Below, in pieces: positions 1 through 64,000 of a stretch of DNA of 64,000 bases (position 1 is its first letter; the number at the start of each line of letters is the position of its first letter). The translations under genes and the position numbers were made by a program. A model generated the notes under the pieces. That model saw nothing but the letters and a program-made list of their open reading frames with translations. It did not search any database and was not told where the DNA came from. Source of the stretch: Candidatus Nitrospira kreftii. GTDB lineage: Bacteria; Nitrospirota; Nitrospiria; Nitrospirales; Nitrospiraceae. The stretch covers positions 620,001-684,000 of the forward strand of contig CP047423.1 in the NCBI GenBank assembly GCA_014058405.1. The letters run 5' to 3'.

Positions 1-122
1 TGGCTGGTCCAGCATTTTAAGTTGTTCGGAAGCAGAGGCAAGGGGATTGTGTCGTCCCAGTAAGGTCAACGGCATATCGGTTCCAATCGGACGGAAAACA
101 TTTTCTCAGCACATGAGGGTCA

Positions 123-482
123 TCAACGCGCACGGGCGATCGTCATCAAGGCCGACTCGGAAAACCGTAACTCGCAGCAACCAAAATCTAGGGCTCGTCC
201 CTGGCCTTTTGCTAGAGCGCGTTGAATTTCTGGCGTCACTCTGTAACACACCTGTTTGCCGCACCGATGCCCTTCGACCAGGCCGGAATCTCGCAAAATG
301 CGGAGATGATGAGAGGCATGAGGCTGGGAGCAGCCGAGTTCTTGCACAAGATCCATCACGCATTTTTCACCGACGAGCAACGATTCTAGGATACGCAGTC
401 GAGTTTCATCGCCCAGCGCCTTGAGAACCAACGCGCATTGGCGCGGAGTGAGTACGTTGGCATTAAGAGCAGACCCCTTCAA
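123..482 (-). CDS. arsR: ArsR-family metalloid-responsive repressor
   Basis: Winged-helix repressor of 119 aa, expected to release DNA on binding As(III) or a similar thiophilic metalloid. The ArsR core runs from the helix around residues 20-36 (ALGDETRLRILESL) to the recognition helix SQPHASHHLRIL (52-63) and wing (67-82). Cys41 lies where classical ArsR has its first site cysteine, but the second cysteine of the CxC pair is absent. A C-terminal Cys102-Cys103 pair suggests a site like that of Acidithiobacillus ArsR; this is inference. The only plausible start is TTG at 482, preceded by GGAGG inside the end of the methyltransferase gene. Start and upstream stop overlap (TTGA), so the two genes should be translationally coupled. 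Confidence 0.88.
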   Translation of the reverse strand: MKGSALNANVLTPRQCALVLKALGDETRLRILESLLVGEKCVMDLVQELGCSQPHASHHLRILRDSGLVEGHRCGKQVCYRVTPEIQRALAKGQGRALDFGCCELRFSESALMTIARAR

Positions 483-1666
483 CAGCAGCCTCCGTCAGGG
501 GCACAGGTCACAGGCTCCCCGCTCACCCGTTCGCCGGCTCGATTTAAAATGGCGAAATGTGGCCGATACCCTTGAGCCTCCAGCACCGCCACCGTTTTTG
601 AGCAGATCTCCAGTGGTGCTCCTCGACGATAGAGGTGGTGATCATCGTCCTCAACTTCTAGAAATGGACCGGCCAGCGACGCATAATGGCCTTGCCATGT
701 GCAAGGAGCCTCCGCTGGTAAGACGGCGGTCCAGCGCGGATCGGTGTTGTCGAGTGGTACAGGCTCGGTAGTCAGGAGAAAGTGGTCGGTGATAGGAGGA
801 TAGCTCAACACGAGTACATCGTCAGTCGTGATGGGATGGGGGATACCACGGTGATAGGTCGTGCCCCGTTCATCGGTCACCCGACTGAAGGGGCCTCGAA
901 GCGTGGCGTATCGGAAGGGAGAGGCGGTCGCTGCAGAAGGCAGTTTATAACCGGTCAAGGTCACCGAAAAGAAATGGATGCCGTCGATGATGCGCCAGGG
1001 GGAAAATTTCGCCAGATGTAGGCCGAGAAAGCCGGCTGCAGTGATGCCGTTCATATAGTCGGAGAGGGTCAAGGCGCCGGACAAACAGTCTCCCCATTTC
1101 TCCGAATCGTGGACGAGATACTGGGGAACGGTTTGGTCAGAGACAATATCGGAGATGGTGAATCGCCCGCCGGGCTTGGCCACACGGTACATTTCGCGAA
1201 AGACCTTCCGCTTATCCGGAGCGAGATTGATGACGCAATTCGAGATGATCAGATCGATCGTGCCGTCCTCGACCGGCATGGCATCAGCCAAGCCTTTACG
1301 AAACTCGATATTTGACGCGAGATAGCCAAGATTTGTCGCGACAACCGGCGCGTTCTTTCGGGCGATTTCCAGCATCGCATCGGTCATATCGACGCCGATC
1401 ACATGTCCGGACGGGCCAACCAATCGCGCCGCTTCAAAACAATCAATACCGCCGCCCGATCCGATATCTAAAACGGTCTCGCCTGCCCGTACCGTCTTGA
1501 GCCCAGCCGGCGTGCCACAACCGTAGGAGATCTTGAGCACTTCTTCGGGGATGAAGGTCTGAAGGTGCCCCATGTCATAACTCGTGGGGCAACACATCTG
1601 TTCGCCGGTACTGGCGGCCTTGGCATAACGGTCGCTGACTTTTTTGGTGATTTCATCGATTGGCAT
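479..1666 (-). CDS. arsM: ArsM-type arsenite S-adenosylmethionine methyltransferase with duplicated C-terminal motif
   Basis: SAM-dependent methyltransferase of 395 aa that probably methylates trivalent arsenic. Motif I is VLDIGSGGGIDCF (65-77). Cys50 (YGCGTP), Cys144 (SNCVINL) and Cys194 (GDCLSG) have the spacing of the three As(III)-binding cysteines of characterised ArsM enzymes. A further Cys25-Cys26 lies near the N-terminus and the protein ends in Cys-Cys. Residues about 245-395 form an extra region with two copies of a Y-A-[TS]-L-x-G-P-F...RG motif. It is cotranscribed with the downstream ArsR gene, and a sigma70-type promoter lies 40-70 bases upstream. Alternative: a methyltransferase for another thiophilic metalloid. 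Confidence 0.85.
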   Translation of the reverse strand: MPIDEITKKVSDRYAKAASTGEQMCCPTSYDMGHLQTFIPEEVLKISYGCGTPAGLKTVRAGETVLDIGSGGGIDCFEAARLVGPSGHVIGVDMTDAMLEIARKNAPVVATNLGYLASNIEFRKGLADAMPVEDGTIDLIISNCVINLAPDKRKVFREMYRVAKPGGRFTISDIVSDQTVPQYLVHDSEKWGDCLSGALTLSDYMNGITAAGFLGLHLAKFSPWRIIDGIHFFSVTLTGYKLPSAATASPFRYATLRGPFSRVTDERGTTYHRGIPHPITTDDVLVLSYPPITDHFLLTTEPVPLDNTDPRWTAVLPAEAPCTWQGHYASLAGPFLEVEDDDHHLYRRGAPLEICSKTVAVLEAQGYRPHFAILNRAGERVSGEPVTCAPDGGCC

Positions 1667-1705
1667 AGCCGGCCTTCTTGTTCACGTAACCTATGGAGAT
1701 ACCTC

Positions 1706-1735
1706 TATGTATCAACACTCCCGAGTCGGGGTCAA
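1706..1735 (-). promoter_or_regulatory. Sigma70-type promoter of the arsM-arsR operon
   Basis: Read on the minus strand, TTGACC (1730-1735) and TACATA (1706-1711) are separated by 18 bases. The spacer contains the short dyad CCCGA-C-TCGGG, which could place a repressor between the -35 and -10 elements. The arsM start codon lies 40 bases downstream of the -10. Assigned from sequence only. Confidence 0.5.
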
Positions 1736-1775
1736 TCCCGTTCTTATTAGAGCGGTGGACAAACAATCTTCAATA

Positions 1776-1817
1776 TTACAGAAAGGAAACAACATGTTTC
1801 TGTAAGGTAGCTTACAG
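1776..1817. promoter_or_regulatory. Compound operator-like dyad (TTACAG/CTGTAA half-sites)
   Basis: Three half-sites form two overlapping palindromes. TTACAGAAA (1776-1784) is a perfect inverted repeat of TTTCTGTAA (1797-1805). CTGTAA (1800-1805) pairs with TTACAG (1812-1817) across a 6-base spacer. The second dyad recurs at 5416-5433 with an almost identical spacer. It lies about 130 bases upstream of arsM with no convincing gene on its right, so its target is not clear. ArsR is a candidate binder by proximity only. Confidence 0.5.
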
Positions 1818-2274
1818 TGACGAGATGCCCATTTAGTGTCATCGAAAGGCATAATGAGGAGTCGTTTGAAAAACGGGATTATTACAACAAGGCAGTTGAA
1901 AGAGAAGCTCTCCTCCTTTTTGAAGTCGGGTACGAGGAGCCTTTCTGCACGGCGATTGCTGCGGCACTCCTTTCAAAATGGCAGTGGGTGAATGACGACA
2001 CCGCTCCCGTCTCATGTGAGCGCGGATGAATCGGCATGCTAGCGCACGTCCGGTGAATCTATCCGTGATCTGGCTTACAAATCCGCCCAACCATTTTTCT
2101 TTGCCACTGGTGACGCCGTACTGCAATATTTGGTACCGCGGAAACAGAGATTCAGTGACCTTGCACCGGTTGTGGCATTGAGTGCGTAGTACGTGGTTCG
2201 ATAGAGAAAATCTTGTGTTGGCGGAGCGGAAACCGTCATACTGCTTGACGCCATGAATGAATGTGAGGCGGGAC

Positions 2275-3537
2275 ATGAGTCTTTTTGATAAAGACGTGCG
2301 TCCATCATCAACGGAGGATATGGGGCAGGAGGCTCGGATCGATCGGCGGACCTGGCTCACGGGTGCTGTTTCTTTGGTGGGGGCTACCGCCGCCGGCTTG
2401 CTCACTCCCGGCTTGATTCCAGCCGAAGAGGGGGAGAGCGTTCACCCCACCCACGTACCAGGCCGCAGACCCAGCCCATACGGAGTCCGCGCCCAAGGAG
2501 AAACGATTCAGCGCCTGCCCACGGCTACCCATTCACTGACGCCCCTTCACGCCCTGCACGGCATCATCACTCCGTCTGCACTGCATTTCGAGCGCCATCA
2601 TAACGGAGTGCCGAACATCAATCCCGACCGGCACCGACTCTTGATCCATGGTTTGGTCGACCGGCCACTGACATTTTCGATGAACGATCTCGTGCGCTTT
2701 CCATCCGTTACGCGAACCTTGTTCATCGAATGTTCCGGCAACTCCGGAAAAGAGTGGAAAGGGCCGACGGGAACAACCGTTCAAGAGACACACGGGTTGA
2801 TGAGCACGAGCGAATGGACCGGCGTACCGCTTGTGACCCTGTTGTCTGAAGCGGGCATGAACCCGACCGCATACTGGATTCTGGCTGAAGGCAGCGATGC
2901 CGCAGCGATGACGCGGAGCCTGCCGTTGGCGGAGGTGTTGAACGATGCGCTGCTCTGCTACGCGCAAAACGGTGAGGCGCTCAGGCCGGAGCAGGGATAT
3001 CCCCTCCGGCTCGTGATTCCAGGTTGGGAAGGCAATACTTGTATCAAGTGGATCAGACGATTGAAGCTTGGTACGGCGCCGTTCATGACTCGCGAAGAAA
3101 CCTCTCGCTATACCGACCTCATGCCGGACGGCACCGCTAAACAGTTTACGTTCGTGATGGAAGCCAAATCGGTGATCACAAGCCCGTCCGGTGGCCAACA
3201 GATCAAGCCGGGCTTCGTCGAGATTCGTGGATTGGCGTGGAGCGGGCGTGGAAAGATCGTCATGGCCGAGGTCAGCACGGACGGCGGGAAGTCCTGGCAC
3301 ACAGCTCAATTACAAGAGCCGGTGCTGTCGCAGTGTCACACGCGCTTTCGGTTCGGATGGCAGTGGAACGGAGATGAGACGATCATCCAAAGCCGCTGCA
3401 CAGATGAGACCGGCTCTGTTCAGCCGACCAGAGCGGCACTGGTCGCTGCACTAGGTGTCCATTCGTTTTACCATTACAATGCGATTCACAGTTGGAAAAT
3501 TGATCGACAAGGGAATGTGACCAATGCGCAGGTCTAG
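2275..3537 (+). CDS. Tat-exported sulfite dehydrogenase, molybdopterin subunit (SorA/SoxC type)
   Basis: Sulfite oxidase-family molybdoenzyme (420 aa) expected to oxidise sulfite to sulfate in the periplasm and pass electrons to the adjacent cytochrome c. A twin-arginine signal (DRRTWLTGA, then a hydrophobic stretch) lies at about residues 22-45. The Mo-ligating cysteine is in FIECSGNSGKEW. The dimerisation domain follows from about residue 285 and includes EIRGLAWSGRGKI. The ATG at 2275 is preferred over an in-frame ATG at 2257 because GAGGCGGG precedes it at correct spacing. It overlaps the cytochrome gene by 14 bases. SorA and SoxC cannot be told apart here; no other sox gene is nearby, which favours a stand-alone SorAB-like enzyme. 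Confidence 0.88.
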   Translation: MSLFDKDVRPSSTEDMGQEARIDRRTWLTGAVSLVGATAAGLLTPGLIPAEEGESVHPTHVPGRRPSPYGVRAQGETIQRLPTATHSLTPLHALHGIITPSALHFERHHNGVPNINPDRHRLLIHGLVDRPLTFSMNDLVRFPSVTRTLFIECSGNSGKEWKGPTGTTVQETHGLMSTSEWTGVPLVTLLSEAGMNPTAYWILAEGSDAAAMTRSLPLAEVLNDALLCYAQNGEALRPEQGYPLRLVIPGWEGNTCIKWIRRLKLGTAPFMTREETSRYTDLMPDGTAKQFTFVMEAKSVITSPSGGQQIKPGFVEIRGLAWSGRGKIVMAEVSTDGGKSWHTAQLQEPVLSQCHTRFRFGWQWNGDETIIQSRCTDETGSVQPTRAALVAALGVHSFYHYNAIHSWKIDRQGNVTNAQV

Positions 3538-4078
3538 ACCCGCAATGTCGATCATCCTGGCGCTGGGTCTGTTCCTGATGCCTATCGGGATTTCCACAGC
3601 GGAGGAAAGCCGCTACGGATTCGGGCAGCCGGCCACCGAGGCAGACATCAAGGCATGGAACATCGATGTTGCACCGAACGGAGTGGGGTTGCCACATGGT
3701 CGAGGAACAGTGCAGCAGGGGGCCAACCTTTACGCCACAAAGTGTGCCGCCTGCCATGGACCAACAGGAACGGAAGGGCCGAAAGATCGTTTGGTCGGCG
3801 GCCGGGGTTCGTTGGCCACGGAACACCCGATCAAGACCATCGGCAGTTACTGGCCCTATGCCACGACGTTGTACGACTACATCTTCCGCGCCATGCCATT
3901 CACCGCGCCGCAATCGCTCACGCCGGACGAAGTGTATAGCCTCGCCGCCTGGTTGCTGCACCAAAACAGTATCATTGAGAAGGATGCGGTGCTGGACGCC
4001 CGGACCCTTCCAACCATCCGGATGCCTAATCGCAATGGGTTCATTTCCGACTTGCGATCGGATGTGCCGATTCACTGA
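3524..4078 (+). CDS. Periplasmic c-type cytochrome, electron acceptor of the sulfite dehydrogenase
   Basis: Small monohaem cytochrome c (184 aa) with an N-terminal signal peptide ending near TAEES and one CAACH haem-binding site at about residues 79-83. Methionines in the C-terminal half (for example in FRAMPFTAP) could serve as the axial haem ligand. It is shorter than full SoxD, which has a second domain, and matches the N-terminal SoxD/SorB cytochrome arrangement. The reading frame starts inside the end of the dehydrogenase gene (14-base overlap), so the two are almost certainly coexpressed partners. Confidence 0.88.
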   Translation: MRRSRPAMSIILALGLFLMPIGISTAEESRYGFGQPATEADIKAWNIDVAPNGVGLPHGRGTVQQGANLYATKCAACHGPTGTEGPKDRLVGGRGSLATEHPIKTIGSYWPYATTLYDYIFRAMPFTAPQSLTPDEVYSLAAWLLHQNSIIEKDAVLDARTLPTIRMPNRNGFISDLRSDVPIH

Positions 4079-4111
4079 TGGGTGAGTCGGGCATGTCGGC
4101 TTTGCTTCCGA

Positions 4112-4879
4112 TCACTCCGACTTCTTCCTGAAGACGATATCTCCGTAGTAGGCTTCTGCCGATTCACCGGTATTGTCGGTATCCGTCATGATGGCGACAC
4201 CGGACATCATGGGCGGCTCTGCTCCAAATGCGCGTTTGTAGTCTTCGTAGACGTTGCGCTCTTCCGTCATCCAGGTGTTGACCTTCGTCGGCCCGCTTTC
4301 CACCACGATCATGTGCACCTGTTCGGTGTAGGGGTTGGGTACTGCCGTTCCCACCGGCGCCCGACTCTCCCAGATGTAATTCAGGGCGCCGAGGGGCGGA
4401 TAGCGCCCGTAGATGAGTTTGGCTGCTTCGTACTTCGCCTTGCCGAAGAGGCCCACTTTCGCACTGTCGTACTGAAAGGTGACGTAGATGCGGGCCGGAT
4501 AATCATCGCCGTCCTTCTTCGCCACATTGCCGGCTTTGAAGATGTTCGAGACTTTCCACTGCCATTGGATGATGGGATACTCCTTCGGATCGATCAAGGT
4601 TTCTTTCGTATAGCCTGAAGAGGAAGCCTGACTGACGGCCTTGACGACCACACGATCACCGTCTTTCACGAGATCGTAGGTCGTCTGTTGTGGAATTTTC
4701 GGAAATGTCAGCGGTTTCCAGCCGTCCGGCCAGGGTCCACCCGCAGCAGCGGTCGAAAAGGGACCAACCTCTATGGTGGCCGAGGATTGGGCTTGCAGCC
4801 GGTTCGGATCACCAAGGATCATTCCTACCAACATGCACGCTGCGAGACCGACGATCACAGAAGAAATAGATGGTGCCAT
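4112..4879 (-). CDS. Exported DUF3047 protein
   Basis: Protein of 255 aa with a signal peptide (hydrophobic from about residue 5 to 22, cleavage near LQAQS). The body matches DUF3047: an N-terminal beta-sandwich-like part, the segment IQWQWKVSN, and a C-terminal stretch ending YYGDIVFRKK. The family is usually periplasmic and its function is unknown. The start at 4879 is chosen because AAGGA precedes it at about 9 bases; an upstream in-frame ATG at 4915 has no ribosome-binding site. It converges on the cytochrome gene with a 33-base gap and no clear terminator. Confidence 0.8.
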   Translation of the reverse strand: MAPSISSVIVGLAACMLVGMILGDPNRLQAQSSATIEVGPFSTAAAGGPWPDGWKPLTFPKIPQQTTYDLVKDGDRVVVKAVSQASSSGYTKETLIDPKEYPIIQWQWKVSNIFKAGNVAKKDGDDYPARIYVTFQYDSAKVGLFGKAKYEAAKLIYGRYPPLGALNYIWESRAPVGTAVPNPYTEQVHMIVVESGPTKVNTWMTEERNVYEDYKRAFGAEPPMMSGVAIMTDTDNTGESAEAYYGDIVFRKKSE

Positions 4880-5148
4880 AGGCTGAATCCTTTTCAAGTT
4901 ATGACGATGAAACATCGTGGTTTATGATACCGGAAGAACTTCGGCGAGCAATTCGTGCTCCGTGACGTTTCGTACGGGGCTTACGACCTAGTATGCCTTT
5001 ACCAGCGTCGCATTCAACGTGTTCGCCAGGTTTATCTTGGCCGGACCCATGGCTTCTTCTCCGACCGGTGAAGCGAATCCCTGAGTCAACACTTGTGAGT
5101 GTCTGACAAGGCGAGATCCGGCCTCTCCTAACGCCGGGGAATACCATC

Positions 5149-5385
5149 TCAACCTGGTTGGAGCAAGCACCAACGCTTCACCCAGTGCCGGGTTCTCTCG
5201 AAAACGGTCGGGACACCGTTGATAGCGATCGCTGGTAAAGCCTTAAAGCCCATCGCCTTCACGTCATCATCCTGTACTGCCACGGTCCATCTGGGATAGG
5301 CTGCCTCAACATCCTTCGCAAGTTGCAAGATCGATGGTTCTGATAAGCACCCATCGTGGAAGTAGAAATCCACTCGCTTCATGCG
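5149..5385 (-). CDS. Small thioredoxin/glutaredoxin-like protein
   Basis: Protein of about 78 aa with a thioredoxin-fold look: beta strand VDFYFHDGC, a single active-site-position cysteine followed by Leu-Ser-Glu (no CxxC), then a cis-proline loop FKALPAIAINGVPTV. Related small proteins often sit beside metal or thiol stress genes; that link is inferred. A TTG start at 5409 is possible in the same frame. The C-terminus (after VPTVFE) is odd: the neighbouring reading frame continues as NPALGEALVLA, which would fit the family too, so a frameshift near 5195 is possible. A promoter and a perfect dyad operator lie immediately upstream. Confidence 0.55.
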   Translation of the reverse strand, partial: RMKRVDFYFHDGCLSEPSILQLAKDVEAAYPRWTVAVQDDDVKAMGFKALPAIAINGVPTVFERTRHWVKRWCLLQPG

Positions 5386-5415
5386 AGAAGCATAGGCCAG
5401 TCGGTTCAAGGGAAT

Positions 5416-5433
5416 CTGTAAGCTACGTTACAG
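5416..5433. promoter_or_regulatory. Dyad operator CTGTAA-N6-TTACAG
   Basis: Perfect 6-base inverted repeat with a 6-base spacer, placed at the predicted transcription start of the thioredoxin-like gene, where a bound repressor would block transcription. The same dyad occurs at 1800-1817 beside the arsenic operon, with spacer GGTAGC there and GCTACG here. Confidence 0.6.
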
Positions 5434-5436
5434 GAG

Positions 5437-5465
5437 ATTAAAATTGCGATACCCTTCTTGGGCAA
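5437..5465 (-). promoter_or_regulatory. Sigma70-type promoter of the thioredoxin-like gene
   Basis: On the minus strand TTGCCC (5460-5465) and TTTAAT (5437-5442) are separated by 17 bases. The dyad operator lies directly downstream of the -10, supporting a regulated promoter. Confidence 0.5.
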
Positions 5466-5674
5466 CCGCAAGGGACAGGAATCTGAAACGTGTTTGAAGC
5501 AGCAGCTTCCTCCATCCACCAGATGTCGATTTGGCAGTGTGGGTCTGCTCTTGAATGGGAAGGACTGGGGTGGCGGAGTCCGAACTTGGTGAGCTTGGTA
5601 TAGTCTATCCGCTCTTCCTGCCGCGCAAACACAGAGTGCCTGCTTTTACCGCAGCTGCTATACGACCTCACGCC

Positions 5675-5935
5675 TCATTGGAGAGGGGGGAGTTGAATAA
5701 CCCTCCCGTCCTTGAGGGATTGCACCAGGGCAAGGTCGAAGAACAGTTTACGTAGATTGGATTGCAGGTCAGCAAACGAGTTTCCTTCCGCCCAGAAGTC
5801 GGGGTGCGTTCGTAGACAGCCGAGCCACCGCTCCTCATCCTCCAAGAAGTGGTAGGTCACTTCTTGTATGGAAAACTCATCCGAACGACCCATCGTCGGA
5901 AAATCGTGCCGGTTTATGTGGCGCTGTAATGTCAT
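5675..5935 (-). CDS. HicB-like antitoxin-type protein
   Basis: About 86 aa. The segment from FLEDEERWLGCLRTHP through FADLQSNLRKLFFDLA follows the HicB N-terminal beta-beta-beta-alpha pattern (a sheet with W-x-G-x-L, an E-G-x-[ST] turn, then a helix rich in L and K). HicB antitoxins normally neutralise the HicA mRNA interferase. No intact hicA is adjacent. An ATG overlaps this gene's stop as ATGA, as in a coupled toxin gene, but that frame stops after six codons (MRREVV). The start is uncertain: GTG at 5950 and ATGs at 5935 and 5893 are possible, none with a good ribosome-binding site. Confidence 0.5.
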   Translation of the reverse strand: MTLQRHINRHDFPTMGRSDEFSIQEVTYHFLEDEERWLGCLRTHPDFWAEGNSFADLQSNLRKLFFDLALVQSLKDGRVIQLPPLQ

Positions 5936-6042
5936 ACTAAATTCGAACACACGATTGTCTTGTGGTCAAGGAACATGGGAAGCCAATACCATGGCCGATT
6001 CATGGTGGTGGCAACAAGTCGAGAACTGAAGGGTGGATGTAC

Positions 6043-6342
6043 TCAGCGATTGCTGATCATCGCGAAGAGGACCTGTTCGACTCGGGCTCGTCGCTTGATA
6101 TACGCAGCCGATACAGGACGAGACATCGTGGGGGTGAGACTGTGATGTCGATCGTGCTCTCCGGTCTGGCATTGGTCCTGCTCAGATTCTTGTGTTTGGC
6201 TCGAGAGTTCTTGGTGCAGTTGCCACAGTTTAACTTGGAGTTCTTCGAACGACTCCCCTTGGACTTCATACTCCGGGTAGCCCTCCAAGTAGCCACGCCA
6301 TCCGTTGTCGTCTTGCCAGAGGATGTATTTAGAGGAGCGCAT
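6043..6342 (-). CDS. HicB-like protein, possibly decayed at its C-terminus
   Basis: About 99 aa. Residues 1-45 (MRSSKYILWQDDNGW, then GYLEGYPEYEVQGESF and a helix) match the same HicB-like pattern as the gene at 5675-5935. After about residue 50 the protein becomes Gln/Ser/His-rich and no longer resembles the family, suggesting frameshift decay. No toxin partner is seen. No ribosome-binding site precedes the ATG at 6342. It may be an orphan or a pseudogene. Confidence 0.42.
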   Translation of the reverse strand: MRSSKYILWQDDNGWRGYLEGYPEYEVQGESFEELQVKLWQLHQELSSQTQESEQDQCQTGEHDRHHSLTPTMSRPVSAAYIKRRARVEQVLFAMISNR

Positions 6343-6945
6343 CAAGGAAAGTATAGCTGGAGTTTTATGAGGCGCAAGTGAAGAGGGAAAATGAACAGTA
6401 GGGGACGTCGATACGCGAGAAGATTTAATAAATCCCATTGGTTAAGCCATCAGCATATCTGTCAAAGCCATTCCGTTCGGCTCGAAAGAGTAGGATGAGT
6501 CAGGATCCGCAAAGTATTGGTAAACCGCTCGACGGAAGAATTAACCACCACTCATCAGGCTTCCATGGTTTCCGGCGCAGTGGTTGGACCTAACTACGAT
6601 GTTCCGTGATTCAGTTCACTGTACTTGCAAGAACACGGAGCATTTCCGGCTTGCTGTTTTTATCCTAACGCAGCAGGTGAATCTCACATGGCAGATCGAT
6701 GGATGGCTGCGCTGAGTCCATTTCTTGATGGCTTCCAAAAGAACCCGCTGCCTCCCCACTGATTGATGCGCGCAGAATTCGCAAGGAAGCTTATTTAGAA
6801 GGTCTTCAGGCTAATCGCTCGAAAATTGACGCGGTCACATTAGCGCAAAACAGTCGACAAGAACGATTTTGATCGCTACATTTCCCGAGAGACCTTCAAA
6901 ACTTTTCGATGTGCTACTTCAAGCCGTATAGGGAGGAGGCAAACG
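6343..6945. other. Intergenic region with possible gene debris
   Basis: About 600 bases without an intact gene. On the plus strand an open frame from 6729 to 6872 reads WLPKEPAASPLIDARR and onward but lacks any start codon, so it could be the tail of a broken gene. The last bases before 6946 carry the strong ribosome-binding site of the next gene. Nothing else recognisable. Confidence 0.4.
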
Positions 6946-7470
6946 ATGATGACGACCCACACGTCTACGGATGAACAGTTGAAGGACCAGGCGATTCGGC
7001 AAGCTTTGGCGGGCGACATTGCTGGAGCACGAGAAACGGTCAGCGGAGTGGCCGATCGGCGGTATCTCAGAGATGCCTGGCAAATGATGCTCTTTATCGA
7101 ATCTGAGCGAGGAAACGTGGAGTCTGTCAGGGATACGATTGTCTCCTGCCCGGATCCGTCCCTCTTGGCGAGTCACTTCTACCTTGAGCTTCCTCAAGTC
7201 TTTGTCAAGGCTGGAGATCGATCCGGGGCCATCGAGATCGCCAAGGCGATGGGCGATGCCGGCATCTTACCGCTTATCGGAATCGCCGCCCATCTCGCGC
7301 AGGACGGAGATGCTGCCGGGGTGCGAGAGGCGCTCTCTCATATCGATGATGAAGATTTGAGAACGATGATTCTGCGAAAGGTGAATGCCTATCAGCCAAA
7401 GAGCGAGCGACTCACCGTACGGGACCGGAGGGCGGACCAGGCTGCTCCATCCGGTTCGTTGGCAGCATAA
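6946..7470 (+). CDS. Helical-repeat protein of unknown function
   Basis: Protein of 174 aa, predicted all-alpha and cytoplasmic (no signal or membrane segment). It contains TPR-like helical pairs, for example ALAGDIAGARETVSGV and FVKAGDRSGAIEIAKAM, about 34-36 residues apart or multiples of that, typical of a protein-binding scaffold. GGAGG lies 7-8 bases before the ATG at 6946, so the start is secure. It stands alone, with decayed sequence on the left and recQ on the right. Function not recognised. Confidence 0.7.
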   Translation: MMTTHTSTDEQLKDQAIRQALAGDIAGARETVSGVADRRYLRDAWQMMLFIESERGNVESVRDTIVSCPDPSLLASHFYLELPQVFVKAGDRSGAIEIAKAMGDAGILPLIGIAAHLAQDGDAAGVREALSHIDDEDLRTMILRKVNAYQPKSERLTVRDRRADQAAPSGSLAA

Positions 7471-7601
7471 CCACTGTTGCAACGTAGCCCTCCGGTTCCA
7501 ATCGCTACTGCTATCTGCCTGCTTACGACGTCGCCCGAGGGCGTGACAACCTGTCAATCGACGTCGATGGCTTGAGCATCAATCGTGCACGTTCCGGTCG
7601 C

Positions 7602-7631
7602 TCGACTTGTTCGCAGGCAGTCGTCTATACT
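7602..7631 (+). promoter_or_regulatory. Candidate recQ promoter
   Basis: TCGACT (7602-7607) and TATACT (7626-7631) are separated by 18 bases. The element lies inside the N-terminal extension of the longest open frame, which argues that recQ starts further downstream, at GTG 7682. Confidence 0.35.
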
Positions 7632-7681
7632 TCGTTCACGTTCACCAGTACGACCACTCCATCATTCTGATTTACCTCCCC

Positions 7682-9544
7682 GTGGATTCTCTGACTCGAC
7701 AGCTCAAAGAACGATTCGGGTTTGCGACGTTTCGCCCCGGCCAAGAGGACGTTATTCACGCCGTGTTGGCGGGACGCGATGCCATGGCGGTCATGCCGAC
7801 AGGGCAGGGGAAATCGCTCTGCTATCAATTGCCGGCGACTCTGTTACCCGGACTCACGCTGGTGATTTCTCCGCTTATCGCCCTGATGCAGGACCAAGTG
7901 TCGGCCATGAAGCAGCGGAAAATTGCGGCGGCGGCATTTCATTCCGGTCTCACTGGGCTGGAAAAGAACCGGGTGATGCAGGATCTCCATCACCGGCGAG
8001 TTCAACTTCTCTATCTGGCGCCGGAGCGGATGCAACACGATGGATTTCTGCAGCTTTTGCGTTCTCTCTGGGTATCGCTGCTGGTTGTGGACGAAGCGCA
8101 CTGTATTTCCCAGTGGGGGCATGATTTCAGGCCGGATTTTCTCAAGATCGGCCGCTTGCGCCAGGAACTTACGAATCCACCTTGCCTGGCGCTGACGGCC
8201 ACGGCCACCGCTCGTGTGCAAACGGATCTGTGCCAGCGGCTATCACTTCGCGATCCCTTTCGACTCGTCGCTGGGTTTCGTCGGGCCAACCTCGCTCTCT
8301 CCGTTCATCTCTCTCAGTCTCGCCAGGATAAGCTGTCGACGCTGGGACGCTTGGTTCGTGAGACGCAGAAGGGGACAATCCTCGTCTATTGTGCTACTCG
8401 CCGAGCCGTGGAGGAGGTGGCTGCATGGTTGGGACAGGCTTACCCCTCGGTCGGCTATTACCATGCCGGTCTTTCAGATGAAGAACGACGGATAGTCCAC
8501 GAGGAATTTCGCCGAGGAACGGTGCGAATTCTGGCCGCGACCAATGCCTTCGGCATGGGCATCGATAAGGCGGACGTTCGTTTGGTCGTCCATTTTGACA
8601 TCCCAGGAAGTCTAGAGGCCTATTATCAGGAGGTGGGGCGTGCCGGTCGCGATGGACGGCTTGCGGCGTGCGCGTTGCTGTTCCATGAACGCGATGTGGC
8701 CACGCAGGAATACTTTATTGAGCAGGCATCAAAAGATCCTGAGGGCACCGATCGCGCGGAGCGAATGAAGACGCTTCTTCAAGAAATGTTGGGGTATGTC
8801 TCAACGTCGACCTGTCGGCAGCTCGCGATTCTTGAGTATTTCAGCGATGACGCCGAACGGGCGTTGGGCCCTTGCGGGTTGTGTGATCGCTGTGTCACGC
8901 CGGTCAGACAGGCGACCCGGGCGGCCTCTCAGGAGACCACCGTTTCCGCGCGAGATGTGCTGGAAACGGTCTCCTGGTGTATGGGGCGCTTCGGCTTGAA
9001 TCGAGTTGTTGATATCCTTCGTGGAAGCCGCTCAAAAGCGCTGCTGGCCTGCGGTGCGGAGGAGTGCCCGACCTACGGAATCTGTCGTACACAGTCGAAA
9101 CCGTCTGTCATTGCGGGAGTGAAGGTCCTTATCGACTCAGGGTATCTTCGGGTTGAAGGCTCTGAGTATCCCACGCTTGATGTGACGAGCAAAGGACGAG
9201 AGGTTCTGCAAGGGCTTTGCTCCGTAGCCATGGGACAAGCGGCGGACTATCTGTCCAGTGCGTCGGTGATGAAACCCCGTCACTCATCAACTGTCCTGGC
9301 TGGTGTCCCTGCGGCTATGCCGCCTGATCGACAACTTGTTGAAAGACTCAGACAACTTCGCTCGCAATTGGCCGAGGAAGAGGGCGTGGCGCCCTTCCTC
9401 ATTTTCCATGACAAAACGTTGAAGGCGATCGCCGGGTACAAACCAGGGACGACGGCGGCTCTGTTAGAGATTCCCGGGATCGGCGAGATGAAAGCTGAAC
9501 GATACGGACGGCGGGTGTTGGCTGTGGTCAATGATGATCAATAA
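7682..9544 (+). CDS. recQ: ATP-dependent DNA helicase RecQ
   Basis: Superfamily 2 3'-to-5' helicase (about 620 aa) acting in recombination and restart of stalled forks. Visible motifs: FATFRPGQ (motif 0), MPTGQGKSLCYQ (Walker A), VVDEAHCISQWGHDFRPDF (DEAH box and RecQ-specific loop), LTATAT, and TNAFGMGIDKADVR with YYQEVGRAGRDG (motifs V-VI). A zinc-binding RQC segment ends in CGLCDRC, followed by a winged-helix part and a C-terminal HRDC domain (from about 575, with helix-hairpin-like IPGIGEMKAERYG). A TTG at 7607 would extend the frame, but the added residues are not RecQ-like and overlap a candidate promoter, so GTG 7682 is chosen. Neighbours suggest a single-gene unit. Confidence 0.95.
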   Translation: MDSLTRQLKERFGFATFRPGQEDVIHAVLAGRDAMAVMPTGQGKSLCYQLPATLLPGLTLVISPLIALMQDQVSAMKQRKIAAAAFHSGLTGLEKNRVMQDLHHRRVQLLYLAPERMQHDGFLQLLRSLWVSLLVVDEAHCISQWGHDFRPDFLKIGRLRQELTNPPCLALTATATARVQTDLCQRLSLRDPFRLVAGFRRANLALSVHLSQSRQDKLSTLGRLVRETQKGTILVYCATRRAVEEVAAWLGQAYPSVGYYHAGLSDEERRIVHEEFRRGTVRILAATNAFGMGIDKADVRLVVHFDIPGSLEAYYQEVGRAGRDGRLAACALLFHERDVATQEYFIEQASKDPEGTDRAERMKTLLQEMLGYVSTSTCRQLAILEYFSDDAERALGPCGLCDRCVTPVRQATRAASQETTVSARDVLETVSWCMGRFGLNRVVDILRGSRSKALLACGAEECPTYGICRTQSKPSVIAGVKVLIDSGYLRVEGSEYPTLDVTSKGREVLQGLCSVAMGQAADYLSSASVMKPRHSSTVLAGVPAAMPPDRQLVERLRQLRSQLAEEEGVAPFLIFHDKTLKAIAGYKPGTTAALLEIPGIGEMKAERYGRRVLAVVNDDQ

Positions 9545-9746
9545 CCATCAGTGCGACTGGTAGTCGGCGGTCGACGCTCAGCTCGCAATTTGAGAATCCA
9601 TGAGGAAGAACAGGTAGGAGGGCGTCGCGGTCTGCCGGATTCAAACGGAGCTCGATTCGTGGGCGATACCCCGTTGCGCGTTCGGTACGACTGGACGAAC
9701 GGGGAGCTAACCGCTATGAGACGAGGAAGGAGTAGGGCACACCCCG

Positions 9747-9968
9747 CTATGCTGCTTGAGCTGGTCGAGCGAGCGGTTGCGCCGTACGCGACATGCGCCT
9801 TCCGGTTCTCCGAACTTCGTGCATCATCCGATTATATTGGATCAAGGGGTCTTCGATATTGCCGCATGCCACACATCGCAGGCCGCTCATCCACATCGGC
9901 ACATAGCTTTCTTGCATGTCCAGCAAATGATCCCTGACCATTAATCCACTGCAGCGCGCGCATTTCAT
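9747..9968 (-). CDS. Small zinc-ribbon protein
   Basis: Protein of 73 aa with two CxxC knuckles (MKCARC at the start, LRCVACGN around residues 31-37), forming a zinc ribbon, then a basic tail with MSRTAQPL. Similar one-domain zinc-ribbon proteins are common in Nitrospira-type genomes, function unknown; nucleic-acid or protein binding is a guess. AGGAGGG precedes the ATG at ideal spacing, so the gene is probably real despite its size. It converges with recQ. A perfect 7-bp palindrome (CGAGCAG-CT-CTGCTCG, 9993-10008) lies just upstream. Confidence 0.72.
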   Translation of the reverse strand: MKCARCSGLMVRDHLLDMQESYVPMWMSGLRCVACGNIEDPLIQYNRMMHEVRRTGRRMSRTAQPLARPAQAA

Positions 9969-10345
9969 GGGAGTCCCTCCTTGGTATTCAGTCGAGCAGC
10001 TCTGCTCGTCCTCATGATTTACCGGTTTCTATACGCAATGATGATGCCAAGGATGACGCTGGTCCGTTACCGCCGAAGATGCTTGAGCGGTGCGGCGTAG
10101 GTGGCTTCCTGAGGTCCGATCTCTGGCTACCGCCGCATGGATTCAGTGCCGAACGTATCGAGAGTGATACGCCCGATGAGACAAAACGATACAGGTCTAG
10201 AAATAGAGACCCAACCTTGCATGGCAGGGAATGAAAGGGTCTGGAACATGTCATTGACGGAATCGCTTAAGGCCCCGATAATGCGCCGAATCGTGGTACG
10301 GAGGGTAACATCCATTGCGAACTTCGGGAACGTAACTGACCATCG
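9969..10345. other. Intergenic region
   Basis: 377 bases between the divergent zinc-ribbon and DUF2868 genes. It holds a perfect palindrome at 9993-10008 and otherwise only short open frames without family signatures. No RNA gene was recognised. Confidence 0.4.
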
Positions 10346-11845
10346 ATGACACTTGCTCAACTTGCCAAGGTGCTGCTGGTTCAGGCCTGCGAAGAACATG
10401 ATTCTGACCACAAGTTTATTTTGCGATATGAACGGGAATGGCCTCGTCATGGAAGGTCCGATCTTAAAGGTGACACGGCCACGGAAGATCCTGCCCGCGC
10501 TGGGGAGGCTTCGGTCTACGATCGGGCTGAGCACATCTCCGATCGACTGATTCAGAAACATCCTGCGCTCACTTCGGCTTTCGCCGTCCTGCGAATCAAG
10601 ACGCCGATCACGCCGCTCATCGGCTGTGCTTTGGTAGGGGGCTTCCTCGCCGATCCCATAGGCCCTGCGGGCCAGATTAACCTCCTGAATTTTCCCCTCC
10701 TCACGCTCCTGCTTTGGAATGGGGTCGCCTACCTCGGGTTGCTCTACAACATGATCGTACCTCGACCGTCACGAGATCGGCCCCAGCCAGGCCTGTCGGG
10801 ACTGGTGGAATGGCTCTTGGAACTCAGCGTGAAGGGACGGCTCAGCCGACTTCGGTCTGATCGCGCACAGAGTTCCGACGAACAGCGATGGATTGCAGCG
10901 TCCCTTGCGACGTACGCCGCACGCCTGCTCCACAGCGGCCGTGAATTGTTGATCACCCATGCCCGCAGCCTGCTCCACGTGGCAGCGGCAGCGCTGGCGA
11001 TCGGCGTGATCGCGGGGCTCTACCTGCGTGGTTTCAGTTTTCTGTACAAGGCGGGATGGGACAGCACGTTCATGGACGCTGAGGGAGTCTACGCCTTTCT
11101 CTCCATTCTCTTCGCGCCGGCGAGTTGGTTTTTGGGGACTCCGGTGCCCGGCGTAGAAGCCATCGCTGACCTGCAAGGCACAGCCAGGGCCAATGCGGCG
11201 ATCTGGATTCATTTCTGGGCGATGACGACGCTACTATTCATTGTTCTGCCGAGAACCCTGCTGGCTGCGGCTGCCTGGAAGCGTAAGTCTCGTCTGGCCG
11301 CCGATATACAGCTGCCGAGCAACGAGCCGTATTTCCGACGCCTCCTGAATCCCTATCGAGGAAAAGGCCTGATTGTGGAGGTGTTTGCCTATAGTCATCG
11401 CGTAAAGGAGGCCGACGATCGGCTTCTGGCATTCCTCAGCAACGCCTTCGGCGTTCTGGCGGATATCCACATGGGGAGCTCAGTCCAGTACGGCGAACCC
11501 CCTCCACACTTTCCGACAGATTCCGATCGAGGTCTCTGTGCTGTGGTCCTGTTCAACGTGGCCCAGGCTCCCGAGGAAACACACAGCGAATTTTTGGAGG
11601 AGCTGAAAACCACGATCCGAGGCAGAGGCCGGCCGAACATGCTGCTGGTCCTATTGGATTGCGAAGGCTATTCACAGATCAACCATGAGAAGAGGGTGAG
11701 GGAACGGTGCCAGGCCTGGACTATGCTGGCGAAAGAGTGCGGACTCCAGGCGCTGAAATACCGAGACCCTTCCGGACCACCGGATGGGGAACTGCAGGCC
11801 TTGCCCGATTGTTTGTGGCCCGGTGATTATCGAGGAACACAATGA
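10346..11845 (+). CDS. DUF2868 membrane protein
   Basis: Integral membrane protein (499 aa) matching DUF2868. Hydrophobic segments lie near residues 90-110, 112-135, 210-235 and 290-315. A soluble C-terminal part (from about 330) has a Rossmann-like start (GLIVEVFAYSHR) and a segment LLVLLDCEGYSQ. The family is found with a DUF3482 GTPase, as here: the next gene starts within its last codon (ATGA overlap at 11842-11845). The pair probably forms a membrane-associated GTPase complex of unknown role. No strong ribosome-binding site was seen before the chosen ATG. Confidence 0.82.
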   Translation: MTLAQLAKVLLVQACEEHDSDHKFILRYEREWPRHGRSDLKGDTATEDPARAGEASVYDRAEHISDRLIQKHPALTSAFAVLRIKTPITPLIGCALVGGFLADPIGPAGQINLLNFPLLTLLLWNGVAYLGLLYNMIVPRPSRDRPQPGLSGLVEWLLELSVKGRLSRLRSDRAQSSDEQRWIAASLATYAARLLHSGRELLITHARSLLHVAAAALAIGVIAGLYLRGFSFLYKAGWDSTFMDAEGVYAFLSILFAPASWFLGTPVPGVEAIADLQGTARANAAIWIHFWAMTTLLFIVLPRTLLAAAAWKRKSRLAADIQLPSNEPYFRRLLNPYRGKGLIVEVFAYSHRVKEADDRLLAFLSNAFGVLADIHMGSSVQYGEPPPHFPTDSDRGLCAVVLFNVAQAPEETHSEFLEELKTTIRGRGRPNMLLVLLDCEGYSQINHEKRVRERCQAWTMLAKECGLQALKYRDPSGPPDGELQALPDCLWPGDYRGTQ

Positions 11846-13314
11846 GTGTCGAAAAATCGCAGATTGCTCTCTCCTTGATTTCTCATACGAATATCGGGAA
11901 GACCACTCTCGCTAGAACGTTGCTCCGAAAGGATATCGGTCTCGTCGCCGATCGAGCCCATGTCACGCTCGAGAATCAAAAGTACACCGTGCTGGAAACG
12001 GAGGCAGGGGAGTCTTTGCAGCTGTGGGATACGCCCGGCTTTCCCAACTGTCAAAAGATCCTCTCGCGGTTACAGGGGGCCAAGAATCCGATCGTCCGGA
12101 TAGTGACCGAGGTGTGGGATCGCCTTCGTGATCGGCCGTCCTGGTGTGCCCAACAGGCGGTGTTGAATGTCCAGCAAGAGGCGGACGTCGTACTCTATCT
12201 CGTGAATGCAACCGAAGAACCGAGCATGGCCGGGTATATCGCGCCGGAAATGCAATTACTCGAATGGATCGGCAAACCCGTCATCGTCCTGCTGAATCAA
12301 ACCGGCCCTCCCAAAGACCGCCAAGATCAGGAACGCCTGGAGCAACCTTGGAAGGACTACTTTGCTCGGTATGGCTTCGTCAGGGGTGTGCACAGTCTCG
12401 ATGCGTTCAGCCGTTGCTGGGTCCAGGAAGGCATTCTGTTTGAGACCATTCAATCGGTGCTCCCTTCGGACGACCGTCAACGTATGACACGATTGTTTGC
12501 CGTGTGGGAGAAAGCGAATCTGACCGTATTCCACTCGGCGATGGAGCAATGGGCCGTGCTCGTGTCGCGTGCCGCGAAATCTCGAGTGATGACCAAGGGG
12601 GATGGCTCGTCGATGGAGGTGCAGAAACAACAGGCGGTCGATCGTCTCTTGAAGGACTTGGTAAACGAGGTTGGGGCGACGACCAAAGCGGTCATTGCTC
12701 TACATGGCTTAGATGGAGATGCGATTGGCGCGATCCAGGCCAGAATGGAACACGTCGAAGTACAACGAGGCGGGCAGAGCTGGGGCGAAGCGACTCTTAG
12801 CGGGACGGCTATCGGGGGGATCGGTGGAGCCTTGACCAGTGGGGCCTATGCCGGGCTTCATCTGGATGCGGCGACGGGTGGGGTCAGCATGGGTCTGTTC
12901 ACAGTTGCTGGGGCTGTGGTGGGAGGCGCCCTCGGCTTTCTCGGAGGAGAAGCCTGGGCGGAACGGCAGGCAGGCCACCAGCAGACTCCAGTTATGTGGT
13001 CGGATGACTATCTGAATCTGTTGGTCCAAGATGTGATCATCCGGTATCTGGCTATCGCCCACTTCGGCCGAGGCCAGGGGCAGTATGTGGCGGATCCCGA
13101 AGACCCCAGGTTCTGGATCGACAAGGTGAAAACTCTGGTTTCGAGACAGCATATCTCCTTGCACGAGCAATGGGCATGTTTGCGGGAGCAAGACCTCATG
13201 CCCCGAACAGATGAGAAACCCAAACAACTCATGGCGTTGTTGACATCCATCACGCTCGAACTACTCTGGAACACATATCCAGCTTCCAAACGATTTCTGA
13301 ACCGCCAGACATGA
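11842..13314 (+). CDS. GTPase with DUF3482 domain
   Basis: TRAFAC-type GTPase (490 aa). The P-loop region is SHTNIGKTTLART (14-26), in which the first glycine of GxxxxGKT is histidine-shifted. The G3 motif is WDTPGF and the G4-like motif LLNQTG replaces NKxD. From about residue 225 the DUF3482 part follows, including a glycine/alanine-rich hairpin of two hydrophobic segments (about 310-375), probably membrane-inserting, as in glycine-zipper proteins. Translationally coupled to the DUF2868 gene. Substrate and pathway are unknown for the family. Confidence 0.85.
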   Translation: MSVEKSQIALSLISHTNIGKTTLARTLLRKDIGLVADRAHVTLENQKYTVLETEAGESLQLWDTPGFPNCQKILSRLQGAKNPIVRIVTEVWDRLRDRPSWCAQQAVLNVQQEADVVLYLVNATEEPSMAGYIAPEMQLLEWIGKPVIVLLNQTGPPKDRQDQERLEQPWKDYFARYGFVRGVHSLDAFSRCWVQEGILFETIQSVLPSDDRQRMTRLFAVWEKANLTVFHSAMEQWAVLVSRAAKSRVMTKGDGSSMEVQKQQAVDRLLKDLVNEVGATTKAVIALHGLDGDAIGAIQARMEHVEVQRGGQSWGEATLSGTAIGGIGGALTSGAYAGLHLDAATGGVSMGLFTVAGAVVGGALGFLGGEAWAERQAGHQQTPVMWSDDYLNLLVQDVIIRYLAIAHFGRGQGQYVADPEDPRFWIDKVKTLVSRQHISLHEQWACLREQDLMPRTDEKPKQLMALLTSITLELLWNTYPASKRFLNRQT

Positions 13315-13386
13315 GACGACGGTCCGCTTATCTGACGCTCGCCCTCGGTTGACAGGCATCTGACTCACACACGAGAATCAATTTTT

Positions 13387-14631
13387 ATGTCATCGAAAGA
13401 GATCCAGATGGTTGGCCAATCAGCCGCAGCGGAGCAACAAGATCACGATGAACCGACCTTCCCCCGCTATACAGGGCCGGCATTCTTGTCGTACGGATTC
13501 CGACCATTCTTCCTCGGTGCATCATTGTTTACCGGTTTGGCCATCCTTGCCTGGGTTGCCTTGTTTGTAGGCAGGGTGTCAGTGGACTTTCTCTATCCTC
13601 CACGCGAGTGGCATGTCCATGAGATGTTGTTTGGGTATTTGCCTGCCTTGATAGCAGGATTTTTATTGACCGCCATGCCTAATTGGACGGACCGGATGCC
13701 GCTGAGAGGGGCGCCATTGCTGGCAATGTTTCTACTGTGGGTAGCAGGACGACTGCTCGTGGCGGTGCCTTTGGCCGGAGCCTCCGTTGCCGCGGTTGTC
13801 GATGGAGCGTTTTTGGTTTTCCTGGCCACCTATGTCTGGCGAGAAATTATGGCGGCAGGGAGCTGGGATCGAGCGCCGATTGGAATTCTGGTGAGTCTCT
13901 ATGCGGTCACAAACATTCTGTTTCATCTGTCAGCACTACGAGGTATGCCCACAGACCTTCCCGAGCGGCTTGCCTTGTCAGTGATGACACTGATGTTGAC
14001 GATCATCGGCGGGCGTCTCACGCCGACGTTTACCCGAGAGTTTCTGGCTGAACGGAACGAGACCAGTTTGCCAGAAGTCTTTACTCGGGTGGATGGCGCC
14101 CTGATCGTTTTCGTACTCATAGGCGTTCTCACATGGATTGTTCAGCCGGAGACGGTGTGGGCTGGAGTCATGTTGATTGTGGCTGGGGTGGCGAGTCTGG
14201 CGCGTCTGCTGCGTTGGGGAGGGTGGAGAACCTGGCGTGAGCCGTTAGTGCTGATCTTGCACATCGGTTACGGATGGGTAGGATTGTTTTTGGTAGCCCT
14301 CGGTGCGTCGATTCTTGGAGTCGGGTATACACCTGAAAATGCAGTTCATCTCCTGACCACCGGAGCGATGGGTACGATGACGCTGGCGGTGATGACGCGA
14401 GCGAGCCTGGGTCACACCGGACGACCTCGGCATGCCGATCGGCTGACCGTGATGATCTATCTACTGGTTAACCTTGGGGCGTTATTGAGGATCTTCATTC
14501 CGAATACCGAGATCCCTTCTACGCTTACTCATGCGATGCTCGGTCTCTCCGCAATTAGCTGGGGCGGAGCGTACCTGTTGTTTGCATTCGTCTATGGCCC
14601 GTTTCTCTTCCGTCCGAGCCTGGATGAGTAG
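13387..14631 (+). CDS. nnrS: NnrS family haem-copper membrane protein
   Basis: Polytopic membrane protein (414 aa) with about 12 hydrophobic segments. NnrS signatures: LSYGFRPFFLGASLF near the N-terminus, REWHVHEMLFGYLPALIAGF with conserved histidines, TAMPNWTD, GGRLTPTFTREF, and HLLTTGAMGTMTLAVMTRASLGHTG near the C-terminus. NnrS proteins relieve nitric-oxide stress (protection from metabolic iron blockage) and are usual in denitrifiers and nitrite oxidisers. Start chosen at the ATG after an AT-rich leader. No clear FNR/NnrR box was found upstream. Single-gene unit. Confidence 0.92.
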   Translation: MSSKEIQMVGQSAAAEQQDHDEPTFPRYTGPAFLSYGFRPFFLGASLFTGLAILAWVALFVGRVSVDFLYPPREWHVHEMLFGYLPALIAGFLLTAMPNWTDRMPLRGAPLLAMFLLWVAGRLLVAVPLAGASVAAVVDGAFLVFLATYVWREIMAAGSWDRAPIGILVSLYAVTNILFHLSALRGMPTDLPERLALSVMTLMLTIIGGRLTPTFTREFLAERNETSLPEVFTRVDGALIVFVLIGVLTWIVQPETVWAGVMLIVAGVASLARLLRWGGWRTWREPLVLILHIGYGWVGLFLVALGASILGVGYTPENAVHLLTTGAMGTMTLAVMTRASLGHTGRPRHADRLTVMIYLLVNLGALLRIFIPNTEIPSTLTHAMLGLSAISWGGAYLLFAFVYGPFLFRPSLDE

Positions 14632-14726
14632 AGGGAGGGAGAAACGATTGGCGCCCTATTGATCTGTGCGGTATGATGCGTATCTAAGAAGAAGTTGGCT
14701 CAATTATTCTTAACAACCTGAACAAA

Positions 14727-15076
14727 GGGGGCGACCGGTTTCGACGGGGGTACTGAGGTCACTGTCGCATGTCGAGCTCTCGGGAACTCGTAAAAGTCCG
14801 AGAAAACGCAACTGCCAATCAAGAACTGGCACTCGCAGCCTAATTTAGGCTGAGACGTCGTTCCATCTGAGGCCCGCGGGGGTGGAATGGCGCGATGCAG
14901 CGGGCTGGTCCAAAGTCGGTGCTCAGCGGCTGCGGACGAGAATTTTCTGGGCTAGTGGCTGTTCTAAGCCTGCCGACGGGCGTGGATGGCTGCGAAACTT
15001 AAATTGTCGGCTACACATGTAGACACAGTGCACTGACGATCTTCGGACAGGGGTTCAACTCCCCTCGCCTCCACCA
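14727..15076 (+). ncRNA. ssrA: tmRNA (ssrA)
   Basis: One-piece transfer-messenger RNA of about 350 nt that rescues stalled ribosomes. The 5' end GGGGGCG (14727-14733) pairs with CGCCTCC before the encoded ACCA at the 3' end. The hallmark GACCGGTTTCGACGGGG follows the 5' acceptor strand, and the T-arm GGTTCAACTCCCC precedes the acceptor. An internal frame encodes the proteolysis tag ending LALAA. The 3' CCA is genome-encoded. The accessory island starts directly after it, as is common for elements that integrate at ssrA. Confidence 0.97.
14802..14843 (+). other. tmRNA tag-peptide reading frame (ENATANQELALAA)
   Basis: Thirteen codons and TAA. The C-terminal ALAA is the usual ClpXP/ClpAP degron. 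The upstream context AAGTC corresponds to the usual TAGTC before the resume codon, which would make CGA (arginine, 14799-14801) the resume codon instead of the common GCN. Whether CGA or GAA is decoded first cannot be settled from sequence alone. Confidence 0.75.
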
Positions 15077-15401
15077 AACAGAGCTCGCTCGACCCGGAGC
15101 CATTTACAATGGTTCCGGGCGACGGGATAAACTTCGCCAGCGCTCCCTTGTCTTGCATGTTTCGTGTGTATCGCCCGCTCTTCATCGCCATATCGTCAAT
15201 GACCTGCTTGAACGTGTAGCTCGTCTCGATCGCTTCACGGCCTAACCGAGATTCCTCGCTCATCACGAGAACTATACCCCCAACAGTAAGTCCTCAGACT
15301 TTCTCTTCAATAGTTTTGCCTAATATTTCGGGGATCTGGAGAATTTGGCCGGTAGCGTTCTACGGTCTTTTTACCTGACAGGGTGACCTTCCATTTGTGA
15401 G
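15077..15401. other. Gene-free junction between tmRNA and the island
   Basis: Contains the hairpin after ssrA and otherwise no intact gene. A minus-strand open frame (15266 back into ssrA) runs across the tmRNA and is an artefact there; its upstream part might be debris of a lost gene. No integrase gene is present. Confidence 0.4.
15093..15119 (+). terminator. Hairpin after tmRNA
   Basis: An 11-bp stem (15093-15103 with 15109-15119, one G-T pair) around a 5-base loop, beginning 17 bases after the tmRNA CCA end. No T-run follows, so it may be a weak terminator or a processing signal. Confidence 0.4.
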
Positions 15402-15542
15402 CTATGCGGCATTTTTACCCTTGAAATACTGCTCGAGCAAATGCCGAATGAGCCACGCCGCACTCATGCCGCGTTTGCGTTCGGCGTCGGGTTTGGCTTT
15501 GAGAGACTGTTGAATCTGTATGGACATTCGCGTCATCTTCAT
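15402..15542 (-). CDS. Small ribbon-helix-helix (CopG-like) protein
   Basis: Protein of 46 aa. MTRMSIQIQQSLKAK gives the N-terminal beta strand, and GMSAAWLIRHLLEQYFKGK a second helix with the spacing of ribbon-helix-helix DNA-binding proteins such as CopG antitoxins. AGAGGTGG precedes the ATG at 15542; a second ATG (15536) is possible. No toxin gene is coupled to it. A second, unrelated ribbon-helix-helix gene lies just beyond on the opposite strand. Confidence 0.6.
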   Translation of the reverse strand: MKMTRMSIQIQQSLKAKPDAERKRGMSAAWLIRHLLEQYFKGKNAA

Positions 15543-15636
15543 AACCACCTCTTAATGACAGCGTGCTATCTTTTAACATGCATAGCATGTCAACAGGCGT
15601 TTACCATTGTTGGACACCTGTGATACCTTCCACCAC

Positions 15637-15828
15637 ATGTTGAAACCAAAAGAGCCTGTGGAGGCCGCAGGGTCATGGGTATTCCGGGATATCCCCAGAG
15701 ACCTAATGATCAAGATAAAAATTGCTGCTGCGGTTCAGAGAAAGTCCGTGAAGCAATTGCTCATTGATCTATCCCGTGAGCATATTGCGGAATTCGAAAA
15801 GAAAGGGCTGCTACCGAAGGGGAAATAG
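15637..15828 (+). CDS. Ribbon-helix-helix (Arc-like) DNA-binding protein
   Basis: Protein of 63 aa. SWVFRDIPRDLMIKIKIAAA is the beta strand and first helix, and RKSVKQLLIDLSREHIAEF the second helix of a ribbon-helix-helix fold. Likely an antitoxin-type or plasmid/phage-type small regulator. ATG 15637 is preferred to a TTG 30 bases upstream. The last codons (LLPKGK and stop) are part of a 24-base sequence repeated at 16083-16106. Confidence 0.6.
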   Translation: MLKPKEPVEAAGSWVFRDIPRDLMIKIKIAAAVQRKSVKQLLIDLSREHIAEFEKKGLLPKGK

Positions 15829-15830
15829 GA
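15807..15830 (+). repeat. Direct repeat, copy 1
   Basis: 24 bases covering the last codons of the ribbon-helix-helix gene; 21 of 24 match the copy at 16083-16106. The two copies flank the superinfection-immunity-like gene. Confidence 0.6.
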
Positions 15831-15867
15831 GCGATATCCGTACGACCTAGAATGAAGGGTGCGACCC

Positions 15868-16071
15868 ATGGACGATGATAGCCTCAGTAGTCTCTACGTC
15901 GTGGGCGCGACTTGCATCTATTTCCTTCCCGCGTTTCTCGCCCTCTGGCGAGGGCATCCCAGTTGCATCCCGATTTTGATCGTGAATCTCTTGTTAGGAT
16001 GGACCGTGATCGGCTGGGTAGGCACGTTGGTTTGGGCGTTAAAGCGCCGACAGGGAGAACACGAATCCTGA
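15868..16071 (+). CDS. Superinfection immunity-like small membrane protein
   Basis: Protein of 67 aa with two hydrophobic segments (about 9-26 and 37-57). The pattern YFLPAFLALWRGH and LNLLLGWTVIGW-like segment (here VNLLLGWTVIGWVGTLVWAL) matches the superinfection immunity protein family (phage T4 Imm type), which blocks DNA injection by related phages. Small proteins of this family also occur widely on islands without a proven role. ATG 15868 has a G-rich region just upstream; a GTG at 15859 is in frame. It is flanked by short direct repeats, suggesting a cassette. Confidence 0.7.
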   Translation: MDDDSLSSLYVVGATCIYFLPAFLALWRGHPSCIPILIVNLLLGWTVIGWVGTLVWALKRRQGEHES

Positions 16072-16082
16072 GCGCTTAAAGA

Positions 16083-16106
16083 ACTGCTGCCGAAGGGGAA
16101 ATAAGA
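16083..16106 (+). repeat. Direct repeat, copy 2
   Basis: Matches 15807-15830 at 21 of 24 bases and would again encode LLPKGK and a stop, but without an upstream gene in frame. It looks like the tail of a second ribbon-helix-helix gene or a duplication scar. Confidence 0.55.
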
Positions 16107-16433
16107 AAGCAAGGGCCGTGAAGATCGGTACTGACCAGCATTTAACGGACAGTTGACCGCGTTTGTTAAAGAGGGTAGCTTGAGTTGATAAAGGATTAGA
16201 GTGTCTATGAAGCCTTTCATAATCAAACATGGTGAGTTACAGCTCCAAGCTTCGTTGGCCGTTCCAATGTATGCGTTCCTTGATGGGCCAGCCTCTATGA
16301 TACACTCTGCACTGTTTGAAAGGTTTGCATCATTAGGCGCGAGCTTGAACGATATTAAGATCAGCTCGGGGATTCCCAACCTGAATGAACTAGGTCTTAC
16401 GTATCACCTTTTAGCTTTCAACGCCCTAGTTAA

Positions 16434-16437
16434 ACTT
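16434..16437 (+). repeat. Target-site duplication ACTT, left copy
   Basis: ACTT directly left of the IS; the second copy is at 17688-17691. A 4-bp duplication is in the range for IS3-family elements. Confidence 0.75.
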
Positions 16438-16464
16438 TGACCTTCCCCCAGTTTCATGGACACC
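16438..16464 (+). repeat. IS3 left terminal inverted repeat
   Basis: 27 bases, pairing with 17661-17687 at 23 positions; both ends begin TGACCTTCCCCC when read inward. Confidence 0.85.
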
Positions 16465-16467
16465 AGG

Positions 16468-17331
16468 CTACGCGACTGCGGCCCTTGCTTCGTACTCGGC
16501 CGGGGAGTCATAGCCGAGGGTCGAGTGCCGACGCGTCCGATTGTAGAACACCTCGATGTATTCGAAAATGTCCTGTTTCGCTTCCGCTCGTGTGGCATAG
16601 TGCCGATGGTACACGAGTTCCTGCTTCAATGTTCCGAAGAAGCTCTCGACACAGGCGTTGTCCCAGCAATTGCCGGTGCGGCTCATACTGGCTGTGATGC
16701 CATGCGTGGTGAGCAACTGCTGGTAGGCCTCTGCCGCATATTGACTCCCGCGATCGGAGTGATGCAGGAGTCCTGCTGTGGGCTGCCGCGTGGCGAGCGC
16801 CATGCGGAGGGCCTGTTCGGTTAAATCTCCGGTCAAGCGCGGGCCCATCGCCCAGCCGATGACGGCACGCGAGTACAGATCCAGCAGCACGGCCAGATAC
16901 AGCCAGCCCTCCATTGTCCAGACGTAGGTGATATCGCCTGCCCAGACCTGGTTGGGCTGGGGCACCCTGAACTGGCGGTCAAGCGTGTTAGCCGCCACGG
17001 GCAAGCCGTGCGACGAGTATGTGGTAGCCCGCCACTTCTTCACGGTCTTGGCCCGGAGGCCATTGTGACGCATTAGCCGCGCCACGCGATGCTCTCCCAC
17101 CCGGTGACCCTGTTTGCGGAGCGCCCGCCAAATACTCGGACTGCCGTAGGTCTGGCGACTGTCCTGATGGAGCACGCGGATTGTGACCAGGAGCGTCCGA
17201 TTGGCGACCGCCTGCCGACTCTCAGGACGTCCGCGCCACGCATAATACCCCGCAGGGGAGACCGCCAGTGCTCGGCACATGAGGCGGATCGGATAGCGAC
17301 GGTCGTGCTCCTGGATCGCGCGGTATCTCAT
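16468..17331 (-). CDS. IS3-family transposase OrfB
   Basis: Integrase-core protein of 287 aa. HTH_21-like segment at the N-terminus (VSPAGYYAWRGRP), then the rve integrase core with the DDE triad: first Asp in WAGDITYVWT, second in LLHHSDRGSQYAA, Glu in NACVESFFGTLKQE; the C-terminal SPAEYEARA is typical. The start ATG overlaps the orfA stop (ATGA), and a -1 frameshift site upstream can fuse it to OrfA. Confidence 0.95.
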   Translation of the reverse strand: MRYRAIQEHDRRYPIRLMCRALAVSPAGYYAWRGRPESRQAVANRTLLVTIRVLHQDSRQTYGSPSIWRALRKQGHRVGEHRVARLMRHNGLRAKTVKKWRATTYSSHGLPVAANTLDRQFRVPQPNQVWAGDITYVWTMEGWLYLAVLLDLYSRAVIGWAMGPRLTGDLTEQALRMALATRQPTAGLLHHSDRGSQYAAEAYQQLLTTHGITASMSRTGNCWDNACVESFFGTLKQELVYHRHYATRAEAKQDIFEYIEVFYNRTRRHSTLGYDSPAEYEARAAVA

Positions 17332-17624
17332 TGGGACTCCCTCGCGAAGAACGCCGCCGCACGTTTTAAAAAATCCCGCTCCTGCTTCAGGACGGCATTT
17401 TCACGCCGCAGTCGGGCCAGTTCGGCCTCCTCAGCTCGGAGGTCCTGCCGCGTCCTTCCACGCTCCTCTGCCTGCTGCTGCTCCGCCCGCCAGCGGTAGA
17501 GCAGATGGTCGGCAATGCCCAGATCTCTGGCTACGTGTGCAACCGGTCGTGCCGAGTCTCGGACCAACCGCACTGCTTCTGTCTTAAACTCTTCCGTATA
17601 CTGCCGTCTGGTCTTGGTGCTCAT
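17328..17624 (-). CDS. IS3-family transposase OrfA
   Basis: Protein of 98 aa: an N-terminal helix-turn-helix (RRQYTEEFKTEAVRLV, then HVARDLGIADHLLYRWR) that binds the IS ends, and a coiled-coil leucine zipper (EAELARLRRENAVLKQERDF) for multimerisation. ATG 17624 is preferred over an in-frame upstream start at 17645, which lies close to the terminal repeat. It ends ATGA over the orfB start. Confidence 0.92.
   Translation of the reverse strand: MSTKTRRQYTEEFKTEAVRLVRDSARPVAHVARDLGIADHLLYRWRAEQQQAEERGRTRQDLRAEEAELARLRRENAVLKQERDFLKRAAAFFARESQ
17364..17370 (-). promoter_or_regulatory. Programmed -1 frameshift heptamer T TTA AAA
   Basis: Read on the minus strand in the orfA frame as TTT-TTA-AAA. 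A one-base backward slip here leads into the orfB frame without meeting a stop, producing the OrfAB transposase typical of IS3 elements. Confidence 0.65.
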
Positions 17625-17660
17625 GCTGCCCTCCAATTTCATCAAACTCCTCCTTATACA

Positions 17661-17687
17661 GGTGTCTGTGAAATCGGGGGAAGGTCA
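17661..17687 (-). repeat. IS3 right terminal inverted repeat
   Basis: Right end of the IS, inverted relative to 16438-16464, followed directly by the second ACTT copy at 17688-17691. Confidence 0.85.
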
Positions 17688-18131
17688 ACTTTCGCTTGAT
17701 AAGGTTGAGATTAATTTTCTTGATACTACTCTCGTTACCCGCGATCGCGTAGAAGATGTCTACAGGAAGACTTTTGGAGCCATAGATGTTATCAGCACAA
17801 ATTACAAAATCAAAGAATTCAGTCTGACTAGAACGCTTCACGGCATTATAGAAGAGGAGAGCGTTTCAGAATTCATGCAAAGCTTTATCAGGACTATACC
17901 CAAGGGTCTTGGACCTATCGCTGGACAAGGAGCTGTCTTTTACTATTCTGGGGAGGGCCAGACAAAAGCTTCCTCTACGGTCGTCGATGTTTCGGCAAGG
18001 ATAGAGAACGGTCTCTTCGTACGACTCTCTGTGACGTTTGACGGCCAGCAAGTTTCTGTAGATGCCTTGCCCGAGATCGCTCAACAAGCATTTGATCATC
18101 AGACGGAAAGCCTAGGCTTAACCTTAAAATA

Positions 18132-18740
18132 ATGCCTGAATTACTCACTAGGACTGGTAATTGCGTTCCGAGACTGGCTCCCAGCACTGCTGAGCCTTGG
18201 GGTCCGCACATATTTGAATTTGCCAATCCAGGTCAGCAAAGGGCTATTCCCCAACTTTTTACTAAACCTCGATCTTATGAAAGCCCCGGGACTAACTTCA
18301 ACACGATCTCCTTTTTCCCATGCACTGAGCCACTATCTCTGTTTGAGAGCACAATACCGGAGACTTTTGAACAAGCTCTTTATGGTTATAGAAGCCTAGT
18401 CCTGCTTGGCCAGATCAAAGACTTGTTGTCCGAAGGAGAAATAGTAAAAGCCTTGAGAATGTTGGTAGAGGAGAAGGCATCTGGCAATAAGCTGAGCGAG
18501 CCTCTTCAGCGGTTAAGCGACACTCTAGATAAGCAGAGTGTTGTGAGGAAACCCGTTACAACTTTGCCCCGTACCACCGAAGCCACCTGGATCAAGAAGA
18601 ATTGGGATGCATACAGGGGCAAGTGGGTCGCAGTCTTAGGGGATCAGGCCGTAGCTTCGGGCACCACACTCAGAGAACTACTCGAAACCGTCAAAGAAAA
18701 GCAGCTCAGCCAACGCCCCATTATTCACCACATAAAATAG
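18132..18740 (+). CDS. Unknown protein with C-terminal DUF5678-like domain
   Basis: Protein of 202 aa without signal or membrane segments. Residues about 90-135 are helical. The C-terminal part (WIKKNWDAYRGKWVAVLGD to LRELLETVKEK, about 150-192) matches the short DUF5678 pattern W...Y.GKWVA...G..VA.G....L. The start ATG overlaps the stop of the IS-interrupted gene (TAATG), implying translational coupling, and the next gene follows after 4 bases. DUF5678 proteins often neighbour retropepsin-like proteins, as here. Function unknown. Confidence 0.65.
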   Translation: MPELLTRTGNCVPRLAPSTAEPWGPHIFEFANPGQQRAIPQLFTKPRSYESPGTNFNTISFFPCTEPLSLFESTIPETFEQALYGYRSLVLLGQIKDLLSEGEIVKALRMLVEEKASGNKLSEPLQRLSDTLDKQSVVRKPVTTLPRTTEATWIKKNWDAYRGKWVAVLGDQAVASGTTLRELLETVKEKQLSQRPIIHHIK

Positions 18741-18744
18741 GCTA

Positions 18745-19200
18745 ATGCTCACGGACAACGGTCAGAAGTTTACTACCGGCCTATGTCGGTATCAGGACGA
18801 TTTAGCAGAAAACCAATCCACTCTCTCAAAGCTTTTCATTCCGATCAGAATCGGTGACCTACCCGGTGACCTGTGGGCAATGGTAGACACCGGCGCCCCA
18901 TACTGCATCTTTGAAGCGGAAGTTTTAGAGGCACTAGGATATAGATTTGATCCGGCATTCATGATACCACTTTCTACCAGGCATGGCCTAATCAGAGGAA
19001 CCCCCCACATCATCACCCTTACTGTTCTGGCGAATGAAGGTGACTCCTTAGCGATAGAATCGATCTTCCTGGTTCCTGAGATAATGCCTCATGCCTGGAA
19101 GGGAAACTTTATTGGCTATGCGGGATGCCTTCAGCGATTTTGTTTTGCGGTCGATCCATCTAAAAACTTCTTCCACTTTGGGAAGTATCCCGACACTTAA
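18745..19200 (+). CDS. Retropepsin-like aspartic protease family protein
   Basis: Protein of 151 aa. MVDTGAPYCIF (about 47-57) carries the Asp-Thr-Gly-Ala catalytic motif of retroviral-type aspartic proteases, preceded by a beta strand IPIRIGDLPGDLWA. The later hydrophobic-hydrophobic-Gly segment (GNFIGYAGCL, about 124-133) fits the family's second conserved patch. Such proteins act as homodimers; substrate unknown. It lies 4 bases after the DUF5678-like gene, and the three genes form one cassette. The base composition is lower in GC than neighbouring core genes. Confidence 0.68.
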   Translation: MLTDNGQKFTTGLCRYQDDLAENQSTLSKLFIPIRIGDLPGDLWAMVDTGAPYCIFEAEVLEALGYRFDPAFMIPLSTRHGLIRGTPHIITLTVLANEGDSLAIESIFLVPEIMPHAWKGNFIGYAGCLQRFCFAVDPSKNFFHFGKYPDT

Positions 19201-19234
19201 CCCATAACGTGTTTACAATCGCCAGGCTGTTGGT

Positions 19235-20080
19235 TCAAGAATCGAGATTCAATCGCTTCATGATCAAAGATCCGTGATCATCTACCCAGCACTGGAACCT
19301 TGCGGGAAGGTAGATACCGCGATCTGCCCGAATGGCCACATATAGGTCACGCCGGTTGTGTGGTCTAAATAGCTTTCCCTCCTTACTTGCATCATCCCGT
19401 TCAAGCAGTTCAACTGAGATACAATAAGGACAATCTTGCTTCCTATAAGAAATCAATTTCACCCATGCGGCGTCTTTCTTGCGAATATGAGGAGAGGATG
19501 CCTCCAAGGGCAATGTGTATCCCAGGTAAGTGGATAATTCTTCAGAACCTTCCTCGACCACTTTTTCAAGTTTCACCGTCACATTTTCTAGATCTATATT
19601 CGAGGTGTTTTTTAAAAGCATTGAGTAGCGTTGGACGTTTACTTGCTTGCCATTTTCCGTTTCCATTTCCCACGTGAAATACCGTTGAGGGTATCCATCA
19701 GTAAGAAATTCGACCTCCACGGTGGGATTATTGGAATTGAATCCCCCCTCCATATGAATTGCCTTTTGATGTGTGTCGTTTTCTGCATCATACGGAGATT
19801 TTTCCACCTGTAGTGCTACAGGGTGCTTGAGTGCTGTTCTTCGTTCCCACCAAGCCACAACATTGTTAAAAATCACCAAGCTGGAAGCTAGTGAAACCAA
19901 TGCCCCGATAAGTAAGGCTGGCCAACCCCATTGCATAGTCCATCCACCTATAAACGTAATTACGGTAATGAGGACACTCCATACGATTGGCCAGAAGTTA
20001 CCTGGCAGGATGGCTTGAAGGATGGATTGAAAAAGTGATCCGGCAATTGCCTCAGCAAACCATTTTTTAATCTTGGACAT
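19235..20080 (-). CDS. Membrane-anchored protein of unknown function
   Basis: Protein of 281 aa. Two hydrophobic segments (about 30-47 and 53-72) near the N-terminus, then a soluble domain of about 200 residues rich in beta strands with motifs EVEFLTDGYPQRYF and SMLLKNTSNIDLENVTVKLE, resembling an Ig-like/beta-sandwich fold. No family recognised. It converges with the three-gene cassette (35-base gap) and has the same AT-rich composition, so it belongs to the island. Confidence 0.65.
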   Translation of the reverse strand: MSKIKKWFAEAIAGSLFQSILQAILPGNFWPIVWSVLITVITFIGGWTMQWGWPALLIGALVSLASSLVIFNNVVAWWERRTALKHPVALQVEKSPYDAENDTHQKAIHMEGGFNSNNPTVEVEFLTDGYPQRYFTWEMETENGKQVNVQRYSMLLKNTSNIDLENVTVKLEKVVEEGSEELSTYLGYTLPLEASSPHIRKKDAAWVKLISYRKQDCPYCISVELLERDDASKEGKLFRPHNRRDLYVAIRADRGIYLPARFQCWVDDHGSLIMKRLNLDS

Positions 20081-20132
20081 CGCGCACCCCCTCGGTCTGA
20101 GGGGTGCATTGTAGCCGTGCTATCACATGGTG

Positions 20133-20309
20133 TCATGTACGTAGACTCACTGGGGAGCGCCATTGGCTCCCCTGCTCGGCTAGTTTGGCCGTGAGTCGCC
20201 CATTCTCACCCTGGAGCGCCCGGCAGGCGTCCAGAAGTCCCTGTGTGAGTTCTGGAGACAGGTCATCATCGTTCGCAAGGTAGCGTTCATACACAAATAG
20301 ATCAATCAT
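20133..20309 (-). CDS. Small hypothetical protein
   Basis: 58 aa, starting MIDLFVYERYLANDDDLS and continuing as a helix with LLDACRALQGENGRL. A GAGGT ribosome-binding site lies 6-7 bases before the ATG. The amphipathic C-terminal helix could be a short coiled coil. No family recognised. It lies upstream of the membrane protein on the same strand, 52 bases away, and may be cotranscribed with it. Confidence 0.45.
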   Translation of the reverse strand: MIDLFVYERYLANDDDLSPELTQGLLDACRALQGENGRLTAKLAEQGSQWRSPVSLRT

Positions 20310-20609
20310 TTCGACCTCACGTCAGGTTCCATAGGGCCGCTGTCGGATCAAAGTAGCGAACAGCTGCGGCAGAGCAAGTCCACGATCCGCATAGATCCTC
20401 CTTGGTGGGTAGAATAAGTTTTGGTCATATGCGCACGCGAACCTCAGGGGGCTGGTTCCGGAGCTAAGGGAATCGTCGCTGATGCCGTGCCCCCAGTCGG
20501 CCATTGGGCGGCCTCTAGGGCGGTGGTGCGGAATCCTGGATCAATGGGTTTATGTACGTATACTCCACGAGTATATTTGGACTATCATGTCACCGTACAC
20601 TAACCACAT
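20310..20609. other. Intergenic region at the right edge of the island
   Basis: 300 bases with no convincing gene. The perfect inverted repeat TATACT-CCACG-AGTATA (20559-20564/20570-20575) lies 35-50 bases before otsA. No copy of the tmRNA 3' end was seen, so the island's right boundary is not defined. Confidence 0.4.
20559..20575. promoter_or_regulatory. Inverted repeat upstream of otsA
   Basis: TATACT and AGTATA form a perfect 6-bp dyad around CCACG. Each arm also resembles a -10 element, so it may be an operator overlapping a promoter. Evidence is the symmetry and position only. Confidence 0.35.
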
Positions 20610-22841
20610 ATGAGACTCTCACTCCGCTTTATCATCCCGCTGGCCTGTGTCTTGGGGGTTATCGCCTACGGGGTGATCACCCTCGTCGATTCGCTCGAGC
20701 TGAAATGGTTCATCCGAGATCTCGACATGCGATCCAAGCTGATGATCGGCACGATGGAAGGGCCGCTTTCTGACCTCGTGAGCTCGAATTCAGAGAAGAA
20801 GATCTTGGCCTATTTCACTCGGATCAGTGAGGATGAACGGCTATATGCGATTGGCTTCTGCGACCTCGATAATCACCTATTGTATGAAACCCAGTCCTAC
20901 CCGAAAGATGTGACGTGCCAGGTGACGGCGAGTCTCTCGTCGGGTTCGTCCACTATGATGTCGCTCAGTCATAGGCTCGTTTACGTCACGTCAGCATCGA
21001 TCGAATCAGACGGGCGTCCGCTCGGACGTCTCCTGCTCCTTCACGATATGAGTTTCATTGAACAACGAAGCAGCGACACAAGGTGGTACATCTTCTATCT
21101 ATTTGTAGGGCTCGCTGCGGTGATCTCGCTGATTACCGTGTCGGTGGCTCACCTCAGTTGGCACGGGTGGATGTCGAGTGTGCGAGCCATGCTGAAGGGA
21201 GAAGGGCTTCTGGCCTCGCTCAAACACGAGAACCATGCGCCGGAACTCCGGCCACTGGCGAAAGACCTGCGGTCGTTGGTGCAAGCGCTTGAAACCGATC
21301 GCCGCATGCGTGATGAAAGTCAGGTGTCATGGAGTCCCGCCAGCCTCAGAGCGATTCTTCATGAGCAACTGGCCGGCGACCAAGTGCTGATTGTTTCCAA
21401 TCGGCAACCCTACGCCCATAATTGGCAGAATCAGAACATAGTGGTGCAGGTGCCGGCGAGTGGGCTGGTATCCGCGCTCGAACCGGTGATGCGGGCTTGT
21501 TCCGGCACCTGGATTGCGCACGGGAACGGATCGGCGGATCGAGCCGTGGTGGACGCACGCAACCACGTCGGCGTCCCACCTTCCCATCCGACGTATCAGA
21601 TTCGGCGCGTGTGGCTGACGGCAGAAGAAGAGCAGGGATATTACTATGGATTTGCGAATGAGGGGTTATGGCCGCTGTGCCACATTGCCCATGTCCGGCC
21701 CACATTCCGTTCATCGGATTGGAAACACTATGTCGCTGTCAATGAGCGGTTCGCTCAGGCCGTGTATGAAGAAGCCACGACCGACAATCCCGTCGTGCTC
21801 GTTCAGGATTATCATTTCGCGCTGCTTCCGAGACTGATTCGCGATTGGTTGCCGAATGCGACGATCATCATGTTCTGGCATATCCCCTGGCCGAACGCAG
21901 AAAGTTTCGGGATCTGCCCCTGGCGCGAGGAAATTCTGCGAGGACTGCTCGGAAGCAGTATCTTGGGATTTCACACTCGCGTACATTGCAATAATTTTAT
22001 CGATAGCGTCGATCGCACTCTTGAGGCGCGTATCGATCGAAACAGTTCGACGATCTCCTACGGAAGTAAGATGACGGCGGTCAACCCCTATCCGATTTCT
22101 ATCGAGTGGCCCATCCAATGGATCGGCGATCAGAAACCGGTTCCGGAATGTCGCGTCAGCCTGCGAGAGGCCTATGGGATACCCGCTGATCGCCTGATCG
22201 GCCTTGGGGTGGAGCGTCTTGACTATACCAAAGGGATCCTGGAACGGTTTATGGCGGTGGAACGCTTGCTGGAGCTGCAGCCGGAATGGATTGGGAGATT
22301 TACGTTTCTTCAGGTCGCGGCGCCCAGTCGATGGGCAATCGAGCAGTACAACCATTTTGCCGATCAGGTCTCCACATTGGCGGAGCAGATCAACAAGCGG
22401 TTTGGTCGAGACGGCTATCAGCCCATCTGCCTGCGGATCGAACATCACGAACCAGCCCAGGTCTACGAATGTTACCGTGGCGCGGACGTGTGTGTGGTGA
22501 GCAGTCTCCATGATGGAATGAATCTTGTCGCCAAGGAGTTTGTAGGTGCCCGTGACGATGAGCAAGGGGTTTTGATCTTGAGCCAATTTGCCGGTGCGGC
22601 TCGTGAGCTGACGGAGGCGCTGGTAATCAATCCATATGACATCGATCAATTTGCTGCAGCTCTTCACCTGGCGTTGACCATGCCGAAGGGGGAGCAGCGA
22701 GCTCGGATGCAGAGCATGCGCGGACTGATTCAAGAATTCAATGTGTATCGTTGGGCTGGTCGCATGCTTATGGATGCGGCTCGTATGCGACAAAAGGAAC
22801 GGGTGATGAAGCAGGTGAGGCGGGCGAGTGTGTTGCGTTGA
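20610..22841 (+). CDS. otsA: Trehalose-6-phosphate synthase with membrane sensor-like N-terminus
   Basis: Retaining GT20 glycosyltransferase joining UDP/ADP-glucose and glucose-6-phosphate to trehalose-6-phosphate. It has 743 aa against about 450-500 for plain OtsA. Residues 1-250 are extra: a membrane segment (8-27), an extracytoplasmic stretch of about 125 residues, a second membrane segment (about 158-180) and a HAMP-like/coiled linker. The GT20 part starts near VLIVSNRQPY and shows QDYHFALLPRL, MFWHIPWPNAESF, GVERLDYTKGILER, DGMNLVAKEFV and SQFAGAARELTEALVINP. otsB follows after 21 bases. The fusion suggests synthesis linked to sensing an external signal (inference). Confidence 0.93.
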   Translation: MRLSLRFIIPLACVLGVIAYGVITLVDSLELKWFIRDLDMRSKLMIGTMEGPLSDLVSSNSEKKILAYFTRISEDERLYAIGFCDLDNHLLYETQSYPKDVTCQVTASLSSGSSTMMSLSHRLVYVTSASIESDGRPLGRLLLLHDMSFIEQRSSDTRWYIFYLFVGLAAVISLITVSVAHLSWHGWMSSVRAMLKGEGLLASLKHENHAPELRPLAKDLRSLVQALETDRRMRDESQVSWSPASLRAILHEQLAGDQVLIVSNRQPYAHNWQNQNIVVQVPASGLVSALEPVMRACSGTWIAHGNGSADRAVVDARNHVGVPPSHPTYQIRRVWLTAEEEQGYYYGFANEGLWPLCHIAHVRPTFRSSDWKHYVAVNERFAQAVYEEATTDNPVVLVQDYHFALLPRLIRDWLPNATIIMFWHIPWPNAESFGICPWREEILRGLLGSSILGFHTRVHCNNFIDSVDRTLEARIDRNSSTISYGSKMTAVNPYPISIEWPIQWIGDQKPVPECRVSLREAYGIPADRLIGLGVERLDYTKGILERFMAVERLLELQPEWIGRFTFLQVAAPSRWAIEQYNHFADQVSTLAEQINKRFGRDGYQPICLRIEHHEPAQVYECYRGADVCVVSSLHDGMNLVAKEFVGARDDEQGVLILSQFAGAARELTEALVINPYDIDQFAAALHLALTMPKGEQRARMQSMRGLIQEFNVYRWAGRMLMDAARMRQKERVMKQVRRASVLR

Positions 22842-22862
22842 CGGAGAACTGGCGGGCGAAAT

Positions 22863-23621
22863 ATGGATTATCTGTTGACGGACAAAGGAAGAGAGAATCT
22901 TGAGACTCTCCTGAATGGACATTCCCTCTATGCCTTTGATTTCGATGGGACTTTATCCAAGATCGTTCCTGATTCGGATGCCGCTCGACTGGGGCGCTCC
23001 GTCCGTTTCTGGTTCGAGGCGCTCGCGAAGCGCGCTCCAACAGCCGTTATCTCAGGGCGGTCCTTGGAAGATTTGCGATCACGTATTGGGACAACTGTCC
23101 CTGATCTGATCGGGAACCATGGTTCAGAAGGCCCTCATGTTGTGCAGGCGGCCATGCAGCAGGTCCGAGAGATATGCCATGGTTGGCTGCGACTGATCAC
23201 CGATCGATTTCAAGCTGAGTTGGCCCAGTCCGGGGTGCTCCTCGAGACAAAGTCCTATTCGTTCTCATTCCACTATCGAACGGTGGAACGGCGTCATGAG
23301 GCGCGAACGTTGATCTCCCGCATTGTTGCGGAATTATCTCCTTCCCCTCGGATTGTTCTTGGGAAATCGGTCGTCAATGTCATGCCTCCGTCGGCGTGGC
23401 ACAAGGGAACCGCGTTACTGGAATGTATGCGGCGCTTTGGCTGTACGACCGCCCTTTATGTGGGAGACGACGAAACGGATGAAGACGTGTTTAGCTTGGG
23501 CGATCACCGTATATTGACCGTGAGGATTGGGAAGAAGAACACCTCATCCGCTCGGTTTTTCTTGAAACGTCAGACGGAAATTACGCAGGTTTTACGACTG
23601 CTGGTAGAAAGGTGTGGTTGA
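22863..23621 (+). CDS. otsB: Trehalose-6-phosphate phosphatase
   Basis: HAD-superfamily phosphatase (252 aa) removing the phosphate from trehalose-6-phosphate. Motif I is FDFDGTLSKI (catalytic Asp pair), motif II AVISGRSLEDL, then GNHGSEGP typical of OtsB, the lysine region HKGTALLECM, and motif IV YVGDDETDEDVF. Completes the OtsAB pathway for the compatible solute trehalose with the gene directly upstream, probably one operon. Confidence 0.93.
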   Translation: MDYLLTDKGRENLETLLNGHSLYAFDFDGTLSKIVPDSDAARLGRSVRFWFEALAKRAPTAVISGRSLEDLRSRIGTTVPDLIGNHGSEGPHVVQAAMQQVREICHGWLRLITDRFQAELAQSGVLLETKSYSFSFHYRTVERRHEARTLISRIVAELSPSPRIVLGKSVVNVMPPSAWHKGTALLECMRRFGCTTALYVGDDETDEDVFSLGDHRILTVRIGKKNTSSARFFLKRQTEITQVLRLLVERCG

Positions 23622-23694
23622 TGCACTCATGCCTGGAACAACTGGTGCAATGCGCTCTCGCCATAAGAACGGACAGGACGAGTTAATATTCCTG

Positions 23695-25245
23695 TTATTC
23701 CACCGACTGTGATCCTTCTCGCCCAAGAAGAAGATCGTAGGGAGCAAAGTCGTCGCTCAATACGACTCCGGAAGGCCACGGCTCGGTTCGACGGGTACTC
23801 AGCAGCGCAATCGTTTCCATCGGTACACGCTCATTCAGCGCCATATTCGAGATCCTTGTCTCGATCTGGTTTGCCGATTCTGTTTCGATGAGATGCCCTC
23901 CCAAAAAGATCAAATTTTTGGCCGGGGTCATCCCGGTTTTCCATGGACCTTCGACCGCGAACGTCATAAGAGCTGGGAAGGCCTGTTTCATGGTTTGGAC
24001 AACCGCCGCAGCTCGGGCAAGATCTCCTCCTTTTCCCGATGATGCCAGGTTGACCGCAAGAACTCCGTCTGCGTTCAAACGTGTCCGCACCAAGGAATAG
24101 AACTCTGAGGTGGTGAGATGAAAGGGAATCATGTCTCGTGCGAAGGCATCGATCCACATGAGATCATAGGTGCGGTCCGTGGCATTCAGAAACGCCCGGC
24201 CGTCTCTTACGGAAACATGATGGTTGGCCGGGGAGTGATACTCGAAAAATTCTTCCGCCATGCGGACCACGACCGGGTCGAACTCCACGATATCCACTTC
24301 TAGGGAAGGCCAATATTTTGCCAACCATTTGGCTATGGATCCGCCGCCGTGACCAAGAATGAGGCCGCGTTGTGGTCGTGGGGCTAGTGCCAGTGAAGAG
24401 ACCATCATTTGACTGTAGGGGAGAAAGAGATAAACAGGGTCGGCTTTCCACATGGTGGCATGAAACGTTCGATCCAATACCAGATATCGAAAAAGATCGT
24501 CTTCTCGAATACGAACTTGCTGATAAGGGCTTTCCTCTTGATGGATAGGGGCCTTCAATCGTTGGAGTGGGTAGAGAGCGCTTGATCCCAGTAAGGCGCA
24601 ACAGCTCAGAACGATCATCAGGACGATCCGGCTGGTGGAAGTTCCTTTCATGAGCCACAAGACCCCAAGGCCTACCTGTATACCGCCTAGCCATGCGACC
24701 AACGATTGACTTCCGAGCCATGAGAGGAGGAAAAACGCTGTTCCCCAGGTTCCGGCCAAGCTCCCTACGGTCGAAAGGGCGATCATCCGCCCGGTTTGTC
24801 GACCAAGGTGATCGATGTCTGCCACCGCCAGTCTCAACATGGCTGGGAGCACACCGCTGAGCCCGAACGCTGGTGGTGCAAGCAGCACAGTTGCCGCAAA
24901 GCAGGGACCCCAGCGCGGGTCTTGTACCAATTTCTCGATCTCGAAGAGGATGGGTTGGTTCGCCCATGCGATGAGAAAGGTCCAGGCTCCAGAAAACAGC
25001 AAGAGCGCCGCCGGCACCCGTCCATCGGTGTAGCGATCGGAGACCCAACCACCGAACGCGTACCCGCTGCTCATCGCGGCTAGAATCACTCCTATCAAGG
25101 CACCCCAGACGAACAATGAACTGCCGAATACCGGCGCCAACAGGCGACTGCCTAAGATTTCCAATGCCATGACCACTGCGCCGGTCACAAGAGCGGTCAA
25201 GAGTAAAAACCAACGGGGAATTTGTGAAATAGGTGGGGGAGTCAT
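23695..25245 (-). CDS. Membrane protein with spermidine synthase-like domain
   Basis: Protein of 516 aa: an N-terminal membrane part with about six or seven hydrophobic helices (residues 12-225; MFS-like start ALEILGSRLLAPVFGSSLFVWG) fused to a C-terminal Rossmann methyltransferase-fold SpeE-like domain (about 285-450). The latter shows ILGHGGGSIAKWL, VDIVEFDPVVVRMA and RDGRAFLNATDRTYDLMWID. Such fused proteins are widespread, and polyamine synthesis is not proven for most of them. It converges on otsB. The ATG at 25245 is chosen. Confidence 0.85.
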   Translation of the reverse strand: MTPPPISQIPRWFLLLTALVTGAVVMALEILGSRLLAPVFGSSLFVWGALIGVILAAMSSGYAFGGWVSDRYTDGRVPAALLLFSGAWTFLIAWANQPILFEIEKLVQDPRWGPCFAATVLLAPPAFGLSGVLPAMLRLAVADIDHLGRQTGRMIALSTVGSLAGTWGTAFFLLSWLGSQSLVAWLGGIQVGLGVLWLMKGTSTSRIVLMIVLSCCALLGSSALYPLQRLKAPIHQEESPYQQVRIREDDLFRYLVLDRTFHATMWKADPVYLFLPYSQMMVSSLALAPRPQRGLILGHGGGSIAKWLAKYWPSLEVDIVEFDPVVVRMAEEFFEYHSPANHHVSVRDGRAFLNATDRTYDLMWIDAFARDMIPFHLTTSEFYSLVRTRLNADGVLAVNLASSGKGGDLARAAAVVQTMKQAFPALMTFAVEGPWKTGMTPAKNLIFLGGHLIETESANQIETRISNMALNERVPMETIALLSTRRTEPWPSGVVLSDDFAPYDLLLGREGSQSVE

Positions 25246-25372
25246 GGATTGAGCTGCAGGGCCGAAAAGGCTCCTTATCTGTTCTGAAACGGCGTTGGAT
25301 TGTACTCAACGCATTTTCAGAGAGTCAACGAAACGTACCAGACTACTCGGTCCAGACCAATCGGGGAATTCG

Positions 25373-25401
25373 TTGCTCGTAATCATTCAGGTTGCTATAC
25401 T
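25373..25401 (+). promoter_or_regulatory. Sigma70-type promoter of the UDP-glucose dehydrogenase gene
   Basis: TTGCTC (25373-25378), a 17-base spacer and TATACT (25396-25401), 35 bases upstream of the ATG. AAGGAGGG follows as ribosome-binding site. Confidence 0.6.
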
Positions 25402-25436
25402 CTCCATCGAATTACTTACTGCAAGGAGGGCAGGGC

Positions 25437-26762
25437 ATGCATATCAGTGTGATCGGAACCGGGTATGTTGGACTCGTTACTGGGGCGTGCTTCGCCGAGT
25501 TCGGTGTTCACGTTACGTGTATGGACAGCGATAGCCGAAGGATTGAAAAGCTAGAAAAGGGTGAGATTCCATTTTATGAGCCCGGCATCGGAGAACTCGT
25601 CGCTAAGGGAGTCAAAGAAGGCCGATTGAGCTTCACCACAAATATCGCACAAGCGGTCGATAAGGCGCTGGTCATTTTCATCGCCGTGGGGACACCTCCC
25701 AGTGCTGATGGCAGCGCCGACCTTTCGTTTGTCAAAGAGGTGGGGAAAGGCATCGCCCACCATATGACCAGCTATAAAGTGATTGTGACCAAATCGACTG
25801 TTCCCGTAGGGACGGGAGAAACCATACGTGAGGTCGTCAAGACAACCCAAAAATCGCCTATCCGGTTCGACATTGTCTCTAATCCTGAATTCTTGCGAGA
25901 AGGGTCGGCGATTGAGGACTTCATGCGGCCTAATCGCGTGGTGATTGGGGCCGATAGTGATCAGGCGATTGCTATCATGAAGGACCTCTATCGTCCGCTC
26001 TACCTGATTGAAACACCGATTGTGGTAACCGATGTTCCGACTGCAGAGCTCATTAAGTATGCGTCCAATGCGTTTTTGGCTACAAAGATTTCCTTCATCA
26101 ATGAGATCGCCAACCTGTGCGAACGAGTTGGAGCCAACGTTCAGATGGTGGCGAAGGGTATGGGTCTTGACCATCGAATCGGGTCGAAATTCCTGCACGC
26201 CGGCCCAGGGTTCGGTGGCTCGTGCTTTCCCAAGGATCTGGCGGCCCTCATTCAGACCGGCGAGCGCAACGGTTATCCGATGCAGATTGCCTCAGCAGCT
26301 TCACGCGTGAACGAGATTCAGCGAGGGCGGATGGTCGATAAGATTCGTGAAGCAGTCGGAGGACTGAAAGGGAAGACATTGGCTATGCTCGGCCTTTCCT
26401 TCAAGCCGAATACCAATGATCTCAGAGAAGCCCCGGCCTTGGCGATCAGTCGAGAACTTTTGGCGGAGGGCGCGGCGATTCGCGCGTATGACCCGGAGGC
26501 GATGGCAGAAGCGTGCCAACTGATACCTGAGCTTCAAGCGTGCCGGGACACTTATCATGCAGCGGAGGGGGCTGATGCGCTGGTGATCATGACGGAGTGG
26601 AATGTGTTTCGAAATCTGGACTTTGACAAGTTAAAGGCTGCGATGCGTAGTTCTGTTTTACTTGATCTGCGGAACATCTATGATTCTGAGCGAGCTGCGG
26701 CTGCTGGATTCAAATATGTCTCTGTGGGACGTGTCGGGTCGAATCCACGAAGCAATTCCTAA
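25437..26762 (+). CDS. ugd: UDP-glucose 6-dehydrogenase
   Basis: NAD-dependent oxidation of UDP-glucose to UDP-glucuronate (441 aa) for polysaccharide synthesis. N-terminal Rossmann motif ISVIGTGYVGLVTGACFAE; KSTVPVGTGE; NPEFLREGSAIEDF; catalytic cysteine in GPGFGGSCFPKDL; C-terminal domain with GLSFKPNTNDLREAPA and IMTEWNVFRNLD. The ATG at 25437 is fixed by the ribosome-binding site AAGGAGGG and by the MHISVIGTG start; an open-frame extension upstream is not coding. It converges on the HEAT operon, 6 bases apart. Confidence 0.95.
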   Translation: MHISVIGTGYVGLVTGACFAEFGVHVTCMDSDSRRIEKLEKGEIPFYEPGIGELVAKGVKEGRLSFTTNIAQAVDKALVIFIAVGTPPSADGSADLSFVKEVGKGIAHHMTSYKVIVTKSTVPVGTGETIREVVKTTQKSPIRFDIVSNPEFLREGSAIEDFMRPNRVVIGADSDQAIAIMKDLYRPLYLIETPIVVTDVPTAELIKYASNAFLATKISFINEIANLCERVGANVQMVAKGMGLDHRIGSKFLHAGPGFGGSCFPKDLAALIQTGERNGYPMQIASAASRVNEIQRGRMVDKIREAVGGLKGKTLAMLGLSFKPNTNDLREAPALAISRELLAEGAAIRAYDPEAMAEACQLIPELQACRDTYHAAEGADALVIMTEWNVFRNLDFDKLKAAMRSSVLLDLRNIYDSERAAAAGFKYVSVGRVGSNPRSNS

Positions 26763-26768
26763 CCTAAT

Positions 26769-27473
26769 TTAAGTCAACCGTGGTAGCTCGGTCTTGACCT
26801 GCTCCTTGGTTTTTGGCTTATACCCCATCCGATCCAAGACCTTCATGATTCGTGTTTTCAGCCGGTCGTCGGCGTCGGTCAACGCAGTGGCCAGTGGTTC
26901 GACGGCCGGCTTACCGATCTTTCGAAGAATCTCTGTTGCCGATTGACGAATCTCATCTTCTTCGGAGACCAGTAAAGGAATCAGTGATGGGACGGACGGG
27001 CCACCTAACTTGATCAATGAATCGTAGGCTCGTTGACGGACATCACCAACCTCGTCGTTCAAGGCCGACACCAACGGATTGACGGCGCGGAGGTCTTTCA
27101 ACTCGCCCAACACCTCTGCCGCATATTTGCGGTTCAACCAGTGCGAATCTTTCAGGTCGAGCAACATCGCATCGGCCCTGGCTGTGTTCGGATCTTTTGC
27201 CCGAATCCTAAAGTTGGTCGCAACGCGCTTTCCACCTTCCTCGATAACGCGGATGGTTGCCCCATCACCGGCTTTGAGTTTCTTGAGATCTTCCAGGGCC
27301 TCTTCAGCTACCTCGAGGACGACGGTTTTGCCGTCATAGGCCAGGAGCTCGACTTCAAGCTGTCTGCTCTCTGGGTTCACCGCGACAACTCGTTCCGTCA
27401 CCAGATTGAAACCGTCTTTTTTCTGTCCATCTTTAGGAGCAATCTGAATCAGCTTTGGAGCTTCGTCCGCCAT
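26769..27473 (-). CDS. HEAT-repeat protein 1 of 5 (with N-terminal beta domain)
   Basis: Last gene of a seven-gene operon; 234 aa. The N-terminal 95 residues form a beta-rich domain (VTERVVAVNPESRQLEVELL, KAGDGATIRVIEEGGKRV) not present in its four paralogues. About four HEAT/PBS-lyase-type repeats follow (DLRAVNPLVSALNDEVGDVR; SVPSLIPLLVSEEDEIRQSA). It ends in a G-Y-K-P motif like the other HEAT proteins here. The start at 27473 has GAGG about 10 bases upstream. HEAT repeats are protein-binding scaffolds; the partner is unknown. Confidence 0.85.
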   Translation of the reverse strand: MADEAPKLIQIAPKDGQKKDGFNLVTERVVAVNPESRQLEVELLAYDGKTVVLEVAEEALEDLKKLKAGDGATIRVIEEGGKRVATNFRIRAKDPNTARADAMLLDLKDSHWLNRKYAAEVLGELKDLRAVNPLVSALNDEVGDVRQRAYDSLIKLGGPSVPSLIPLLVSEEDEIRQSATEILRKIGKPAVEPLATALTDADDRLKTRIMKVLDRMGYKPKTKEQVKTELPRLT

Positions 27474-27499
27474 GGGTAGCATACCTCTTTTGAAATAAG

Positions 27500-28267
27500 T
27501 TATTGCGATTCAGGTTTCCAGCCGAGACTCACCAGTACGGCGTCGACTGTTTCCTGCACCATTGTGTTTTCGTCTTCCCGCAGTCCCAACAAGGGTTGAA
27601 TGGCATCTTTGGCACCGAGTCGAGCGAGCGATTCCGCGGCGTTCCGTCGGACCAGCCAGTCTTCATCCTTTAGGGAATCGATCAAGGGCGTGATCCCCCT
27701 CGGATCACCGATTTTCCCCAGCGCCTCCGCCGCATGACGACGAACCATCCAATTGGAACCCAGAAGCCCATCGATCAATGCCTCAACCGCCCGCACATCG
27801 CCGATCTTTTTGAGAACTCGGGCCGCATCCTCGCGCAGGGTGCTGTCCATGAGCGCATCGATGAGTCCGGGCACCGCCTGGGGATCGCCGATCCGTTCCA
27901 GAGCCCATACCGCCGCTGTGCGTACCGCGCCGTCTCTGTCTTTGATTGCTCCGACTAGCGGTTCCACGGCTCGCTTGTCGCGTAATTTTCCGAGTGCCGA
28001 TGCCGCCTGTTCTCGAATCGCCCATGAATCGTCCTGCAGTGCATCGATCATGGGGGCCACGACCGAGAGACCCATGCGGACCACCGCGCTGGTCGCGGCT
28101 TCTCGAATGACCGCATCTTCATCGGCCATCAAGTCGATCAATCGAGGAAGCGCTTCCGGGCCGGTCTGACCGAGGCTCGCGATGGCATGGTCGCGCAAGG
28201 CTTCATTGTCATCGTGCAATGCCTGTATCAGTTGTTCAATTCGACTGGATTGCCCCTGTTCAGTCAT
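27500..28267 (-). CDS. HEAT-repeat protein 2 of 5
   Basis: 255 aa consisting almost wholly of HEAT/PBS-lyase-like repeats of about 31 residues, with the recurring pattern D-x-x-A-V-x-P-L-I-x-A-L-x-D-x-D-x-x-V-R-x-x-A-A-x-A-L-G-x-I-G. About seven repeats are countable. No signal peptide, so probably cytoplasmic. It ends SLGWKPESQ. Its start overlaps the stop of the preceding gene by 8 bases (ATGACTGA), indicating coupled translation. Confidence 0.88.
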   Translation of the reverse strand: MTEQGQSSRIEQLIQALHDDNEALRDHAIASLGQTGPEALPRLIDLMADEDAVIREAATSAVVRMGLSVVAPMIDALQDDSWAIREQAASALGKLRDKRAVEPLVGAIKDRDGAVRTAAVWALERIGDPQAVPGLIDALMDSTLREDAARVLKKIGDVRAVEALIDGLLGSNWMVRRHAAEALGKIGDPRGITPLIDSLKDEDWLVRRNAAESLARLGAKDAIQPLLGLREDENTMVQETVDAVLVSLGWKPESQ

Positions 28268-29360
28268 GTTTGGCGTCCTCTACGTGGGTTTCAGTTTCCA
28301 TGGCCGCGATTGCGTCGAGCTTATCGGCGATCAGGCCGGCATTGTACGCCACCAAGCCATCACGATCGGTCTTGAGCCGATCAAAAAGGTCTTTGTATTG
28401 GCGCAAGCTCCCGACATCCTTGATCTTGGCCAAGGCTTCCATAGCGAACACGCGCAATGGGCGGATTGGGATGGCGTCAAGATAAAGACGAGTAGGACGC
28501 GCATCGCCGATCAAGCCAAGCGCTTTGATGGCCAACTCTTTGACGCCAGTGTCTTTGTCCTGCTCCAACCGCTTCATTAATGGTTCGACTGCCCGCACAT
28601 CTCCGATTTTCCCCAGTAAGTCCGCGGCCGCCTCACGGACAAGCCAGTCATCGTCTTCAAGATACTCGATCAGGATTTCCACACTCGGTCGTCCGATCCC
28701 AAGTAAATCGATGACCGTCCCCATGCGCGCTTCCTCACGCTCGCTGGCTCCTTCGACGTCCCGCAATGCATTAAACGTCCCATCGATCCGCTCGCGGATC
28801 GCGGTCAATTTTTTCAACGTGCCGACGGCGATGTCTTGGACAGCCGGTTGACCCATTGCATCAATAAAGGCATCGACTGAACGAGGGTCTAATAATTGAT
28901 CCAACATCAAAGCCGCGGCGATTTGTGCATCCTGTTCGGGGTGTTTCAACATCTCGCATAACGGCAGGATGGCGGTTGGAATTGCTCCGATCAAATGCGT
29001 CAGCACCTGCCTTGCCGTGCCGTCCGAGGCTTTAGGAAGCAGGGCGACCAACGCGCGGGCGGTGTCTGTATCGAGTACTCCCGCCATCTGCTCGAGAGCC
29101 GTTGCCCCTGCACCTCGGACAACCTCCTCATCATGTTCAAGGAGGTCGACAAGGGCCACGCCGGCTTGCGGGTCTTTAATGCGCGCCAACATCGCTGCGG
29201 CTTCTTTCTTCAACTCAGGTGGTCCAGACCGTAGTGCTTCAATGAGCGCTCGGACAGAGCGAGGGCCTCCTGCCACACAGGCTGCCGTCGCGCGCATGCG
29301 CCGCCAATCTTCTTCATGGATCAGTTCTGAGACCAGTGTCTCGATCGTCTCGTTCGACAT
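28260..29360 (-). CDS. HEAT-repeat protein 3 of 5
   Basis: About 366 aa of HEAT repeats in two blocks: residues 1-175 (for example SVRALIEALRSGPPELKKEA) and 220-340 (SVEILIEYLEDDDWLVREAA), separated by a less regular linker with MGQPAVQDIAVGTLKKL. No signal or membrane segment. ATG 29360 leaves a 5-base gap after the upstream gene; a GTG at 29402 would overlap it by 37 bases and has no better ribosome-binding site. Unlike its paralogues it lacks the terminal G-[WY]-x-P motif. Confidence 0.85.
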   Translation of the reverse strand: MSNETIETLVSELIHEEDWRRMRATAACVAGGPRSVRALIEALRSGPPELKKEAAAMLARIKDPQAGVALVDLLEHDEEVVRGAGATALEQMAGVLDTDTARALVALLPKASDGTARQVLTHLIGAIPTAILPLCEMLKHPEQDAQIAAALMLDQLLDPRSVDAFIDAMGQPAVQDIAVGTLKKLTAIRERIDGTFNALRDVEGASEREEARMGTVIDLLGIGRPSVEILIEYLEDDDWLVREAAADLLGKIGDVRAVEPLMKRLEQDKDTGVKELAIKALGLIGDARPTRLYLDAIPIRPLRVFAMEALAKIKDVGSLRQYKDLFDRLKTDRDGLVAYNAGLIADKLDAIAAMETETHVEDAKHD

Positions 29361-29365
29361 GGTAT

Positions 29366-30463
29366 TCAATGATGAATGGTCGACATCCGGCGCGGTCTCC
29401 ACCCAGCCAGAGTCAACGTTTCACGGACATGGAAGCGGAGATTGTCGTCTTGTGAATGGTTCAACAGCGGAATCAGAAAAGGAATGACCTTTGAGCCAAA
29501 TTTAGCCAATGCCGATGCTGCCTCCGCTCTTGTCGATGTCGGTTGTAACGCCGCAACGAGCGAGGGAATTGCCTGATCGTCACCGATCTCGCCAAGGGCG
29601 CGTACCGCCGCGCCTTGGGTGTTGAGTGCTTCAGTCCATTGATCACCGCAGCTACCCGCCGTCTTCGTTGTTTCTGAAAGATCGGCTCCAGTCATGAGTT
29701 CGATCAGCAGCGGAACCGCCCGAGTATCACCGATCCTACCAAGTGCTTGGACTGTCACGGTGCGCAAACCAGGCTCACGCATGGCCGTGAATAAATATTC
29801 AAGAGACCGAGGATCTCCGATTTCCCCCAGGGCCCGTACCGCATCTTCGCGAATCGCCGAATCCTGATCGTTGAACAACACCGACAGCAGTGGCTCCACC
29901 GCCTGTGGCGATTTAGTCTTGCCTAATGATTCCACTGCGTGGAGACGAACGAGCCATTCGTCGTGCCGCAAAGCGTTCACTAACGACGGAATTGCGGCGT
30001 CGCCCATTGCAGCGAGTACCGCAGCGGCTCCCTCTCGCACCGCCTTCACCTTGTCTTGGAGCAGCGGAATGAGAGGCGCAATGGCATCGAGATGGCGCAC
30101 CAAACCTAACGCCTTGGCTGCATGCATCCTGACGATCCAATCATCACTGCGGAGGGCCTTGATGAGGGAATTGAGCACACGTTCATCCGCGATCGTGGAC
30201 AAAATGGCCGATGCTGCTTCCTGGACCGAAAGGTCAGACTGATCGAGGCAGGCACCCAAGGCTTCGACCGACGGGGCTCCGATCATACGTAAGGCTTCCA
30301 TCGCTGCCTCACGAACGGAACGGTCCGGATCTCGAAGAAGGGTAATCAGGGGAGTCACGGCACGAGAATCCTTGAAGGTGCCGAGCAGATGGGCCGCTTC
30401 TTCGCGGATGGCCCAGTCGTCGTCTCTGAGTGCAGCGATCTGTTCCGATACCGTATCGGTCAT
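29366..30463 (-). CDS. HEAT-repeat protein 4 of 5
   Basis: 365 aa, about ten HEAT repeats starting at residue 5 (QIAALRDDDWAIREEAAHLL). The linker at about 265-285 (TTKTAGSCGDQWTEALNTQ) interrupts the array. It ends LAGWRPRRMSTIHH, including the G-W-x-P motif shared in the cluster. GAAGGTAG precedes the ATG at 30463. The 28-base gap to the upstream gene is one of the two widest in the HEAT part of the operon. Confidence 0.88.
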   Translation of the reverse strand: MTDTVSEQIAALRDDDWAIREEAAHLLGTFKDSRAVTPLITLLRDPDRSVREAAMEALRMIGAPSVEALGACLDQSDLSVQEAASAILSTIADERVLNSLIKALRSDDWIVRMHAAKALGLVRHLDAIAPLIPLLQDKVKAVREGAAAVLAAMGDAAIPSLVNALRHDEWLVRLHAVESLGKTKSPQAVEPLLSVLFNDQDSAIREDAVRALGEIGDPRSLEYLFTAMREPGLRTVTVQALGRIGDTRAVPLLIELMTGADLSETTKTAGSCGDQWTEALNTQGAAVRALGEIGDDQAIPSLVAALQPTSTRAEAASALAKFGSKVIPFLIPLLNHSQDDNLRFHVRETLTLAGWRPRRMSTIHH

Positions 30464-30491
30464 GGTGATAGCTACCTTCGATGTGGCTCAA

Positions 30492-31847
30492 TTACGCCAT
30501 GTCGCCGGACGGCCCAAATCGTCCGGTTTGCCCCAACGGCCGATCGACGCGCAGGTTGTCGGCTTGGCTCGAGCTGATTTCCACCGCTTCATCGGAAGGC
30601 ATCCATCCAAGCTTTTCCAAGGTTTCTAGGGTTATCTGCTTCAAGGCATCTTTTGCTGTCAGCCGTACAGAGGCGTAAGAAAGTACGCGCTCTTTTTCGG
30701 CCTCGACTTCAGAGGCTTTGGGATCATAGAGGAAGGCGATCAGAGGTTCGATGGCGGCATCGCCGATAATCGTCAGCGCGGACGCCGCCTTTTCACGCAA
30801 CACGCCATCCTTCAGTAACATGATCAAGTCCGGGATGACGCGAGGGTCGCGAAATTGTCCCAGGGCAGTCGCCGCCGCTTCCTTAATGAACGCATCTTCA
30901 CTGACGATGCACCCAGGTGTCGGTGAGCCTTCTTGCTTGATCCCTTTTCCCTTCAGGGCATCCAACACGGCCGACAGCGCGCGTGAATCGCCGATCATGC
31001 CGAGGGAGGCAATGGCATGTCGTTTCACAGCTCCGTCTTTCATCGCTTCTATGAGCGCGTCAATGGCCCGAGCGTCGCCGATCATGCCGAGCGCGATGGT
31101 CGCGTCTTCGCGAACAGCCCGGTCCGAATCTTTGAGGGCGGCAATTAATGCGTCCACCACCTTTGCGTCTCGAACCCAGGTTCTGCCGATTTGATAGTCC
31201 GTCGTCATTCCGCCCAGCGCGCGGGCGGCGTGACATCGGACCACGAAGTCCTTGTCTTTTAAACTTTCGATCAACGGATCCACCGACGGATGTCCGATAT
31301 AGACCAGTGCGGTCCCCGCTGTTTCACGCACAATCTTCGAAGAGTCTCGAAACAGTTTGATCAGAGCCGGAACGGCTTTCGGATCGGCAATTCTGCCTAG
31401 TGCTTCGGCAGCGGCACTCTTGACTGCTCCGTCCCGATCGCGACACGTAAGGATTAAAGCATCGACTGAACGTGGGTCCTTGAGCTTGCCGGCGGCTTTC
31501 GCGGCGTGCTCACGTACGCGCCACCGCTCATCCTTCAGCCCAGCGATCAATCGGTCGAGCACGCTTGAGCCCATTCTCGCTGTTGCGTCGACCGCTTGAT
31601 CTCGCACTTCCATAATGGAATCGTTGAACAGACCGATCAGAGCTTCGAGCGCTTTCGGCCCGCCGATTTTTGCCACACCGCATCCAGCGTGAGCGCGGAC
31701 GGACCAGAAATCGTCGGTGCATGCGCCGATCAGCGCCTCCAAAGTCGCGGAGTTTCCTAGGTCGGCAAGAGTCTTCGCTGCCTCCTCACGGGTAGCATCG
31801 TCCACGTCTTCAAGTGCTTCTAAAAGGTCTTCCAGTGCGTCAGCCAT
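30492..31847 (-). CDS. HEAT-repeat protein 5 of 5
   Basis: 451 aa, the longest of the set, with about a dozen HEAT repeats. Two insertions break the array: one near residues 230-245 (TTDYQIGRTWVRDAKV) and one near 325-345 (KGIKQEGSPTPGCIVSED). The C-terminal part has LEKLGWMPSDE followed by a 30-residue tail. The start MADALEDL at 31847 overlaps the end of the exported-protein gene by 8 bases (ATGGCTGA); the longer open frame upstream is not coding. Confidence 0.87.
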   Translation of the reverse strand: MADALEDLLEALEDVDDATREEAAKTLADLGNSATLEALIGACTDDFWSVRAHAGCGVAKIGGPKALEALIGLFNDSIMEVRDQAVDATARMGSSVLDRLIAGLKDERWRVREHAAKAAGKLKDPRSVDALILTCRDRDGAVKSAAAEALGRIADPKAVPALIKLFRDSSKIVRETAGTALVYIGHPSVDPLIESLKDKDFVVRCHAARALGGMTTDYQIGRTWVRDAKVVDALIAALKDSDRAVREDATIALGMIGDARAIDALIEAMKDGAVKRHAIASLGMIGDSRALSAVLDALKGKGIKQEGSPTPGCIVSEDAFIKEAAATALGQFRDPRVIPDLIMLLKDGVLREKAASALTIIGDAAIEPLIAFLYDPKASEVEAEKERVLSYASVRLTAKDALKQITLETLEKLGWMPSDEAVEISSSQADNLRVDRPLGQTGRFGPSGDMA

Positions 31848-32304
31848 TATTCGGTTGCTGCTCGTAGTAGGGGTCGCGCTGTCCGCCGTGAGGGTACATC
31901 CGTTTGCATGATACGACCAGGGTCTGGGTCCCACGGCCGCTCACACACTGATCCAATGATGTTGAGAAATCGAGCGTGCCGTTCAGATCGACGGTAAAAG
32001 GAAAGTCGAAGGTGAAGCTGATGAACTTGTACTTACCCGGACGCAATTGCATTTCGCGAAGTTCGGATGTCTTGGGAGCATCGAGCGACTCGGGGTCAGA
32101 ATTCCAGATGGAAGGGGTCATACCCGGTATCTGCCACCATGACGTGGGCACCAACTTTGTGGCATCAATGGTAATTGGGTGTTCTTTGAGATGTGCCGGC
32201 GGCTCTCCGGCAAAGCTCCATTGGGAAGAAACAACCGTCAGCAAGCCGGCCAGTGCCCACCGAAATGCCAGAAGTCGCCGTCGTATCACAATGTCCTCGT
32301 GCAT
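31840..32304 (-). CDS. Small exported protein of the HEAT operon
   Basis: Up to 154 aa with a signal peptide (basic RRRLLAFRW, hydrophobic LLTVV, cleavage near WSFAGEP), then a beta-rich domain with KFISFTFDFPFTVDLNGTLD and two cysteines (QCVSGRG, VVSCKRM) that could form a disulfide. No family recognised. ATG 32304 lacks a ribosome-binding site, whereas GTG 32289 has GAGG 6 bases upstream and may be the real start. It lies 6 bases after the phosphatase-fold gene and overlaps the first HEAT gene by 8 bases, so it is clearly part of the operon. Confidence 0.75.
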   Translation of the reverse strand: MHEDIVIRRRLLAFRWALAGLLTVVSSQWSFAGEPPAHLKEHPITIDATKLVPTSWWQIPGMTPSIWNSDPESLDAPKTSELREMQLRPGKYKFISFTFDFPFTVDLNGTLDFSTSLDQCVSGRGTQTLVVSCKRMYPHGGQRDPYYEQQPNNG

Positions 32305-32310
32305 GGGCCG

Positions 32311-33336
32311 TTAACGCTTCTTCGCGCGTGGTACAGGGCGCTTAGTTGCGGCGTTGGTTTGAAAAATTTCTTCCACGACCTTACTGTCCCATTCTGTGTG
32401 AGTCTCGAGCCTGAGAATTCGCATCACCGTGGCTCCAGTGTCGATAATGGACACCGGTCCATGGATAGTTTGGCCGCGCTTGATTCCGGCGCCTGAGACG
32501 ATCCAAGGAACGACCGGTGCGTCGACCATTGGGGTCTCAGCGCCGGGGTCGATTCCCTTCCCGCTGAGAGCCGTGATGAGGACAGTGGTGCGGTCTACGA
32601 GCTTGTGGTACTTGAATAGATCGAGAACGGACTGCATCGAGGCGTCGACGGTTTGTAGGGCCTCTCGATACTCCTTTGAATTCCATCCGTGCATCACACC
32701 GGCTCTACCTGCTTCTGGAAGGTGAACCACCAACAAATGGGGCAATGAGAGCACCGCGTGGCCGTAGCCATGCCCACTGGTGGCCTTCTGGAAATACTGC
32801 TGGATGTAGGCGACGAGTTTTTGAGGGCCGCACTCGGGCCGTAACGCTCCGCAGAGTTGATAGTCGGTATAGGGAGTGGGCTTAGCCAGCTGATAGAGGG
32901 ACTCTTCCATGAAAAAGATGGCACTATCACGGCCTCCGCTCAAATCCAGATAATCGAAGAGACTGGGTGGGCGCGGGTAGCCTCGGCTGAATTCAAATGT
33001 GTTCCAGGTGATCCCGTGTTTCTCTACCGGCATTCCGGTAATCAGTGAGGCCATTGTGGGCAGTCGCAGGGCTGGTTCGACCCCTTCTGCGGTCCAGGTG
33101 ACCGACCCGTCCTTGATCAGGTTTTTCAGGACCGGCATCGCAGCGACTTTGAGCGAATCGTAGCTAAATCCCTCCAGAACGAAAAGGATGACATGTTCTG
33201 CCTGAGAGACAGAAGGAGAAGCTTCCTTGCCGGCTGAGGTGGCCGCCGCATTGAGGCGGGCTGGGATCCCGATTTCAAGCAAGAGGGCCAGTAATCCAAG
33301 AATGATCAACGAAAAACACCGAGAAGGACGTATCAT
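32311..33336 (-). CDS. Exported alkaline-phosphatase-fold protein, probably catalytically altered
   Basis: 341 aa with a signal peptide (hydrophobic LIILGLLALLLEIG). The fold matches nucleotide pyrophosphatase/phosphodiesterases: HVILFVLEGFSYDSL, the nucleophile region LRLPTMASLITGMPVEKHGI with a threonine in place, and a C-terminal VVPWIVSGAGIKRG and SIIDTGATVMRIL. The metal-binding SDHG motif is replaced by SGKG, and the first Asp-Gly is Glu-Gly. Loss of these ligands argues against normal two-metal hydrolysis, so it may bind rather than cleave. First gene of the HEAT operon. Confidence 0.8.
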   Translation of the reverse strand: MIRPSRCFSLIILGLLALLLEIGIPARLNAAATSAGKEASPSVSQAEHVILFVLEGFSYDSLKVAAMPVLKNLIKDGSVTWTAEGVEPALRLPTMASLITGMPVEKHGITWNTFEFSRGYPRPPSLFDYLDLSGGRDSAIFFMEESLYQLAKPTPYTDYQLCGALRPECGPQKLVAYIQQYFQKATSGHGYGHAVLSLPHLLVVHLPEAGRAGVMHGWNSKEYREALQTVDASMQSVLDLFKYHKLVDRTTVLITALSGKGIDPGAETPMVDAPVVPWIVSGAGIKRGQTIHGPVSIIDTGATVMRILRLETHTEWDSKVVEEIFQTNAATKRPVPRAKKR

Positions 33337-33530
33337 AACAAAGAATAATCCTCATGTTTCTAGGTAACTGAATTGGTACCCTAACATGCAAATTTTCAGG
33401 AAGGCAAGGTGGGGCAGCGCTTTAGCCGAACGCTGGCCAGACTACGTCCCTGGTGTTAAGCTGAACATGATGGTTCCCGCTCCCGCTTGTGACTGAGTTC
33501 TTCTTATATTAAAAGAACTAAAGGTAGGTG

Positions 33531-34439
33531 ATGTTCGGTCGAATATATCAACCGCTTCTCCTTCCCTACCACCTGCCGAGGAATTTTTTTCACTCTCTTG
33601 CTTGTTGCCTCACGCTCGTGGCGATGTCTTCAGCCGTCACCCCGGCGCTGGCGGACATCCGGGTCGTCAATGCACAAGGTGAATATCGAATGGGTGACCG
33701 TGATACCCGTGAAGATGCGATTAGGCTCGCGACCGAAGCAGCCAAGCGGAACGCGCTTGAGCAAGTCGCCACATACCTTGAAAGCGTCACCGTCGTCAGT
33801 GATATGGATCTGACGAAAGATGAAATCCGTACCTATACGGCAGGATTGGTGATCGTGCTCAACCAGCAGACCTCCACAACCCTTGATGGCGATGTCGTGG
33901 TGATAAAAGCGGATCTGCTGGCGCAGATGGACACGGACGAAGTGGCGCAGGCGATCACGGCACTTCGTGAGAACGAAGATGCCCGTGCCCAGTTGGTTGC
34001 CATGAAGCAGGAGAATGAACAGCTTCAAGAAGAGCTGAACGCCGTCAATCAAACATTAGGCAGCGCATCGACACCGGATCAAGTGCAGCAGGCTGCGCAA
34101 AAGCGGAAGGAAATCCTCAATCGTGTACAATCGAATGCCATGGTGTCGCAAGCCTGGACAAATTGGATCCTGGTCTCGCCGGGGGGCATTCCTCAAGGTC
34201 TGTTGAATAGTGCCAGCGGCCTCTCTCCAGCCAACCCACACGTCGCTATTGCGCAACAGATCATCACCAGCAGGCAACCCCAGGGTCCACCTCAACCACC
34301 GAGGCCTGGGAGTAGGCCTGGTCGGATGCCGAGCCATGAGCTGGTTCCGCCTCCTGGTGTGTCGGGTGCGCCTCGTCCATTCAATGGAATCATTCATGGT
34401 AGTCCTGGGTCACAACAGCCACGCTCTCAGTACAGGTGA
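33531..34439 (+). CDS. Exported LPP20-like protein with coiled coil
   Basis: 302 aa. A signal peptide ends near TPALAD. Residues about 45-130 (AQGEYRMGDRDTREDA, then a helix AIRLATEAAKRNALEQVATYL) resemble the LPP20/FlgT-N fold of envelope proteins. A coiled coil follows (QLVAMKQENEQLQEELNAV), then a Pro/Gly-rich tail rich in PP and RPG. AAGGTAGG precedes the ATG at 33531. The next gene encodes another protein of similar type. Role unknown, probably envelope-associated. Confidence 0.7.
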   Translation: MFGRIYQPLLLPYHLPRNFFHSLACCLTLVAMSSAVTPALADIRVVNAQGEYRMGDRDTREDAIRLATEAAKRNALEQVATYLESVTVVSDMDLTKDEIRTYTAGLVIVLNQQTSTTLDGDVVVIKADLLAQMDTDEVAQAITALRENEDARAQLVAMKQENEQLQEELNAVNQTLGSASTPDQVQQAAQKRKEILNRVQSNAMVSQAWTNWILVSPGGIPQGLLNSASGLSPANPHVAIAQQIITSRQPQGPPQPPRPGSRPGRMPSHELVPPPGVSGAPRPFNGIIHGSPGSQQPRSQYR

Positions 34440-34490
34440 GGATCGGCCTTGGGGATATCGCGGAAGTCGTTGAGTTCGCGGAGAAACGCA

Positions 34491-34946
34491 TTGGTGAATA
34501 AAGTTGGAACTATCGCCGTTCTTGGTGCTCTCTGGATCGTCGGAGGAATGGTTTTTGGGGCACAGGCAGGTGAAGTCGATTACAGTACGTATTCCGCCGA
34601 TCAATACTGGGTTGGGAAGGGACAGGGCGATCTTGCCAAAGGCAAGGTGGTGTGCCAGCGTGTGTCGGAGCTTTCAGCCAGGACCGATTTAGCCAAGCAG
34701 ATTCGTGTATTGGTCAAGGAACATATGGTCGACCGGGTCCGTGAACGATCGGGGCGCGAAAGCGAGCAGGATATCGAGTTGACTCGCGAGGAAATTGTTC
34801 AGGAATACTTGCAAGACGTGAAGATCGTCGACCGCCGAATCGATGAGGAAAATAAGATTTGTACGGCGACCGCTATCATGCCGAGGAGCCGCGTTCAATT
34901 GCAACCAGTCACGGATCAAGAATCCGGCCAGATTCGCCTTCCATAG
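34491..34946 (+). CDS. Exported LPP20-like protein, small
   Basis: About 150 aa with a signal peptide (IAVLGALWIVGGMVFGAQAG) and a domain rich in charged helices (KEHMVDRVRERSGRESEQDI) resembling the second half of LPP20/FlgT-N-like domains: YWVGKGQGD is the typical entry strand. Start uncertain: TTG 34491 and GTG 34494 are possible, with GGAG at about 7-10 bases upstream. It follows the related protein by 51 bases and is probably cotranscribed with it. Confidence 0.62.
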   Translation: MVNKVGTIAVLGALWIVGGMVFGAQAGEVDYSTYSADQYWVGKGQGDLAKGKVVCQRVSELSARTDLAKQIRVLVKEHMVDRVRERSGRESEQDIELTREEIVQEYLQDVKIVDRRIDEENKICTATAIMPRSRVQLQPVTDQESGQIRLP

Positions 34947-35000
34947 TCCTCTCAGTGGTGTTGTTGCAGCCTCGCACCGATATCGGATATGTAATCCCCT

Positions 35001-36269
35001 ATGCCGGTGGAGAATAATTTTCAGCATGATGAGTTGTCGCGGAAGAGTCCCGGCGAGCGACTGCGTATTGCCGATTTGACGGACGTCGTCCCTCCAGAGT
35101 CGCCGGAATGGAGCGAGGCTATGGTCCAGTATGGGACGAGTCTATCTCGTGCTGGGGTGGCAAGCATCGTTTTTCTTCATGGTTCACTCCATGGCACCGA
35201 TGTGTTTGGCATGCAGCGGCTGGACGAGGTGGGGGGCCTCAAACGGGGCTATTCACGAGGTGTATCGGGGGTCGATGCCTTGCTCGCGGCGATGAGGGAG
35301 GAAAGCAACGGGATTCCGTTGCTCCCGGGCGGGCTCAAGCCGCCACTCTCGAATGATGACGCGACTAAGTACCTTCTCGATGAACAGGTCGGCGATGCAG
35401 GCAACTTCACCGAGGCCTACATTCAATCGTTCAAGCAAGCCATCAACAAGAGTCTGGATCAACCCATCTCCTGCCTTAGGCTACTCTGGTCATGCGAACA
35501 CCACCATCTGGGGCGGGCGCTTGCCGCCGTTCGGTTGCTCAATGAGCTGTACAAGCTTTGCAGACACCAGAACCTGGGGAAGGGACACCGCATTCTTGTC
35601 CAAGCGCATGGACAAGCCGGACTGGTTCTGGCGCTTGTGTCGAATCTCCTTTGTCCAAGCCCGATCACGGGACGACCCAAACTACTCAGTATCCTGCACG
35701 GCTATGCAGAACAGGCCGATCACCCGGAACTTGCCGCTACCGTGAAACACGTTGAATCCTTGTTGACGACCGCATCAATTCTTGGTGGCGTGGGGCTCGA
35801 CATTGCGACATTTGGCACACCGGTTCGCTACGGATGGGATCCTTCCGGAATTGGAAATCTGCTCCATCTCGTGAATCACCGGAACTTGCGGACGGATGGC
35901 AAAAACTGGCTGGCGAAAATGGAACTGCCTCAGATTACGATGGAGATGCCGCTCGCTTGGGGCGGAGACTATGTTCAAGAACTAGCGGTGGCAGGCACTG
36001 ATGCCGTCCCTCGGACGGAATCAGCCCAAGCGGCGAACAAAAGAGTGTGGGAAATGGTCGAGTCTTACGATGGATTCGAGCGGTGGCTGGAATGTGCCAG
36101 GCGCGCCGTGCGTTTCCCTGGTGAAGGGCGCTGTCTCCTCGTCGACTATAAGGACAGTACCGGATCAACGAATCCTCGTGACCATTACTATGGCCATGCC
36201 GTCTATTCGCGACGGCATGCCTTGTTGTTCAACACGAGGCAGATCGTTCGCGCCTTCTATGAATCTTAG
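35001..36269 (+). CDS. Alpha/beta-hydrolase-like protein lacking the nucleophile serine
   Basis: 422 aa, no signal peptide. VASIVFLHGSLHGTDVFGM matches the oxyanion-hole strand of alpha/beta-hydrolases. ILVQAHGQAGLVLALV sits where the nucleophile elbow G-x-S-x-G would be, but has Gln instead of Ser. LDIATFGTPVRYGW resembles the strand carrying the acid, and DHYYGHAVYSRR could provide the histidine. It may be a non-catalytic relative or use another mechanism. Its stop overlaps that of lon on the other strand by 4 bases. Family otherwise not recognised. Confidence 0.65.
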   Translation: MPVENNFQHDELSRKSPGERLRIADLTDVVPPESPEWSEAMVQYGTSLSRAGVASIVFLHGSLHGTDVFGMQRLDEVGGLKRGYSRGVSGVDALLAAMREESNGIPLLPGGLKPPLSNDDATKYLLDEQVGDAGNFTEAYIQSFKQAINKSLDQPISCLRLLWSCEHHHLGRALAAVRLLNELYKLCRHQNLGKGHRILVQAHGQAGLVLALVSNLLCPSPITGRPKLLSILHGYAEQADHPELAATVKHVESLLTTASILGGVGLDIATFGTPVRYGWDPSGIGNLLHLVNHRNLRTDGKNWLAKMELPQITMEMPLAWGGDYVQELAVAGTDAVPRTESAQAANKRVWEMVESYDGFERWLECARRAVRFPGEGRCLLVDYKDSTGSTNPRDHYYGHAVYSRRHALLFNTRQIVRAFYES

Positions 36270-38674
36270 GCATCATCCTTGTCGGTGCTGGAAGCCGTTA
36301 CAAGTTCACTGCCGCTACGAGATGACGCGTCGTGAGAGTCCGGATTGAAAGCCGCCGGCAATACCTCTTCGACCCGTTCAGCTAAGATGAAGGTCAACTC
36401 GTCTCGCACCTCCTGCGGGACATCCTTGAGATCCTTCTCGTTGGCTTTCGGCAGGATGATCCGCTTGATTCCCGCGCGATGGGCCGCCAGTACTTTTTCT
36501 TTAATGCCGCCCACCGGCAACACGAGCCCGCTTAGGCTGATTTCACCCGTCATGGCTGTGTCGCTCCGTACGGCCTTCCCCTCATAGGCAGAGGCCAGAG
36601 CGGTGGCCATCGTGATTCCAGCCGATGGACCATCTTTCGGAATGGCTCCGGAGGGTACATGGATATGGACTCCATTCCGTTTAAAACGCGAAATGTCCAA
36701 ACCCATGCTCTCGGCATGCGACCAGAGATAGCTCCTGGCCGCTCGCGCGGACTCCTGCATGACATCGCCCAGCTGTCCCGTCAGGGTGAGCTCATGGCTA
36801 CCGGGAAGTAGAGTGGTTTCAATATAGAGCACATCTCCCCCGGTCGGGGTCCAAGCAAGACCGGTGGCGACGCCGGGCGGGAGAGTCTTCCGGGCCTCCT
36901 CCGGCATAAACCGTTCAGAGCCCAACCATTCCCCGAGTATATCGGCTTGAATGGTAACGGGCTGTCGTGCTTGGTCTTCCGGGAGGTCGGCGAACGTCAA
37001 GGCTACTTTTCTAGTCAACCGACCCAGCATTTGTTCGAGTTGTCGCACACCGGCTTCACGGGTATAGCGCGAGATGACGAGATTCAGCACCTCGTCCGTG
37101 AGGACGACTTCGCTATCCACGATGCCAGCCTCTTTGAGCCGCCTCGGCCACAGGTAGCGACGGGCAATTTCGGCCTTTTCTCGCTCGCTGTAACCTTGAA
37201 GGCGGATGACCTCCATCCGATCCAGCAACGGTTGGCTGATGGTGTCGAGGGTATTGGCCGTGGTGATGAAGAAGACCTTCGATAGATCGAACGGCAGATC
37301 CAGATAATGGTCACGGAATGTGTGATTCTGTGCTGGATCAAGAATCTCTAACAGCGCCGCTGCCGGATCTCCCCGGAAATCGCGTCCCATCTTGTCGACT
37401 TCGTCGAGCATCAAGACCGGGTTATTCAACCCGGCACGGCGGATTGCCTGGATGATGCGGCCTGGCAACGAACCAACATAGGTGCGGCGATGGCCGCGCA
37501 GCTCGGCTTCATCATGGACCCCGCCGAGGCTGAATCGTTCGAAGGTCCGACCCATCGCCCTCGCGATCGACTGCCCCAGGCTAGTCTTGCCGACGCCGGG
37601 AGGACCGACAAGACAAAGAATCGGGGCCTTGGCTTTCGGGTTCAGCTTCAAGACTGCCAAGTGTTCGACGATCCGTTCTTTCACCTCTTTGATGCCGTAA
37701 TGATCCTCCTCAAGTACCTGCCGTACGGTGGAGAGATCGAGATGTTCTTCCGACGCTTTCTTCCAAGGAAGTTCGAGGACCAGCTCCAGGTATGTCCGAA
37801 GAACTTGATGGTCCGGCGATGTCGGCGGCACCTTGCCTAACCTGGTTACTTCGCGCTCCACTTCCTTGCGAATATGATCAGGCAAGTCTGCCTCGTTGAT
37901 TTGCTTCTTCAGGCGAGACACTTCGTTCTCGTCGTCCTCGCCTTCGCCCAACTCTTGCTGGATGGTTTTCAGCTGTTCGCGCAGAATGTACTCTCGTTGG
38001 CTCTTGCCGATCTTCGTCTGCGCGTCTTTCGCGATCTTTTCTCGCAGTTGAAGTATTTGGAGTTCTTTCGAAAGCGCAGCGTAGAGACTGCGCAACAGCT
38101 CGAGGGTTGAAGTGCATTCAAGCAGGCGCTGTTCCTCCACGACGTTGAAGTTGACCAAGGAGGCAATGCGATAGGCCAGCGAGAGAGAGTCATCCTCGTT
38201 GCTCAGCACTGCGCTGACTTCCTGGACACCCGGTGCTTCAATGAGTCGGGGAAGGTCGGACAGGAGTTCCTGGATGGCCCGATGCAGTGCCTGGACTTCA
38301 GGTCCGCTGTCGGAAGGACGCTCCAACGTCCGAACTCGAATCGTGGCATAGGGAGAGGACTGTTCTTCTTTTAAAAGCACGACTCGATCCAACCCTTGGA
38401 CGAGGGCGTGAATGGTTCCCTCCGACGATTGGCCCAGTTGTTTGACGGTCGCCTTCGTGCCGATGGGATAAAGATCCGTCAATCCTGGTTCCTCAGTCTG
38501 AGGATCTCGTTGAGCCACGACCACGATCATCTTTTCTTCGGTCTTCATGGCCGCGTTGACGGCCGCAATGGACCGTTCTCGCCCGATCGTCAAGGGCATC
38601 ATCACTCCAGGAAACAGGACCGTCCGTTTGACGGGAAGTATCGGCAACGTCGATAAGACATTATTATTTTCCAT
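36266..38674 (-). CDS. lon: ATP-dependent protease Lon
   Basis: AAA+ serine protease (802 aa) degrading misfolded and regulatory proteins in the cytoplasm. N-terminal LAN domain (LPVKRTVLFPGVMMPL), central coiled region, Walker A GPPGVGKTSLGQS, Walker B LMLDEVDKMG, and the C-terminal Ser-Lys protease domain with IPKDGPSAGITMATAL (catalytic Ser) and GGIKEKVLAAHRAG (catalytic Lys). ATG 38674 is chosen, with AGGAG about 10 bases upstream; a TTG at 38683 lies too close to the ribosome-binding site. No clear HrcA or sigma32-type site was noticed. Confidence 0.96.
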   Translation of the reverse strand: MENNNVLSTLPILPVKRTVLFPGVMMPLTIGRERSIAAVNAAMKTEEKMIVVVAQRDPQTEEPGLTDLYPIGTKATVKQLGQSSEGTIHALVQGLDRVVLLKEEQSSPYATIRVRTLERPSDSGPEVQALHRAIQELLSDLPRLIEAPGVQEVSAVLSNEDDSLSLAYRIASLVNFNVVEEQRLLECTSTLELLRSLYAALSKELQILQLREKIAKDAQTKIGKSQREYILREQLKTIQQELGEGEDDENEVSRLKKQINEADLPDHIRKEVEREVTRLGKVPPTSPDHQVLRTYLELVLELPWKKASEEHLDLSTVRQVLEEDHYGIKEVKERIVEHLAVLKLNPKAKAPILCLVGPPGVGKTSLGQSIARAMGRTFERFSLGGVHDEAELRGHRRTYVGSLPGRIIQAIRRAGLNNPVLMLDEVDKMGRDFRGDPAAALLEILDPAQNHTFRDHYLDLPFDLSKVFFITTANTLDTISQPLLDRMEVIRLQGYSEREKAEIARRYLWPRRLKEAGIVDSEVVLTDEVLNLVISRYTREAGVRQLEQMLGRLTRKVALTFADLPEDQARQPVTIQADILGEWLGSERFMPEEARKTLPPGVATGLAWTPTGGDVLYIETTLLPGSHELTLTGQLGDVMQESARAARSYLWSHAESMGLDISRFKRNGVHIHVPSGAIPKDGPSAGITMATALASAYEGKAVRSDTAMTGEISLSGLVLPVGGIKEKVLAAHRAGIKRIILPKANEKDLKDVPQEVRDELTFILAERVEEVLPAAFNPDSHDASSRSGSELVTASSTDKDDA

Positions 38675-39215
38675 CGCGACCAATCTCCTTGCCTTGCTCG
38701 GAGTTCAAATCATTATACCAACTTGATAGGTTCCTCTGCACGGAAGTCAAGGGGAAGGGTAGGGGAGCGGCGGTATCGGGCATTGTGAGCTCGAGGGGGT
38801 CTGACTGAAGAGAATCGAAGCAACTCGGTTACGTGGTCGCCGGGGGAAGGATACCCTGCTGCTGCGAAACCATGCCGATGGAGTAGGGGGGCTTGAGTTA
38901 CGCCGGCAGATCTCTACGAGATATTCTTTTCATGAGGGTCTTGTTCAAGCGATCAGTACAGTCCCGAACGTAGCGGGTGGAGTCGATGGACGTTGGGGTC
39001 TCCAACTGATTGTCCATGATCGGATCAGTAATTGACGGAATTCCCGTGTCCTAGTTCCATACGGCGACTTCGCAAACGATAGGTCCTGGAGTTGGCGAAT
39101 TGAGTGCCGGAAGCGTAAGCTCTTTCTGCATCGCCAGGCTCTCCGGATGTAGAGCAACGGGTTGACGGAATCCACTTCTGGTTTCGACGTCGCGCTGTAT
39201 CTTGGATCGACAACC
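38675..39215. other. Intergenic region upstream of lon
   Basis: About 540 bases with no assigned gene. A plus-strand open frame of 76 codons (38805-39035) has no ATG, GTG or TTG start; it reads protein-like (for example LLLRNHADGVGGLELRRQ) and may be debris of a lost gene or chance. Nothing else recognised. Confidence 0.35.
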
Positions 39216-39671
39216 ATGCACATGCTTGAACTGAAAATTCCGCCAGCCGTCACCGGCGCGGTGACCGCGATGGGCATGTGGCTCGTCTCCCGTGCCTTGC
39301 CTACATTCTCGTTTGCGCCCCTGCGAGTCGTGGCCGTGGGAATGGGACTTACCGGTGTGGTAATCACGGGATTGGCGATGCTGTCGTTCTGGAGAGCGCA
39401 CACCACTGCGAACCCCATGAAGCCATCTTCCGCATCGTTCTTGGTGACGTCGGGAATCTATGGTTTTACGCGCAACCCGATGTATCTCGGCCTGTTGTTC
39501 GTCATGGCCGGTTGGGCGCTGTATTTGGGAAACGCCCTGGCCTTTCTCTTTCTTCCTGCCTTTGTCCTCTACATGAATCGCTTCCAAATCGAACCAGAAG
39601 AACGAGCGCTGACTGCTCTGTTTGGGCAGGAATTCCTCGCGTACACATCTCGGGTGCGTCGGTGGATATGA
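39216..39671 (+). CDS. Isoprenylcysteine methyltransferase-like membrane protein
   Basis: About 151 aa with four hydrophobic segments and the ICMT/PEMT C-terminal signature: SGIYGFTRNPMYLGLLFVM (the R-N-P-x-Y-L-G motif that binds SAM) and EERALTALFGQEFLAYTSRVRRW. Members methylate isoprenyl cysteines, phospholipids or small molecules; the substrate is unknown. ATG 39216 is chosen over 39162 because the sequence before it is not membrane-like; no good ribosome-binding site was seen. Confidence 0.8.
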   Translation: MHMLELKIPPAVTGAVTAMGMWLVSRALPTFSFAPLRVVAVGMGLTGVVITGLAMLSFWRAHTTANPMKPSSASFLVTSGIYGFTRNPMYLGLLFVMAGWALYLGNALAFLFLPAFVLYMNRFQIEPEERALTALFGQEFLAYTSRVRRWI

Positions 39672-39855
39672 GTTAGAGTGGCTGGCGGGTGGGGGGACGG
39701 ATGCTCCCTTTACTTCGCTTGTCGAGCTCTTCTCGGACTGGCGCCCGTGCTGGCCCAACTATGTCTGTGGAGGGAGCACCGCCCTTCACCTCAGAATGCG
39801 CTCAGTCTTGTGTGCGCACTCTGGGAACACAGGGTCAGTTGGGTGTCGGTCTCTT

Positions 39856-40590
39856 TCAATCTTCGGGTGAGCCTATGTCGTCGTAATACTTCTCGCGATA
39901 GATGGGGCATAGGCCTTTTTTCTGTAGCAGATGCATGCTGTCCGTAATCATGGCACTGTTCCCGCAGAGATAGACGGCGAGATTTTTGACCGAGGCGATC
40001 CGCTCCTCGATCAGCCGTAACACACGACCGGATTCGCCGGTCCAGCCTGGTTCCGGGCGTGAGAGTGTGGTGATAGCCGTGAAGGTCGGGGTCTGCTCGA
40101 TCAAACCCGCCAGTTCTCTCTGATAATAGAGATCTTGCTGGCTCCGCAGTCCCCAAAACAAGGTCGCCGGTGTTGGATTCGGACGTTCCACGTTTGCTAG
40201 TAACATTGATCGGATCGGCGCGATACCTGTGCCGCTTGCGATGAAGAGCAATTCGCGTCCAGGGTCCTCTCGCAGATAGAAGTGCCCCGTCGGCCCTTTG
40301 AACTGTGTCTTTTCTCCTGCCTTGAGGTGGAAAAGTAAACTCGATCCCGGCCCACCCGGCACCTGGTTGAACAACAGGGTAATGAGGTCCGATCGGCTTG
40401 GTTGAGAGGCGATGGAATAGGCCCGTGTCACGAGATGGCCAGTCCGCGGGTGAGGCATCTCGAATGAAATGAACTGGCCGGGTTTGAAGGTGATGGTTCT
40501 CGGCTCGATCAATCGCAGATCAAGCTGCCGTACGTCGTGCGTGAGATTCTTGATCAACTCGACCTGTGCCGTATATGTCTCGATGGGCAT
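39856..40590 (-). CDS. FAD/NAD(P)H oxidoreductase (ferredoxin-NADP reductase type)
   Basis: 244 aa. N-terminal FAD-binding barrel with RAYSIASQPS (the RxYS flavin motif), and C-terminal NAD(P) domain with LLFIASGTGIAPIRSML and the CGN motif (VYLCGNSAMI). No 2Fe-2S domain is present, so it is a plain flavin reductase able to transfer electrons between NAD(P)H and a partner such as ferredoxin. Physiological partner unknown. It stands alone between oppositely oriented genes. Confidence 0.88.
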   Translation of the reverse strand: MPIETYTAQVELIKNLTHDVRQLDLRLIEPRTITFKPGQFISFEMPHPRTGHLVTRAYSIASQPSRSDLITLLFNQVPGGPGSSLLFHLKAGEKTQFKGPTGHFYLREDPGRELLFIASGTGIAPIRSMLLANVERPNPTPATLFWGLRSQQDLYYQRELAGLIEQTPTFTAITTLSRPEPGWTGESGRVLRLIEERIASVKNLAVYLCGNSAMITDSMHLLQKKGLCPIYREKYYDDIGSPED

Positions 40591-40740
40591 GATGGGAGGA
40601 TTTTAACAGGATGCCCAAGAGCTCTACCAGACAGAACGGGGGGAACGTAGGTGTTACTCGGTGCTTTCTTGTACGAGCACAGGCGATTACCGAGCCACCT
40701 CAGGCTGACGTGATATCCAAACCCAAGGCACATGGAGGAG

Positions 40741-41916
40741 TTAAGTCTGCACAGGTGGAACGAGCCGTCGTCTTGCTCCCCCTTGGACGATTACGAACTC
40801 ATAGAGCCGGCATTCCAACGCTCCGTTAAACAGCGGAATGCGTTTCGATGGCGTCAGGCCAATCAGCTTCGGTACGCGGGCATCGCCGGTCAGCACATAG
40901 GCACGCCATCCGGCGAAGCGCTGCTTCAGCCAATCGCCCAGCTTGGGGTAGAATAATTCCAATTCCTGTAGTTTGCTCAACCGGACTCCATAGGGCGGAT
41001 TGATGACTATCACGCCCTGTTCGGAGGGCGCTTCAAGATCCAAGATGTTGCTCTGCTTCAAGTGAATGCCGTTGGCCACGCCTGCGCCTTGAAAAGTGCG
41101 CTGCGCGATCTTCACCATGGCGGGATCATGGTCAGAGGCATGGATGGTGGCTGGGAGGGCGGCCACTTGCTTGGCCCTGGCTGCGTCGCGTTGTTGCCCC
41201 CATTCTGCTGCATCATGGACGAGCAGCCGTTCGAAGGCAAAGTTCCGTGAAATACCTGGCGCGATCTGGCGCGCCATCAAGGCAGCTTCGAGAGGAATCG
41301 TTCCGCCACCGCACATGGGATCGAGCAGGACATCTTTCGGCGTCCAACCGGCAAGATGCAGGATGCCTGCTGCCAGATTTTCTCTGAGCGGCGCTTCGAC
41401 GTGACCTATCCGATGGCCGCGCTTGAATAAGGGTTCGCCGGATGTATCCAGGTAGAATGTGACGATGCTCTGATCGAGAAAGGCATCAACCTTGATGTTC
41501 GGGCGTTCTGTATCGACGCTGGGTCGCTTGTGCCGTGCGGCGACGAACTTATCGCAGATCGCGTCTTTGATGCGGAGGGTCAGGAAGTCCAGGCTGGGGA
41601 GGGGACAGCGATGGGCGCTCACCTTCACCTTGATCGTCTGCGCGGGGGTGAACCAATGGGACCAGGCAAGCACGGAGGCGGCGTTATAGACATCACGTTC
41701 CGTTTTGTAGGCACTCTGACCGACTTCCCAGAGAACGCGGCTGGCGACGTGCGATTTAAGGTTGACCCAGTACATGGTCGACCAGGACGCGTGGAAGCCG
41801 ACGCCCCCCTCTGTCTTGGTCGTCACCGGCACACCAAGGCTGTGAAGCTCTGCCTCAAGCACGATTTCAAGCCCACGTGGACAAGGTGCAAAGAAGCGAT
41901 GGTTTGTGCTATCCAT
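40741..41916 (-). CDS. THUMP-domain class I SAM-dependent RNA methyltransferase (RlmL-type)
   Basis: 391 aa. FFAPCPRGLEIVLEAEL at the N-terminus and a THUMP domain (about 60-165), followed by the methyltransferase with DPMCGGGTIPLEAAL (motif I) and VIVINPPYGVRL (NPPY, N-methylation of guanine). Similar to the N-terminal half of RlmL (23S rRNA m2G2445) and to YpsC-type enzymes; the exact target base is not assigned. Divergent from the NUDIX gene with a 29-base gap. Confidence 0.87.
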   Translation of the reverse strand: MDSTNHRFFAPCPRGLEIVLEAELHSLGVPVTTKTEGGVGFHASWSTMYWVNLKSHVASRVLWEVGQSAYKTERDVYNAASVLAWSHWFTPAQTIKVKVSAHRCPLPSLDFLTLRIKDAICDKFVAARHKRPSVDTERPNIKVDAFLDQSIVTFYLDTSGEPLFKRGHRIGHVEAPLRENLAAGILHLAGWTPKDVLLDPMCGGGTIPLEAALMARQIAPGISRNFAFERLLVHDAAEWGQQRDAARAKQVAALPATIHASDHDPAMVKIAQRTFQGAGVANGIHLKQSNILDLEAPSEQGVIVINPPYGVRLSKLQELELFYPKLGDWLKQRFAGWRAYVLTGDARVPKLIGLTPSKRIPLFNGALECRLYEFVIVQGGARRRLVPPVQT

Positions 41917-41945
41917 CCTTATCCATTTCTTTGTGAGAGCCCGCC

Positions 41946-42488
41946 GTGAAATTCTGCAGTGCCTGTGGAGCTCCGGTCAGTCAGAAGATCCCGCCCGGCG
42001 ACAATGTGCTGCGATACGTCTGCGATCACTGCCAGGCGATTCATTACCATAATCCGAAGATCGTCGCAGGCTGTATTCCTGAGTGGGAAGACCGGATTCT
42101 CCTGTGCCGGCGTGCGATCGATCCCCGGCTGGGGCTCTGGACTTTTCCCGCCGGATTCATGGAGATCGGCGAGACGACGGAAGAGGCGGCGACCCGAGAA
42201 ACGAAGGAAGAGGCGTTGGCCGACGTGGCGATACTCTCGCTCTATGCTGTATTGAGCATGCCGAACATCGGACAGGTTTACATGGTGTTTCGTGGCCGGA
42301 TGCTCGTCCCGACGTTTGGTGCCGGAGCTGAAAGCCTGGAGGTGGATCTCTTCAAACGAGAAGACATTCCTTGGGAGGAGATGGCCTTCCCGGTCGTGGC
42401 CGAAGCGCTCCGCTGCTACGTGCGCGATGCCGAGACCGGCCAGTTCCCGCTTCAGTTGGGTACAGTGCTTGAACGCTATCCCAGCTAG
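41946..42488 (+). CDS. NUDIX hydrolase with N-terminal zinc ribbon (NudC-like)
   Basis: 180 aa. Two CxxC knuckles (MKFCSACG, YVCDHCQ) form a zinc ribbon, followed by the Nudix fold with box GFMEIGETTEEAATRETKEE (about 80-99), which has the required Glu residues. The box ends EEALAD in place of the usual EExGhh. Resembles proteins near NudC/ADP-ribose pyrophosphatases; substrate a nucleoside diphosphate derivative, not identified. Divergent with the RNA methyltransferase gene. Confidence 0.85.
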   Translation: MKFCSACGAPVSQKIPPGDNVLRYVCDHCQAIHYHNPKIVAGCIPEWEDRILLCRRAIDPRLGLWTFPAGFMEIGETTEEAATRETKEEALADVAILSLYAVLSMPNIGQVYMVFRGRMLVPTFGAGAESLEVDLFKREDIPWEEMAFPVVAEALRCYVRDAETGQFPLQLGTVLERYPS

Positions 42489-42510
42489 GGCTGTGGTCAT
42501 CGTTCAGCAG

Positions 42511-42771
42511 CTATTTCAATCCTGATCGTGGAATGATCGCGTGGATGTCGACGAGCTGTTCCGCGCGGTCGATGGCATAGAAGATCCGCCATTCCCCCAC
42601 GGCATACTTGCAGAGTCCAGGAAGGTCGTCCGCAAGCGGTTCATGGCGCAGGTTGTCGACATTGGACACCAGCCACTTGCACTTGTCGAGGAGCCGTTGG
42701 GCCATGGGTTGGTCAACTGCGGCGAGGTCTTGCGCGGTGTCGGGTTGAAAAGCGAGGCGGTACCAGGGCAT
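42511..42771 (-). CDS. RelE/ParE-family toxin
   Basis: 86 aa with the RelE/ParE pattern: N-terminal YRLAFQPDTAQDLAAVDQPMAQ and the C-terminal core KYAVGEWRIFYAID-x-x-x-x-L-V-D-I-H-A-I. The W-R-I-x-Y core is typical of toxins that cleave mRNA at the ribosome or poison gyrase. It lies 6 bases after the upstream small gene on the same strand, the expected antitoxin. The pair probably stabilises the region. Confidence 0.82.
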   Translation of the reverse strand: MPWYRLAFQPDTAQDLAAVDQPMAQRLLDKCKWLVSNVDNLRHEPLADDLPGLCKYAVGEWRIFYAIDRAEQLVDIHAIIPRSGLK

Positions 42772-42777
42772 GGGGCT

Positions 42778-42981
42778 CTACCACCGAAGGCCGAGCCGAT
42801 CAGCCATGTCTTCGCCGGAGAGGCGCTCACCGCTCACGAGTGACTGCTTGAGGCGGGATCTGAGCGAATCGCCGAGCTGAAGGCCGAGATCGGGATCGCC
42901 GATCAGCTCGCGAATCCGATCATCCACGAGCCCCTGTACTAATTCCTTCAACTGTTCCATCGACAACGACGAAAGGTCCAT
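42778..42981 (-). CDS. Putative antitoxin partner of the RelE-type toxin
   Basis: 67 aa, acidic and helical (MEQLKELVQGLVDDRIRELI; then LKQSLVSGERLSGEDMADRL). It lacks an obvious DNA-binding domain but fits small antitoxins encoded directly before RelE/ParE toxins, with 6 bases between the genes. ATG 42981 begins MDLSSLSMEQ and looks like the true start, though no good ribosome-binding site precedes it; a longer frame upstream is not protein-like. Confidence 0.7.
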   Translation of the reverse strand: MDLSSLSMEQLKELVQGLVDDRIRELIGDPDLGLQLGDSLRSRLKQSLVSGERLSGEDMADRLGLRW

Positions 42982-43353
42982 GGGAGGAGAATACGGGTCG
43001 GGATGGGTGGAATGCAACGGGTCGGACAGCCGAACGTAGTCAATATGATGACCAGTATCGATTCTATCTAGCCAGGTTGCAGGACGGGCTTGCGTTCTTG
43101 GCAGGAGGAACGTCAGTCTCGCACGGTCAAGCAGCCACATCTCTTCTATACGTTCGGAGCAACGAGACTATCGATCATGCGATTGCACTCCCGATCGAGC
43201 TCGGGGCATGTCTTCACGATCGTCGAGGAGAATGTGCGGAAGTCGTCCAGATCTTTGGTGATGAGGGATTGAATGACATTACGTATTCAGACGGGTTATG
43301 CGAGATCTCTCTGGCGTGCAACGTTATCGGTCGATTATCTCGACAGTAGATCG

Positions 43354-43716
43354 TTATTCCGAAAGATACTCCAGCCATTCCGGCTCTTTCGTTCGATCAG
43401 CTCGCAACTCAACGCCGAACCGTCGTCCATCGACCCAGGAGACAATAGCCTGGGGAATACAGAGCGGAGACTCCAAATCCGGCAATTCAAGGAAAAGGCC
43501 CAGCTCCATCCCTTGCTTGACATGTTTGTTCCCTTGAATCCCGAAACCGTATCGGCTGAGATCGGTGATAGTCCCATTGCCGATGATGATGGTATCGCCA
43601 TCAGACCCGGAGTATCGGACTTTAAACTTTCCTCCGATACGGGGCTCTCGTCGTCGATCAGCGCCGGGGTTTGCTGATTCCTCTTTGGCCTTCGCTGACG
43701 ACTTCCACCACCGCAC
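43354..43716 (-). CDS. PilZ-domain protein
   Basis: 120 aa with a PilZ fold, a c-di-GMP receptor. RRREPRIGGKFKVRYSG provides the RxxxR motif, and ITDLSRYGFGIQ the [D/N]xSxxG-type motif (D-L-S-R-Y-G). Likely couples c-di-GMP to motility, adhesion or secretion. A second PilZ gene follows upstream on the same strand after about 95 bases; the two share little sequence beyond the motifs. Confidence 0.85.
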   Translation of the reverse strand: MRWWKSSAKAKEESANPGADRRREPRIGGKFKVRYSGSDGDTIIIGNGTITDLSRYGFGIQGNKHVKQGMELGLFLELPDLESPLCIPQAIVSWVDGRRFGVELRADRTKEPEWLEYLSE

Positions 43717-43811
43717 CGGTTCCTCCTTACGAGCAGGCCGTTGAATATCTATTTTGACGATTCAGCCGACTCCTGTTGAACGATCACGCTTGCTACCATC
43801 TGAGAGGTAGC

Positions 43812-44171
43812 CTAGGTCTTGGGGAGCCCTTCTTTTGGAAGTATGACGGCTTGGCCCGCCGTCACTGAGAGCTGTTCGACCGCTCGTTTCAGTCGTTCTT
43901 GCTCGGCAGGCGCCATCGATGAAAACTCGACACCGATGCCGTGAGATCCCGTCCATCGGACGGTCGCCTTATTGATATGAATCGGTGTAGCCTCGCCGGG
44001 CAGGTCAACCAGAAGTTCCAACTGCATGCCGGTGAACGGTCGTATGACACTCTCCAACCGACAACCCTTCAAAGACAGATCTTTCACGGAGGCGTTGTAT
44101 CGAAGCTTGTCTCTTTGAACCAATGTGCTTGATATGGCAACCGGATAGCGAGGAAATTTCCGAACAACCAT
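43812..44171 (-). CDS. PilZ-domain protein, paralogous
   Basis: 119 aa. VRKFPRYPVAISSTL (RxxxR variant R-K-F-P-R) and VKDLSLKGCRLES (D-x-S-x-x-G) mark a PilZ domain; the second half (WTGSHGIGVEFSSM) completes the barrel, and a C-terminal helix follows. Probable c-di-GMP binding. Forms a small pair with the gene at 43354-43716. Confidence 0.82.
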   Translation of the reverse strand: MVVRKFPRYPVAISSTLVQRDKLRYNASVKDLSLKGCRLESVIRPFTGMQLELLVDLPGEATPIHINKATVRWTGSHGIGVEFSSMAPAEQERLKRAVEQLSVTAGQAVILPKEGLPKT

Positions 44172-44383
44172 GCCTATGTCCTTATCTCTTGTCGCTGGCC
44201 GTTCGCCGGCTCGCGAACACAGTGGAATTCAGTCCACCTGAATCGATGTAGTCACTATAGAGCATTCTACTAAGTAGACTATTTGTCCGAACTCATCTTG
44301 TCAACGAAAAGCCGGATACCAACCGCCACAGGTGGGAAGGCAAGAAAGAAATTCTCGTGAGCTTAGCCGATTACGCCCGCGCG

Positions 44384-44854
44384 TCACCAGCGATAACCCC
44401 AGTAGCCATAATGCCGGTGACCTCCAAAGGGTCGGTAGTAAGGGCCGTAGTACGGTGACGCGTAAAGTCCGGAATTCCCAAAGTGGAGACCGAGCCCGAG
44501 GCCGAACGGGTAGCCATAAGAATAGGGGACAGGGATCACACTGGTAGTCGGCCGTTCTATCAGTTGTCGTTGTAACTCCGCCGTCGTAGTTGATTGGCGA
44601 TCGAGCTGACTTTTGAGTTGACTAACTGTTCCTTCTTGGGCTTGAAGCTTTCCTTCGAGCTCGGCGATCTTTTTCTGTTGCGCTTCTATCAGAGCGTTGA
44701 CACAGCGGGTCTGCGCATCCTCCTTGTAATTGGAGCACTCCCACGGTACTTGAAGGGTTTCTGCCGTAGATGGAAGCGGAACCCCTATGAAGGCCACACT
44801 TGCAACCAAAATCGAGGCTTGCATTGAGCGATATCGGAACGTTTTCAGGCTCAT
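44384..44854 (-). CDS. Exported coiled-coil protein with Gly/Tyr-rich C-terminus
   Basis: 156 aa. A signal peptide (hydrophobic ILVASVAFIGV, cleavage near STAET) is followed by two cysteines (ECSNYKE, TRCVNAL), a coiled coil (QQKKIAELEGKLQAQEGTV) and a C-terminal tail rich in Gly, Tyr, Pro and His (ASPYYGPYYRPFGGHRHYG). The tail suggests surface exposure or adhesion-like binding. No family recognised. Confidence 0.68.
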   Translation of the reverse strand: MSLKTFRYRSMQASILVASVAFIGVPLPSTAETLQVPWECSNYKEDAQTRCVNALIEAQQKKIAELEGKLQAQEGTVSQLKSQLDRQSTTTAELQRQLIERPTTSVIPVPYSYGYPFGLGLGLHFGNSGLYASPYYGPYYRPFGGHRHYGYWGYRW

Positions 44855-45034
44855 GGCCCCCTCCTGGCTTGCTTATGTAGAGCCTATCACGCGAGGATAG
44901 CTTTGAACAGATTGTCTGGGGGCTTGTATGAATGCGCATTTATCAAACGGAAATGTCGGGGGAGTTTGATTTTTGGTGAACGGGACTTCTACAATACCTC
45001 CGATTCAACAACGGTGGTGAGAAGGCATCGGGAC

Positions 45035-45748
45035 ATGCCTGCGCGACCCCCATCCAACAAGAAAAAATCTCGCAAGGTTGTTCTGCCGAACCATTCTACG
45101 AGACGTCGATTTCAGCGACGACTTTTGCAGTGGTATGGAGAGCATGGTCGGGATCTGCCCTGGCGCAAAACTTCAGATCCCTATCATATCCTCGTCTCGG
45201 AGGTCATGCTTCAACAGACCCAAGTCGACCGGGTCATTCCCAAGTACCACGAATTTTTAGAGCGGTATCCGAGTTTCGAAGATCTGGCGGAGGCTCCGGT
45301 GGCTGACGTGAAAAAGACGTGGTATCCACTTGGCTACAACATTCGGCCGGAACGGTTACATGGAATCGCCTGCGAAACGATGGAGAGGTATGGAGGGAAA
45401 TTACCCAATGACGCCGACGAGTTGCTCTCATTCAAAGGGATTGGGCGGTATACTGCCGGGGCGATTCGCTCATTCGCCTTCAATGAAGATGCACCGATCT
45501 TGGACACGAACGTGATTCGGGTCTTACACAGAGTCTTTGTTGCCGAGGGCAATCCTAAAGCCCAGAAGGCGGTGTTATGGGAATTGTCGGAAGGCTTGAT
45601 TCCTTCCGGAAAGGGGTATGACTTTAATCAGGCCATCATGGACTTCGGGGCGATGGTGTGCACAGCTCGTGATCCCTATTGTCTTCTGTGTCCAATGAAG
45701 TCTTTCTGTAAGACATACCCATTTTGTCGGACATCGACTGAACGGTAG
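45035..45748 (+). CDS. mutY: A/G-specific adenine glycosylase, catalytic domain only
   Basis: About 237 aa. Removes adenine mispaired with 8-oxoguanine. Helix-hairpin-helix FKGIGRYTAGAIRSFAFN, catalytic Glu in EVMLQQTQVDRV, catalytic Asp in NQAIMDFGAMVC, and the 4Fe-4S cluster C-x6-C-x2-C-x5-C (CTARDPYCLLCPMKSFC). It lacks the C-terminal NUDIX-like 8-oxoguanine recognition domain of E. coli MutY (350 aa). A separate NUDIX protein is encoded 10 bases downstream. ATG 45035 is chosen, with GAAGG about 10 bases upstream. Confidence 0.88.
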   Translation: MPARPPSNKKKSRKVVLPNHSTRRRFQRRLLQWYGEHGRDLPWRKTSDPYHILVSEVMLQQTQVDRVIPKYHEFLERYPSFEDLAEAPVADVKKTWYPLGYNIRPERLHGIACETMERYGGKLPNDADELLSFKGIGRYTAGAIRSFAFNEDAPILDTNVIRVLHRVFVAEGNPKAQKAVLWELSEGLIPSGKGYDFNQAIMDFGAMVCTARDPYCLLCPMKSFCKTYPFCRTSTER

Positions 45749-45758
45749 CAGGCTATGT

Positions 45759-46163
45759 ATGCGGGTTATTGAAGTGGCCGCCGGGCTCATTCATGGGAAC
45801 GGACGCTATCTGATCGCTCGTCGAAAGCCCGGCGTTCATTTGGCTGGGTTTTGGGAGTTTCCCGGTGGAAAACGAGAAACGAGCGAATCTCTCGCCGAGT
45901 GTTTGCAGCGTGAATTACTCGAAGAGCTCAATATTCACATCGACATTCCTATTCCCTATCAGATCGTCCGACATGACTATCCGGACAAGATCGTGGAGTT
46001 GCATTTCTTTCGCTGTGCCATCGAACAAGGAGAGCCTGTTCCTCTCGGCTGCGAGGAAATCCGATGGGTATCTCCGGAAGAGCTGACTCAGTTTAGATTT
46101 CCACCAGCCGATCTCGCCATCATACAGGCTTTGCAGCGTGATGCGTTAGGAGCTCCCCGATGA
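45759..46163 (+). CDS. mutT: NUDIX hydrolase (MutT type) encoded next to mutY
   Basis: 134 aa. The start VIEVAAGLIHGNGRYLIARR is MutT-like, and the Nudix box GGKRETSESLAECLQRELLE-E-L carries the metal-binding Glu residues, so it should hydrolyse oxidised nucleotides such as 8-oxo-dGTP. Placed 10 bases after the truncated mutY, it could also act as the missing 8-oxoG recognition domain in trans (inference). The stop overlaps the next start (ATGA). Confidence 0.85.
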   Translation: MRVIEVAAGLIHGNGRYLIARRKPGVHLAGFWEFPGGKRETSESLAECLQRELLEELNIHIDIPIPYQIVRHDYPDKIVELHFFRCAIEQGEPVPLGCEEIRWVSPEELTQFRFPPADLAIIQALQRDALGAPR

Positions 46164-46876
46164 AGGTCGTGCTCGACATCGAAACCGTTCAGGCACCTCG
46201 TGACGAATGGGTTCGTCTAGTAGGGAAACCGTCCATAAGAAATGAATCTTCTTTGGAGGAGGAGAAATACGATCTTTTTGCGGCAGGCGCGGCTGAAGAG
46301 CAACGTCGTATAGAAGACGAGTCGTACGCGAAATCAGCGTTCGACGGGACATTCAGCCGCATTGTCTGCATCGGCCTACTGGAATTTTCCGATCAGATGG
46401 AAGCACGTAGCGCTGTCGCCTGGTATGGGGCAAATGAACGTGAACTCCTCCGCCAATTTTGGGCACGTCTGGCTCAGGACCGCCCCACGTTGTACATTAC
46501 GCATAACGGGCTTGGTTTTGATCTGCCTTTCATCAAGAAACGGTCCATTATCAATCAAGTAAAACCCAGCTTTGAGATCAACCTTGCCAAATTTCGCAGT
46601 GAACCGGTCTACGATACGATGGCAATCTGGAGCAATTGGGATATGCGGGGTTGGGTCAAGCTCGATGTCTTAGCCCGAGCGCTGCAGGTTGAAACGAAAT
46701 CGGGCAGTGGGGAACAGGTTGCCGAGATGTGGGAGAAGCGTCAGGGGCATGAGCTGGCGCAGTATTGTTTGCAAGATACCTATGTGACCTATGCCTGCTA
46801 CTGTCGCATGAATTTTCGCCAACCTCTCTCCAAGGAAGTCGTCCTGTTACAGCCTGAACTGTACGACGTCGGCTGA
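46160..46876 (+). CDS. DEDD-type 3'-5' exonuclease (PolB-like RNase H fold)
   Basis: 238 aa. VVLDIETVQ supplies the first acidic pair, ITHNGLGFDLPFIKKRS the second motif (N-G-x-G-F-D-x-P-F), and YCLQDTYVTYACY the third with its Asp and Tyr. It matches the predicted PolB-like exonuclease family. ATG overlaps the mutT stop, completing a three-gene operon for oxidative DNA damage. Possible roles include trimming of repair intermediates. Confidence 0.83.
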   Translation: MKVVLDIETVQAPRDEWVRLVGKPSIRNESSLEEEKYDLFAAGAAEEQRRIEDESYAKSAFDGTFSRIVCIGLLEFSDQMEARSAVAWYGANERELLRQFWARLAQDRPTLYITHNGLGFDLPFIKKRSIINQVKPSFEINLAKFRSEPVYDTMAIWSNWDMRGWVKLDVLARALQVETKSGSGEQVAEMWEKRQGHELAQYCLQDTYVTYACYCRMNFRQPLSKEVVLLQPELYDVG

Positions 46877-46888
46877 ATCGATAGGCAA

Positions 46889-47839
46889 TCAGCGGACCCG
46901 GTGTGCCTCCGCGGATTTCTTCTTGGGGGCCGGGCGTGCCGATGCCTTGCTGGCCTTGAGGGCCTTCACTTCTTCCGCGCGCTGACGGAGTTCTTTCTTC
47001 ATCCAGGCCGCTTCCTTCTTGAGCGTCGCGATTTCGGAATCTTTGAGCTTGTTGGCCTTGCGCGCATCACGGAGCTCGTCGAGTTTCTTGTTCAACAGTT
47101 CATCGTTGTTCAATGCGAGAGATTCCGAATCAGGAGAGCCATTCGCCTGAAAGTCCTGAGTTGGTGTCCCAGCGTCCTGTACCGGTGCTGTCTTCATGGT
47201 TGCAGCAGTTTGTGACTCAGAGGCAGGCATCGACCTCGATGCTCTTGCTGAGCCTGGCATCGGTGCCTTGGCAAGCGTCTGGTGATCGATCACTAGCGTG
47301 ATCGCGTCGCTTCCCATGGCGACAAAGGAAGGAGCCTTTTCAAGGCGAGCAACGGAGGCAGGGACGAACCCGGAAGACTTCATGTTCTGCGTAGAAGCAA
47401 GTGTCAGAAAAATCGATCCATTATGCACATAGAGTGTGCCCGCCGTGGGCTCAGCGCCTGACCCTGCCGATGGAGACACCTTGAAACCGACAATCTGCTC
47501 CGGTTTCGCTTGCGATAAGCCTTGGGCTAGCAGGGGAGCAAGAAACTCGGCGTCTTCATCGCTGAACATTCTCATCGGCTTGCTGCCACTGGCGGGCATT
47601 TTTGTGCTGCTTTCGGTCACCACGCCTGTGATGACCTTTAGCATCGTCATTTGGTCGATCATGGCAGGATGACTCGCTTCAAAGGACCAATCCGCGATTT
47701 CCTTGAGATAGACAGACCCCTTCGCATTCTTGTGAACCTTTGCCTCTCCTGAAAACATCGAGCATCCGGCCACGATCAGAGTGAGGGACATCAACATACC
47801 GACATATTGAGCATTGCGGAGGCTAGTGGGTGCATGCAT
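46889..47839 (-). CDS. Lipoprotein with C-terminal coiled coil
   Basis: 316 aa with a lipoprotein signal (MSLTLIVAGCSMF, lipobox with Cys at about 26). The middle domain (about 40-195) is of unknown fold. A low-complexity linker rich in Ala, Ser and Thr follows. Then a long charged helix (NKKLDELRDARKANKLKDSE, EEVKALKASKASA) forms a coiled coil ending in a basic tail. GGAGG lies about 9 bases upstream of ATG 47839; an ATG at 47857 lies within that site and is less likely. Function unknown, outer or inner membrane-anchored. Confidence 0.7.
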   Translation of the reverse strand: MHAPTSLRNAQYVGMLMSLTLIVAGCSMFSGEAKVHKNAKGSVYLKEIADWSFEASHPAMIDQMTMLKVITGVVTESSTKMPASGSKPMRMFSDEDAEFLAPLLAQGLSQAKPEQIVGFKVSPSAGSGAEPTAGTLYVHNGSIFLTLASTQNMKSSGFVPASVARLEKAPSFVAMGSDAITLVIDHQTLAKAPMPGSARASRSMPASESQTAATMKTAPVQDAGTPTQDFQANGSPDSESLALNNDELLNKKLDELRDARKANKLKDSEIATLKKEAAWMKKELRQRAEEVKALKASKASARPAPKKKSAEAHRVR

Positions 47840-47947
47840 ATAGGTTTTCCTCCTCATCCTTTGATGTAGTCGTGCGCCTGTAAACGGCTACTGTTGCAAT
47901 CGACGGTTGACCTCGATTCTCCTGCGAATAATGTTGCGTATGTTGCA

Positions 47948-48085
47948 TTACCAGATGCCAAGACCCATGAGGACCATACCTATCGCCAACCATCCGAGTA
48001 CCCCGACGGAAATGATCGCTTCGAGTGTGATGCGGGAATTGGAAGGGTTGGGATTCGGCTTTGAATCAGAATCAGCGGGTTTCAT
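47948..48085 (-). CDS. Small single-span membrane protein
   Basis: 45 aa, MKPADSDSKPNPNPSN then a helix AIISVGVLGWLAIGMVLMGL ending GIW. The composition (polar Asn/Pro-rich N-terminus, one membrane segment) fits a small membrane protein. No strong ribosome-binding site. It lies 108 bases upstream of the lipoprotein gene on the same strand. Not recognised. Confidence 0.45.
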   Translation of the reverse strand: MKPADSDSKPNPNPSNSRITLEAIISVGVLGWLAIGMVLMGLGIW

Positions 48086-48520
48086 GACGAGCGGGGAATC
48101 CAAGGTTGCCAAAACGATAGACGTTCAAGGCAAAGCAAGGTCCGTGCCGTTGTGGCTGCTGAACGGACTCAGTGGGTCAGTTGTCCGACCATAAAAAGAT
48201 TCATGTCATGAGCTACAAAGCCGTGAGTTTATAAGCGTGGAATGATTTGTCAGGATGATAGGTCGCAATTGGTAGAATTATTGAACTGTTAGAGGAAATC
48301 CATGCCTTAGTTCTGGATAAAAAATTTTGGAGTATCGATGAGCGATTCGATGGGCACCGAAATTCGAGAGGGGTGGGTACAGCTGTGACCAGTTAATGAA
48401 CTGTCAGAAGGTAGACGGTGGAGGTGTCAGAAAATGTTCAAATCCAACGTGGGATGTACAGGATTGTTCCCCAAAGTGAGACAGTTGTCTCATAAGGAAA
48501 ACAGCATGAGGCAGTGACAG
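48086..48520. other. Intergenic region
   Basis: About 435 bases with no assigned gene, AT-richer than its neighbours. An open frame at 48268-48402 (+; containing LLEEIHALVLDKKFWSID) has no start codon. A perfect dyad, TGAGACA-GT-TGTCTCA, lies at 48477-48492, just past the 3' end of miaB. Confidence 0.4.
48477..48492. promoter_or_regulatory. Perfect dyad TGAGACA-GT-TGTCTCA
   Basis: 7-bp inverted repeat, 2-base spacer, 28 bases after the miaB stop. Too short and poor in T for a terminator; could be an operator or a binding site. No matching gene start nearby explains it. Confidence 0.35.
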
Positions 48521-49852
48521 TCATTCTCCATACAGAGTCGCGGCTGAGGCCTTGACGATACGTTTCGTCGAGAGCGCGCCCGGATTAGAATCGCCGGTGC
48601 TCTTGTCCCAGACCACCGTGATATTTCCATCTGTTTTCCCCATTCCTTGAGTTGATGAGCGGGTCGCATCTCCCTCGACGAGAATCTCAAGAGCTTGACC
48701 GATATATCGGCGGTTACGTTCCAGCGTGATGCGTCGCTGGATCTCGACAAGTTGCGCAACGCGCATTCCCTTGACCCGATCGGGAACGTCATCGGTGTAC
48801 TTCCTGGCCGCGATCGTGTGCTTCCGTTCAGAGTATTTGAAGATATAGGCTGAGTCGAATCGAACCTGTTCCACTATCCGTCGAGTAGCTTGGAAGTCGT
48901 CATTTGATTCTGAGCAGAAACCGCAGATGATATCCGTGGTCAGGATGACATCGGGGATGGTCCGTCGAATATGATCGACCAACGCCAGGTACTCGGCTCC
49001 CGTATAGGTCCTCCCCATGAGTTCCAGAATACGATCGCTTCCTGCTTGAAGCGGCAGATGAATGTGTTTGCAGACTTTGGGGTGTGTGGCAATGACCTCG
49101 ATCAACCTGGTGGGAAAGTCTTTGGGGTGTGGAGAGGTAAACCGTACTCGTTCGATGCCTGGTGTGTCTGCGACTGCATGAATGAGGTCGGCGAAGTCCC
49201 AATCTCCATAGCGATAAGAGTTGACGTTTTGGCCGAGTAACGTCACTTGCTTGAAGCCGCGAGCCGACGCGTCGCGAGCCTCGAGTAGAATGGACTCTGG
49301 ATCACGCGACCGTTCACGTCCTCTGGTATAGGGAACGACACAGAAAGAACAAAAATTATCGCAACCTCGCATCACCGTAATCCATGCGTTCACCCCACTG
49401 CCGCGGTCCGGCATGATCCCTTCGTAGGTTTCGTACTCCGACAGATCGAGAGCAAACCCCTTCTGAGCGAGTCCCTGTTCTTGCGCTTCAAGCGCGATCG
49501 TCAACAACGAGGGAAGTTGACGGTAGGCGTCTGGGCCGGCCAACACATCGACCAGCGGTTCTTTTTCCGCAAGCGCGCTTTTCAGGTTTTGGGCCATGCA
49601 GCCGAGTACCCCGATGACGAGTGGGCGTTGTTTCTTCAGTGTTTTCAACTCAGAGAGATGGGCGTAAATCTTGTTGTGAGCGTTTTCTCTAATGGCGCAC
49701 GTGTTGACCAGCACCACGTCGGCCAATTCGCGGTCCTCCGTAAAGACAAACCCCTCTCGCTTCAACGTTGAACGAACGAGCTCGCTGTCGGACTCGTTCA
49801 TCTGGCAGCCGAAGGTTTCGATGTGAACCTGAGGAAGGGCTTTCAGGCTCAT
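48521..49852 (-). CDS. miaB: tRNA-2-methylthio-N6-dimethylallyladenosine synthase
   Basis: Radical-SAM methylthiotransferase (443 aa) adding the 2-methylthio group to i6A37 of tRNA. N-terminal UPF0004 domain with TFGCQMNESDSELV, VNTCAIRENAHNK and GVLGCMAQNLK cysteines; radical-SAM CxxxCxxC in GCDNFCSFCVVPYTRGRERS; C-terminal TRAM domain (GQALEILVEGDATRSS). GCQMNESDSE distinguishes MiaB from RimO and MtaB. Its start overlaps the end of mtaB by 4 bases. Confidence 0.95.
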   Translation of the reverse strand: MSLKALPQVHIETFGCQMNESDSELVRSTLKREGFVFTEDRELADVVLVNTCAIRENAHNKIYAHLSELKTLKKQRPLVIGVLGCMAQNLKSALAEKEPLVDVLAGPDAYRQLPSLLTIALEAQEQGLAQKGFALDLSEYETYEGIMPDRGSGVNAWITVMRGCDNFCSFCVVPYTRGRERSRDPESILLEARDASARGFKQVTLLGQNVNSYRYGDWDFADLIHAVADTPGIERVRFTSPHPKDFPTRLIEVIATHPKVCKHIHLPLQAGSDRILELMGRTYTGAEYLALVDHIRRTIPDVILTTDIICGFCSESNDDFQATRRIVEQVRFDSAYIFKYSERKHTIAARKYTDDVPDRVKGMRVAQLVEIQRRITLERNRRYIGQALEILVEGDATRSSTQGMGKTDGNITVVWDKSTGDSNPGALSTKRIVKASAATLYGE

Positions 49853-51186
49853 CGTATCGCCCTTGCAAAATTCATCGGCTGAACTGAAGCTATATGGCCG
49901 AACGCGGAGCGATCGGTTGCGGCGGTGATCGTCACCGGCTTGATCTGATTCTGAAGATCCCCGGAATCTGTCACCGCCACTCTCGTGAAATTTGGAGTCG
50001 TGCCGATGCGATGGGAGTCTCGTGTCCCAGATTCAAAGAGGACCGAGACGGTCTTACCAATCTGTCTATTATGAAAGACCAGTCGTTTGGTGCGATCAAG
50101 GTTCAAGAGAATGTCGGTGCGCTTTTTCATCGTTGCGGAGGGTACCCGCTGCTTTAGGCGCGCTGCGGCCGTGCCCGGTCTCGGAGAGTAGGGGAACACA
50201 TGCAGATACGAAAAGGGGAGATCCGTCGCGACTGCCAATGAATTTTGGAATGCCGCGTCGGTCTCACCCGGGAACCCCACCATAAGATCGGTTCCAAGCC
50301 CCAGGTCCGATATCTTTTTATACGCCTGTTCGATCAGCTTGATATAGCCCTTGATCGAATGGCGGCGATTCATAGCCTGCAGAACCTGGTCGTCTCCGCT
50401 TTGCAGCGGGATATGAAGATAGGGGCAGAACTTTTTCGAAGATGCGAGGAGATCAAGCAATTCGTCACTGACGGTGGTGGGTTCGATAGAGGAGATGCGG
50501 ATACGCTCAATGTCAGGAATTCGATCGAGTCGCTGAAGTAAGGCGCAAAAGTCCAGGTCTTGATGAGCATACTGGCCGATATTCACACCAGTGAGCACAA
50601 TCTCCTTGTAGCCGCTGACCGTTAAGCTCTCAACTTCACGCACAAGGTCTTCGAGCTTTCTGCTACGCTCATGTCCTCTGGCGAACGGAATAATGCAGAA
50701 ACTACACATCGCGCTGCAGCCGTCCTGTATCTTGAGCAAGGCACGGGTGGAATCAGGCTCTGCAAAGTGTGGAAGGTCGAAGTCGTCGCGCGAAACTGTT
50801 TTCGTGTGGTGAATCTCGACGGTGGACCGTTTGCGAAGTTCATGAGCTGCAGGAAGGTAGGTCGGTAGGTCAAGCTTGAATTGGTGACCCACGATGAGAT
50901 CGATCCCTCTTTGTTGCGAGAGGGCTTCCGCTCCTGTTTGGGCGTAGCAGCCTGTCACCGCAATGAAAGCATGGGGGGAATGTTTGAGTGTCTTCCGAAT
51001 GAGGTATCGCGAGGTCCGCTCGGCATCTTCCGTCACGGCACAGGTGTTGAGGACCAGGAGATCCGTCGGTTGACCGAACTCGACCAGCTCGAACCCTTTC
51101 CGCCTGAGCCCCTCTCCGAGGATTGAGGTTTCGGCTTGATTCAGTCGGCAGCCAAGCGTATGTAGAGATGCACGGGTCGTGTCCAT
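49849..51186 (-). CDS. mtaB: Threonylcarbamoyladenosine tRNA methylthiotransferase
   Basis: Radical-SAM methylthiotransferase (445 aa) making ms2t6A37. TLGCRLNQAETSILGEGL at the N-terminus is typical of MtaB (GCRxNxxE), NTCAVTEDAERTSRYLIR, VTGCYAQTGAEAL, and CSAMCSFCIIPFARGHERSR for the radical-SAM cluster. ATG 51186 (MDTTRASLHTLG) is preferred to a longer frame starting at 51225. With miaB it forms a tRNA position-37 modification operon. Confidence 0.92.
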   Translation of the reverse strand: MDTTRASLHTLGCRLNQAETSILGEGLRRKGFELVEFGQPTDLLVLNTCAVTEDAERTSRYLIRKTLKHSPHAFIAVTGCYAQTGAEALSQQRGIDLIVGHQFKLDLPTYLPAAHELRKRSTVEIHHTKTVSRDDFDLPHFAEPDSTRALLKIQDGCSAMCSFCIIPFARGHERSRKLEDLVREVESLTVSGYKEIVLTGVNIGQYAHQDLDFCALLQRLDRIPDIERIRISSIEPTTVSDELLDLLASSKKFCPYLHIPLQSGDDQVLQAMNRRHSIKGYIKLIEQAYKKISDLGLGTDLMVGFPGETDAAFQNSLAVATDLPFSYLHVFPYSPRPGTAAARLKQRVPSATMKKRTDILLNLDRTKRLVFHNRQIGKTVSVLFESGTRDSHRIGTTPNFTRVAVTDSGDLQNQIKPVTITAATDRSAFGHIASVQPMNFARAIR

Positions 51187-51299
51187 AGGGGTTGTATTAT
51201 AGGGAGTACATGCGTGGTCCGGCAAGGTAGCCTATTGATGCCGATGCTGGGGGGGATTACCGGAACCATGTGTAAACGCGACCGATTCAAGTCGTCAGG

Positions 51300-51716
51300 G
51301 TGAGTGTGAAGATCTTCCGGCTGCATGGTACGAGTTTCGCTCTCGCCTGTTTGCTATGCATCAATCCTTTGACGGGGTGGAGCACAGAATCCCTTCCCGT
51401 TGAGCCTGATCTTAATACTCGGGTCGATGAACTGTACGACCACGAGGCCCGTCTCTTTATCATGCTCTATTCTCTACGCGGAAACGGTCAGATCGACTAC
51501 GTCACGGCTAGGCTGGTTCAGGATTACTCCCGCAGCAGCTACGGCAATCCCATCTACCAGACTGAGGCTCAACCGCTCTTCTATTGGTGGAATCACACCA
51601 TGTGGAACGATCCTGAGCAGGATGGGGTCAACGGGAATGAACGGGTCTATCAGGAGAATACTGATTTCGATATCTCGCGGTATAAACCCTGTTTGTTCAA
51701 CGGACAACCCTGCTAG
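51300..51716 (+). CDS. Small exported protein of unknown function
   Basis: 138 aa with a signal peptide (SFALACLLCINPLTGW, cleavage near WSTES). The mature part is acidic and aromatic-rich (YDHEARLFIMLYSL; QPLFYWWNHTMWNDPE) and ends CLFNGQPC with two cysteines that could form a disulfide. Starts with GTG at 51300 or 51306. No family recognised; it is divergent from mtaB. Confidence 0.6.
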   Translation: MSVKIFRLHGTSFALACLLCINPLTGWSTESLPVEPDLNTRVDELYDHEARLFIMLYSLRGNGQIDYVTARLVQDYSRSSYGNPIYQTEAQPLFYWWNHTMWNDPEQDGVNGNERVYQENTDFDISRYKPCLFNGQPC

Positions 51717-51868
51717 TTTCGGTCCAAACTGGTAATGTGTCTCCGCACATTTTGTAATTCTGCTCAGCCGCAGCGGAAGGCGATGGTATTCTGCACTGCG
51801 GTCAAGAATTATTTGGTGGCGACGACGAGTTTTCCTGATCCAGTCCACGTTTATGCGAGCGCGATTCT

Positions 51869-53161
51869 ATGAGCCAACGCTCCTTCGATGTCGCTAGCCT
51901 CATGAATCGGCGTCTCCTCGTGATGTTGCCGTTGGGGTTTGTTTCCGGCCTTCCGCTTGCGCTCACGTCTGGCACCTTACAGGCTTGGCTAACAGTCGAG
52001 GGAGTTGATCTTAAGACGATCGGCATTTTCACGCTGGTCGGCCTTCCCTATACGCTTAAGTTCCTGTGGGCTCCAGTGATGGATCGCGTGGTGCCGCCTT
52101 GGTTGGGGCGGCGTCGCGGATGGATGGTCCTAACACAACTGTGTGTGGCTGCCAGCCTCGTGCTCATGGCCATGACCGATCCAAAGATTCACCCTGGGTG
52201 GCTCGCGACCTATGCCGTACTCGTCGCATTTCTGGCCGCTTCGCTGGACATCGTCTTCGACGCCTATCGCACGGATACACTCCAGGCGCACGAACGTGGA
52301 TTGGGCGCGGCAGTATGGGTGAACGGCTATCGAATCGCCCTCTTGGCCTCCGGCGCCGGTGCACTGGCGCTCGCCGATTACGTGGGCTGGCAGCTGACCT
52401 ATCTGGCGATGGCGGCCGTTATGAGTGCTGGGGTAGGTATCGTCTTGTTCAGTCCTGATCCGACGATCGTCGCCAATGCTCCAAAGAGTCTCAAGGAAGC
52501 AGTCGGGGCACCCTTGGTGGAGTTTTTTTCCAGGCCCACGGCATTGGGGTTTTTGGCCGTGATTATTCTCTACAAACTTGGAGATGCCTTTGCATCCGCG
52601 TTGCAGACAGCCTTTCTCATTGGAGGACTCGGCTTCTCCACGACGGAAGTTGGTGCCGTAAAGGGGCTCGGGATCTTTGCGACATTGCTAGGCGCCTTCG
52701 TCGGCGGATTGTTGATGACTAGATCAGGACTTGTGCGGTCGCTGTTGATCTTTGGTGTGTTGCAAGCTGTGTCAAACCTGGGTTTTGTGGCGCTGGCCTT
52801 AATTGGGAAAGATGCTGGTGCACTGACGGCGGCCGTTGTGATTGAGAATGTGACGGGCGGGATGGGCACGGCTGCATTTGTTGCATTAGTAATGTCGCTC
52901 TGTGATCCTCGGTATACCGCGACGCAGTTCGCGCTGCTGTCCTCGTTGGAAGCATTAGGACGGGTGTTTGCCGGTCGTCCCTCCGCGGATCTTGTCGCGA
53001 TGGTCGGATGGACGCAATTTTATGTTTTGACCGTAGCAGTGGCGCTGCCGGGTCTCTGGGCCGTGTGGCGGATCCGGCGCTCTATCGAACCGGAACAGAA
53101 GCCTGTCGCACACACCCCCGTTATGGAACCGGCGACTTCGCCGATTTCAGATCGACTATGA
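51869..53161 (+). CDS. AmpG-like MFS permease
   Basis: 430 aa with 12 hydrophobic segments. The N-terminal LPLGFVSGLPLALTSGTLQAWL and LKFLWAPVMDRVVPP, LGRRRGWMVLTQL match AmpG muropeptide permeases, which import anhydromuropeptides for peptidoglycan recycling. LDIVFDAYRTDTL is also characteristic. The C-terminus is polar. It converges with the gene at 53156-53449; the stop codons overlap by 6 bases. Confidence 0.85.
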   Translation: MSQRSFDVASLMNRRLLVMLPLGFVSGLPLALTSGTLQAWLTVEGVDLKTIGIFTLVGLPYTLKFLWAPVMDRVVPPWLGRRRGWMVLTQLCVAASLVLMAMTDPKIHPGWLATYAVLVAFLAASLDIVFDAYRTDTLQAHERGLGAAVWVNGYRIALLASGAGALALADYVGWQLTYLAMAAVMSAGVGIVLFSPDPTIVANAPKSLKEAVGAPLVEFFSRPTALGFLAVIILYKLGDAFASALQTAFLIGGLGFSTTEVGAVKGLGIFATLLGAFVGGLLMTRSGLVRSLLIFGVLQAVSNLGFVALALIGKDAGALTAAVVIENVTGGMGTAAFVALVMSLCDPRYTATQFALLSSLEALGRVFAGRPSADLVAMVGWTQFYVLTVAVALPGLWAVWRIRRSIEPEQKPVAHTPVMEPATSPISDRL

Positions 53162-53449
53162 GGACAATCTTCTTTGAAGAAAGAGTACGAAGAGCATCAA
53201 GGTAGGAAGTGGAGCGAGGATGAACGGGACAAGCCAAAGCCAGACATTCTTCCCGCGGACGCGCGCTTGGTCGATCATCCAGACGAACAGCCAGACCAGC
53301 AGACCGATATAATTGAGTGTGATCCATTGAATAGTATGAATCTTGAGGCTGCTTGTGTTGTCTGACGAGCCTTGAAGAAGGAAAATGCCCAGCAGTAAGA
53401 CAAATGCGCCAAGTAGAACTGCGATGAGTTTCTTGCTCCAAACGAACAT
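53156..53449 (-). CDS. Small membrane protein
   Basis: About 97 aa with three hydrophobic segments (about 6-25, 42-58 and 70-90; IAVLLGAFVLLLGIFLLQG, LNYIGLLVWLFVWM, WLWLVPFILAPLPTLMLFV). The last resembles PLDc_N-type short membrane proteins. AGGAGG lies 5 bases before ATG 53449, so that start is secure. Function not recognised. Confidence 0.65.
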   Translation of the reverse strand: MFVWSKKLIAVLLGAFVLLLGIFLLQGSSDNTSSLKIHTIQWITLNYIGLLVWLFVWMIDQARVRGKNVWLWLVPFILAPLPTLMLFVLFLQRRLSS

Positions 53450-53581
53450 ATCCGCCTCCTGGCTCAAAGAATGGGTGTACGAAGCCGGGGTAAGCTAATT
53501 GTCAAACCGTTGTTTGTCAAATCGGGCTGATTCGATATCCAATTCACACACGTCGGGAGTGGAATCGGTAGGTCGCACCTG

Positions 53582-53953
53582 ATGAACCTCTTCCGCTTAA
53601 GCGTAGTCGTTGGTATCCTGATTGTAGCGGTTGGCTTGGCGTTATCGAATCCGACCATGGATGACTATGTACGCTTCGTTGAACAGGAACTCAGCAAAGC
53701 GATGGACCGAATGGATCAGGCTACATCGACCCGAGAACAGCAATTTATTCGCCAGGTGTTTCGGTCGCAAAGTAAGAAGATTCTCGAGTCAGTCGTTCGG
53801 CCGAGTACGGCGCGACGCAACTGGGGCATCTTTAGCTACTTTGAAACGCACCTAGCAGATACCAACGTCGTCGTCCTTGGTCTTGGGGGACGATTTATTC
53901 CCCTTCAGGGGGTCGAGGAAGCGACGCTGAAAATCGGCCGGATGGCCTTTTAA
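53582..53953 (+). CDS. DUF4359-like exported or membrane-anchored protein
   Basis: 123 aa. A hydrophobic N-terminal helix (VVVGILIVAVGLALSNP) followed by a helical region with TMDDYVRFVEQELSKAM matches the DUF4359 start (SNP.xxDYxxF). The C-terminal part (NWGIFSYFETHLAD; VVVLGLGGRFIPL) is typical of the family: a beta-hairpin with a final G-x-F/I-x-P. Function unknown. It lies about 280 bases upstream of nrdJ. Confidence 0.68.
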   Translation: MNLFRLSVVVGILIVAVGLALSNPTMDDYVRFVEQELSKAMDRMDQATSTREQQFIRQVFRSQSKKILESVVRPSTARRNWGIFSYFETHLADTNVVVLGLGGRFIPLQGVEEATLKIGRMAF

Positions 53954-54094
53954 CAAGAAAAATGGCCAGGGTCATCTGAGGGGGCATCTTTCGGCGATGT
54001 ATTTTTGTGGATAACCTCGTTGAGAAGTGGCCCAAAGAGGCTGTGAGATTCGCATTTCGGCTATTCACAGTCTGTCCTCGTATTTCCCAGAATG

Positions 54095-54110
54095 CCACAA
54101 CATTTGGTGT
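54095..54110. promoter_or_regulatory. NrdR-box-like site 1
   Basis: CCACAACATTTGGTGT matches the 16-bp NrdR consensus (ACACWATATATWGTGT) at 12 of 16 positions and overlaps the -35 of the nrdJ promoter. Its centre lies about 32 bp from site 2, about three helical turns, the usual spacing for paired NrdR boxes. Confidence 0.5.
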
Positions 54111-54138
54111 TGACAAAAAATTATGCTAGCTATATGTA
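54110..54138 (+). promoter_or_regulatory. Strong sigma70-type promoter of nrdJ
   Basis: TTGACA (54110-54115), a 17-base spacer and TATGTA (54133-54138). The start codon lies 92 bases downstream. Both elements are overlapped by NrdR-box-like sites. Confidence 0.7.
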
Positions 54139-54142
54139 GTCA
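54127..54142. promoter_or_regulatory. NrdR-box-like site 2
   Basis: CTATATGTAG at the core, 10 of 16 matches to the NrdR consensus, overlapping the -10 element. Together with site 1 it would let NrdR repress nrdJ when dATP is high. Confidence 0.45.
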
Positions 54143-54229
54143 AAGCCGGGTGATAAACATGCTCTACGAGTTCAATGACACCTGGCCAAAGTATCAATCA
54201 CAAACCTTTTCCTCTCTAGGAGGGCTACC

Positions 54230-57200
54230 GTGAAAATTGATCGGAGATTTACCCGTCGCGGAGTGAGCCCCTACGAGGGGCTAGCGTTCGTCAAACGGTC
54301 GTCTGAGATTCGTAACCCCGACGGGTCGACCGTGTTCAAGCTCGAGAACATCGAGGTTCCCGAAACATGGTCTCAGTTGGCCGTCGATATCTTGGCGCAA
54401 AAATACTTTAGAAAGGCGGGAATTCCACAGCACGATCAGACCGGTCAGCCGCTTGTGGGCTCGGACGGCAAGCCGGTGCTCGGTGGAGAGCGGGATGCTC
54501 GTCAGGTCTTTGAGCGCATGGCCGGATGCTGGACCCATTGGGGCAAGTCCCATGGGTATTTTAAGGCACCGGAAGATGCCGAGTCCTTTCATGATGAGAT
54601 GTGTTACATGCTGGCGCATCAAATGGCTGCGCCAAACTCTCCTCAATGGTTCAACACCGGTCTGCACTATGCCTATGGCCTGTCGGGGCCGGCACAGGGT
54701 CATTATTACGTCGATCCCAAAACGCGTGAAGTGGTAAAAGCCACCAATGCGTTCGAACATCCTCAGCCGCACGCCTGTTTCATTCAATCGATCGAGGATG
54801 ATCTCGTGAACGAGAACGGAATCATGGATCTCTGGGTGCGAGAGGCTCGGTTATTCAAGTATGGCTCTGGAACCGGGACGAACTTCTCAAAATTGCGAGG
54901 CGATGGCGAAGGGCTTTCTGGCGGCGGCAGGTCTTCAGGCCTTATGTCCTTCCTCAAGATTGGTGATCGAGCTGCCGGCGCGATCAAGTCCGGAGGGACA
55001 ACACGCCGTGCCGCCAAGATGGTCTGTTTAGATCTCGATCATCCGGATATCGAGGAATTCATCGATTGGAAGGTCGTCGAGGAACAAAAAGTCGCGGCGA
55101 TGGTAACGGGGTCAAAGATCTGTGCGCAGCGCCTCAACGCCGTGCTGAAGGCCTGTCACATGGTCGACGGAGAAGGGGCTCTCAGGCTGGATCTCGACCA
55201 CAAGACGAATCCGGTCCTGCGCGAGGCGCTGACATCTGCCCGTCGCGATATGGTGCCTGAGGCGTATATCCAGCGGATGTTCTCCTATGCCCAGCAGGGG
55301 TTTACACATTTCGTGTTTCATGAATACGATACCAATTGGGACGGCAAAGCATATCAGACGGTCTCCGGTCAGAACTCAAACAACAGCGTCAGAATTCCCA
55401 ATGAGTTTTTTGCCGCGCTCGAAGCCGACGGCGACTGGCAACTCAAACGCCGAACGAACGGCAAAGTGTGCAAGACCGTCAAGGCTAGAGATCTATGGGA
55501 CCGGATCGCGTGGGCTGCATGGATTTGTGCCGATCCCGGGACGCAGTACGATACCACCATCAACGAATGGCACACGTGTCCGGAGGACGGCCGTATCAAT
55601 GCGTCGAACCCATGTTCCGAATACATGTTTTTGGACGATACCGCCTGTAACCTGGCCTCCCTTAACCTCACCAAGTTCTATAGCGTGGATGGGCAGTTCG
55701 AATTGGAACATTTTCGCCATGCCGTTCGATTGTGGACGATCGCATTGGAGATCAGCGTGTTAATGGCGTCCTTTCCAAGCCGTTCGATTGCTGAAAAGAG
55801 CTATCGGTTCCGGACGCTTGGATTGGGTTATGCGAATCTTGGCACCGTCCTTATGCGGTTGGGGATTCCCTATGATTCCTCCAAAGCCCTGGCGATCTGT
55901 GGAGCCATCACGTCCATCATGACCGGTGAGGCTTACCGTGCATCGGCTGAAATGGCCGCTGAATTGTTGCCCTTTCCAGGCTACGCAAACAATCGGGAGC
56001 CCATGCTGCGAGTGATCCGCAATCACCGACGGGCTGCGTACCAGGTGCCGAATGCAGAATATGAAGGGCTGACGATTGCTCCGGTGGGAATCCGCCCTGA
56101 GCATTGTCCTCCGGACATGCTTCTTGCCGCCCGAAGAGCCTGGGACCATGCGCTGGAACTCGGGACGGCCTACGGATACCGCAATGCACAGGTGACGGTG
56201 ATCGCTCCGACCGGCACGATTGGATTGGTCATGGATTGCGATACCACTGGAATTGAACCGGATTTCGCGTTGGTGAAGTTTAAAAAATTGGCGGGTGGAG
56301 GTTACTTCAAGATCATCAATCAAAGCTTGCCGGCCGCGCTGGCCAACCTCGGGTACACAGATCAGCAGGCGCAAGATATCGTCCGTTACTGCGTTGGTGC
56401 GCAGACGCTCAACGGCGCGCCCTTTATCAATCATGACACGTTGCGCCGGAAGGGATTCGACGATGCGGCCTTAGATCGACTGGAGCGTGGACTGGGGCAA
56501 GCGTTCGAAATTCAGTTCGCCTTCAACAAGTTTATCTTGGGAGAGGCCTTTTGCGTGGACCAGCTTGGCTTCACCGAAGCGCAACTCAATGAGGCGAATT
56601 TCAACATGCTGAAGGCGCTCGGCTTTACGCAAGAAGAGATCGCCGCCGCAAATGATTTCTGCTGCGGAACGATGACCGTGGAAGGCGCGCCGCATTTGAG
56701 AGCCGAACACCTTGCGGTATTCGATTGTGCTAATCGATGTGGGCGGATCGGACAACGTTCTATTGCCGTCGATGCCCATATCCGCATGATGGCTGCGGCG
56801 CAGCCGTTCATCAGCGGCGCGATCAGCAAGACCATCAATATGTCGGCTGAGGCCAGCGTGGATGATGTCAAGGCGGCGTACCTGCTTGCCTGGAAGAGCA
56901 TGATAAAAGCGGTGGCGTTGTATCGTGATGGATCTAAGCTCAGTCAGCCATTAAGTGCGTCGACCGACAGCGGAAAGACCATCGAAGCGACGGCCAGCAT
57001 CATCGAGATGGCTGAAAAAGTGACTGAACGAGTGCTCGTTCGATATCTTGCCAAACGGCGTCCGTTGCCGGGTAGACGCAATGGCTATACGCAAAAAGCT
57101 ATTGTCGGAGGGCACAAGCTTTACCTCCGCACCGGTGAATATGAAGATGGGACCGTCGGAGAGATCTTTTTAGACATGCACAAGGAGGGCGCGGCGTTCA

Positions 57201-57766
57201 GAAGCCTCATGAACTGTTTCGCCATCGCCATCTCTCTTGGACTTCAGCACGGGGTCCCTTTGGAAGAGTTCGTTGAAGCCTTTGTCTTCACTCGGTTTGA
57301 ACCCAACGGTCCCGTTAAATTGAATGATCGGATCAAAATGTCGACGTCGATCATTGATTATATCTTCCGTGAACTTGCCGTCACCTATCTCGATCGGTAT
57401 GATCTTGCACAGGTGAAGGAAGAAGACCTGCGCATGGATTCCGTGAAAAAGGACGACATGGATCCTGAATGCTTCGAGGAAGAAGCCGATCTTGATGCGC
57501 TAGCTAAATCCTCCGTCGTGACGGAACACTTTCCGATCCGTCGAAACGGCGGAAAAGGAAATGGTCACGGAAATGGACATAGCGTTGCCCGACAAGTGGA
57601 GCTCATGCGCGAGACACTGACTCTGACAGAGATACAAAGCGCCAAAGATGCCAAGGTCAAAGGTTACGAGGGCGATCCCTGTCCAGAATGCAAGCAGTTC
57701 ACCATGGTGCGGAACGGCACCTGCCTCAAATGTGTCAGTTGCGGTGCGACGAGTGGATGCTCATAA
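54230..57766 (+). CDS. nrdJ: Vitamin B12-dependent (class II) ribonucleotide reductase
   Basis: 1178 aa. Reduces ribonucleotides to deoxyribonucleotides using adenosylcobalamin. GTG start at 54230 fixed by AGGAGGG. N-terminal part [13 protein letters not shown]-like (here [18 protein letters not shown]), then [37 protein letters not shown] for the active-site region, and [20 protein letters not shown] near residue 660. The C-terminal domain (from about 940) carries a His/Gly/Asn-rich linker ([12 protein letters not shown]) and a zinc ribbon with four cysteines ([12 protein letters not shown]). No class I or III reductase is in the window. Likely repressed by NrdR. Confidence 0.96.
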
Positions 57767-58012
57767 GGGAGTGTGAAGATGCAGAGCAAGTCTCCATCAT
57801 CGTGCGTCTGCTGTAGAAAACGGCGGTTCCAGCGCAGTCGATCAGGCTCGGCAGCCCTTTCTTCGTTACGCGCAAAGGCTAGAAAATCTTCCGCAAGATC
57901 GATATCATTCTTAGTCAAATGTGAGCATCGCGGGGCGTGGTCTCCCTTGCGAATGGCTCGTTTGGCGAGGCGAAGGCGGTTCTAACGTTGAAGAGTCCAG
58001 AGGAGAACGAAT

Positions 58013-58423
58013 ATGCCGACAGCGACCCAGCTGGTCATCAGTGGTCAGAGTAAACCAGGTGCCCTTGCAAGAGTGACGGCTGTCCTAGGTGACGCGGGAG
58101 TCAATATTAAGGCATTTTCTGCTCCAGAAGTAACGGGCCCAGGAAAATTGCGCTTGCTTGTGGCTGATCTGGATGGTGCTCGCGCGGCTCTTCGGTCGGC
58201 GAAAATCAAGTTTGGTGAAGAAACGGCTCTGCTCTTGAGCCTTGAGAATAAACCTGGGGCACTGAAAAAAGTGGCCGATCTCTTGATGAAGAGCCGGATC
58301 AATATCAAGTGCGGCTACTGTACGCCTTCACGGGAAGGGAAACGGGCGATTGTCGTCCTGACCGTTTCCAATACCGACAAAGCCTTGACCATCCTTCGCA
58401 ATCAATCCCTCGACGAGTTTTGA
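58013..58423 (+). CDS. Tandem ACT-domain protein
   Basis: 136 aa composed of two ACT domains: 1-70 (VISGQSKPGALARVTAVLGD and VNIKAF) and 70-136 (LLSLENKPGALKKVADLLMK and NIKCGYC). ACT domains bind amino acids to regulate enzymes; no catalytic domain is attached, so it may act as a stand-alone amino-acid sensor or a subunit. It lies 3 bases before rlpA and may be cotranscribed. Confidence 0.85.
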   Translation: MPTATQLVISGQSKPGALARVTAVLGDAGVNIKAFSAPEVTGPGKLRLLVADLDGARAALRSAKIKFGEETALLLSLENKPGALKKVADLLMKSRINIKCGYCTPSREGKRAIVVLTVSNTDKALTILRNQSLDEF

Positions 58424-58426
58424 ATC

Positions 58427-59107
58427 ATGCGGCTGGAGCCGCTCACGAGAATCGTATCTGGGCGTATCATTATCATCGGACTTTTGGTCGGGCTTTTCTT
58501 ACAAGGCTGCGCGGCACCTTCCCGTCATATCAGTCGATTTTCTGGATATCCGGTGGGATTCGTGGAGCGGGGGGAGGCCTCATGGTACGGCCCCGGCTTT
58601 CATGGAAACAAGACTGCCAATGGGGAACAGTATGACATGCATAAACTGACGGCTGCGCATCGGACGCTCCCACTAGGGTCCGTGGCTGTGGTCCATTCAT
58701 TGACCTCGGGTCGCCGGGTCACAGTTAGGATTAATGATCGCGGGCCGTTCGCGAGGGGGCGAATCTTGGACCTTTCATTGGCTGGAGCTCGGGCTCTTGA
58801 TATGGTCGGCAACGGAACAGACCGAGTAGAGCTTCGAGTCATTGACTACGTTGCCCAACCCGAAGGGAAGGGTCCGTTACGGGTTCAAGTCGGAGCTTTC
58901 GCAGACCTTCAGAATGCGCGAGCGTTGTTTGCACAAATCCAACGAGATTTTCCCGATGGACGGATCATTCAGGCCGATCTACCGGAGGGTCGCCGTTACC
59001 GTGTTCAGTTTGGTCGGTTTCTAAACGAATCGGAAGCGCAGATGTTTGCGGATCGTTTCGATCGTGCGTTTCGTCTTCGATCATTAGTATTCCGGGATGA
59101 TGAATAG
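58427..59107 (+). CDS. rlpA: Septal ring lytic transglycosylase RlpA-like lipoprotein
   Basis: 226 aa. Lipobox VGLFLQGCAAP (Cys at about 28), DPBB domain with ASWYGPGFHGNKTANGEQYD, LTAAHRTLPLG and RINDRGPFARGRILDLS (catalytic Asp region), and a C-terminal SPOR domain (LRVQVGAFADLQNARALF, RVQFGRFLNESEAQMF) that binds denuded glycan at the septum. Acts in the periplasm on peptidoglycan. Follows the ACT gene by 3 bases. Confidence 0.93.
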   Translation: MRLEPLTRIVSGRIIIIGLLVGLFLQGCAAPSRHISRFSGYPVGFVERGEASWYGPGFHGNKTANGEQYDMHKLTAAHRTLPLGSVAVVHSLTSGRRVTVRINDRGPFARGRILDLSLAGARALDMVGNGTDRVELRVIDYVAQPEGKGPLRVQVGAFADLQNARALFAQIQRDFPDGRIIQADLPEGRRYRVQFGRFLNESEAQMFADRFDRAFRLRSLVFRDDE

Positions 59108-59379
59108 ACTGAGGCGAAGATGCCAAAGAGGCATGCTGGAGACGGGTCTTGTAAGAGTGACATTTTGGAACTGATTGATTTTTCAACAACATTTTTTGAA
59201 TTGCTTGCCTGCTTTTGATCCCTATGGTACATGTAACAACTGTGACTCCTATTTTAGGTTGCTCGGTCATTCTAATCTTACGATCCTCTGAAGGGCGGGC
59301 TAAGAGGTATCCTCTGGGAGACACCCGGCTTCTCATCAAGTCAACCACCCTGGTTCAGCGTCCCTAATATAAGACGGCG

Positions 59380-60648
59380 ATGGACATCCTCATCCTTTTA
59401 GGGTTGATAGGGTTATCTGCCATTATTTCCACAGCCGAGATCGGCTTTTTCTCGGTCAACGAAACACGGCTGAGGGCGTTGGCCCAAAACGGCAGCAAGC
59501 GTGCAGAAAAAGCCCTACAGCTCAGGAGTGACCCCCAAAGGCTCTTTTCCACCATCCTTGTGGGCGATCGTCTCGTCAGCACGGCAATCCCGATGTTCGC
59601 CACCTTCATTACCTTGAATGCCTATGGGGAGAAGAGCATTTTTGAAGAAGCCATCGCAGTCATGGTCGGTATTTTGACCTTCGTTCTCCTCGTATCCGTT
59701 GACGTGATCCCCAAGACGCTGGCGGCAAAATTTTCCGTACCGGTGACGCTGACGTTGGCTTACCCTATCTCCTGGGTTCAGGTGATGTTGCAACCGATTC
59801 TCTTCTTGATAGTGCCGCTGATCTATAAGTTGACGGGGGGAAAGGGATTAACCCATCCGTTGGTCACGGAGGAAGAGCTAAAAATTATGCTCGACCAGGG
59901 CGGAAAGGCTGGAGAGCTGGAATCCGAAGAAGTCAAGATGATCAAGAATGTGTTTCAGTTGAAGGACATTACGGCAGAAGACGCGATGACGCCGCGCATC
60001 TATGTTTTTTCGCTCGATGGGAATCTTCGACTCAAGGAAGCAGAGGAGCTGCTCTATGGCTCGAAATATTCCAGGATTCCGCTCTACGACGGCACGCTCG
60101 ATAATATTACGGGAATCCTCTACAAGACCAAGGCATTGATCGAACTGGCAAAGGGGCGAACGGAATTGCGTCTAAGGGACATCGCCCATGCACCGCTGTT
60201 CGTGCCGGCTGGGAAAACGGCAGATGATCTCATGAAACAGTTTCAGCAGGAAAAGCGGCATATGGGTGTCGTGGTGAATGAGTTTGGCGGTGTGATGGGT
60301 CTTGTGACCCTCGAAGATCTTCTCGAAGAGGTGGTCGGGGAAATCGTCGATGAAACTGATATCACGGAAGAGCTCATCAAGCGCATCGGAAAGAACCAGA
60401 TCCTCGTTCATGGGCGGACCGAGGTGCGGAAGGTAAACGATTTCCTGAAGGTCGAACTTGGGGGAGATGAAGCGCTCACCATCGGTGGGCTCATCCAGGA
60501 GAATCTCGGACGAATCCCATCGGCTGGAGAGGAGATTCGAATCGAGAATTGCCGCTTAGTCGTTCACGAGGCGGATCCTCGATCGATCCGAAGCGTGCAC
60601 ATTTTTAAAGAGGAGAAGGTGGCTGTGCCAGTTGAAGCTCCCGTCTGA
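59380..60648 (+). CDS. HlyC/CorC (CNNM-type) membrane protein
   Basis: 422 aa: an N-terminal DUF21 domain with four hydrophobic segments (ILILLGLIGLSAIISTAEIG to about 155, including FFSVNETRLRALAQNGSKRA), a CBS pair (about 200-325; DAMTPRIYVFSL, KRHMGVVVNEFGGVMGLVTL), and a C-terminal CorC_HlyC domain (from about 340, LVHGRTEVRKVNDFL). Related proteins take part in magnesium/cobalt efflux. The ATG at 59380 starts MDILILLG. Convergent with ligA, 2 bases apart. Confidence 0.92.
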   Translation: MDILILLGLIGLSAIISTAEIGFFSVNETRLRALAQNGSKRAEKALQLRSDPQRLFSTILVGDRLVSTAIPMFATFITLNAYGEKSIFEEAIAVMVGILTFVLLVSVDVIPKTLAAKFSVPVTLTLAYPISWVQVMLQPILFLIVPLIYKLTGGKGLTHPLVTEEELKIMLDQGGKAGELESEEVKMIKNVFQLKDITAEDAMTPRIYVFSLDGNLRLKEAEELLYGSKYSRIPLYDGTLDNITGILYKTKALIELAKGRTELRLRDIAHAPLFVPAGKTADDLMKQFQQEKRHMGVVVNEFGGVMGLVTLEDLLEEVVGEIVDETDITEELIKRIGKNQILVHGRTEVRKVNDFLKVELGGDEALTIGGLIQENLGRIPSAGEEIRIENCRLVVHEADPRSIRSVHIFKEEKVAVPVEAPV

Positions 60649-60650
60649 CC

Positions 60651-62870
<2,220 letters not shown>

Positions 62871-62955
62871 TCAGTGACCACTATTCTAAGCTCCTCATTG
62901 TCCGTTGAGAATCGACGAACACCGACCAAAAGGCGAAAGTGAGGGAGGAGGATGT

Positions 62956-63585
62956 ATGTTGAAGGATGAACACCCAATGCGTAAGCGAGTACGCGGGATC
63001 GCTCTCTTAGCGCTACTGCTGTGCAGCGGATCGCTGATCAGTGGATGTGTGGTGTTGGAAGAGAAATACAGTGCGGAAAAGGCGCGAAGTTTGAATTTTC
63101 AGCGTCTTCTAGCGCAAGAAGAAAAGCGAACGGCGGAATTGGACAGCGAGGTGAGGCGTGCGAAGGCTGAACTGGCCGAATTCGAGGCCAGGAATCGGGA
63201 ACTCTCGTCCCAAGTGCAGATGGCACGTGAACAGATGGGTCGCCTCCAGGAAGAGGCTGAAGCAATTCGGGAGGCCACGGTGCTCGAACGAAAAGCTTTG
63301 GAGGACATGCAGCGGAAAGGGCATTCTCCTGCTGGCAAGCAGAAAAAAACCGGGGTCCGCAAACCTGCCCCGAGCAATATCGATCGAAAGGATCATGCCG
63401 ATGAAGATCTGCTAAGCAGCGCCGACACGAAGGCTGATGCAAAGTTGCACGTGGTAAAACCAGGAGAAACTCTCTTTAGCATCAGTCGACGGTATGGAAT
63501 TGGGATGGGCAAGTTGAAGCAGATAAACAATCTTCCGGATGACATCATTGAAGTCGGTCAAAAACTCGTCCTGATAGCAGAGTAA
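62956..63585 (+). CDS. LysM-domain coiled-coil lipoprotein
   Basis: 209 aa. Lipoprotein signal with LISGCVVLEE (Cys at about 31). A long coiled coil (about 40-120; EEKRTAELDSEVRRAKAEL, REQMGRLQEEAEAIREA), a basic linker and a C-terminal LysM domain (HVVKPGETLFSISRRYGIGM to VGQKLVLIAE) that binds peptidoglycan. ATG 62956 has GGAGGA 6 bases upstream, so a longer frame to 62905 is rejected. It probably links the membrane to the cell wall. Confidence 0.85.
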   Translation: MLKDEHPMRKRVRGIALLALLLCSGSLISGCVVLEEKYSAEKARSLNFQRLLAQEEKRTAELDSEVRRAKAELAEFEARNRELSSQVQMAREQMGRLQEEAEAIREATVLERKALEDMQRKGHSPAGKQKKTGVRKPAPSNIDRKDHADEDLLSSADTKADAKLHVVKPGETLFSISRRYGIGMGKLKQINNLPDDIIEVGQKLVLIAE

Positions 63586-63595
63586 GCGGAACGCC

Positions 63596-64000
63596 ATGCG
63601 GTCTGAGACCTATTCTCTCAATCTGGACGAGTTCCGCTCCTACGCAAAACAAGGGAATCTGATACCGCTATTCCGCGAGATCTTGGCGGACCATGACACG
63701 CCGGTCTCGGCCTTCGCAAAGATCGATCATGGCCCATCGGCCTATTTGCTGGAGAGTATTCAGGGCGGAGAAAAGTGGGCGCGGTACTCCTTTCTCGGAA
63801 GCGGCTCTCCACTAGTCATCTACGAAGATCGCGGTGACCTGTGTGTGAAAAAGGGATCACATCGCCGACGTATTCCTAGCCGGGGTGCGCCACTGGACCG
63901 TCTACGAGAGCTTATGGAAGCGTATCGACCGGTGACGGTTCCGGATCTGCCGCGCTTCGTCGGTGGCGCGGTCGGCTATCTTGGTTACGATATCGTGAAG
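63596..64000 (+). CDS. trpE: Anthranilate synthase component I, N-terminal part (cut by window end)
   Basis: 135 codons visible, with no stop. The N-terminus (SETYSLNLDEFRSYAKQGN, LIPLFREILADHDTPVSAF) and AYLLESIQGGEKWARYSFLG (the feedback-site LLES motif) are typical of TrpE, followed by PRFVGGAVGYLGYDIVK. It converts chorismate and glutamine to anthranilate with TrpG. The start is ATG 63596, 10 bases after the LysM lipoprotein gene; the remainder lies outside the window. Confidence 0.92.
   Translation, partial: MRSETYSLNLDEFRSYAKQGNLIPLFREILADHDTPVSAFAKIDHGPSAYLLESIQGGEKWARYSFLGSGSPLVIYEDRGDLCVKKGSHRRRIPSRGAPLDRLRELMEAYRPVTVPDLPRFVGGAVGYLGYDIVK

What the first reader, a model, noticed from the sequence alone, without database searches (positions are those of the whole stretch)
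1776..5433. The same 18-bp dyad beside the arsenic operon and at the thioredoxin-like gene
CTGTAA-N6-TTACAG occurs at 1800-1817 and 5416-5433 with spacers GGTAGC and GCTACG. The second copy sits exactly at a predicted transcription start; the first overlaps a larger inverted repeat. Two perfect copies within 4 kb suggest one repressor controlling both, perhaps the ArsR encoded here.
Basis: partly seen in the sequence, partly recalled or inferred. Interest (0 to 1): 0.52.

Follow-up and report, generated by a model that had tools for sequence, protein, structure and literature searches.

The report
Orphaned CRP-type activator sites
Two identical-looking DNA switches beside an arsenic gene and a thioredoxin-fold gene are real control sites shared with related nitrifying bacteria, but the switch protein they most likely belong to is a CRP-type activator whose gene has been deleted from this genome, not the neighbouring arsenic repressor.

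Summary
In detail: CTGTAA-N6-TTACAG lies at 1800-1817 and 5416-5433, and these are the only two exact copies in the 4.13 Mb genome. In 79 genomes of the genus the dyad is a conserved promoter element, YTGTRA-N6-TYACAG. It sits at -50 to -52 before the thioredoxin-fold gene in 21 of 21 homologous loci, 128-156 bp before arsM in 14 of 70, and before a VTT/FAD-oxidoreductase operon. A TA dinucleotide (-10-like) follows 20-21 bp downstream in 47 of 47 distinct promoters, which puts the dyad at about -41.5, the position of a class II CRP-type activator site. In relatives the sites cluster around a CRP/FNR-family gene (15 of 16 genomes with it have sites, 7 of 63 without). The window aligns with that island but carries two deletions. 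The larger one, between window 4928 and 4974, removed the regulator gene. So both sites are probably orphaned here. ArsR is not the likely reader: 13 of 19 arsM loci with adjacent arsR lack the dyad, and arsM has its own conserved proximal promoter. Binding, transcription start and signal are untested.

The parts
1800..1817 (-). Dyad 1, CRP-type site upstream of arsM (CTGTAAGCTACCTTACAG in gene direction)
   Evidence: orthologous site before arsM in 14 of 70 upstream regions, own included
1773..1778 (-). -10-like TAATAT, 21 bp downstream of dyad 1 (predicted start about 1766)
   Evidence: spacing read; conserved TA at 20-21 bp in all 16 distinct arsM promoters; start is inferred
1776..1805 (.).
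   Evidence: not seen by eye in relatives' sequences
1698..1735 (-). Proximal arsM promoter TTGAC...TTGATACATA with small dyad GATAC-N6-GTATC, candidate ArsR operator
   Evidence: TTGATACATA with at most 1 mismatch in 60 of 70 arsM upstream regions; coordinates; ArsR binding not tested
479..1666 (-). arsM, arsenite methyltransferase, 395 aa
   Evidence: methyltransferase domains; best NCBIfam hit arsenite methyltransferase PRK11873, 233.3 bits, below its 263-bit cut-off
123..482 (-). arsR, ArsR/SmtB-family regulator
   Evidence: PF01022, NF033788 above cut-off
5416..5433 (-). Dyad 2, CRP-type site upstream of thioredoxin-fold gene (CTGTAACGTAGCTTACAG in gene direction)
   Evidence: site at -50 to -52 in 21 of 21 homologous loci
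5389..5394 (-). -10-like TATGCT, 21 bp downstream of dyad 2; predicted start at the ATG (leaderless)
   Evidence: start is inferred
5199..5382 (-). Thioredoxin-fold gene, native part; the C-terminal helix is missing (frame runs on to a stop at 5149 through foreign sequence)
   Evidence: alignment, junction, fold of an intact relative
5183..5198 (.). Junction of deletion 1 (about 2.1 kb of the relatives' island missing)
4974..5182 (-). Remnant of a 328-aa gene of the relatives' island
   Evidence: 68-70% DNA identity to L131 and L135
4929..4973 (.). Junction of deletion 2 (about 7.2 kb missing in comparison with L131), which removed the CRP/FNR-family gene, its own site, and the VTT and FAD-oxidoreductase genes
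4112..4915 (-). DUF3047 gene, last gene of the operon whose first genes are deleted
   Evidence: PF11249; 82-89% DNA identity in relatives
2257..3537 (+). SoxC-type sulfite dehydrogenase gene, same neighbour in relatives' islands
   Evidence: TIGR04555 562.7 bits, cut-off 420; L135, L149
3524..4078 (+). c-type cytochrome gene, same neighbour in relatives' islands
   Evidence: PF13442 and PF00034

Best explanation
Each dyad is a binding site for a homodimeric CRP/FNR-family activator (motif YTGTRA-N6-TYACAG) placed about 41.5 bp upstream of transcription start. There the bound dimer would overlap the -35 region and recruit RNA polymerase, as at class II CRP promoters. In relatives the activator gene lies inside the same gene island. 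The activator would turn on arsM (from a distal promoter, in addition to the conserved proximal promoter that ArsR probably controls), the thioredoxin-fold gene (leaderless), and a VTT / FAD-oxidoreductase / DUF3047 operon (leaderless). In this genome two deletions removed the activator gene and the C-terminus of the thioredoxin-fold gene, so both dyads are most likely leftovers without their regulator. Shown: site conservation, spacing, clustering with the CRP gene, the deletion. Inferred: binding, activation, transcription starts, loss of function here. Unknown: the signal.
For: Conserved site at a fixed place in 21 of 21 thioredoxin-fold loci, some only 29-35% identical in protein. 14 of 70 arsM upstream regions. 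66 genus-wide hits (65 physical sites, one palindrome being listed on both strands) against 2 for the reversed pattern. TA at 20 or 21 bp after the dyad in 47 of 47 distinct promoters of three gene classes. A CRP/FNR-family gene among the sites, PF00027 and PF13545 above cut-off, helix GCSRETVS. Genomes with the ortholog: 15 of 16 have sites; without: 7 of 63. For arsM, which can lie about 20 kb away: 11 of 15 against 5 of 57. In loci carrying a CRP at least 75% identical to P0001: 65 sites against 0 control, with a site within 500 bp upstream of the CRP gene in 21 of 32 loci; 1 site in 8 loci at 50-63% and 1 in 40 at 45% or less. Collinear deletion in the window. Best match to the regulator in this genome is 28% identical; its single HTH_Crp_2 protein has helix GTTRSRVSFF.
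Against: No binding or expression data. The -10-like elements are only partly consensus (window arsM TAATAT). The association tests treat related genomes as independent, and sites beside the CRP gene are co-inherited with it. Both arms are intact at both window sites, which could mean a very recent loss or continued use. 4 of 15 CRP-bearing genomes with arsM have no dyad within 160 bp of an arsM copy. 5 genomes without an intact ortholog have it before arsM: this one, G041 and G051, plus G008 (ortholog fragment at a contig edge) and G017 (broken ortholog).
Confidence: 0.77

Rival explanations
1. The dyads are still in use: another protein of this genome, for example its one remaining CRP/FNR-family protein, reads them.
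For: All 24 arm bases of the two window sites are intact, and each has a -10-like element at the conserved spacing. One CRP-family protein remains.
Against: Its recognition helix differs (GTTRSRVSFF against GCSRETVSST). Genomes lacking the dedicated regulator mostly have no site at all (56 of 63), so no other protein keeps the motif. The thioredoxin-fold gene downstream of dyad 2 is truncated.
Confidence: 0.15
2. One reading: the dyad is the operator of the ArsR encoded here, which represses both genes.
For: Dyad 1 is upstream of arsM-arsR, and ArsR-family proteins bind dyads (family knowledge, recalled).
Against: 13 of 19 loci with adjacent arsR have no dyad, and 1 of 7 dyad loci has no arsR found in its locus. 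The dyad also precedes genes away from arsR. It lies upstream of the conserved proximal arsM promoter, which has its own small dyad.
Confidence: 0.04
3. A CRP/FNR-family protein binds the site, but as a repressor or dual regulator.
For: Site and regulator evidence are the same; CRP-family proteins can repress (recalled).
Against: The fixed centre near -41.5 in three promoter classes, with no clear -35 element, is the activator arrangement. A repressor would not need one fixed spacing.
Confidence: 0.1
4. The dyads are ends or scars of a small mobile element or chance repeats.
For: The two copies, read by their spacers, are in opposite orientation and flank 3.6 kb.
Against: Each is conserved separately at the same place relative to its gene in genomes where the two lie tens of kb apart. 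The matches do not extend beyond the site.
Confidence: 0.01

Closest known systems
Escherichia coli / Vibrio CRP class II promoters (TGTGA-N6-TCACA centred at -41.5; passages seen in PMC10328515)
   Same: Same inverted repeat with 6-bp spacer (some sites here read exactly TGTGA-N6-TCACA); same distance to the -10 element; regulator with cNMP-binding domain and RET recognition helix
   Different: Many sites have A for G (TGTAA); the regulator scores far below the CRP equivalog cut-off (105.5 against 266 bits); narrow local regulon; ligand unknown
NtcA (cyanobacterial nitrogen regulator; GTA-N8-TAC recalled)
   Same: Site TGTAA-N6-TTACA also fits GTA-N8-TAC; same family fold
   Different: 90.3 bits against the 244.95 cut-off; target genes are arsenic/redox genes
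Mycobacterial CRP/FNR-family regulator, PDB 3d0s/3i54 (organism recalled)
   Same: Closest solved sequences (E 3e-39)
   Different: Other phylum; regulon not compared
NnrR-type CRP/FNR protein predicted in a Nitrospira genome (passages seen in PMC8510549)
   Same: Same superfamily in the same genus
   Different: Predicted to respond to nitrogen oxides; the word arsenic does not occur in that text; not compared by sequence with this regulator
ArsR/SmtB repressors
   Same: An ArsR-family gene sits downstream of arsM here
   Different: The dyad does not track arsR

Membership tests
CRP/FNR-family regulator (P0001, relatives' protein) | Cyclic-nucleotide-binding-like sensor domain plus Crp-type helix-turn-helix | tested here: met
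   PF00027 78.1 bits (cut-off 27.5), PF13545 70.9 (27), PF00325 39.8 (21)
CRP proper (cAMP receptor, NF008732) | Score above curated equivalog cut-off | tested here: not met
   105.5 bits against 266
NtcA (TIGR03697) | Score above curated equivalog cut-off | tested here: not met
   90.3 bits against 244.95
CRP-type class II activator promoter | Inverted repeat TGTRA-N6-TYACA | tested here: met
CRP-type class II activator promoter | Site centred about 41.5 bp upstream of the start | tested here: inconclusive
   TA at 20-21 bp after the dyad in 47 of 47 distinct promoters implies -41.5/-42.5; starts not mapped
CRP-type class II activator promoter | Regulator binds the site and activates | not testable with these tools
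   needs gel shift and transcription assays
CRP-type class II activator promoter | Cognate regulator present in this genome | tested here: not met
   best match 28% identical; gene lies in the interval deleted from the window
ArsR operator | Dyad accompanies arsR-bearing arsM operons | tested here: not met
   13 of 19 loci with adjacent arsR lack it
ArsR operator | ArsR binds the dyad | not testable with these tools
   needs a binding assay

The most novel reading that the evidence does not exclude
An undescribed CRP/FNR-family regulon of Nitrospira places arsenite methylation, a VTT/FAD-oxidoreductase/DUF3047 operon and a single-cysteine thioredoxin-fold protein under one dedicated activator, with leaderless class II promoters and a non-ArsR signal (for example thiol or redox stress). 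The activator has been lost more than once (this genome, G017, possibly G051), leaving orphan operators and handing arsM back to its proximal promoter alone.
Probability: 0.5. Interest if true: 0.6.

Novelty: new member of a known kind. Interest (0 to 1): 0.45.

Why it matters
It gives a testable second layer of control over arsenic methylation in an environmentally important nitrifier genus, names the regulator gene to test, and predicts start sites to the base. It also shows a regulon caught in decay, with operators outliving their regulator. The practical lesson is that a conserved operator in a genome need not mean that its regulator is still encoded there. I found no paper describing this regulon in the seven listings that were answered on this question, but most subscription journals are not in that library.

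Tried and rejected
ArsR as reader of the dyad: rejected on distribution. Terminal inverted repeats of a mobile element: rejected because each site is conserved separately and on its own gene's side. MerR-family regulator divergent from arsM in several relatives (L009, L132): considered because MerR sites are dyads, but MerR sites lie between -35 and -10 (recalled) whereas this dyad is centred about 29.5 bp upstream of the first -10-like base. Genome-wide excess of the dyad in this genome: none (7 places with at most 1 mismatch against 17 for the reversed pattern). The paralogous FAD oxidoreductase of this genome at 1.98 Mb (80% identical) was checked for a site; none with 2 or fewer mismatches in the stretch scanned.

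Limits. 70 arsM upstream regions were analysed of the matches listed; other copies and fragments were not fetched, and 2 of the 70 have under 150 bp upstream (36 and 133 bp), so they could not show the site. Of 66 places, 61 were put into the promoter analysis; the other 5 had no locus in my coordinate list. Of those 61, 50 fell into the three gene classes and 11 into none. Counts for the arsM table were typed by hand. Fisher values ignore kinship of genomes. The motif used was written after looking; the TTGATACATA test was likewise written after looking at the sequences.
Full report
WHAT WAS CHECKED. The window is 620001-684000 of a single-contig 4,125,728-bp genome. Its named relatives are Nitrospira species; G002 shares size and coordinates with Nitrospira moscoviensis NSP M-1. 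The dyad CTGTAA-N6-TTACAG is exact at 1800-1817 and 5416-5433, and these are the only exact copies in the genome. With one mismatch allowed there are 7 places, fewer than the 17 of the reversed pattern, so the genome has no wider excess. About 0.16 exact copies are expected by composition. In 60 simulated windows two perfect dyads with the same arm within 4 kb never occurred, and anywhere in 64 kb they occurred 3 times. So the window alone gave a good hint but no proof.

CONSERVATION. For the gene behind dyad 2, 21 homologous loci in 15 of 79 genus genomes were found. All 21 have the site at -50 to -52 from the ATG, although some of the proteins are only 29-35% identical; the next best match in each region is clearly worse. 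For arsM, 70 upstream regions were read and 14 (own included) carry the site, 128-156 bp before the start. The refined pattern YTGTRANNYNSCTYACAGA gives 66 hits in 22 of 79 genomes, one palindrome being listed on both strands, against 2 hits of the reversed pattern. Of 61 hits placed, 17 precede arsM, 16 the thioredoxin-fold gene and 17 a VTT-domain / FAD-oxidoreductase operon; 11 fall in none of these classes.

GEOMETRY. In all 47 distinct promoter sequences of the three classes a TA dinucleotide begins 20 or 21 bp after the dyad: arsM 13 and 3 of 16, thioredoxin-fold 6 and 9 of 15, VTT 16 and 0 of 16. Other distances from 10 to 33 bp have at most 6 of 16, and the arsM class accounts for those higher counts. 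If this is the -10 element, the dyad centre is at -41.5 or -42.5. That is where CRP (TGTGA-N6-TCACA) sits at class II promoters; I saw the relevant passages of PMC10328515. For the thioredoxin-fold and VTT genes the predicted start falls on the ATG, so these messages would be leaderless. In the window the elements are TAATAT (1773-1778) and TATGCT (5389-5394).

THE REGULATOR. In relatives' islands, between the thioredoxin-fold gene and the VTT operon, lies a 234-residue protein (P0001) with a cyclic-nucleotide-binding domain and a Crp-type helix-turn-helix, both above Pfam cut-offs. It is below the curated cut-offs for CRP and NtcA, and its nearest solved relatives are CRP/FNR-family proteins such as 3d0s, mycobacterial as I recall. 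Of the 16 genomes with an ortholog 15 have sites; of the 63 without 7 do. The exception, G007, has the gene cut off at a contig end. Because neighbouring sites are co-inherited with the gene, I also looked at arsM alone, which in G004 lies about 21 kb from the regulator: 11 of 15 genomes with the ortholog and 5 of 57 without. In 80 loci around relatives of the regulator, sites are frequent only with the close orthologs: 65 sites against 0 control in 32 loci at 75% identity or more, 1 in 8 loci at 50-63%, 1 in 40 loci at 45% or less. These loci overlap in part with the genomes of the earlier searches.

THE DELETION. The window aligns with the intact islands of G004 (L131) and G009 (L135) in three collinear pieces. 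Window 5436-5199 is the site and thioredoxin-fold gene, 5182-4974 is a piece of a 328-residue gene, and 4928-4124 is the DUF3047 gene. In L131 the missing intervals are 5604-7711 and 7930-15082. The second holds the regulator gene (11639-12343), the site at 12529-12546, and the VTT and FAD-oxidoreductase genes. Islands of G006, G064 and G076 agree in two pieces. The regulator has no other close copy in the genome: the best match is 28% identical, and the only HTH_Crp_2 protein has a different recognition helix. The window's thioredoxin-fold protein lacks the C-terminal helix of its relatives. The predicted structure of an intact relative (pLDDT 90) matches thioredoxins and SelW-like proteins, so 'thioredoxin-like' is right as a fold; the family keeps one invariant cysteine in a CxS motif. 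Two other genomes show similar decay: G017 keeps only fragments of the regulator beside a thioredoxin-fold gene with an internal stop, and G051 keeps the arsM site but has no ortholog and only a fragment of the FAD oxidoreductase in the stretch read.

WHY NOT ArsR. Among 30 arsM loci with flanks, arsR is adjacent in 19, and 13 of these have no dyad; of 7 with the dyad, one has no arsR in the locus. arsM has a second promoter nearer the gene, TTGAC...TTGATACATA, present with at most one mismatch in 60 of 70 upstream regions (shuffled mean 0.26, maximum 3). In the window it contains GATAC-N6-GTATC (1698-1713), a better candidate for ArsR. That ArsR binds there is inference.

WHAT IS SHOWN AND WHAT IS NOT. 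Shown by sequence: the site, its conservation, its spacing, its association with a CRP/FNR-family gene, and the loss of that gene here. Inferred: binding, activation, start sites, and that the two window sites are now without function. Against the orphan reading stands that all arm bases of both sites are intact, which would fit a recent loss or a substitute regulator. The signal is unknown; the targets suggest metalloid or redox stress, and that is a guess.

LITERATURE. Listings seen. Passages seen: PMC8510549 (CRP/FNR proteins in a reactor community including a Nitrospira; no occurrence of arsenic) and PMC10328515. PMC12342949 was searched for arsenic, arsenite, arsM and Crp without a hit. 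None of these describes this regulon.

Noticed in passing
window 1698-1735 (-): A second, proximal arsM promoter (TTGAC...TTGATACATA) is conserved in 60 of 70 arsM upstream regions of the genus, with a small dyad that may be the ArsR operator.
   Followed up: partly
G000:C1:2815437-2815616 (L181): The 4.13 Mb genome has a single HTH_Crp_2 protein, whereas G002 (Nitrospira moscoviensis) shows 7 CRP-like matches at E 1e-10 or better.
   Followed up: partly
G000:C1:1981820-1983397 (L273, L277): A paralogous VTT / FAD-oxidoreductase pair (80% identical to the island's oxidoreductase) sits elsewhere in this genome without the dyad.
   Followed up: partly
L267 9899-10500 (G017): Fragments of the regulator gene end at a thioredoxin-fold gene with an internal stop: a parallel decay of the same island.
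   Followed up: partly
window 2257-4915: SoxC-type sulfite dehydrogenase and cytochrome c genes next to DUF3047 are conserved as neighbours in relatives' islands (L135, L149), possibly linking the island to sulfur or thiol chemistry.
   Followed up: no
window 479-1666 (-): ArsM is near-universal in the genus (72 of 79 genomes) and is 395 aa long with a Cys-Cys C-terminus; it scores below the named ArsM cut-offs.
   Followed up: no
window 5675-5950 and 6043-6438 (-): Two short ORFs with similar W-G-L/Y-E motifs resemble HicB-type antitoxins (recalled, not tested).
   Followed up: no
G072 contigs C7, C14, C31, C50, C69, C70: One binned genome carries several regulator copies and 11 sites, so the island seems duplicated or the bin mixed.
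   Followed up: no

What the first reader, a model, noticed from the sequence alone, without database searches (positions are those of the whole stretch)
16201..19200. Three-gene island cassette: unknown protein, DUF5678-like protein, retropepsin-like protease
The genes are tightly coupled (TAATG overlap, then a 4-base gap), AT-rich, and located in an island next to tmRNA with other defence-like genes. A DTGA aspartic protease with a DUF5678-like partner and an unknown first protein could be a toxin/antitoxin or defence-type system controlled by proteolysis. The function is inference; the motifs and the operon are seen. IS inactivation of the first gene would fit a costly component.
Basis: partly seen in the sequence, partly recalled or inferred. 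Interest (0 to 1): 0.6.

Follow-up and report, generated by a model that had tools for sequence, protein, structure and literature searches.

The report
Three-gene toxin-antitoxin-like cassette with aspartic protease
A patchily distributed bacterial three-gene cassette puts an HIV-type aspartic protease in the operon position where related cassettes carry RNA-cutting toxins of the PIN or HEPN type, which suggests the protease is the toxin or effector of a modular toxin-antitoxin-like system.

Summary
An IS-split gene 1 (empty site gives an open 223-codon frame), a DUF5678 protein and a retropepsin-like DTGA protease form a tight operon in a 5.4-kb insertion between tmRNA and otsA; the closest relative sampled lacks it. 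All 6 of 175 family genomes with the protease have all three genes. A scan of 84,980 species genomes gave 38 protease loci: 37 have the DUF5678 gene directly upstream, 11 a gene 1. Searching with gene 1 alone was most informative. In 18 genomes it always precedes a two-gene module: DUF5678+protease (11), or a third gene that is PIN (3), HEPN (3) or HicA-like (1, by eye). Gene 1 models confidently with the two-repeat topology of TATA-binding protein (TBP). TIGR04255 proteins share that topology and can replace gene 1 before DUF5678+protease (Oscillochloris), before the same HEPN (Thermus) and before an annotated zeta toxin (Vibrio plasmid). The protease therefore sits in a slot used by toxins. 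Best reading: polymorphic TA- or abortive-infection-like system with protease as effector, DUF5678 protein as antitoxin/substrate and the TBP-like protein as accessory regulator or sensor. Toxicity, neutralisation and defence are inferred. The IS (nine identical genome copies) is a recent accident, not evidence of cost.

The parts
16207..18132 (+). Gene 1, split by the IS: N-terminal part 16207-16437, C-terminal part 17688-18132. TBP-like-fold protein of 220-230 aa (modelled on intact relatives).
   Evidence: Flanks give one open 223-codon frame. Both parts match the profile of intact homologues in five relatives. Structure model of a relative: pLDDT 89.7, Foldseek top hits TBP.
16438..17687 (-). 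IS3-type insertion sequence, 1250 bp: orfA 17328-17645 and orfB 16468-17331 on the minus strand, ACTT target duplication.
   Evidence: nine full-length identical copies in the genome.
18132..18740 (+). Gene 2: 202 aa, variable N-terminal part, helical TPR-like middle, C-terminal DUF5678.
   Evidence: PF18929 E 4.5e-7. All 26 aligned relatives hit DUF5678 at E up to 0.5 (best 5.5e-9), 6 also a TPR model.
18745..19200 (+). Gene 3: 151 aa retropepsin-like aspartic protease, D48-T-G-A plus F-I-G-Y-x-G motif.
   Evidence: Asp48 invariant in 26 relatives.
15161..20550 (.). Segment inserted between the tmRNA gene and otsA that carries the cassette.
   Evidence: Absent at the same place in G126 (L100), where tmRNA and otsA are adjacent.
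14727..15076 (+). tmRNA gene at the left side of the variable segment.
   Evidence: ARAGORN and Rfam RF00023.
15859..16071 (+). Small membrane protein of the superinfection-immunity family (PF14373), upstream of the cassette; not shown to belong to it.
   Evidence: PF14373 E 1.1e-16.

Best explanation
This is a mobile, three-gene, toxin-antitoxin-like cassette with exchangeable effectors. Gene 3 is the toxin or effector: a homodimeric retropepsin-like aspartic protease that cuts a host or invader protein when released. Gene 2 holds it in check as antitoxin, inhibitor or decoy substrate, probably binding through its conserved DUF5678 end. Gene 1, a two-repeat TBP-like-fold protein, is an accessory regulator or sensor (operon repressor, co-antitoxin or trigger detector) shared by cassettes whose effector is a PIN or HEPN nuclease-type protein instead. 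Shown: the operon, the domains, the co-occurrence, the effector swapping at the third position, and the shared predicted fold of p1 and TIGR04255. Inferred: toxicity, neutralisation, the trigger and the substrate.
For: (1) Genes 2+3 are an obligate-looking pair in 37 of 38 loci from Nitrospirota, Acidobacteriota, Rokubacteria, Cyanobacteria, gamma- and deltaproteobacteria and Chloroflexi; three genes in all six Nitrospira-family cases. (2) Searching with gene 1 alone gave 18 genomes, all with a two-gene module behind it: 11 DUF5678+protease, 3 PIN over the Pfam cut-off (E 6.6e-5, 1.6e-8, 1.5e-11), 3 HEPN (homologous to annotated HEPN proteins, E 1e-12 to 1e-17), 1 HicB/HicA-like by eye. (3) Gene 1 (pLDDT 89.7) and TIGR04255 (75.2) have the same element order; TBP chains are the only matches better than E 0.001 in each Foldseek search. 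TIGR04255 precedes DUF5678+protease in L047, the same HEPN in Thermus and a zeta-toxin-family gene in a Vibrio plasmid. (4) Patchy distribution: 6/175 family genomes; insertion next to tmRNA absent from the closest relative sampled; neighbours include an integrase and RHH/RelE-like genes; tandem copies in Hormoscilla, Argonema and Thiomargarita.
Against: No experiment. None of the cassette proteins matches a PADLOC model and no relative was found in the plasmid or viral collections with the protease or gene-1 queries. 24 of 38 loci with enough upstream sequence lack a recognisable gene 1, so it is not essential to the pair. TBP similarity rests on predicted structures with low TM-scores (0.22-0.44); p1 and TIGR04255 show no sequence similarity. 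A few proteases have DTA or DPA instead of DTG, so not all may be active. The HicB/HicA reading of L133 has no statistical support.
Confidence: 0.6

Rival explanations
1. Regulated-proteolysis module, not toxic: the protease matures or destroys the DUF5678 protein (or a host protein) to switch a stress or housekeeping response, like RimB or RloA; gene 1 is a regulator.
For: Characterised bacterial retropepsins do this: RimB trims polyglutamate from RpsF (PMC11957791) and RloA acts in osmotic stress (PMC12239564). Gene 2 has a variable N-terminal part and a conserved 'LAPPxV' linker before DUF5678 that could be a cleavage site (inference).
Against: Very patchy presence (6/175; 1/194 cyanobacteria), island location, tandem copies, and the third position being held elsewhere by PIN and HEPN proteins.
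Confidence: 0.22
2. Anti-phage abortive-infection system (a specific form of the best explanation): the same parts, but the cassette is kept off until phage infection is sensed by the TBP-like protein, when the protease kills or stalls the cell.
For: Patchy mobile distribution; genes 2 and 3 of TIGR04255 trios resemble the candidate defence pair PDC-M32A/B (E down to 1.3e-6 and 0.02); a SIR2-like ORF beside L152 by eye.
Against: No PADLOC hit for the protease cassette, no test of enrichment in defence islands, PDC-M32 is itself only a candidate.
Confidence: 0.35
3. The three genes are a coincidental neighbourhood; only genes 2+3 belong together.
For: 24 of 38 protease loci with enough upstream sequence have no recognisable gene 1.
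Against: Gene 1 is directly upstream in all family copies and, searched alone, always precedes a two-gene module of the same layout, in three phyla.
Confidence: 0.04

Closest known systems
TIGR04255 family (NCBIfam sporadTIGR04255)
   Same: Same element order and the same TBP hits in structure models; same first position in operons, and shares DUF5678+protease and HEPN partners with gene 1.
   Different: No sequence similarity to gene 1 (profile-profile probability below 1%); gene 1 does not reach the TIGR04255 model.
Type II toxin-antitoxin modules (VapBC, HEPN pairs, HicBA, epsilon-zeta) and three-component TA systems
   Same: Small tightly coupled genes, patchy and in variable segments, toxin-type third gene in sister cassettes.
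   Different: The effector here is an aspartic protease and the constant partner is a TBP-like-fold protein. No TA module with a retropepsin toxin turned up in the library search.
PanAT (Panacea domain) systems
   Same: One constant partner combined with many different toxin domains (PMC8832971).
   Different: A different domain (Panacea is DUF4065), so far as known; here a third, variable middle gene lies between the constant and the toxin-type gene.
RimB and RloA, bacterial retropepsin-like proteases
   Same: Retropepsin-type aspartic proteases in bacteria (PMC11957791, PMC12239564).
   Different: Those act in ribosome modification or osmotic stress, with ATP-grasp or transglutaminase-like partners; no DUF5678 or TBP-like gene is described with them.
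PDC-M32 (PADLOC phage defence candidate)
   Same: Genes 2 and 3 of several TIGR04255 trios weakly match PDC-M32A/B.
   Different: The protease cassette itself does not match.

Membership tests
Retropepsin-like aspartic protease (clan AA, family A2 type) | Catalytic D-T/S-G motif | tested here: met
   D48-T-G-A; Asp invariant in 26 relatives
Retropepsin-like aspartic protease (clan AA, family A2 type) | Profile match to Asp_protease_2 / gag-asp_proteas | tested here: met
   Window copy E 5.6e-4, just under cut-off; relatives to 4.6e-9
Retropepsin-like aspartic protease (clan AA, family A2 type) | Homodimer with peptidase activity | not testable with these tools
   Needs protein work
DUF5678 family | Match to PF18929 over its cut-off | tested here: met
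   30 bits against 23.2
TIGR04255 family | NCBIfam TIGR04255 score over 30 bits | tested here: not met
   No match for the two gene-1 pieces or for six intact homologues
TBP-like fold | Two repeats of beta-alpha-beta(4)-alpha and structural match to TBP | tested here: inconclusive
   Topology fits and only TBP chains hit better than E 0.001, but TM-scores are 0.30-0.44 on a predicted model of a relative
Type II toxin-antitoxin system | Two small genes, tightly coupled, co-occurring across genomes | tested here: met
   37 of 38 loci
Type II toxin-antitoxin system | One product toxic, the other neutralises it by binding | not testable with these tools
   Only guilt by association with PIN/HEPN
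Known anti-phage defence system | Match to a PADLOC model | tested here: not met
   No match at E up to 1 for genes 2 and 3 or for intact gene 1 of relatives

The most novel reading that the evidence does not exclude
A previously undescribed superfamily of polymorphic three-gene TA or abortive-infection systems, defined by a bacterial TBP-like-fold first gene (p1 or TIGR04255) whose exchangeable effectors include PIN, HEPN, zeta-type and, new as a toxin, a retropepsin-like aspartic protease inhibited by a DUF5678 protein.
Probability: 0.4. Interest if true: 0.85.

Novelty: new variant of a known kind. Interest (0 to 1): 0.68.

Why it matters
If true, it adds proteolysis by a retropepsin-type protease to the ways TA or abortive-infection systems stop a cell. 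It gives a testable role to two unnamed families (DUF5678 and TIGR04255) and to a third without any model (gene 1 here), and reveals a TBP-like fold as a shared regulatory or sensing part in bacteria. It also yields a search handle: the gene two places behind a TBP-like gene 1 is a candidate toxin, so new effectors can be listed by computation.

Tried and rejected
Gene 1 as a TIGR04255 member: rejected by sequence, kept as a shared predicted fold. Effector-associated domain 11 in gene 2: E 0.21, rejected; only 2 of 26 relatives show it, best E 0.04. Spread on plasmids or viruses: none found with the protease, gene 1 or the L047 TIGR04255 protein. Solved relatives of gene 1 by sequence: none; for the protease only DDI1, E 0.025. 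HicB/HicA in L133: appearance only; Pfam, NCBIfam, PDB and plasmid searches were all empty or chance-level. IS as a sign of cost: rejected, nine identical copies. A tmRNA 3'-end repeat as att site in the window: not found. Literature: 'TIGR04255' in no paper, 'DUF5678' in one unrelated paper of the open library.

Full report
What was checked. Gene 2 (18132-18740) starts inside the gene-1 stop (TAATG) and gene 3 (18745-19200) follows after four bases. Gene 1 is one reading frame split by a 1250-bp IS3-type element at 16438-17687 with perfect 12-bp ends and a 4-bp ACTT duplication; the joined flanks are open for 223 codons. Nine full-length identical copies of the element lie in the same 4.13-Mb genome, so the hit is recent and looks incidental. 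Intact copies of gene 1 exist in relatives.

Surroundings. The window's genus is probably Nitrospira, because the same-genus genome G082 shares its protease contig with the record named Nitrospira sp. in L015 (inference). The cassette sits between the tmRNA gene and otsA. In the closest relative sampled (G126, otsA 94% identical) these two are about 320 bp apart and window 15161-20550 is missing; in other relatives the interval is 2-17 kb or the genes are apart. This is a variable insertion place. The cassette is moderately AT-rich (44-48% G+C against 54.7%).

Distribution of the protease cassette. Of 175 family genomes six have the protease, and all six have all three genes in the same order. 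A scan of 84,980 species genomes found 38 loci with a recognisable protease in Nitrospirota, Acidobacteriota, Rokubacteria, Cyanobacteria, Thiotrichales, deltaproteobacteria, an alphaproteobacterium and Chloroflexi. In 37 the DUF5678 gene is immediately upstream; ten have gene 1 and one (L047, Oscillochloris) has a TIGR04255 gene in its place. Three further loci end too close upstream to tell, so 24 lack a recognisable gene 1. Tandem repeats of the pair occur in Hormoscilla, Argonema, Thiomargarita and one acidobacterium.

Gene 1 by itself. A profile of gene 1 was searched without reference to the protease. It occurs in 7 of 175 family genomes, 8 of 297 Acidobacteriota and 3 of 95 genomes of the Rokubacteria group. 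In all 18 it is followed by two further genes. In 11 they are DUF5678+protease. In 3 the third gene is a PIN domain over the Pfam cut-off (L135, L136, L137). In 3 it is a HEPN protein (L139, L140, L152), shown by mutual similarity and by similarity to proteins annotated HEPN in Gloeothece plasmids. In one (L133) it looks like HicA behind a HicB-like end, by eye only. This effector swapping is the main argument that the protease holds a toxin-type position. The gene-1 profile was built from protease-linked copies, so the share of protease modules among the 18 is likely inflated.

Fold of gene 1. The model of an intact relative is confident (pLDDT 89.7) and consists of two beta-alpha-beta-beta-beta-beta-alpha repeats (the second lacks one short strand). 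Its nine PDB matches with E below 0.001 are all TATA-binding proteins. The TIGR04255 protein of L047 gives a weaker model (75.2) with the same order of elements, and its 26 matches below 0.001 are again all TBP or TBP-containing complexes. TM-scores are low (0.22-0.44), so this is a shared predicted topology, not proven homology. The functional link is independent of the fold: the same HEPN effector follows p1 in L140 and TIGR04255 in Thermus brockianus, and DUF5678+protease follows both. Other TIGR04255 trios in Nitrospira carry genes similar to the candidate defence pair PDC-M32A/B or a DUF7689 protein, and one in an alphaproteobacterium an HTH protein; a Vibrio plasmid has an annotated zeta toxin.

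Mechanism. Gene 3 has what a retropepsin needs: the catalytic Asp, and the later FIGYxG motif, which I read as the usual hydrophobic-hydrophobic-Gly motif of the fold (the reading is inference). Because the pair 2+3 stands alone in many genomes, gene 2 is the natural candidate for the neutraliser or guarded substrate, and gene 1 for an accessory regulator or sensor. That the window copy lives with a broken gene 1 agrees with this, though the IS may also silence the whole operon. Which protein is cut, and what triggers the system, is unknown.

Limits. No toxicity, binding or phage data exist. The open library holds nothing on TIGR04255 and nothing relevant on DUF5678, but subscription papers and preprints were not searched. 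Genome samples were limited to three phyla for gene 1; a small fourth group gave an empty answer that carries no weight.

Noticed in passing
window 15859-16071: Small membrane protein of the superinfection-immunity family PF14373 (E 1.1e-16). It and the small ORF upstream (15607-15828) recur side by side near the tmRNA gene in another Nitrospira genome (L111).
   Followed up: partly
window 15807-15828 and 16083-16102: The end of the 15607 ORF (CTGCTACCGAAGGGGAAATA) is nearly repeated about 280 bp downstream, perhaps a remnant of a duplication or recombination.
   Followed up: no
L069, L071, L072, L073 (own genome near 1.035 Mb), L068, L076, L078: TIGR04255 genes of Nitrospira form other three-gene operons with different second and third genes (PDC-M32-like, DUF7689, proteins with an SQxCD or TQxCD motif).
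   Followed up: partly
L143 3501-3890: An unannotated HEPN gene on Thermus brockianus plasmid pTB1 directly behind TIGR04255 and a middle gene.
   Followed up: yes
L137: A p1-PIN trio and a TIGR04255 trio lie side by side on one acidobacterial contig.
   Followed up: partly
L030, L033, L050: Cyanobacterial DUF5678 genes carry N-terminal stretches that resemble antitoxins (RelB-like E 4e-4 in L033, below cut-off).
   Followed up: partly
window 19235-20080, minus strand: 281-aa predicted membrane protein of unknown family inside the same inserted segment.
   Followed up: no
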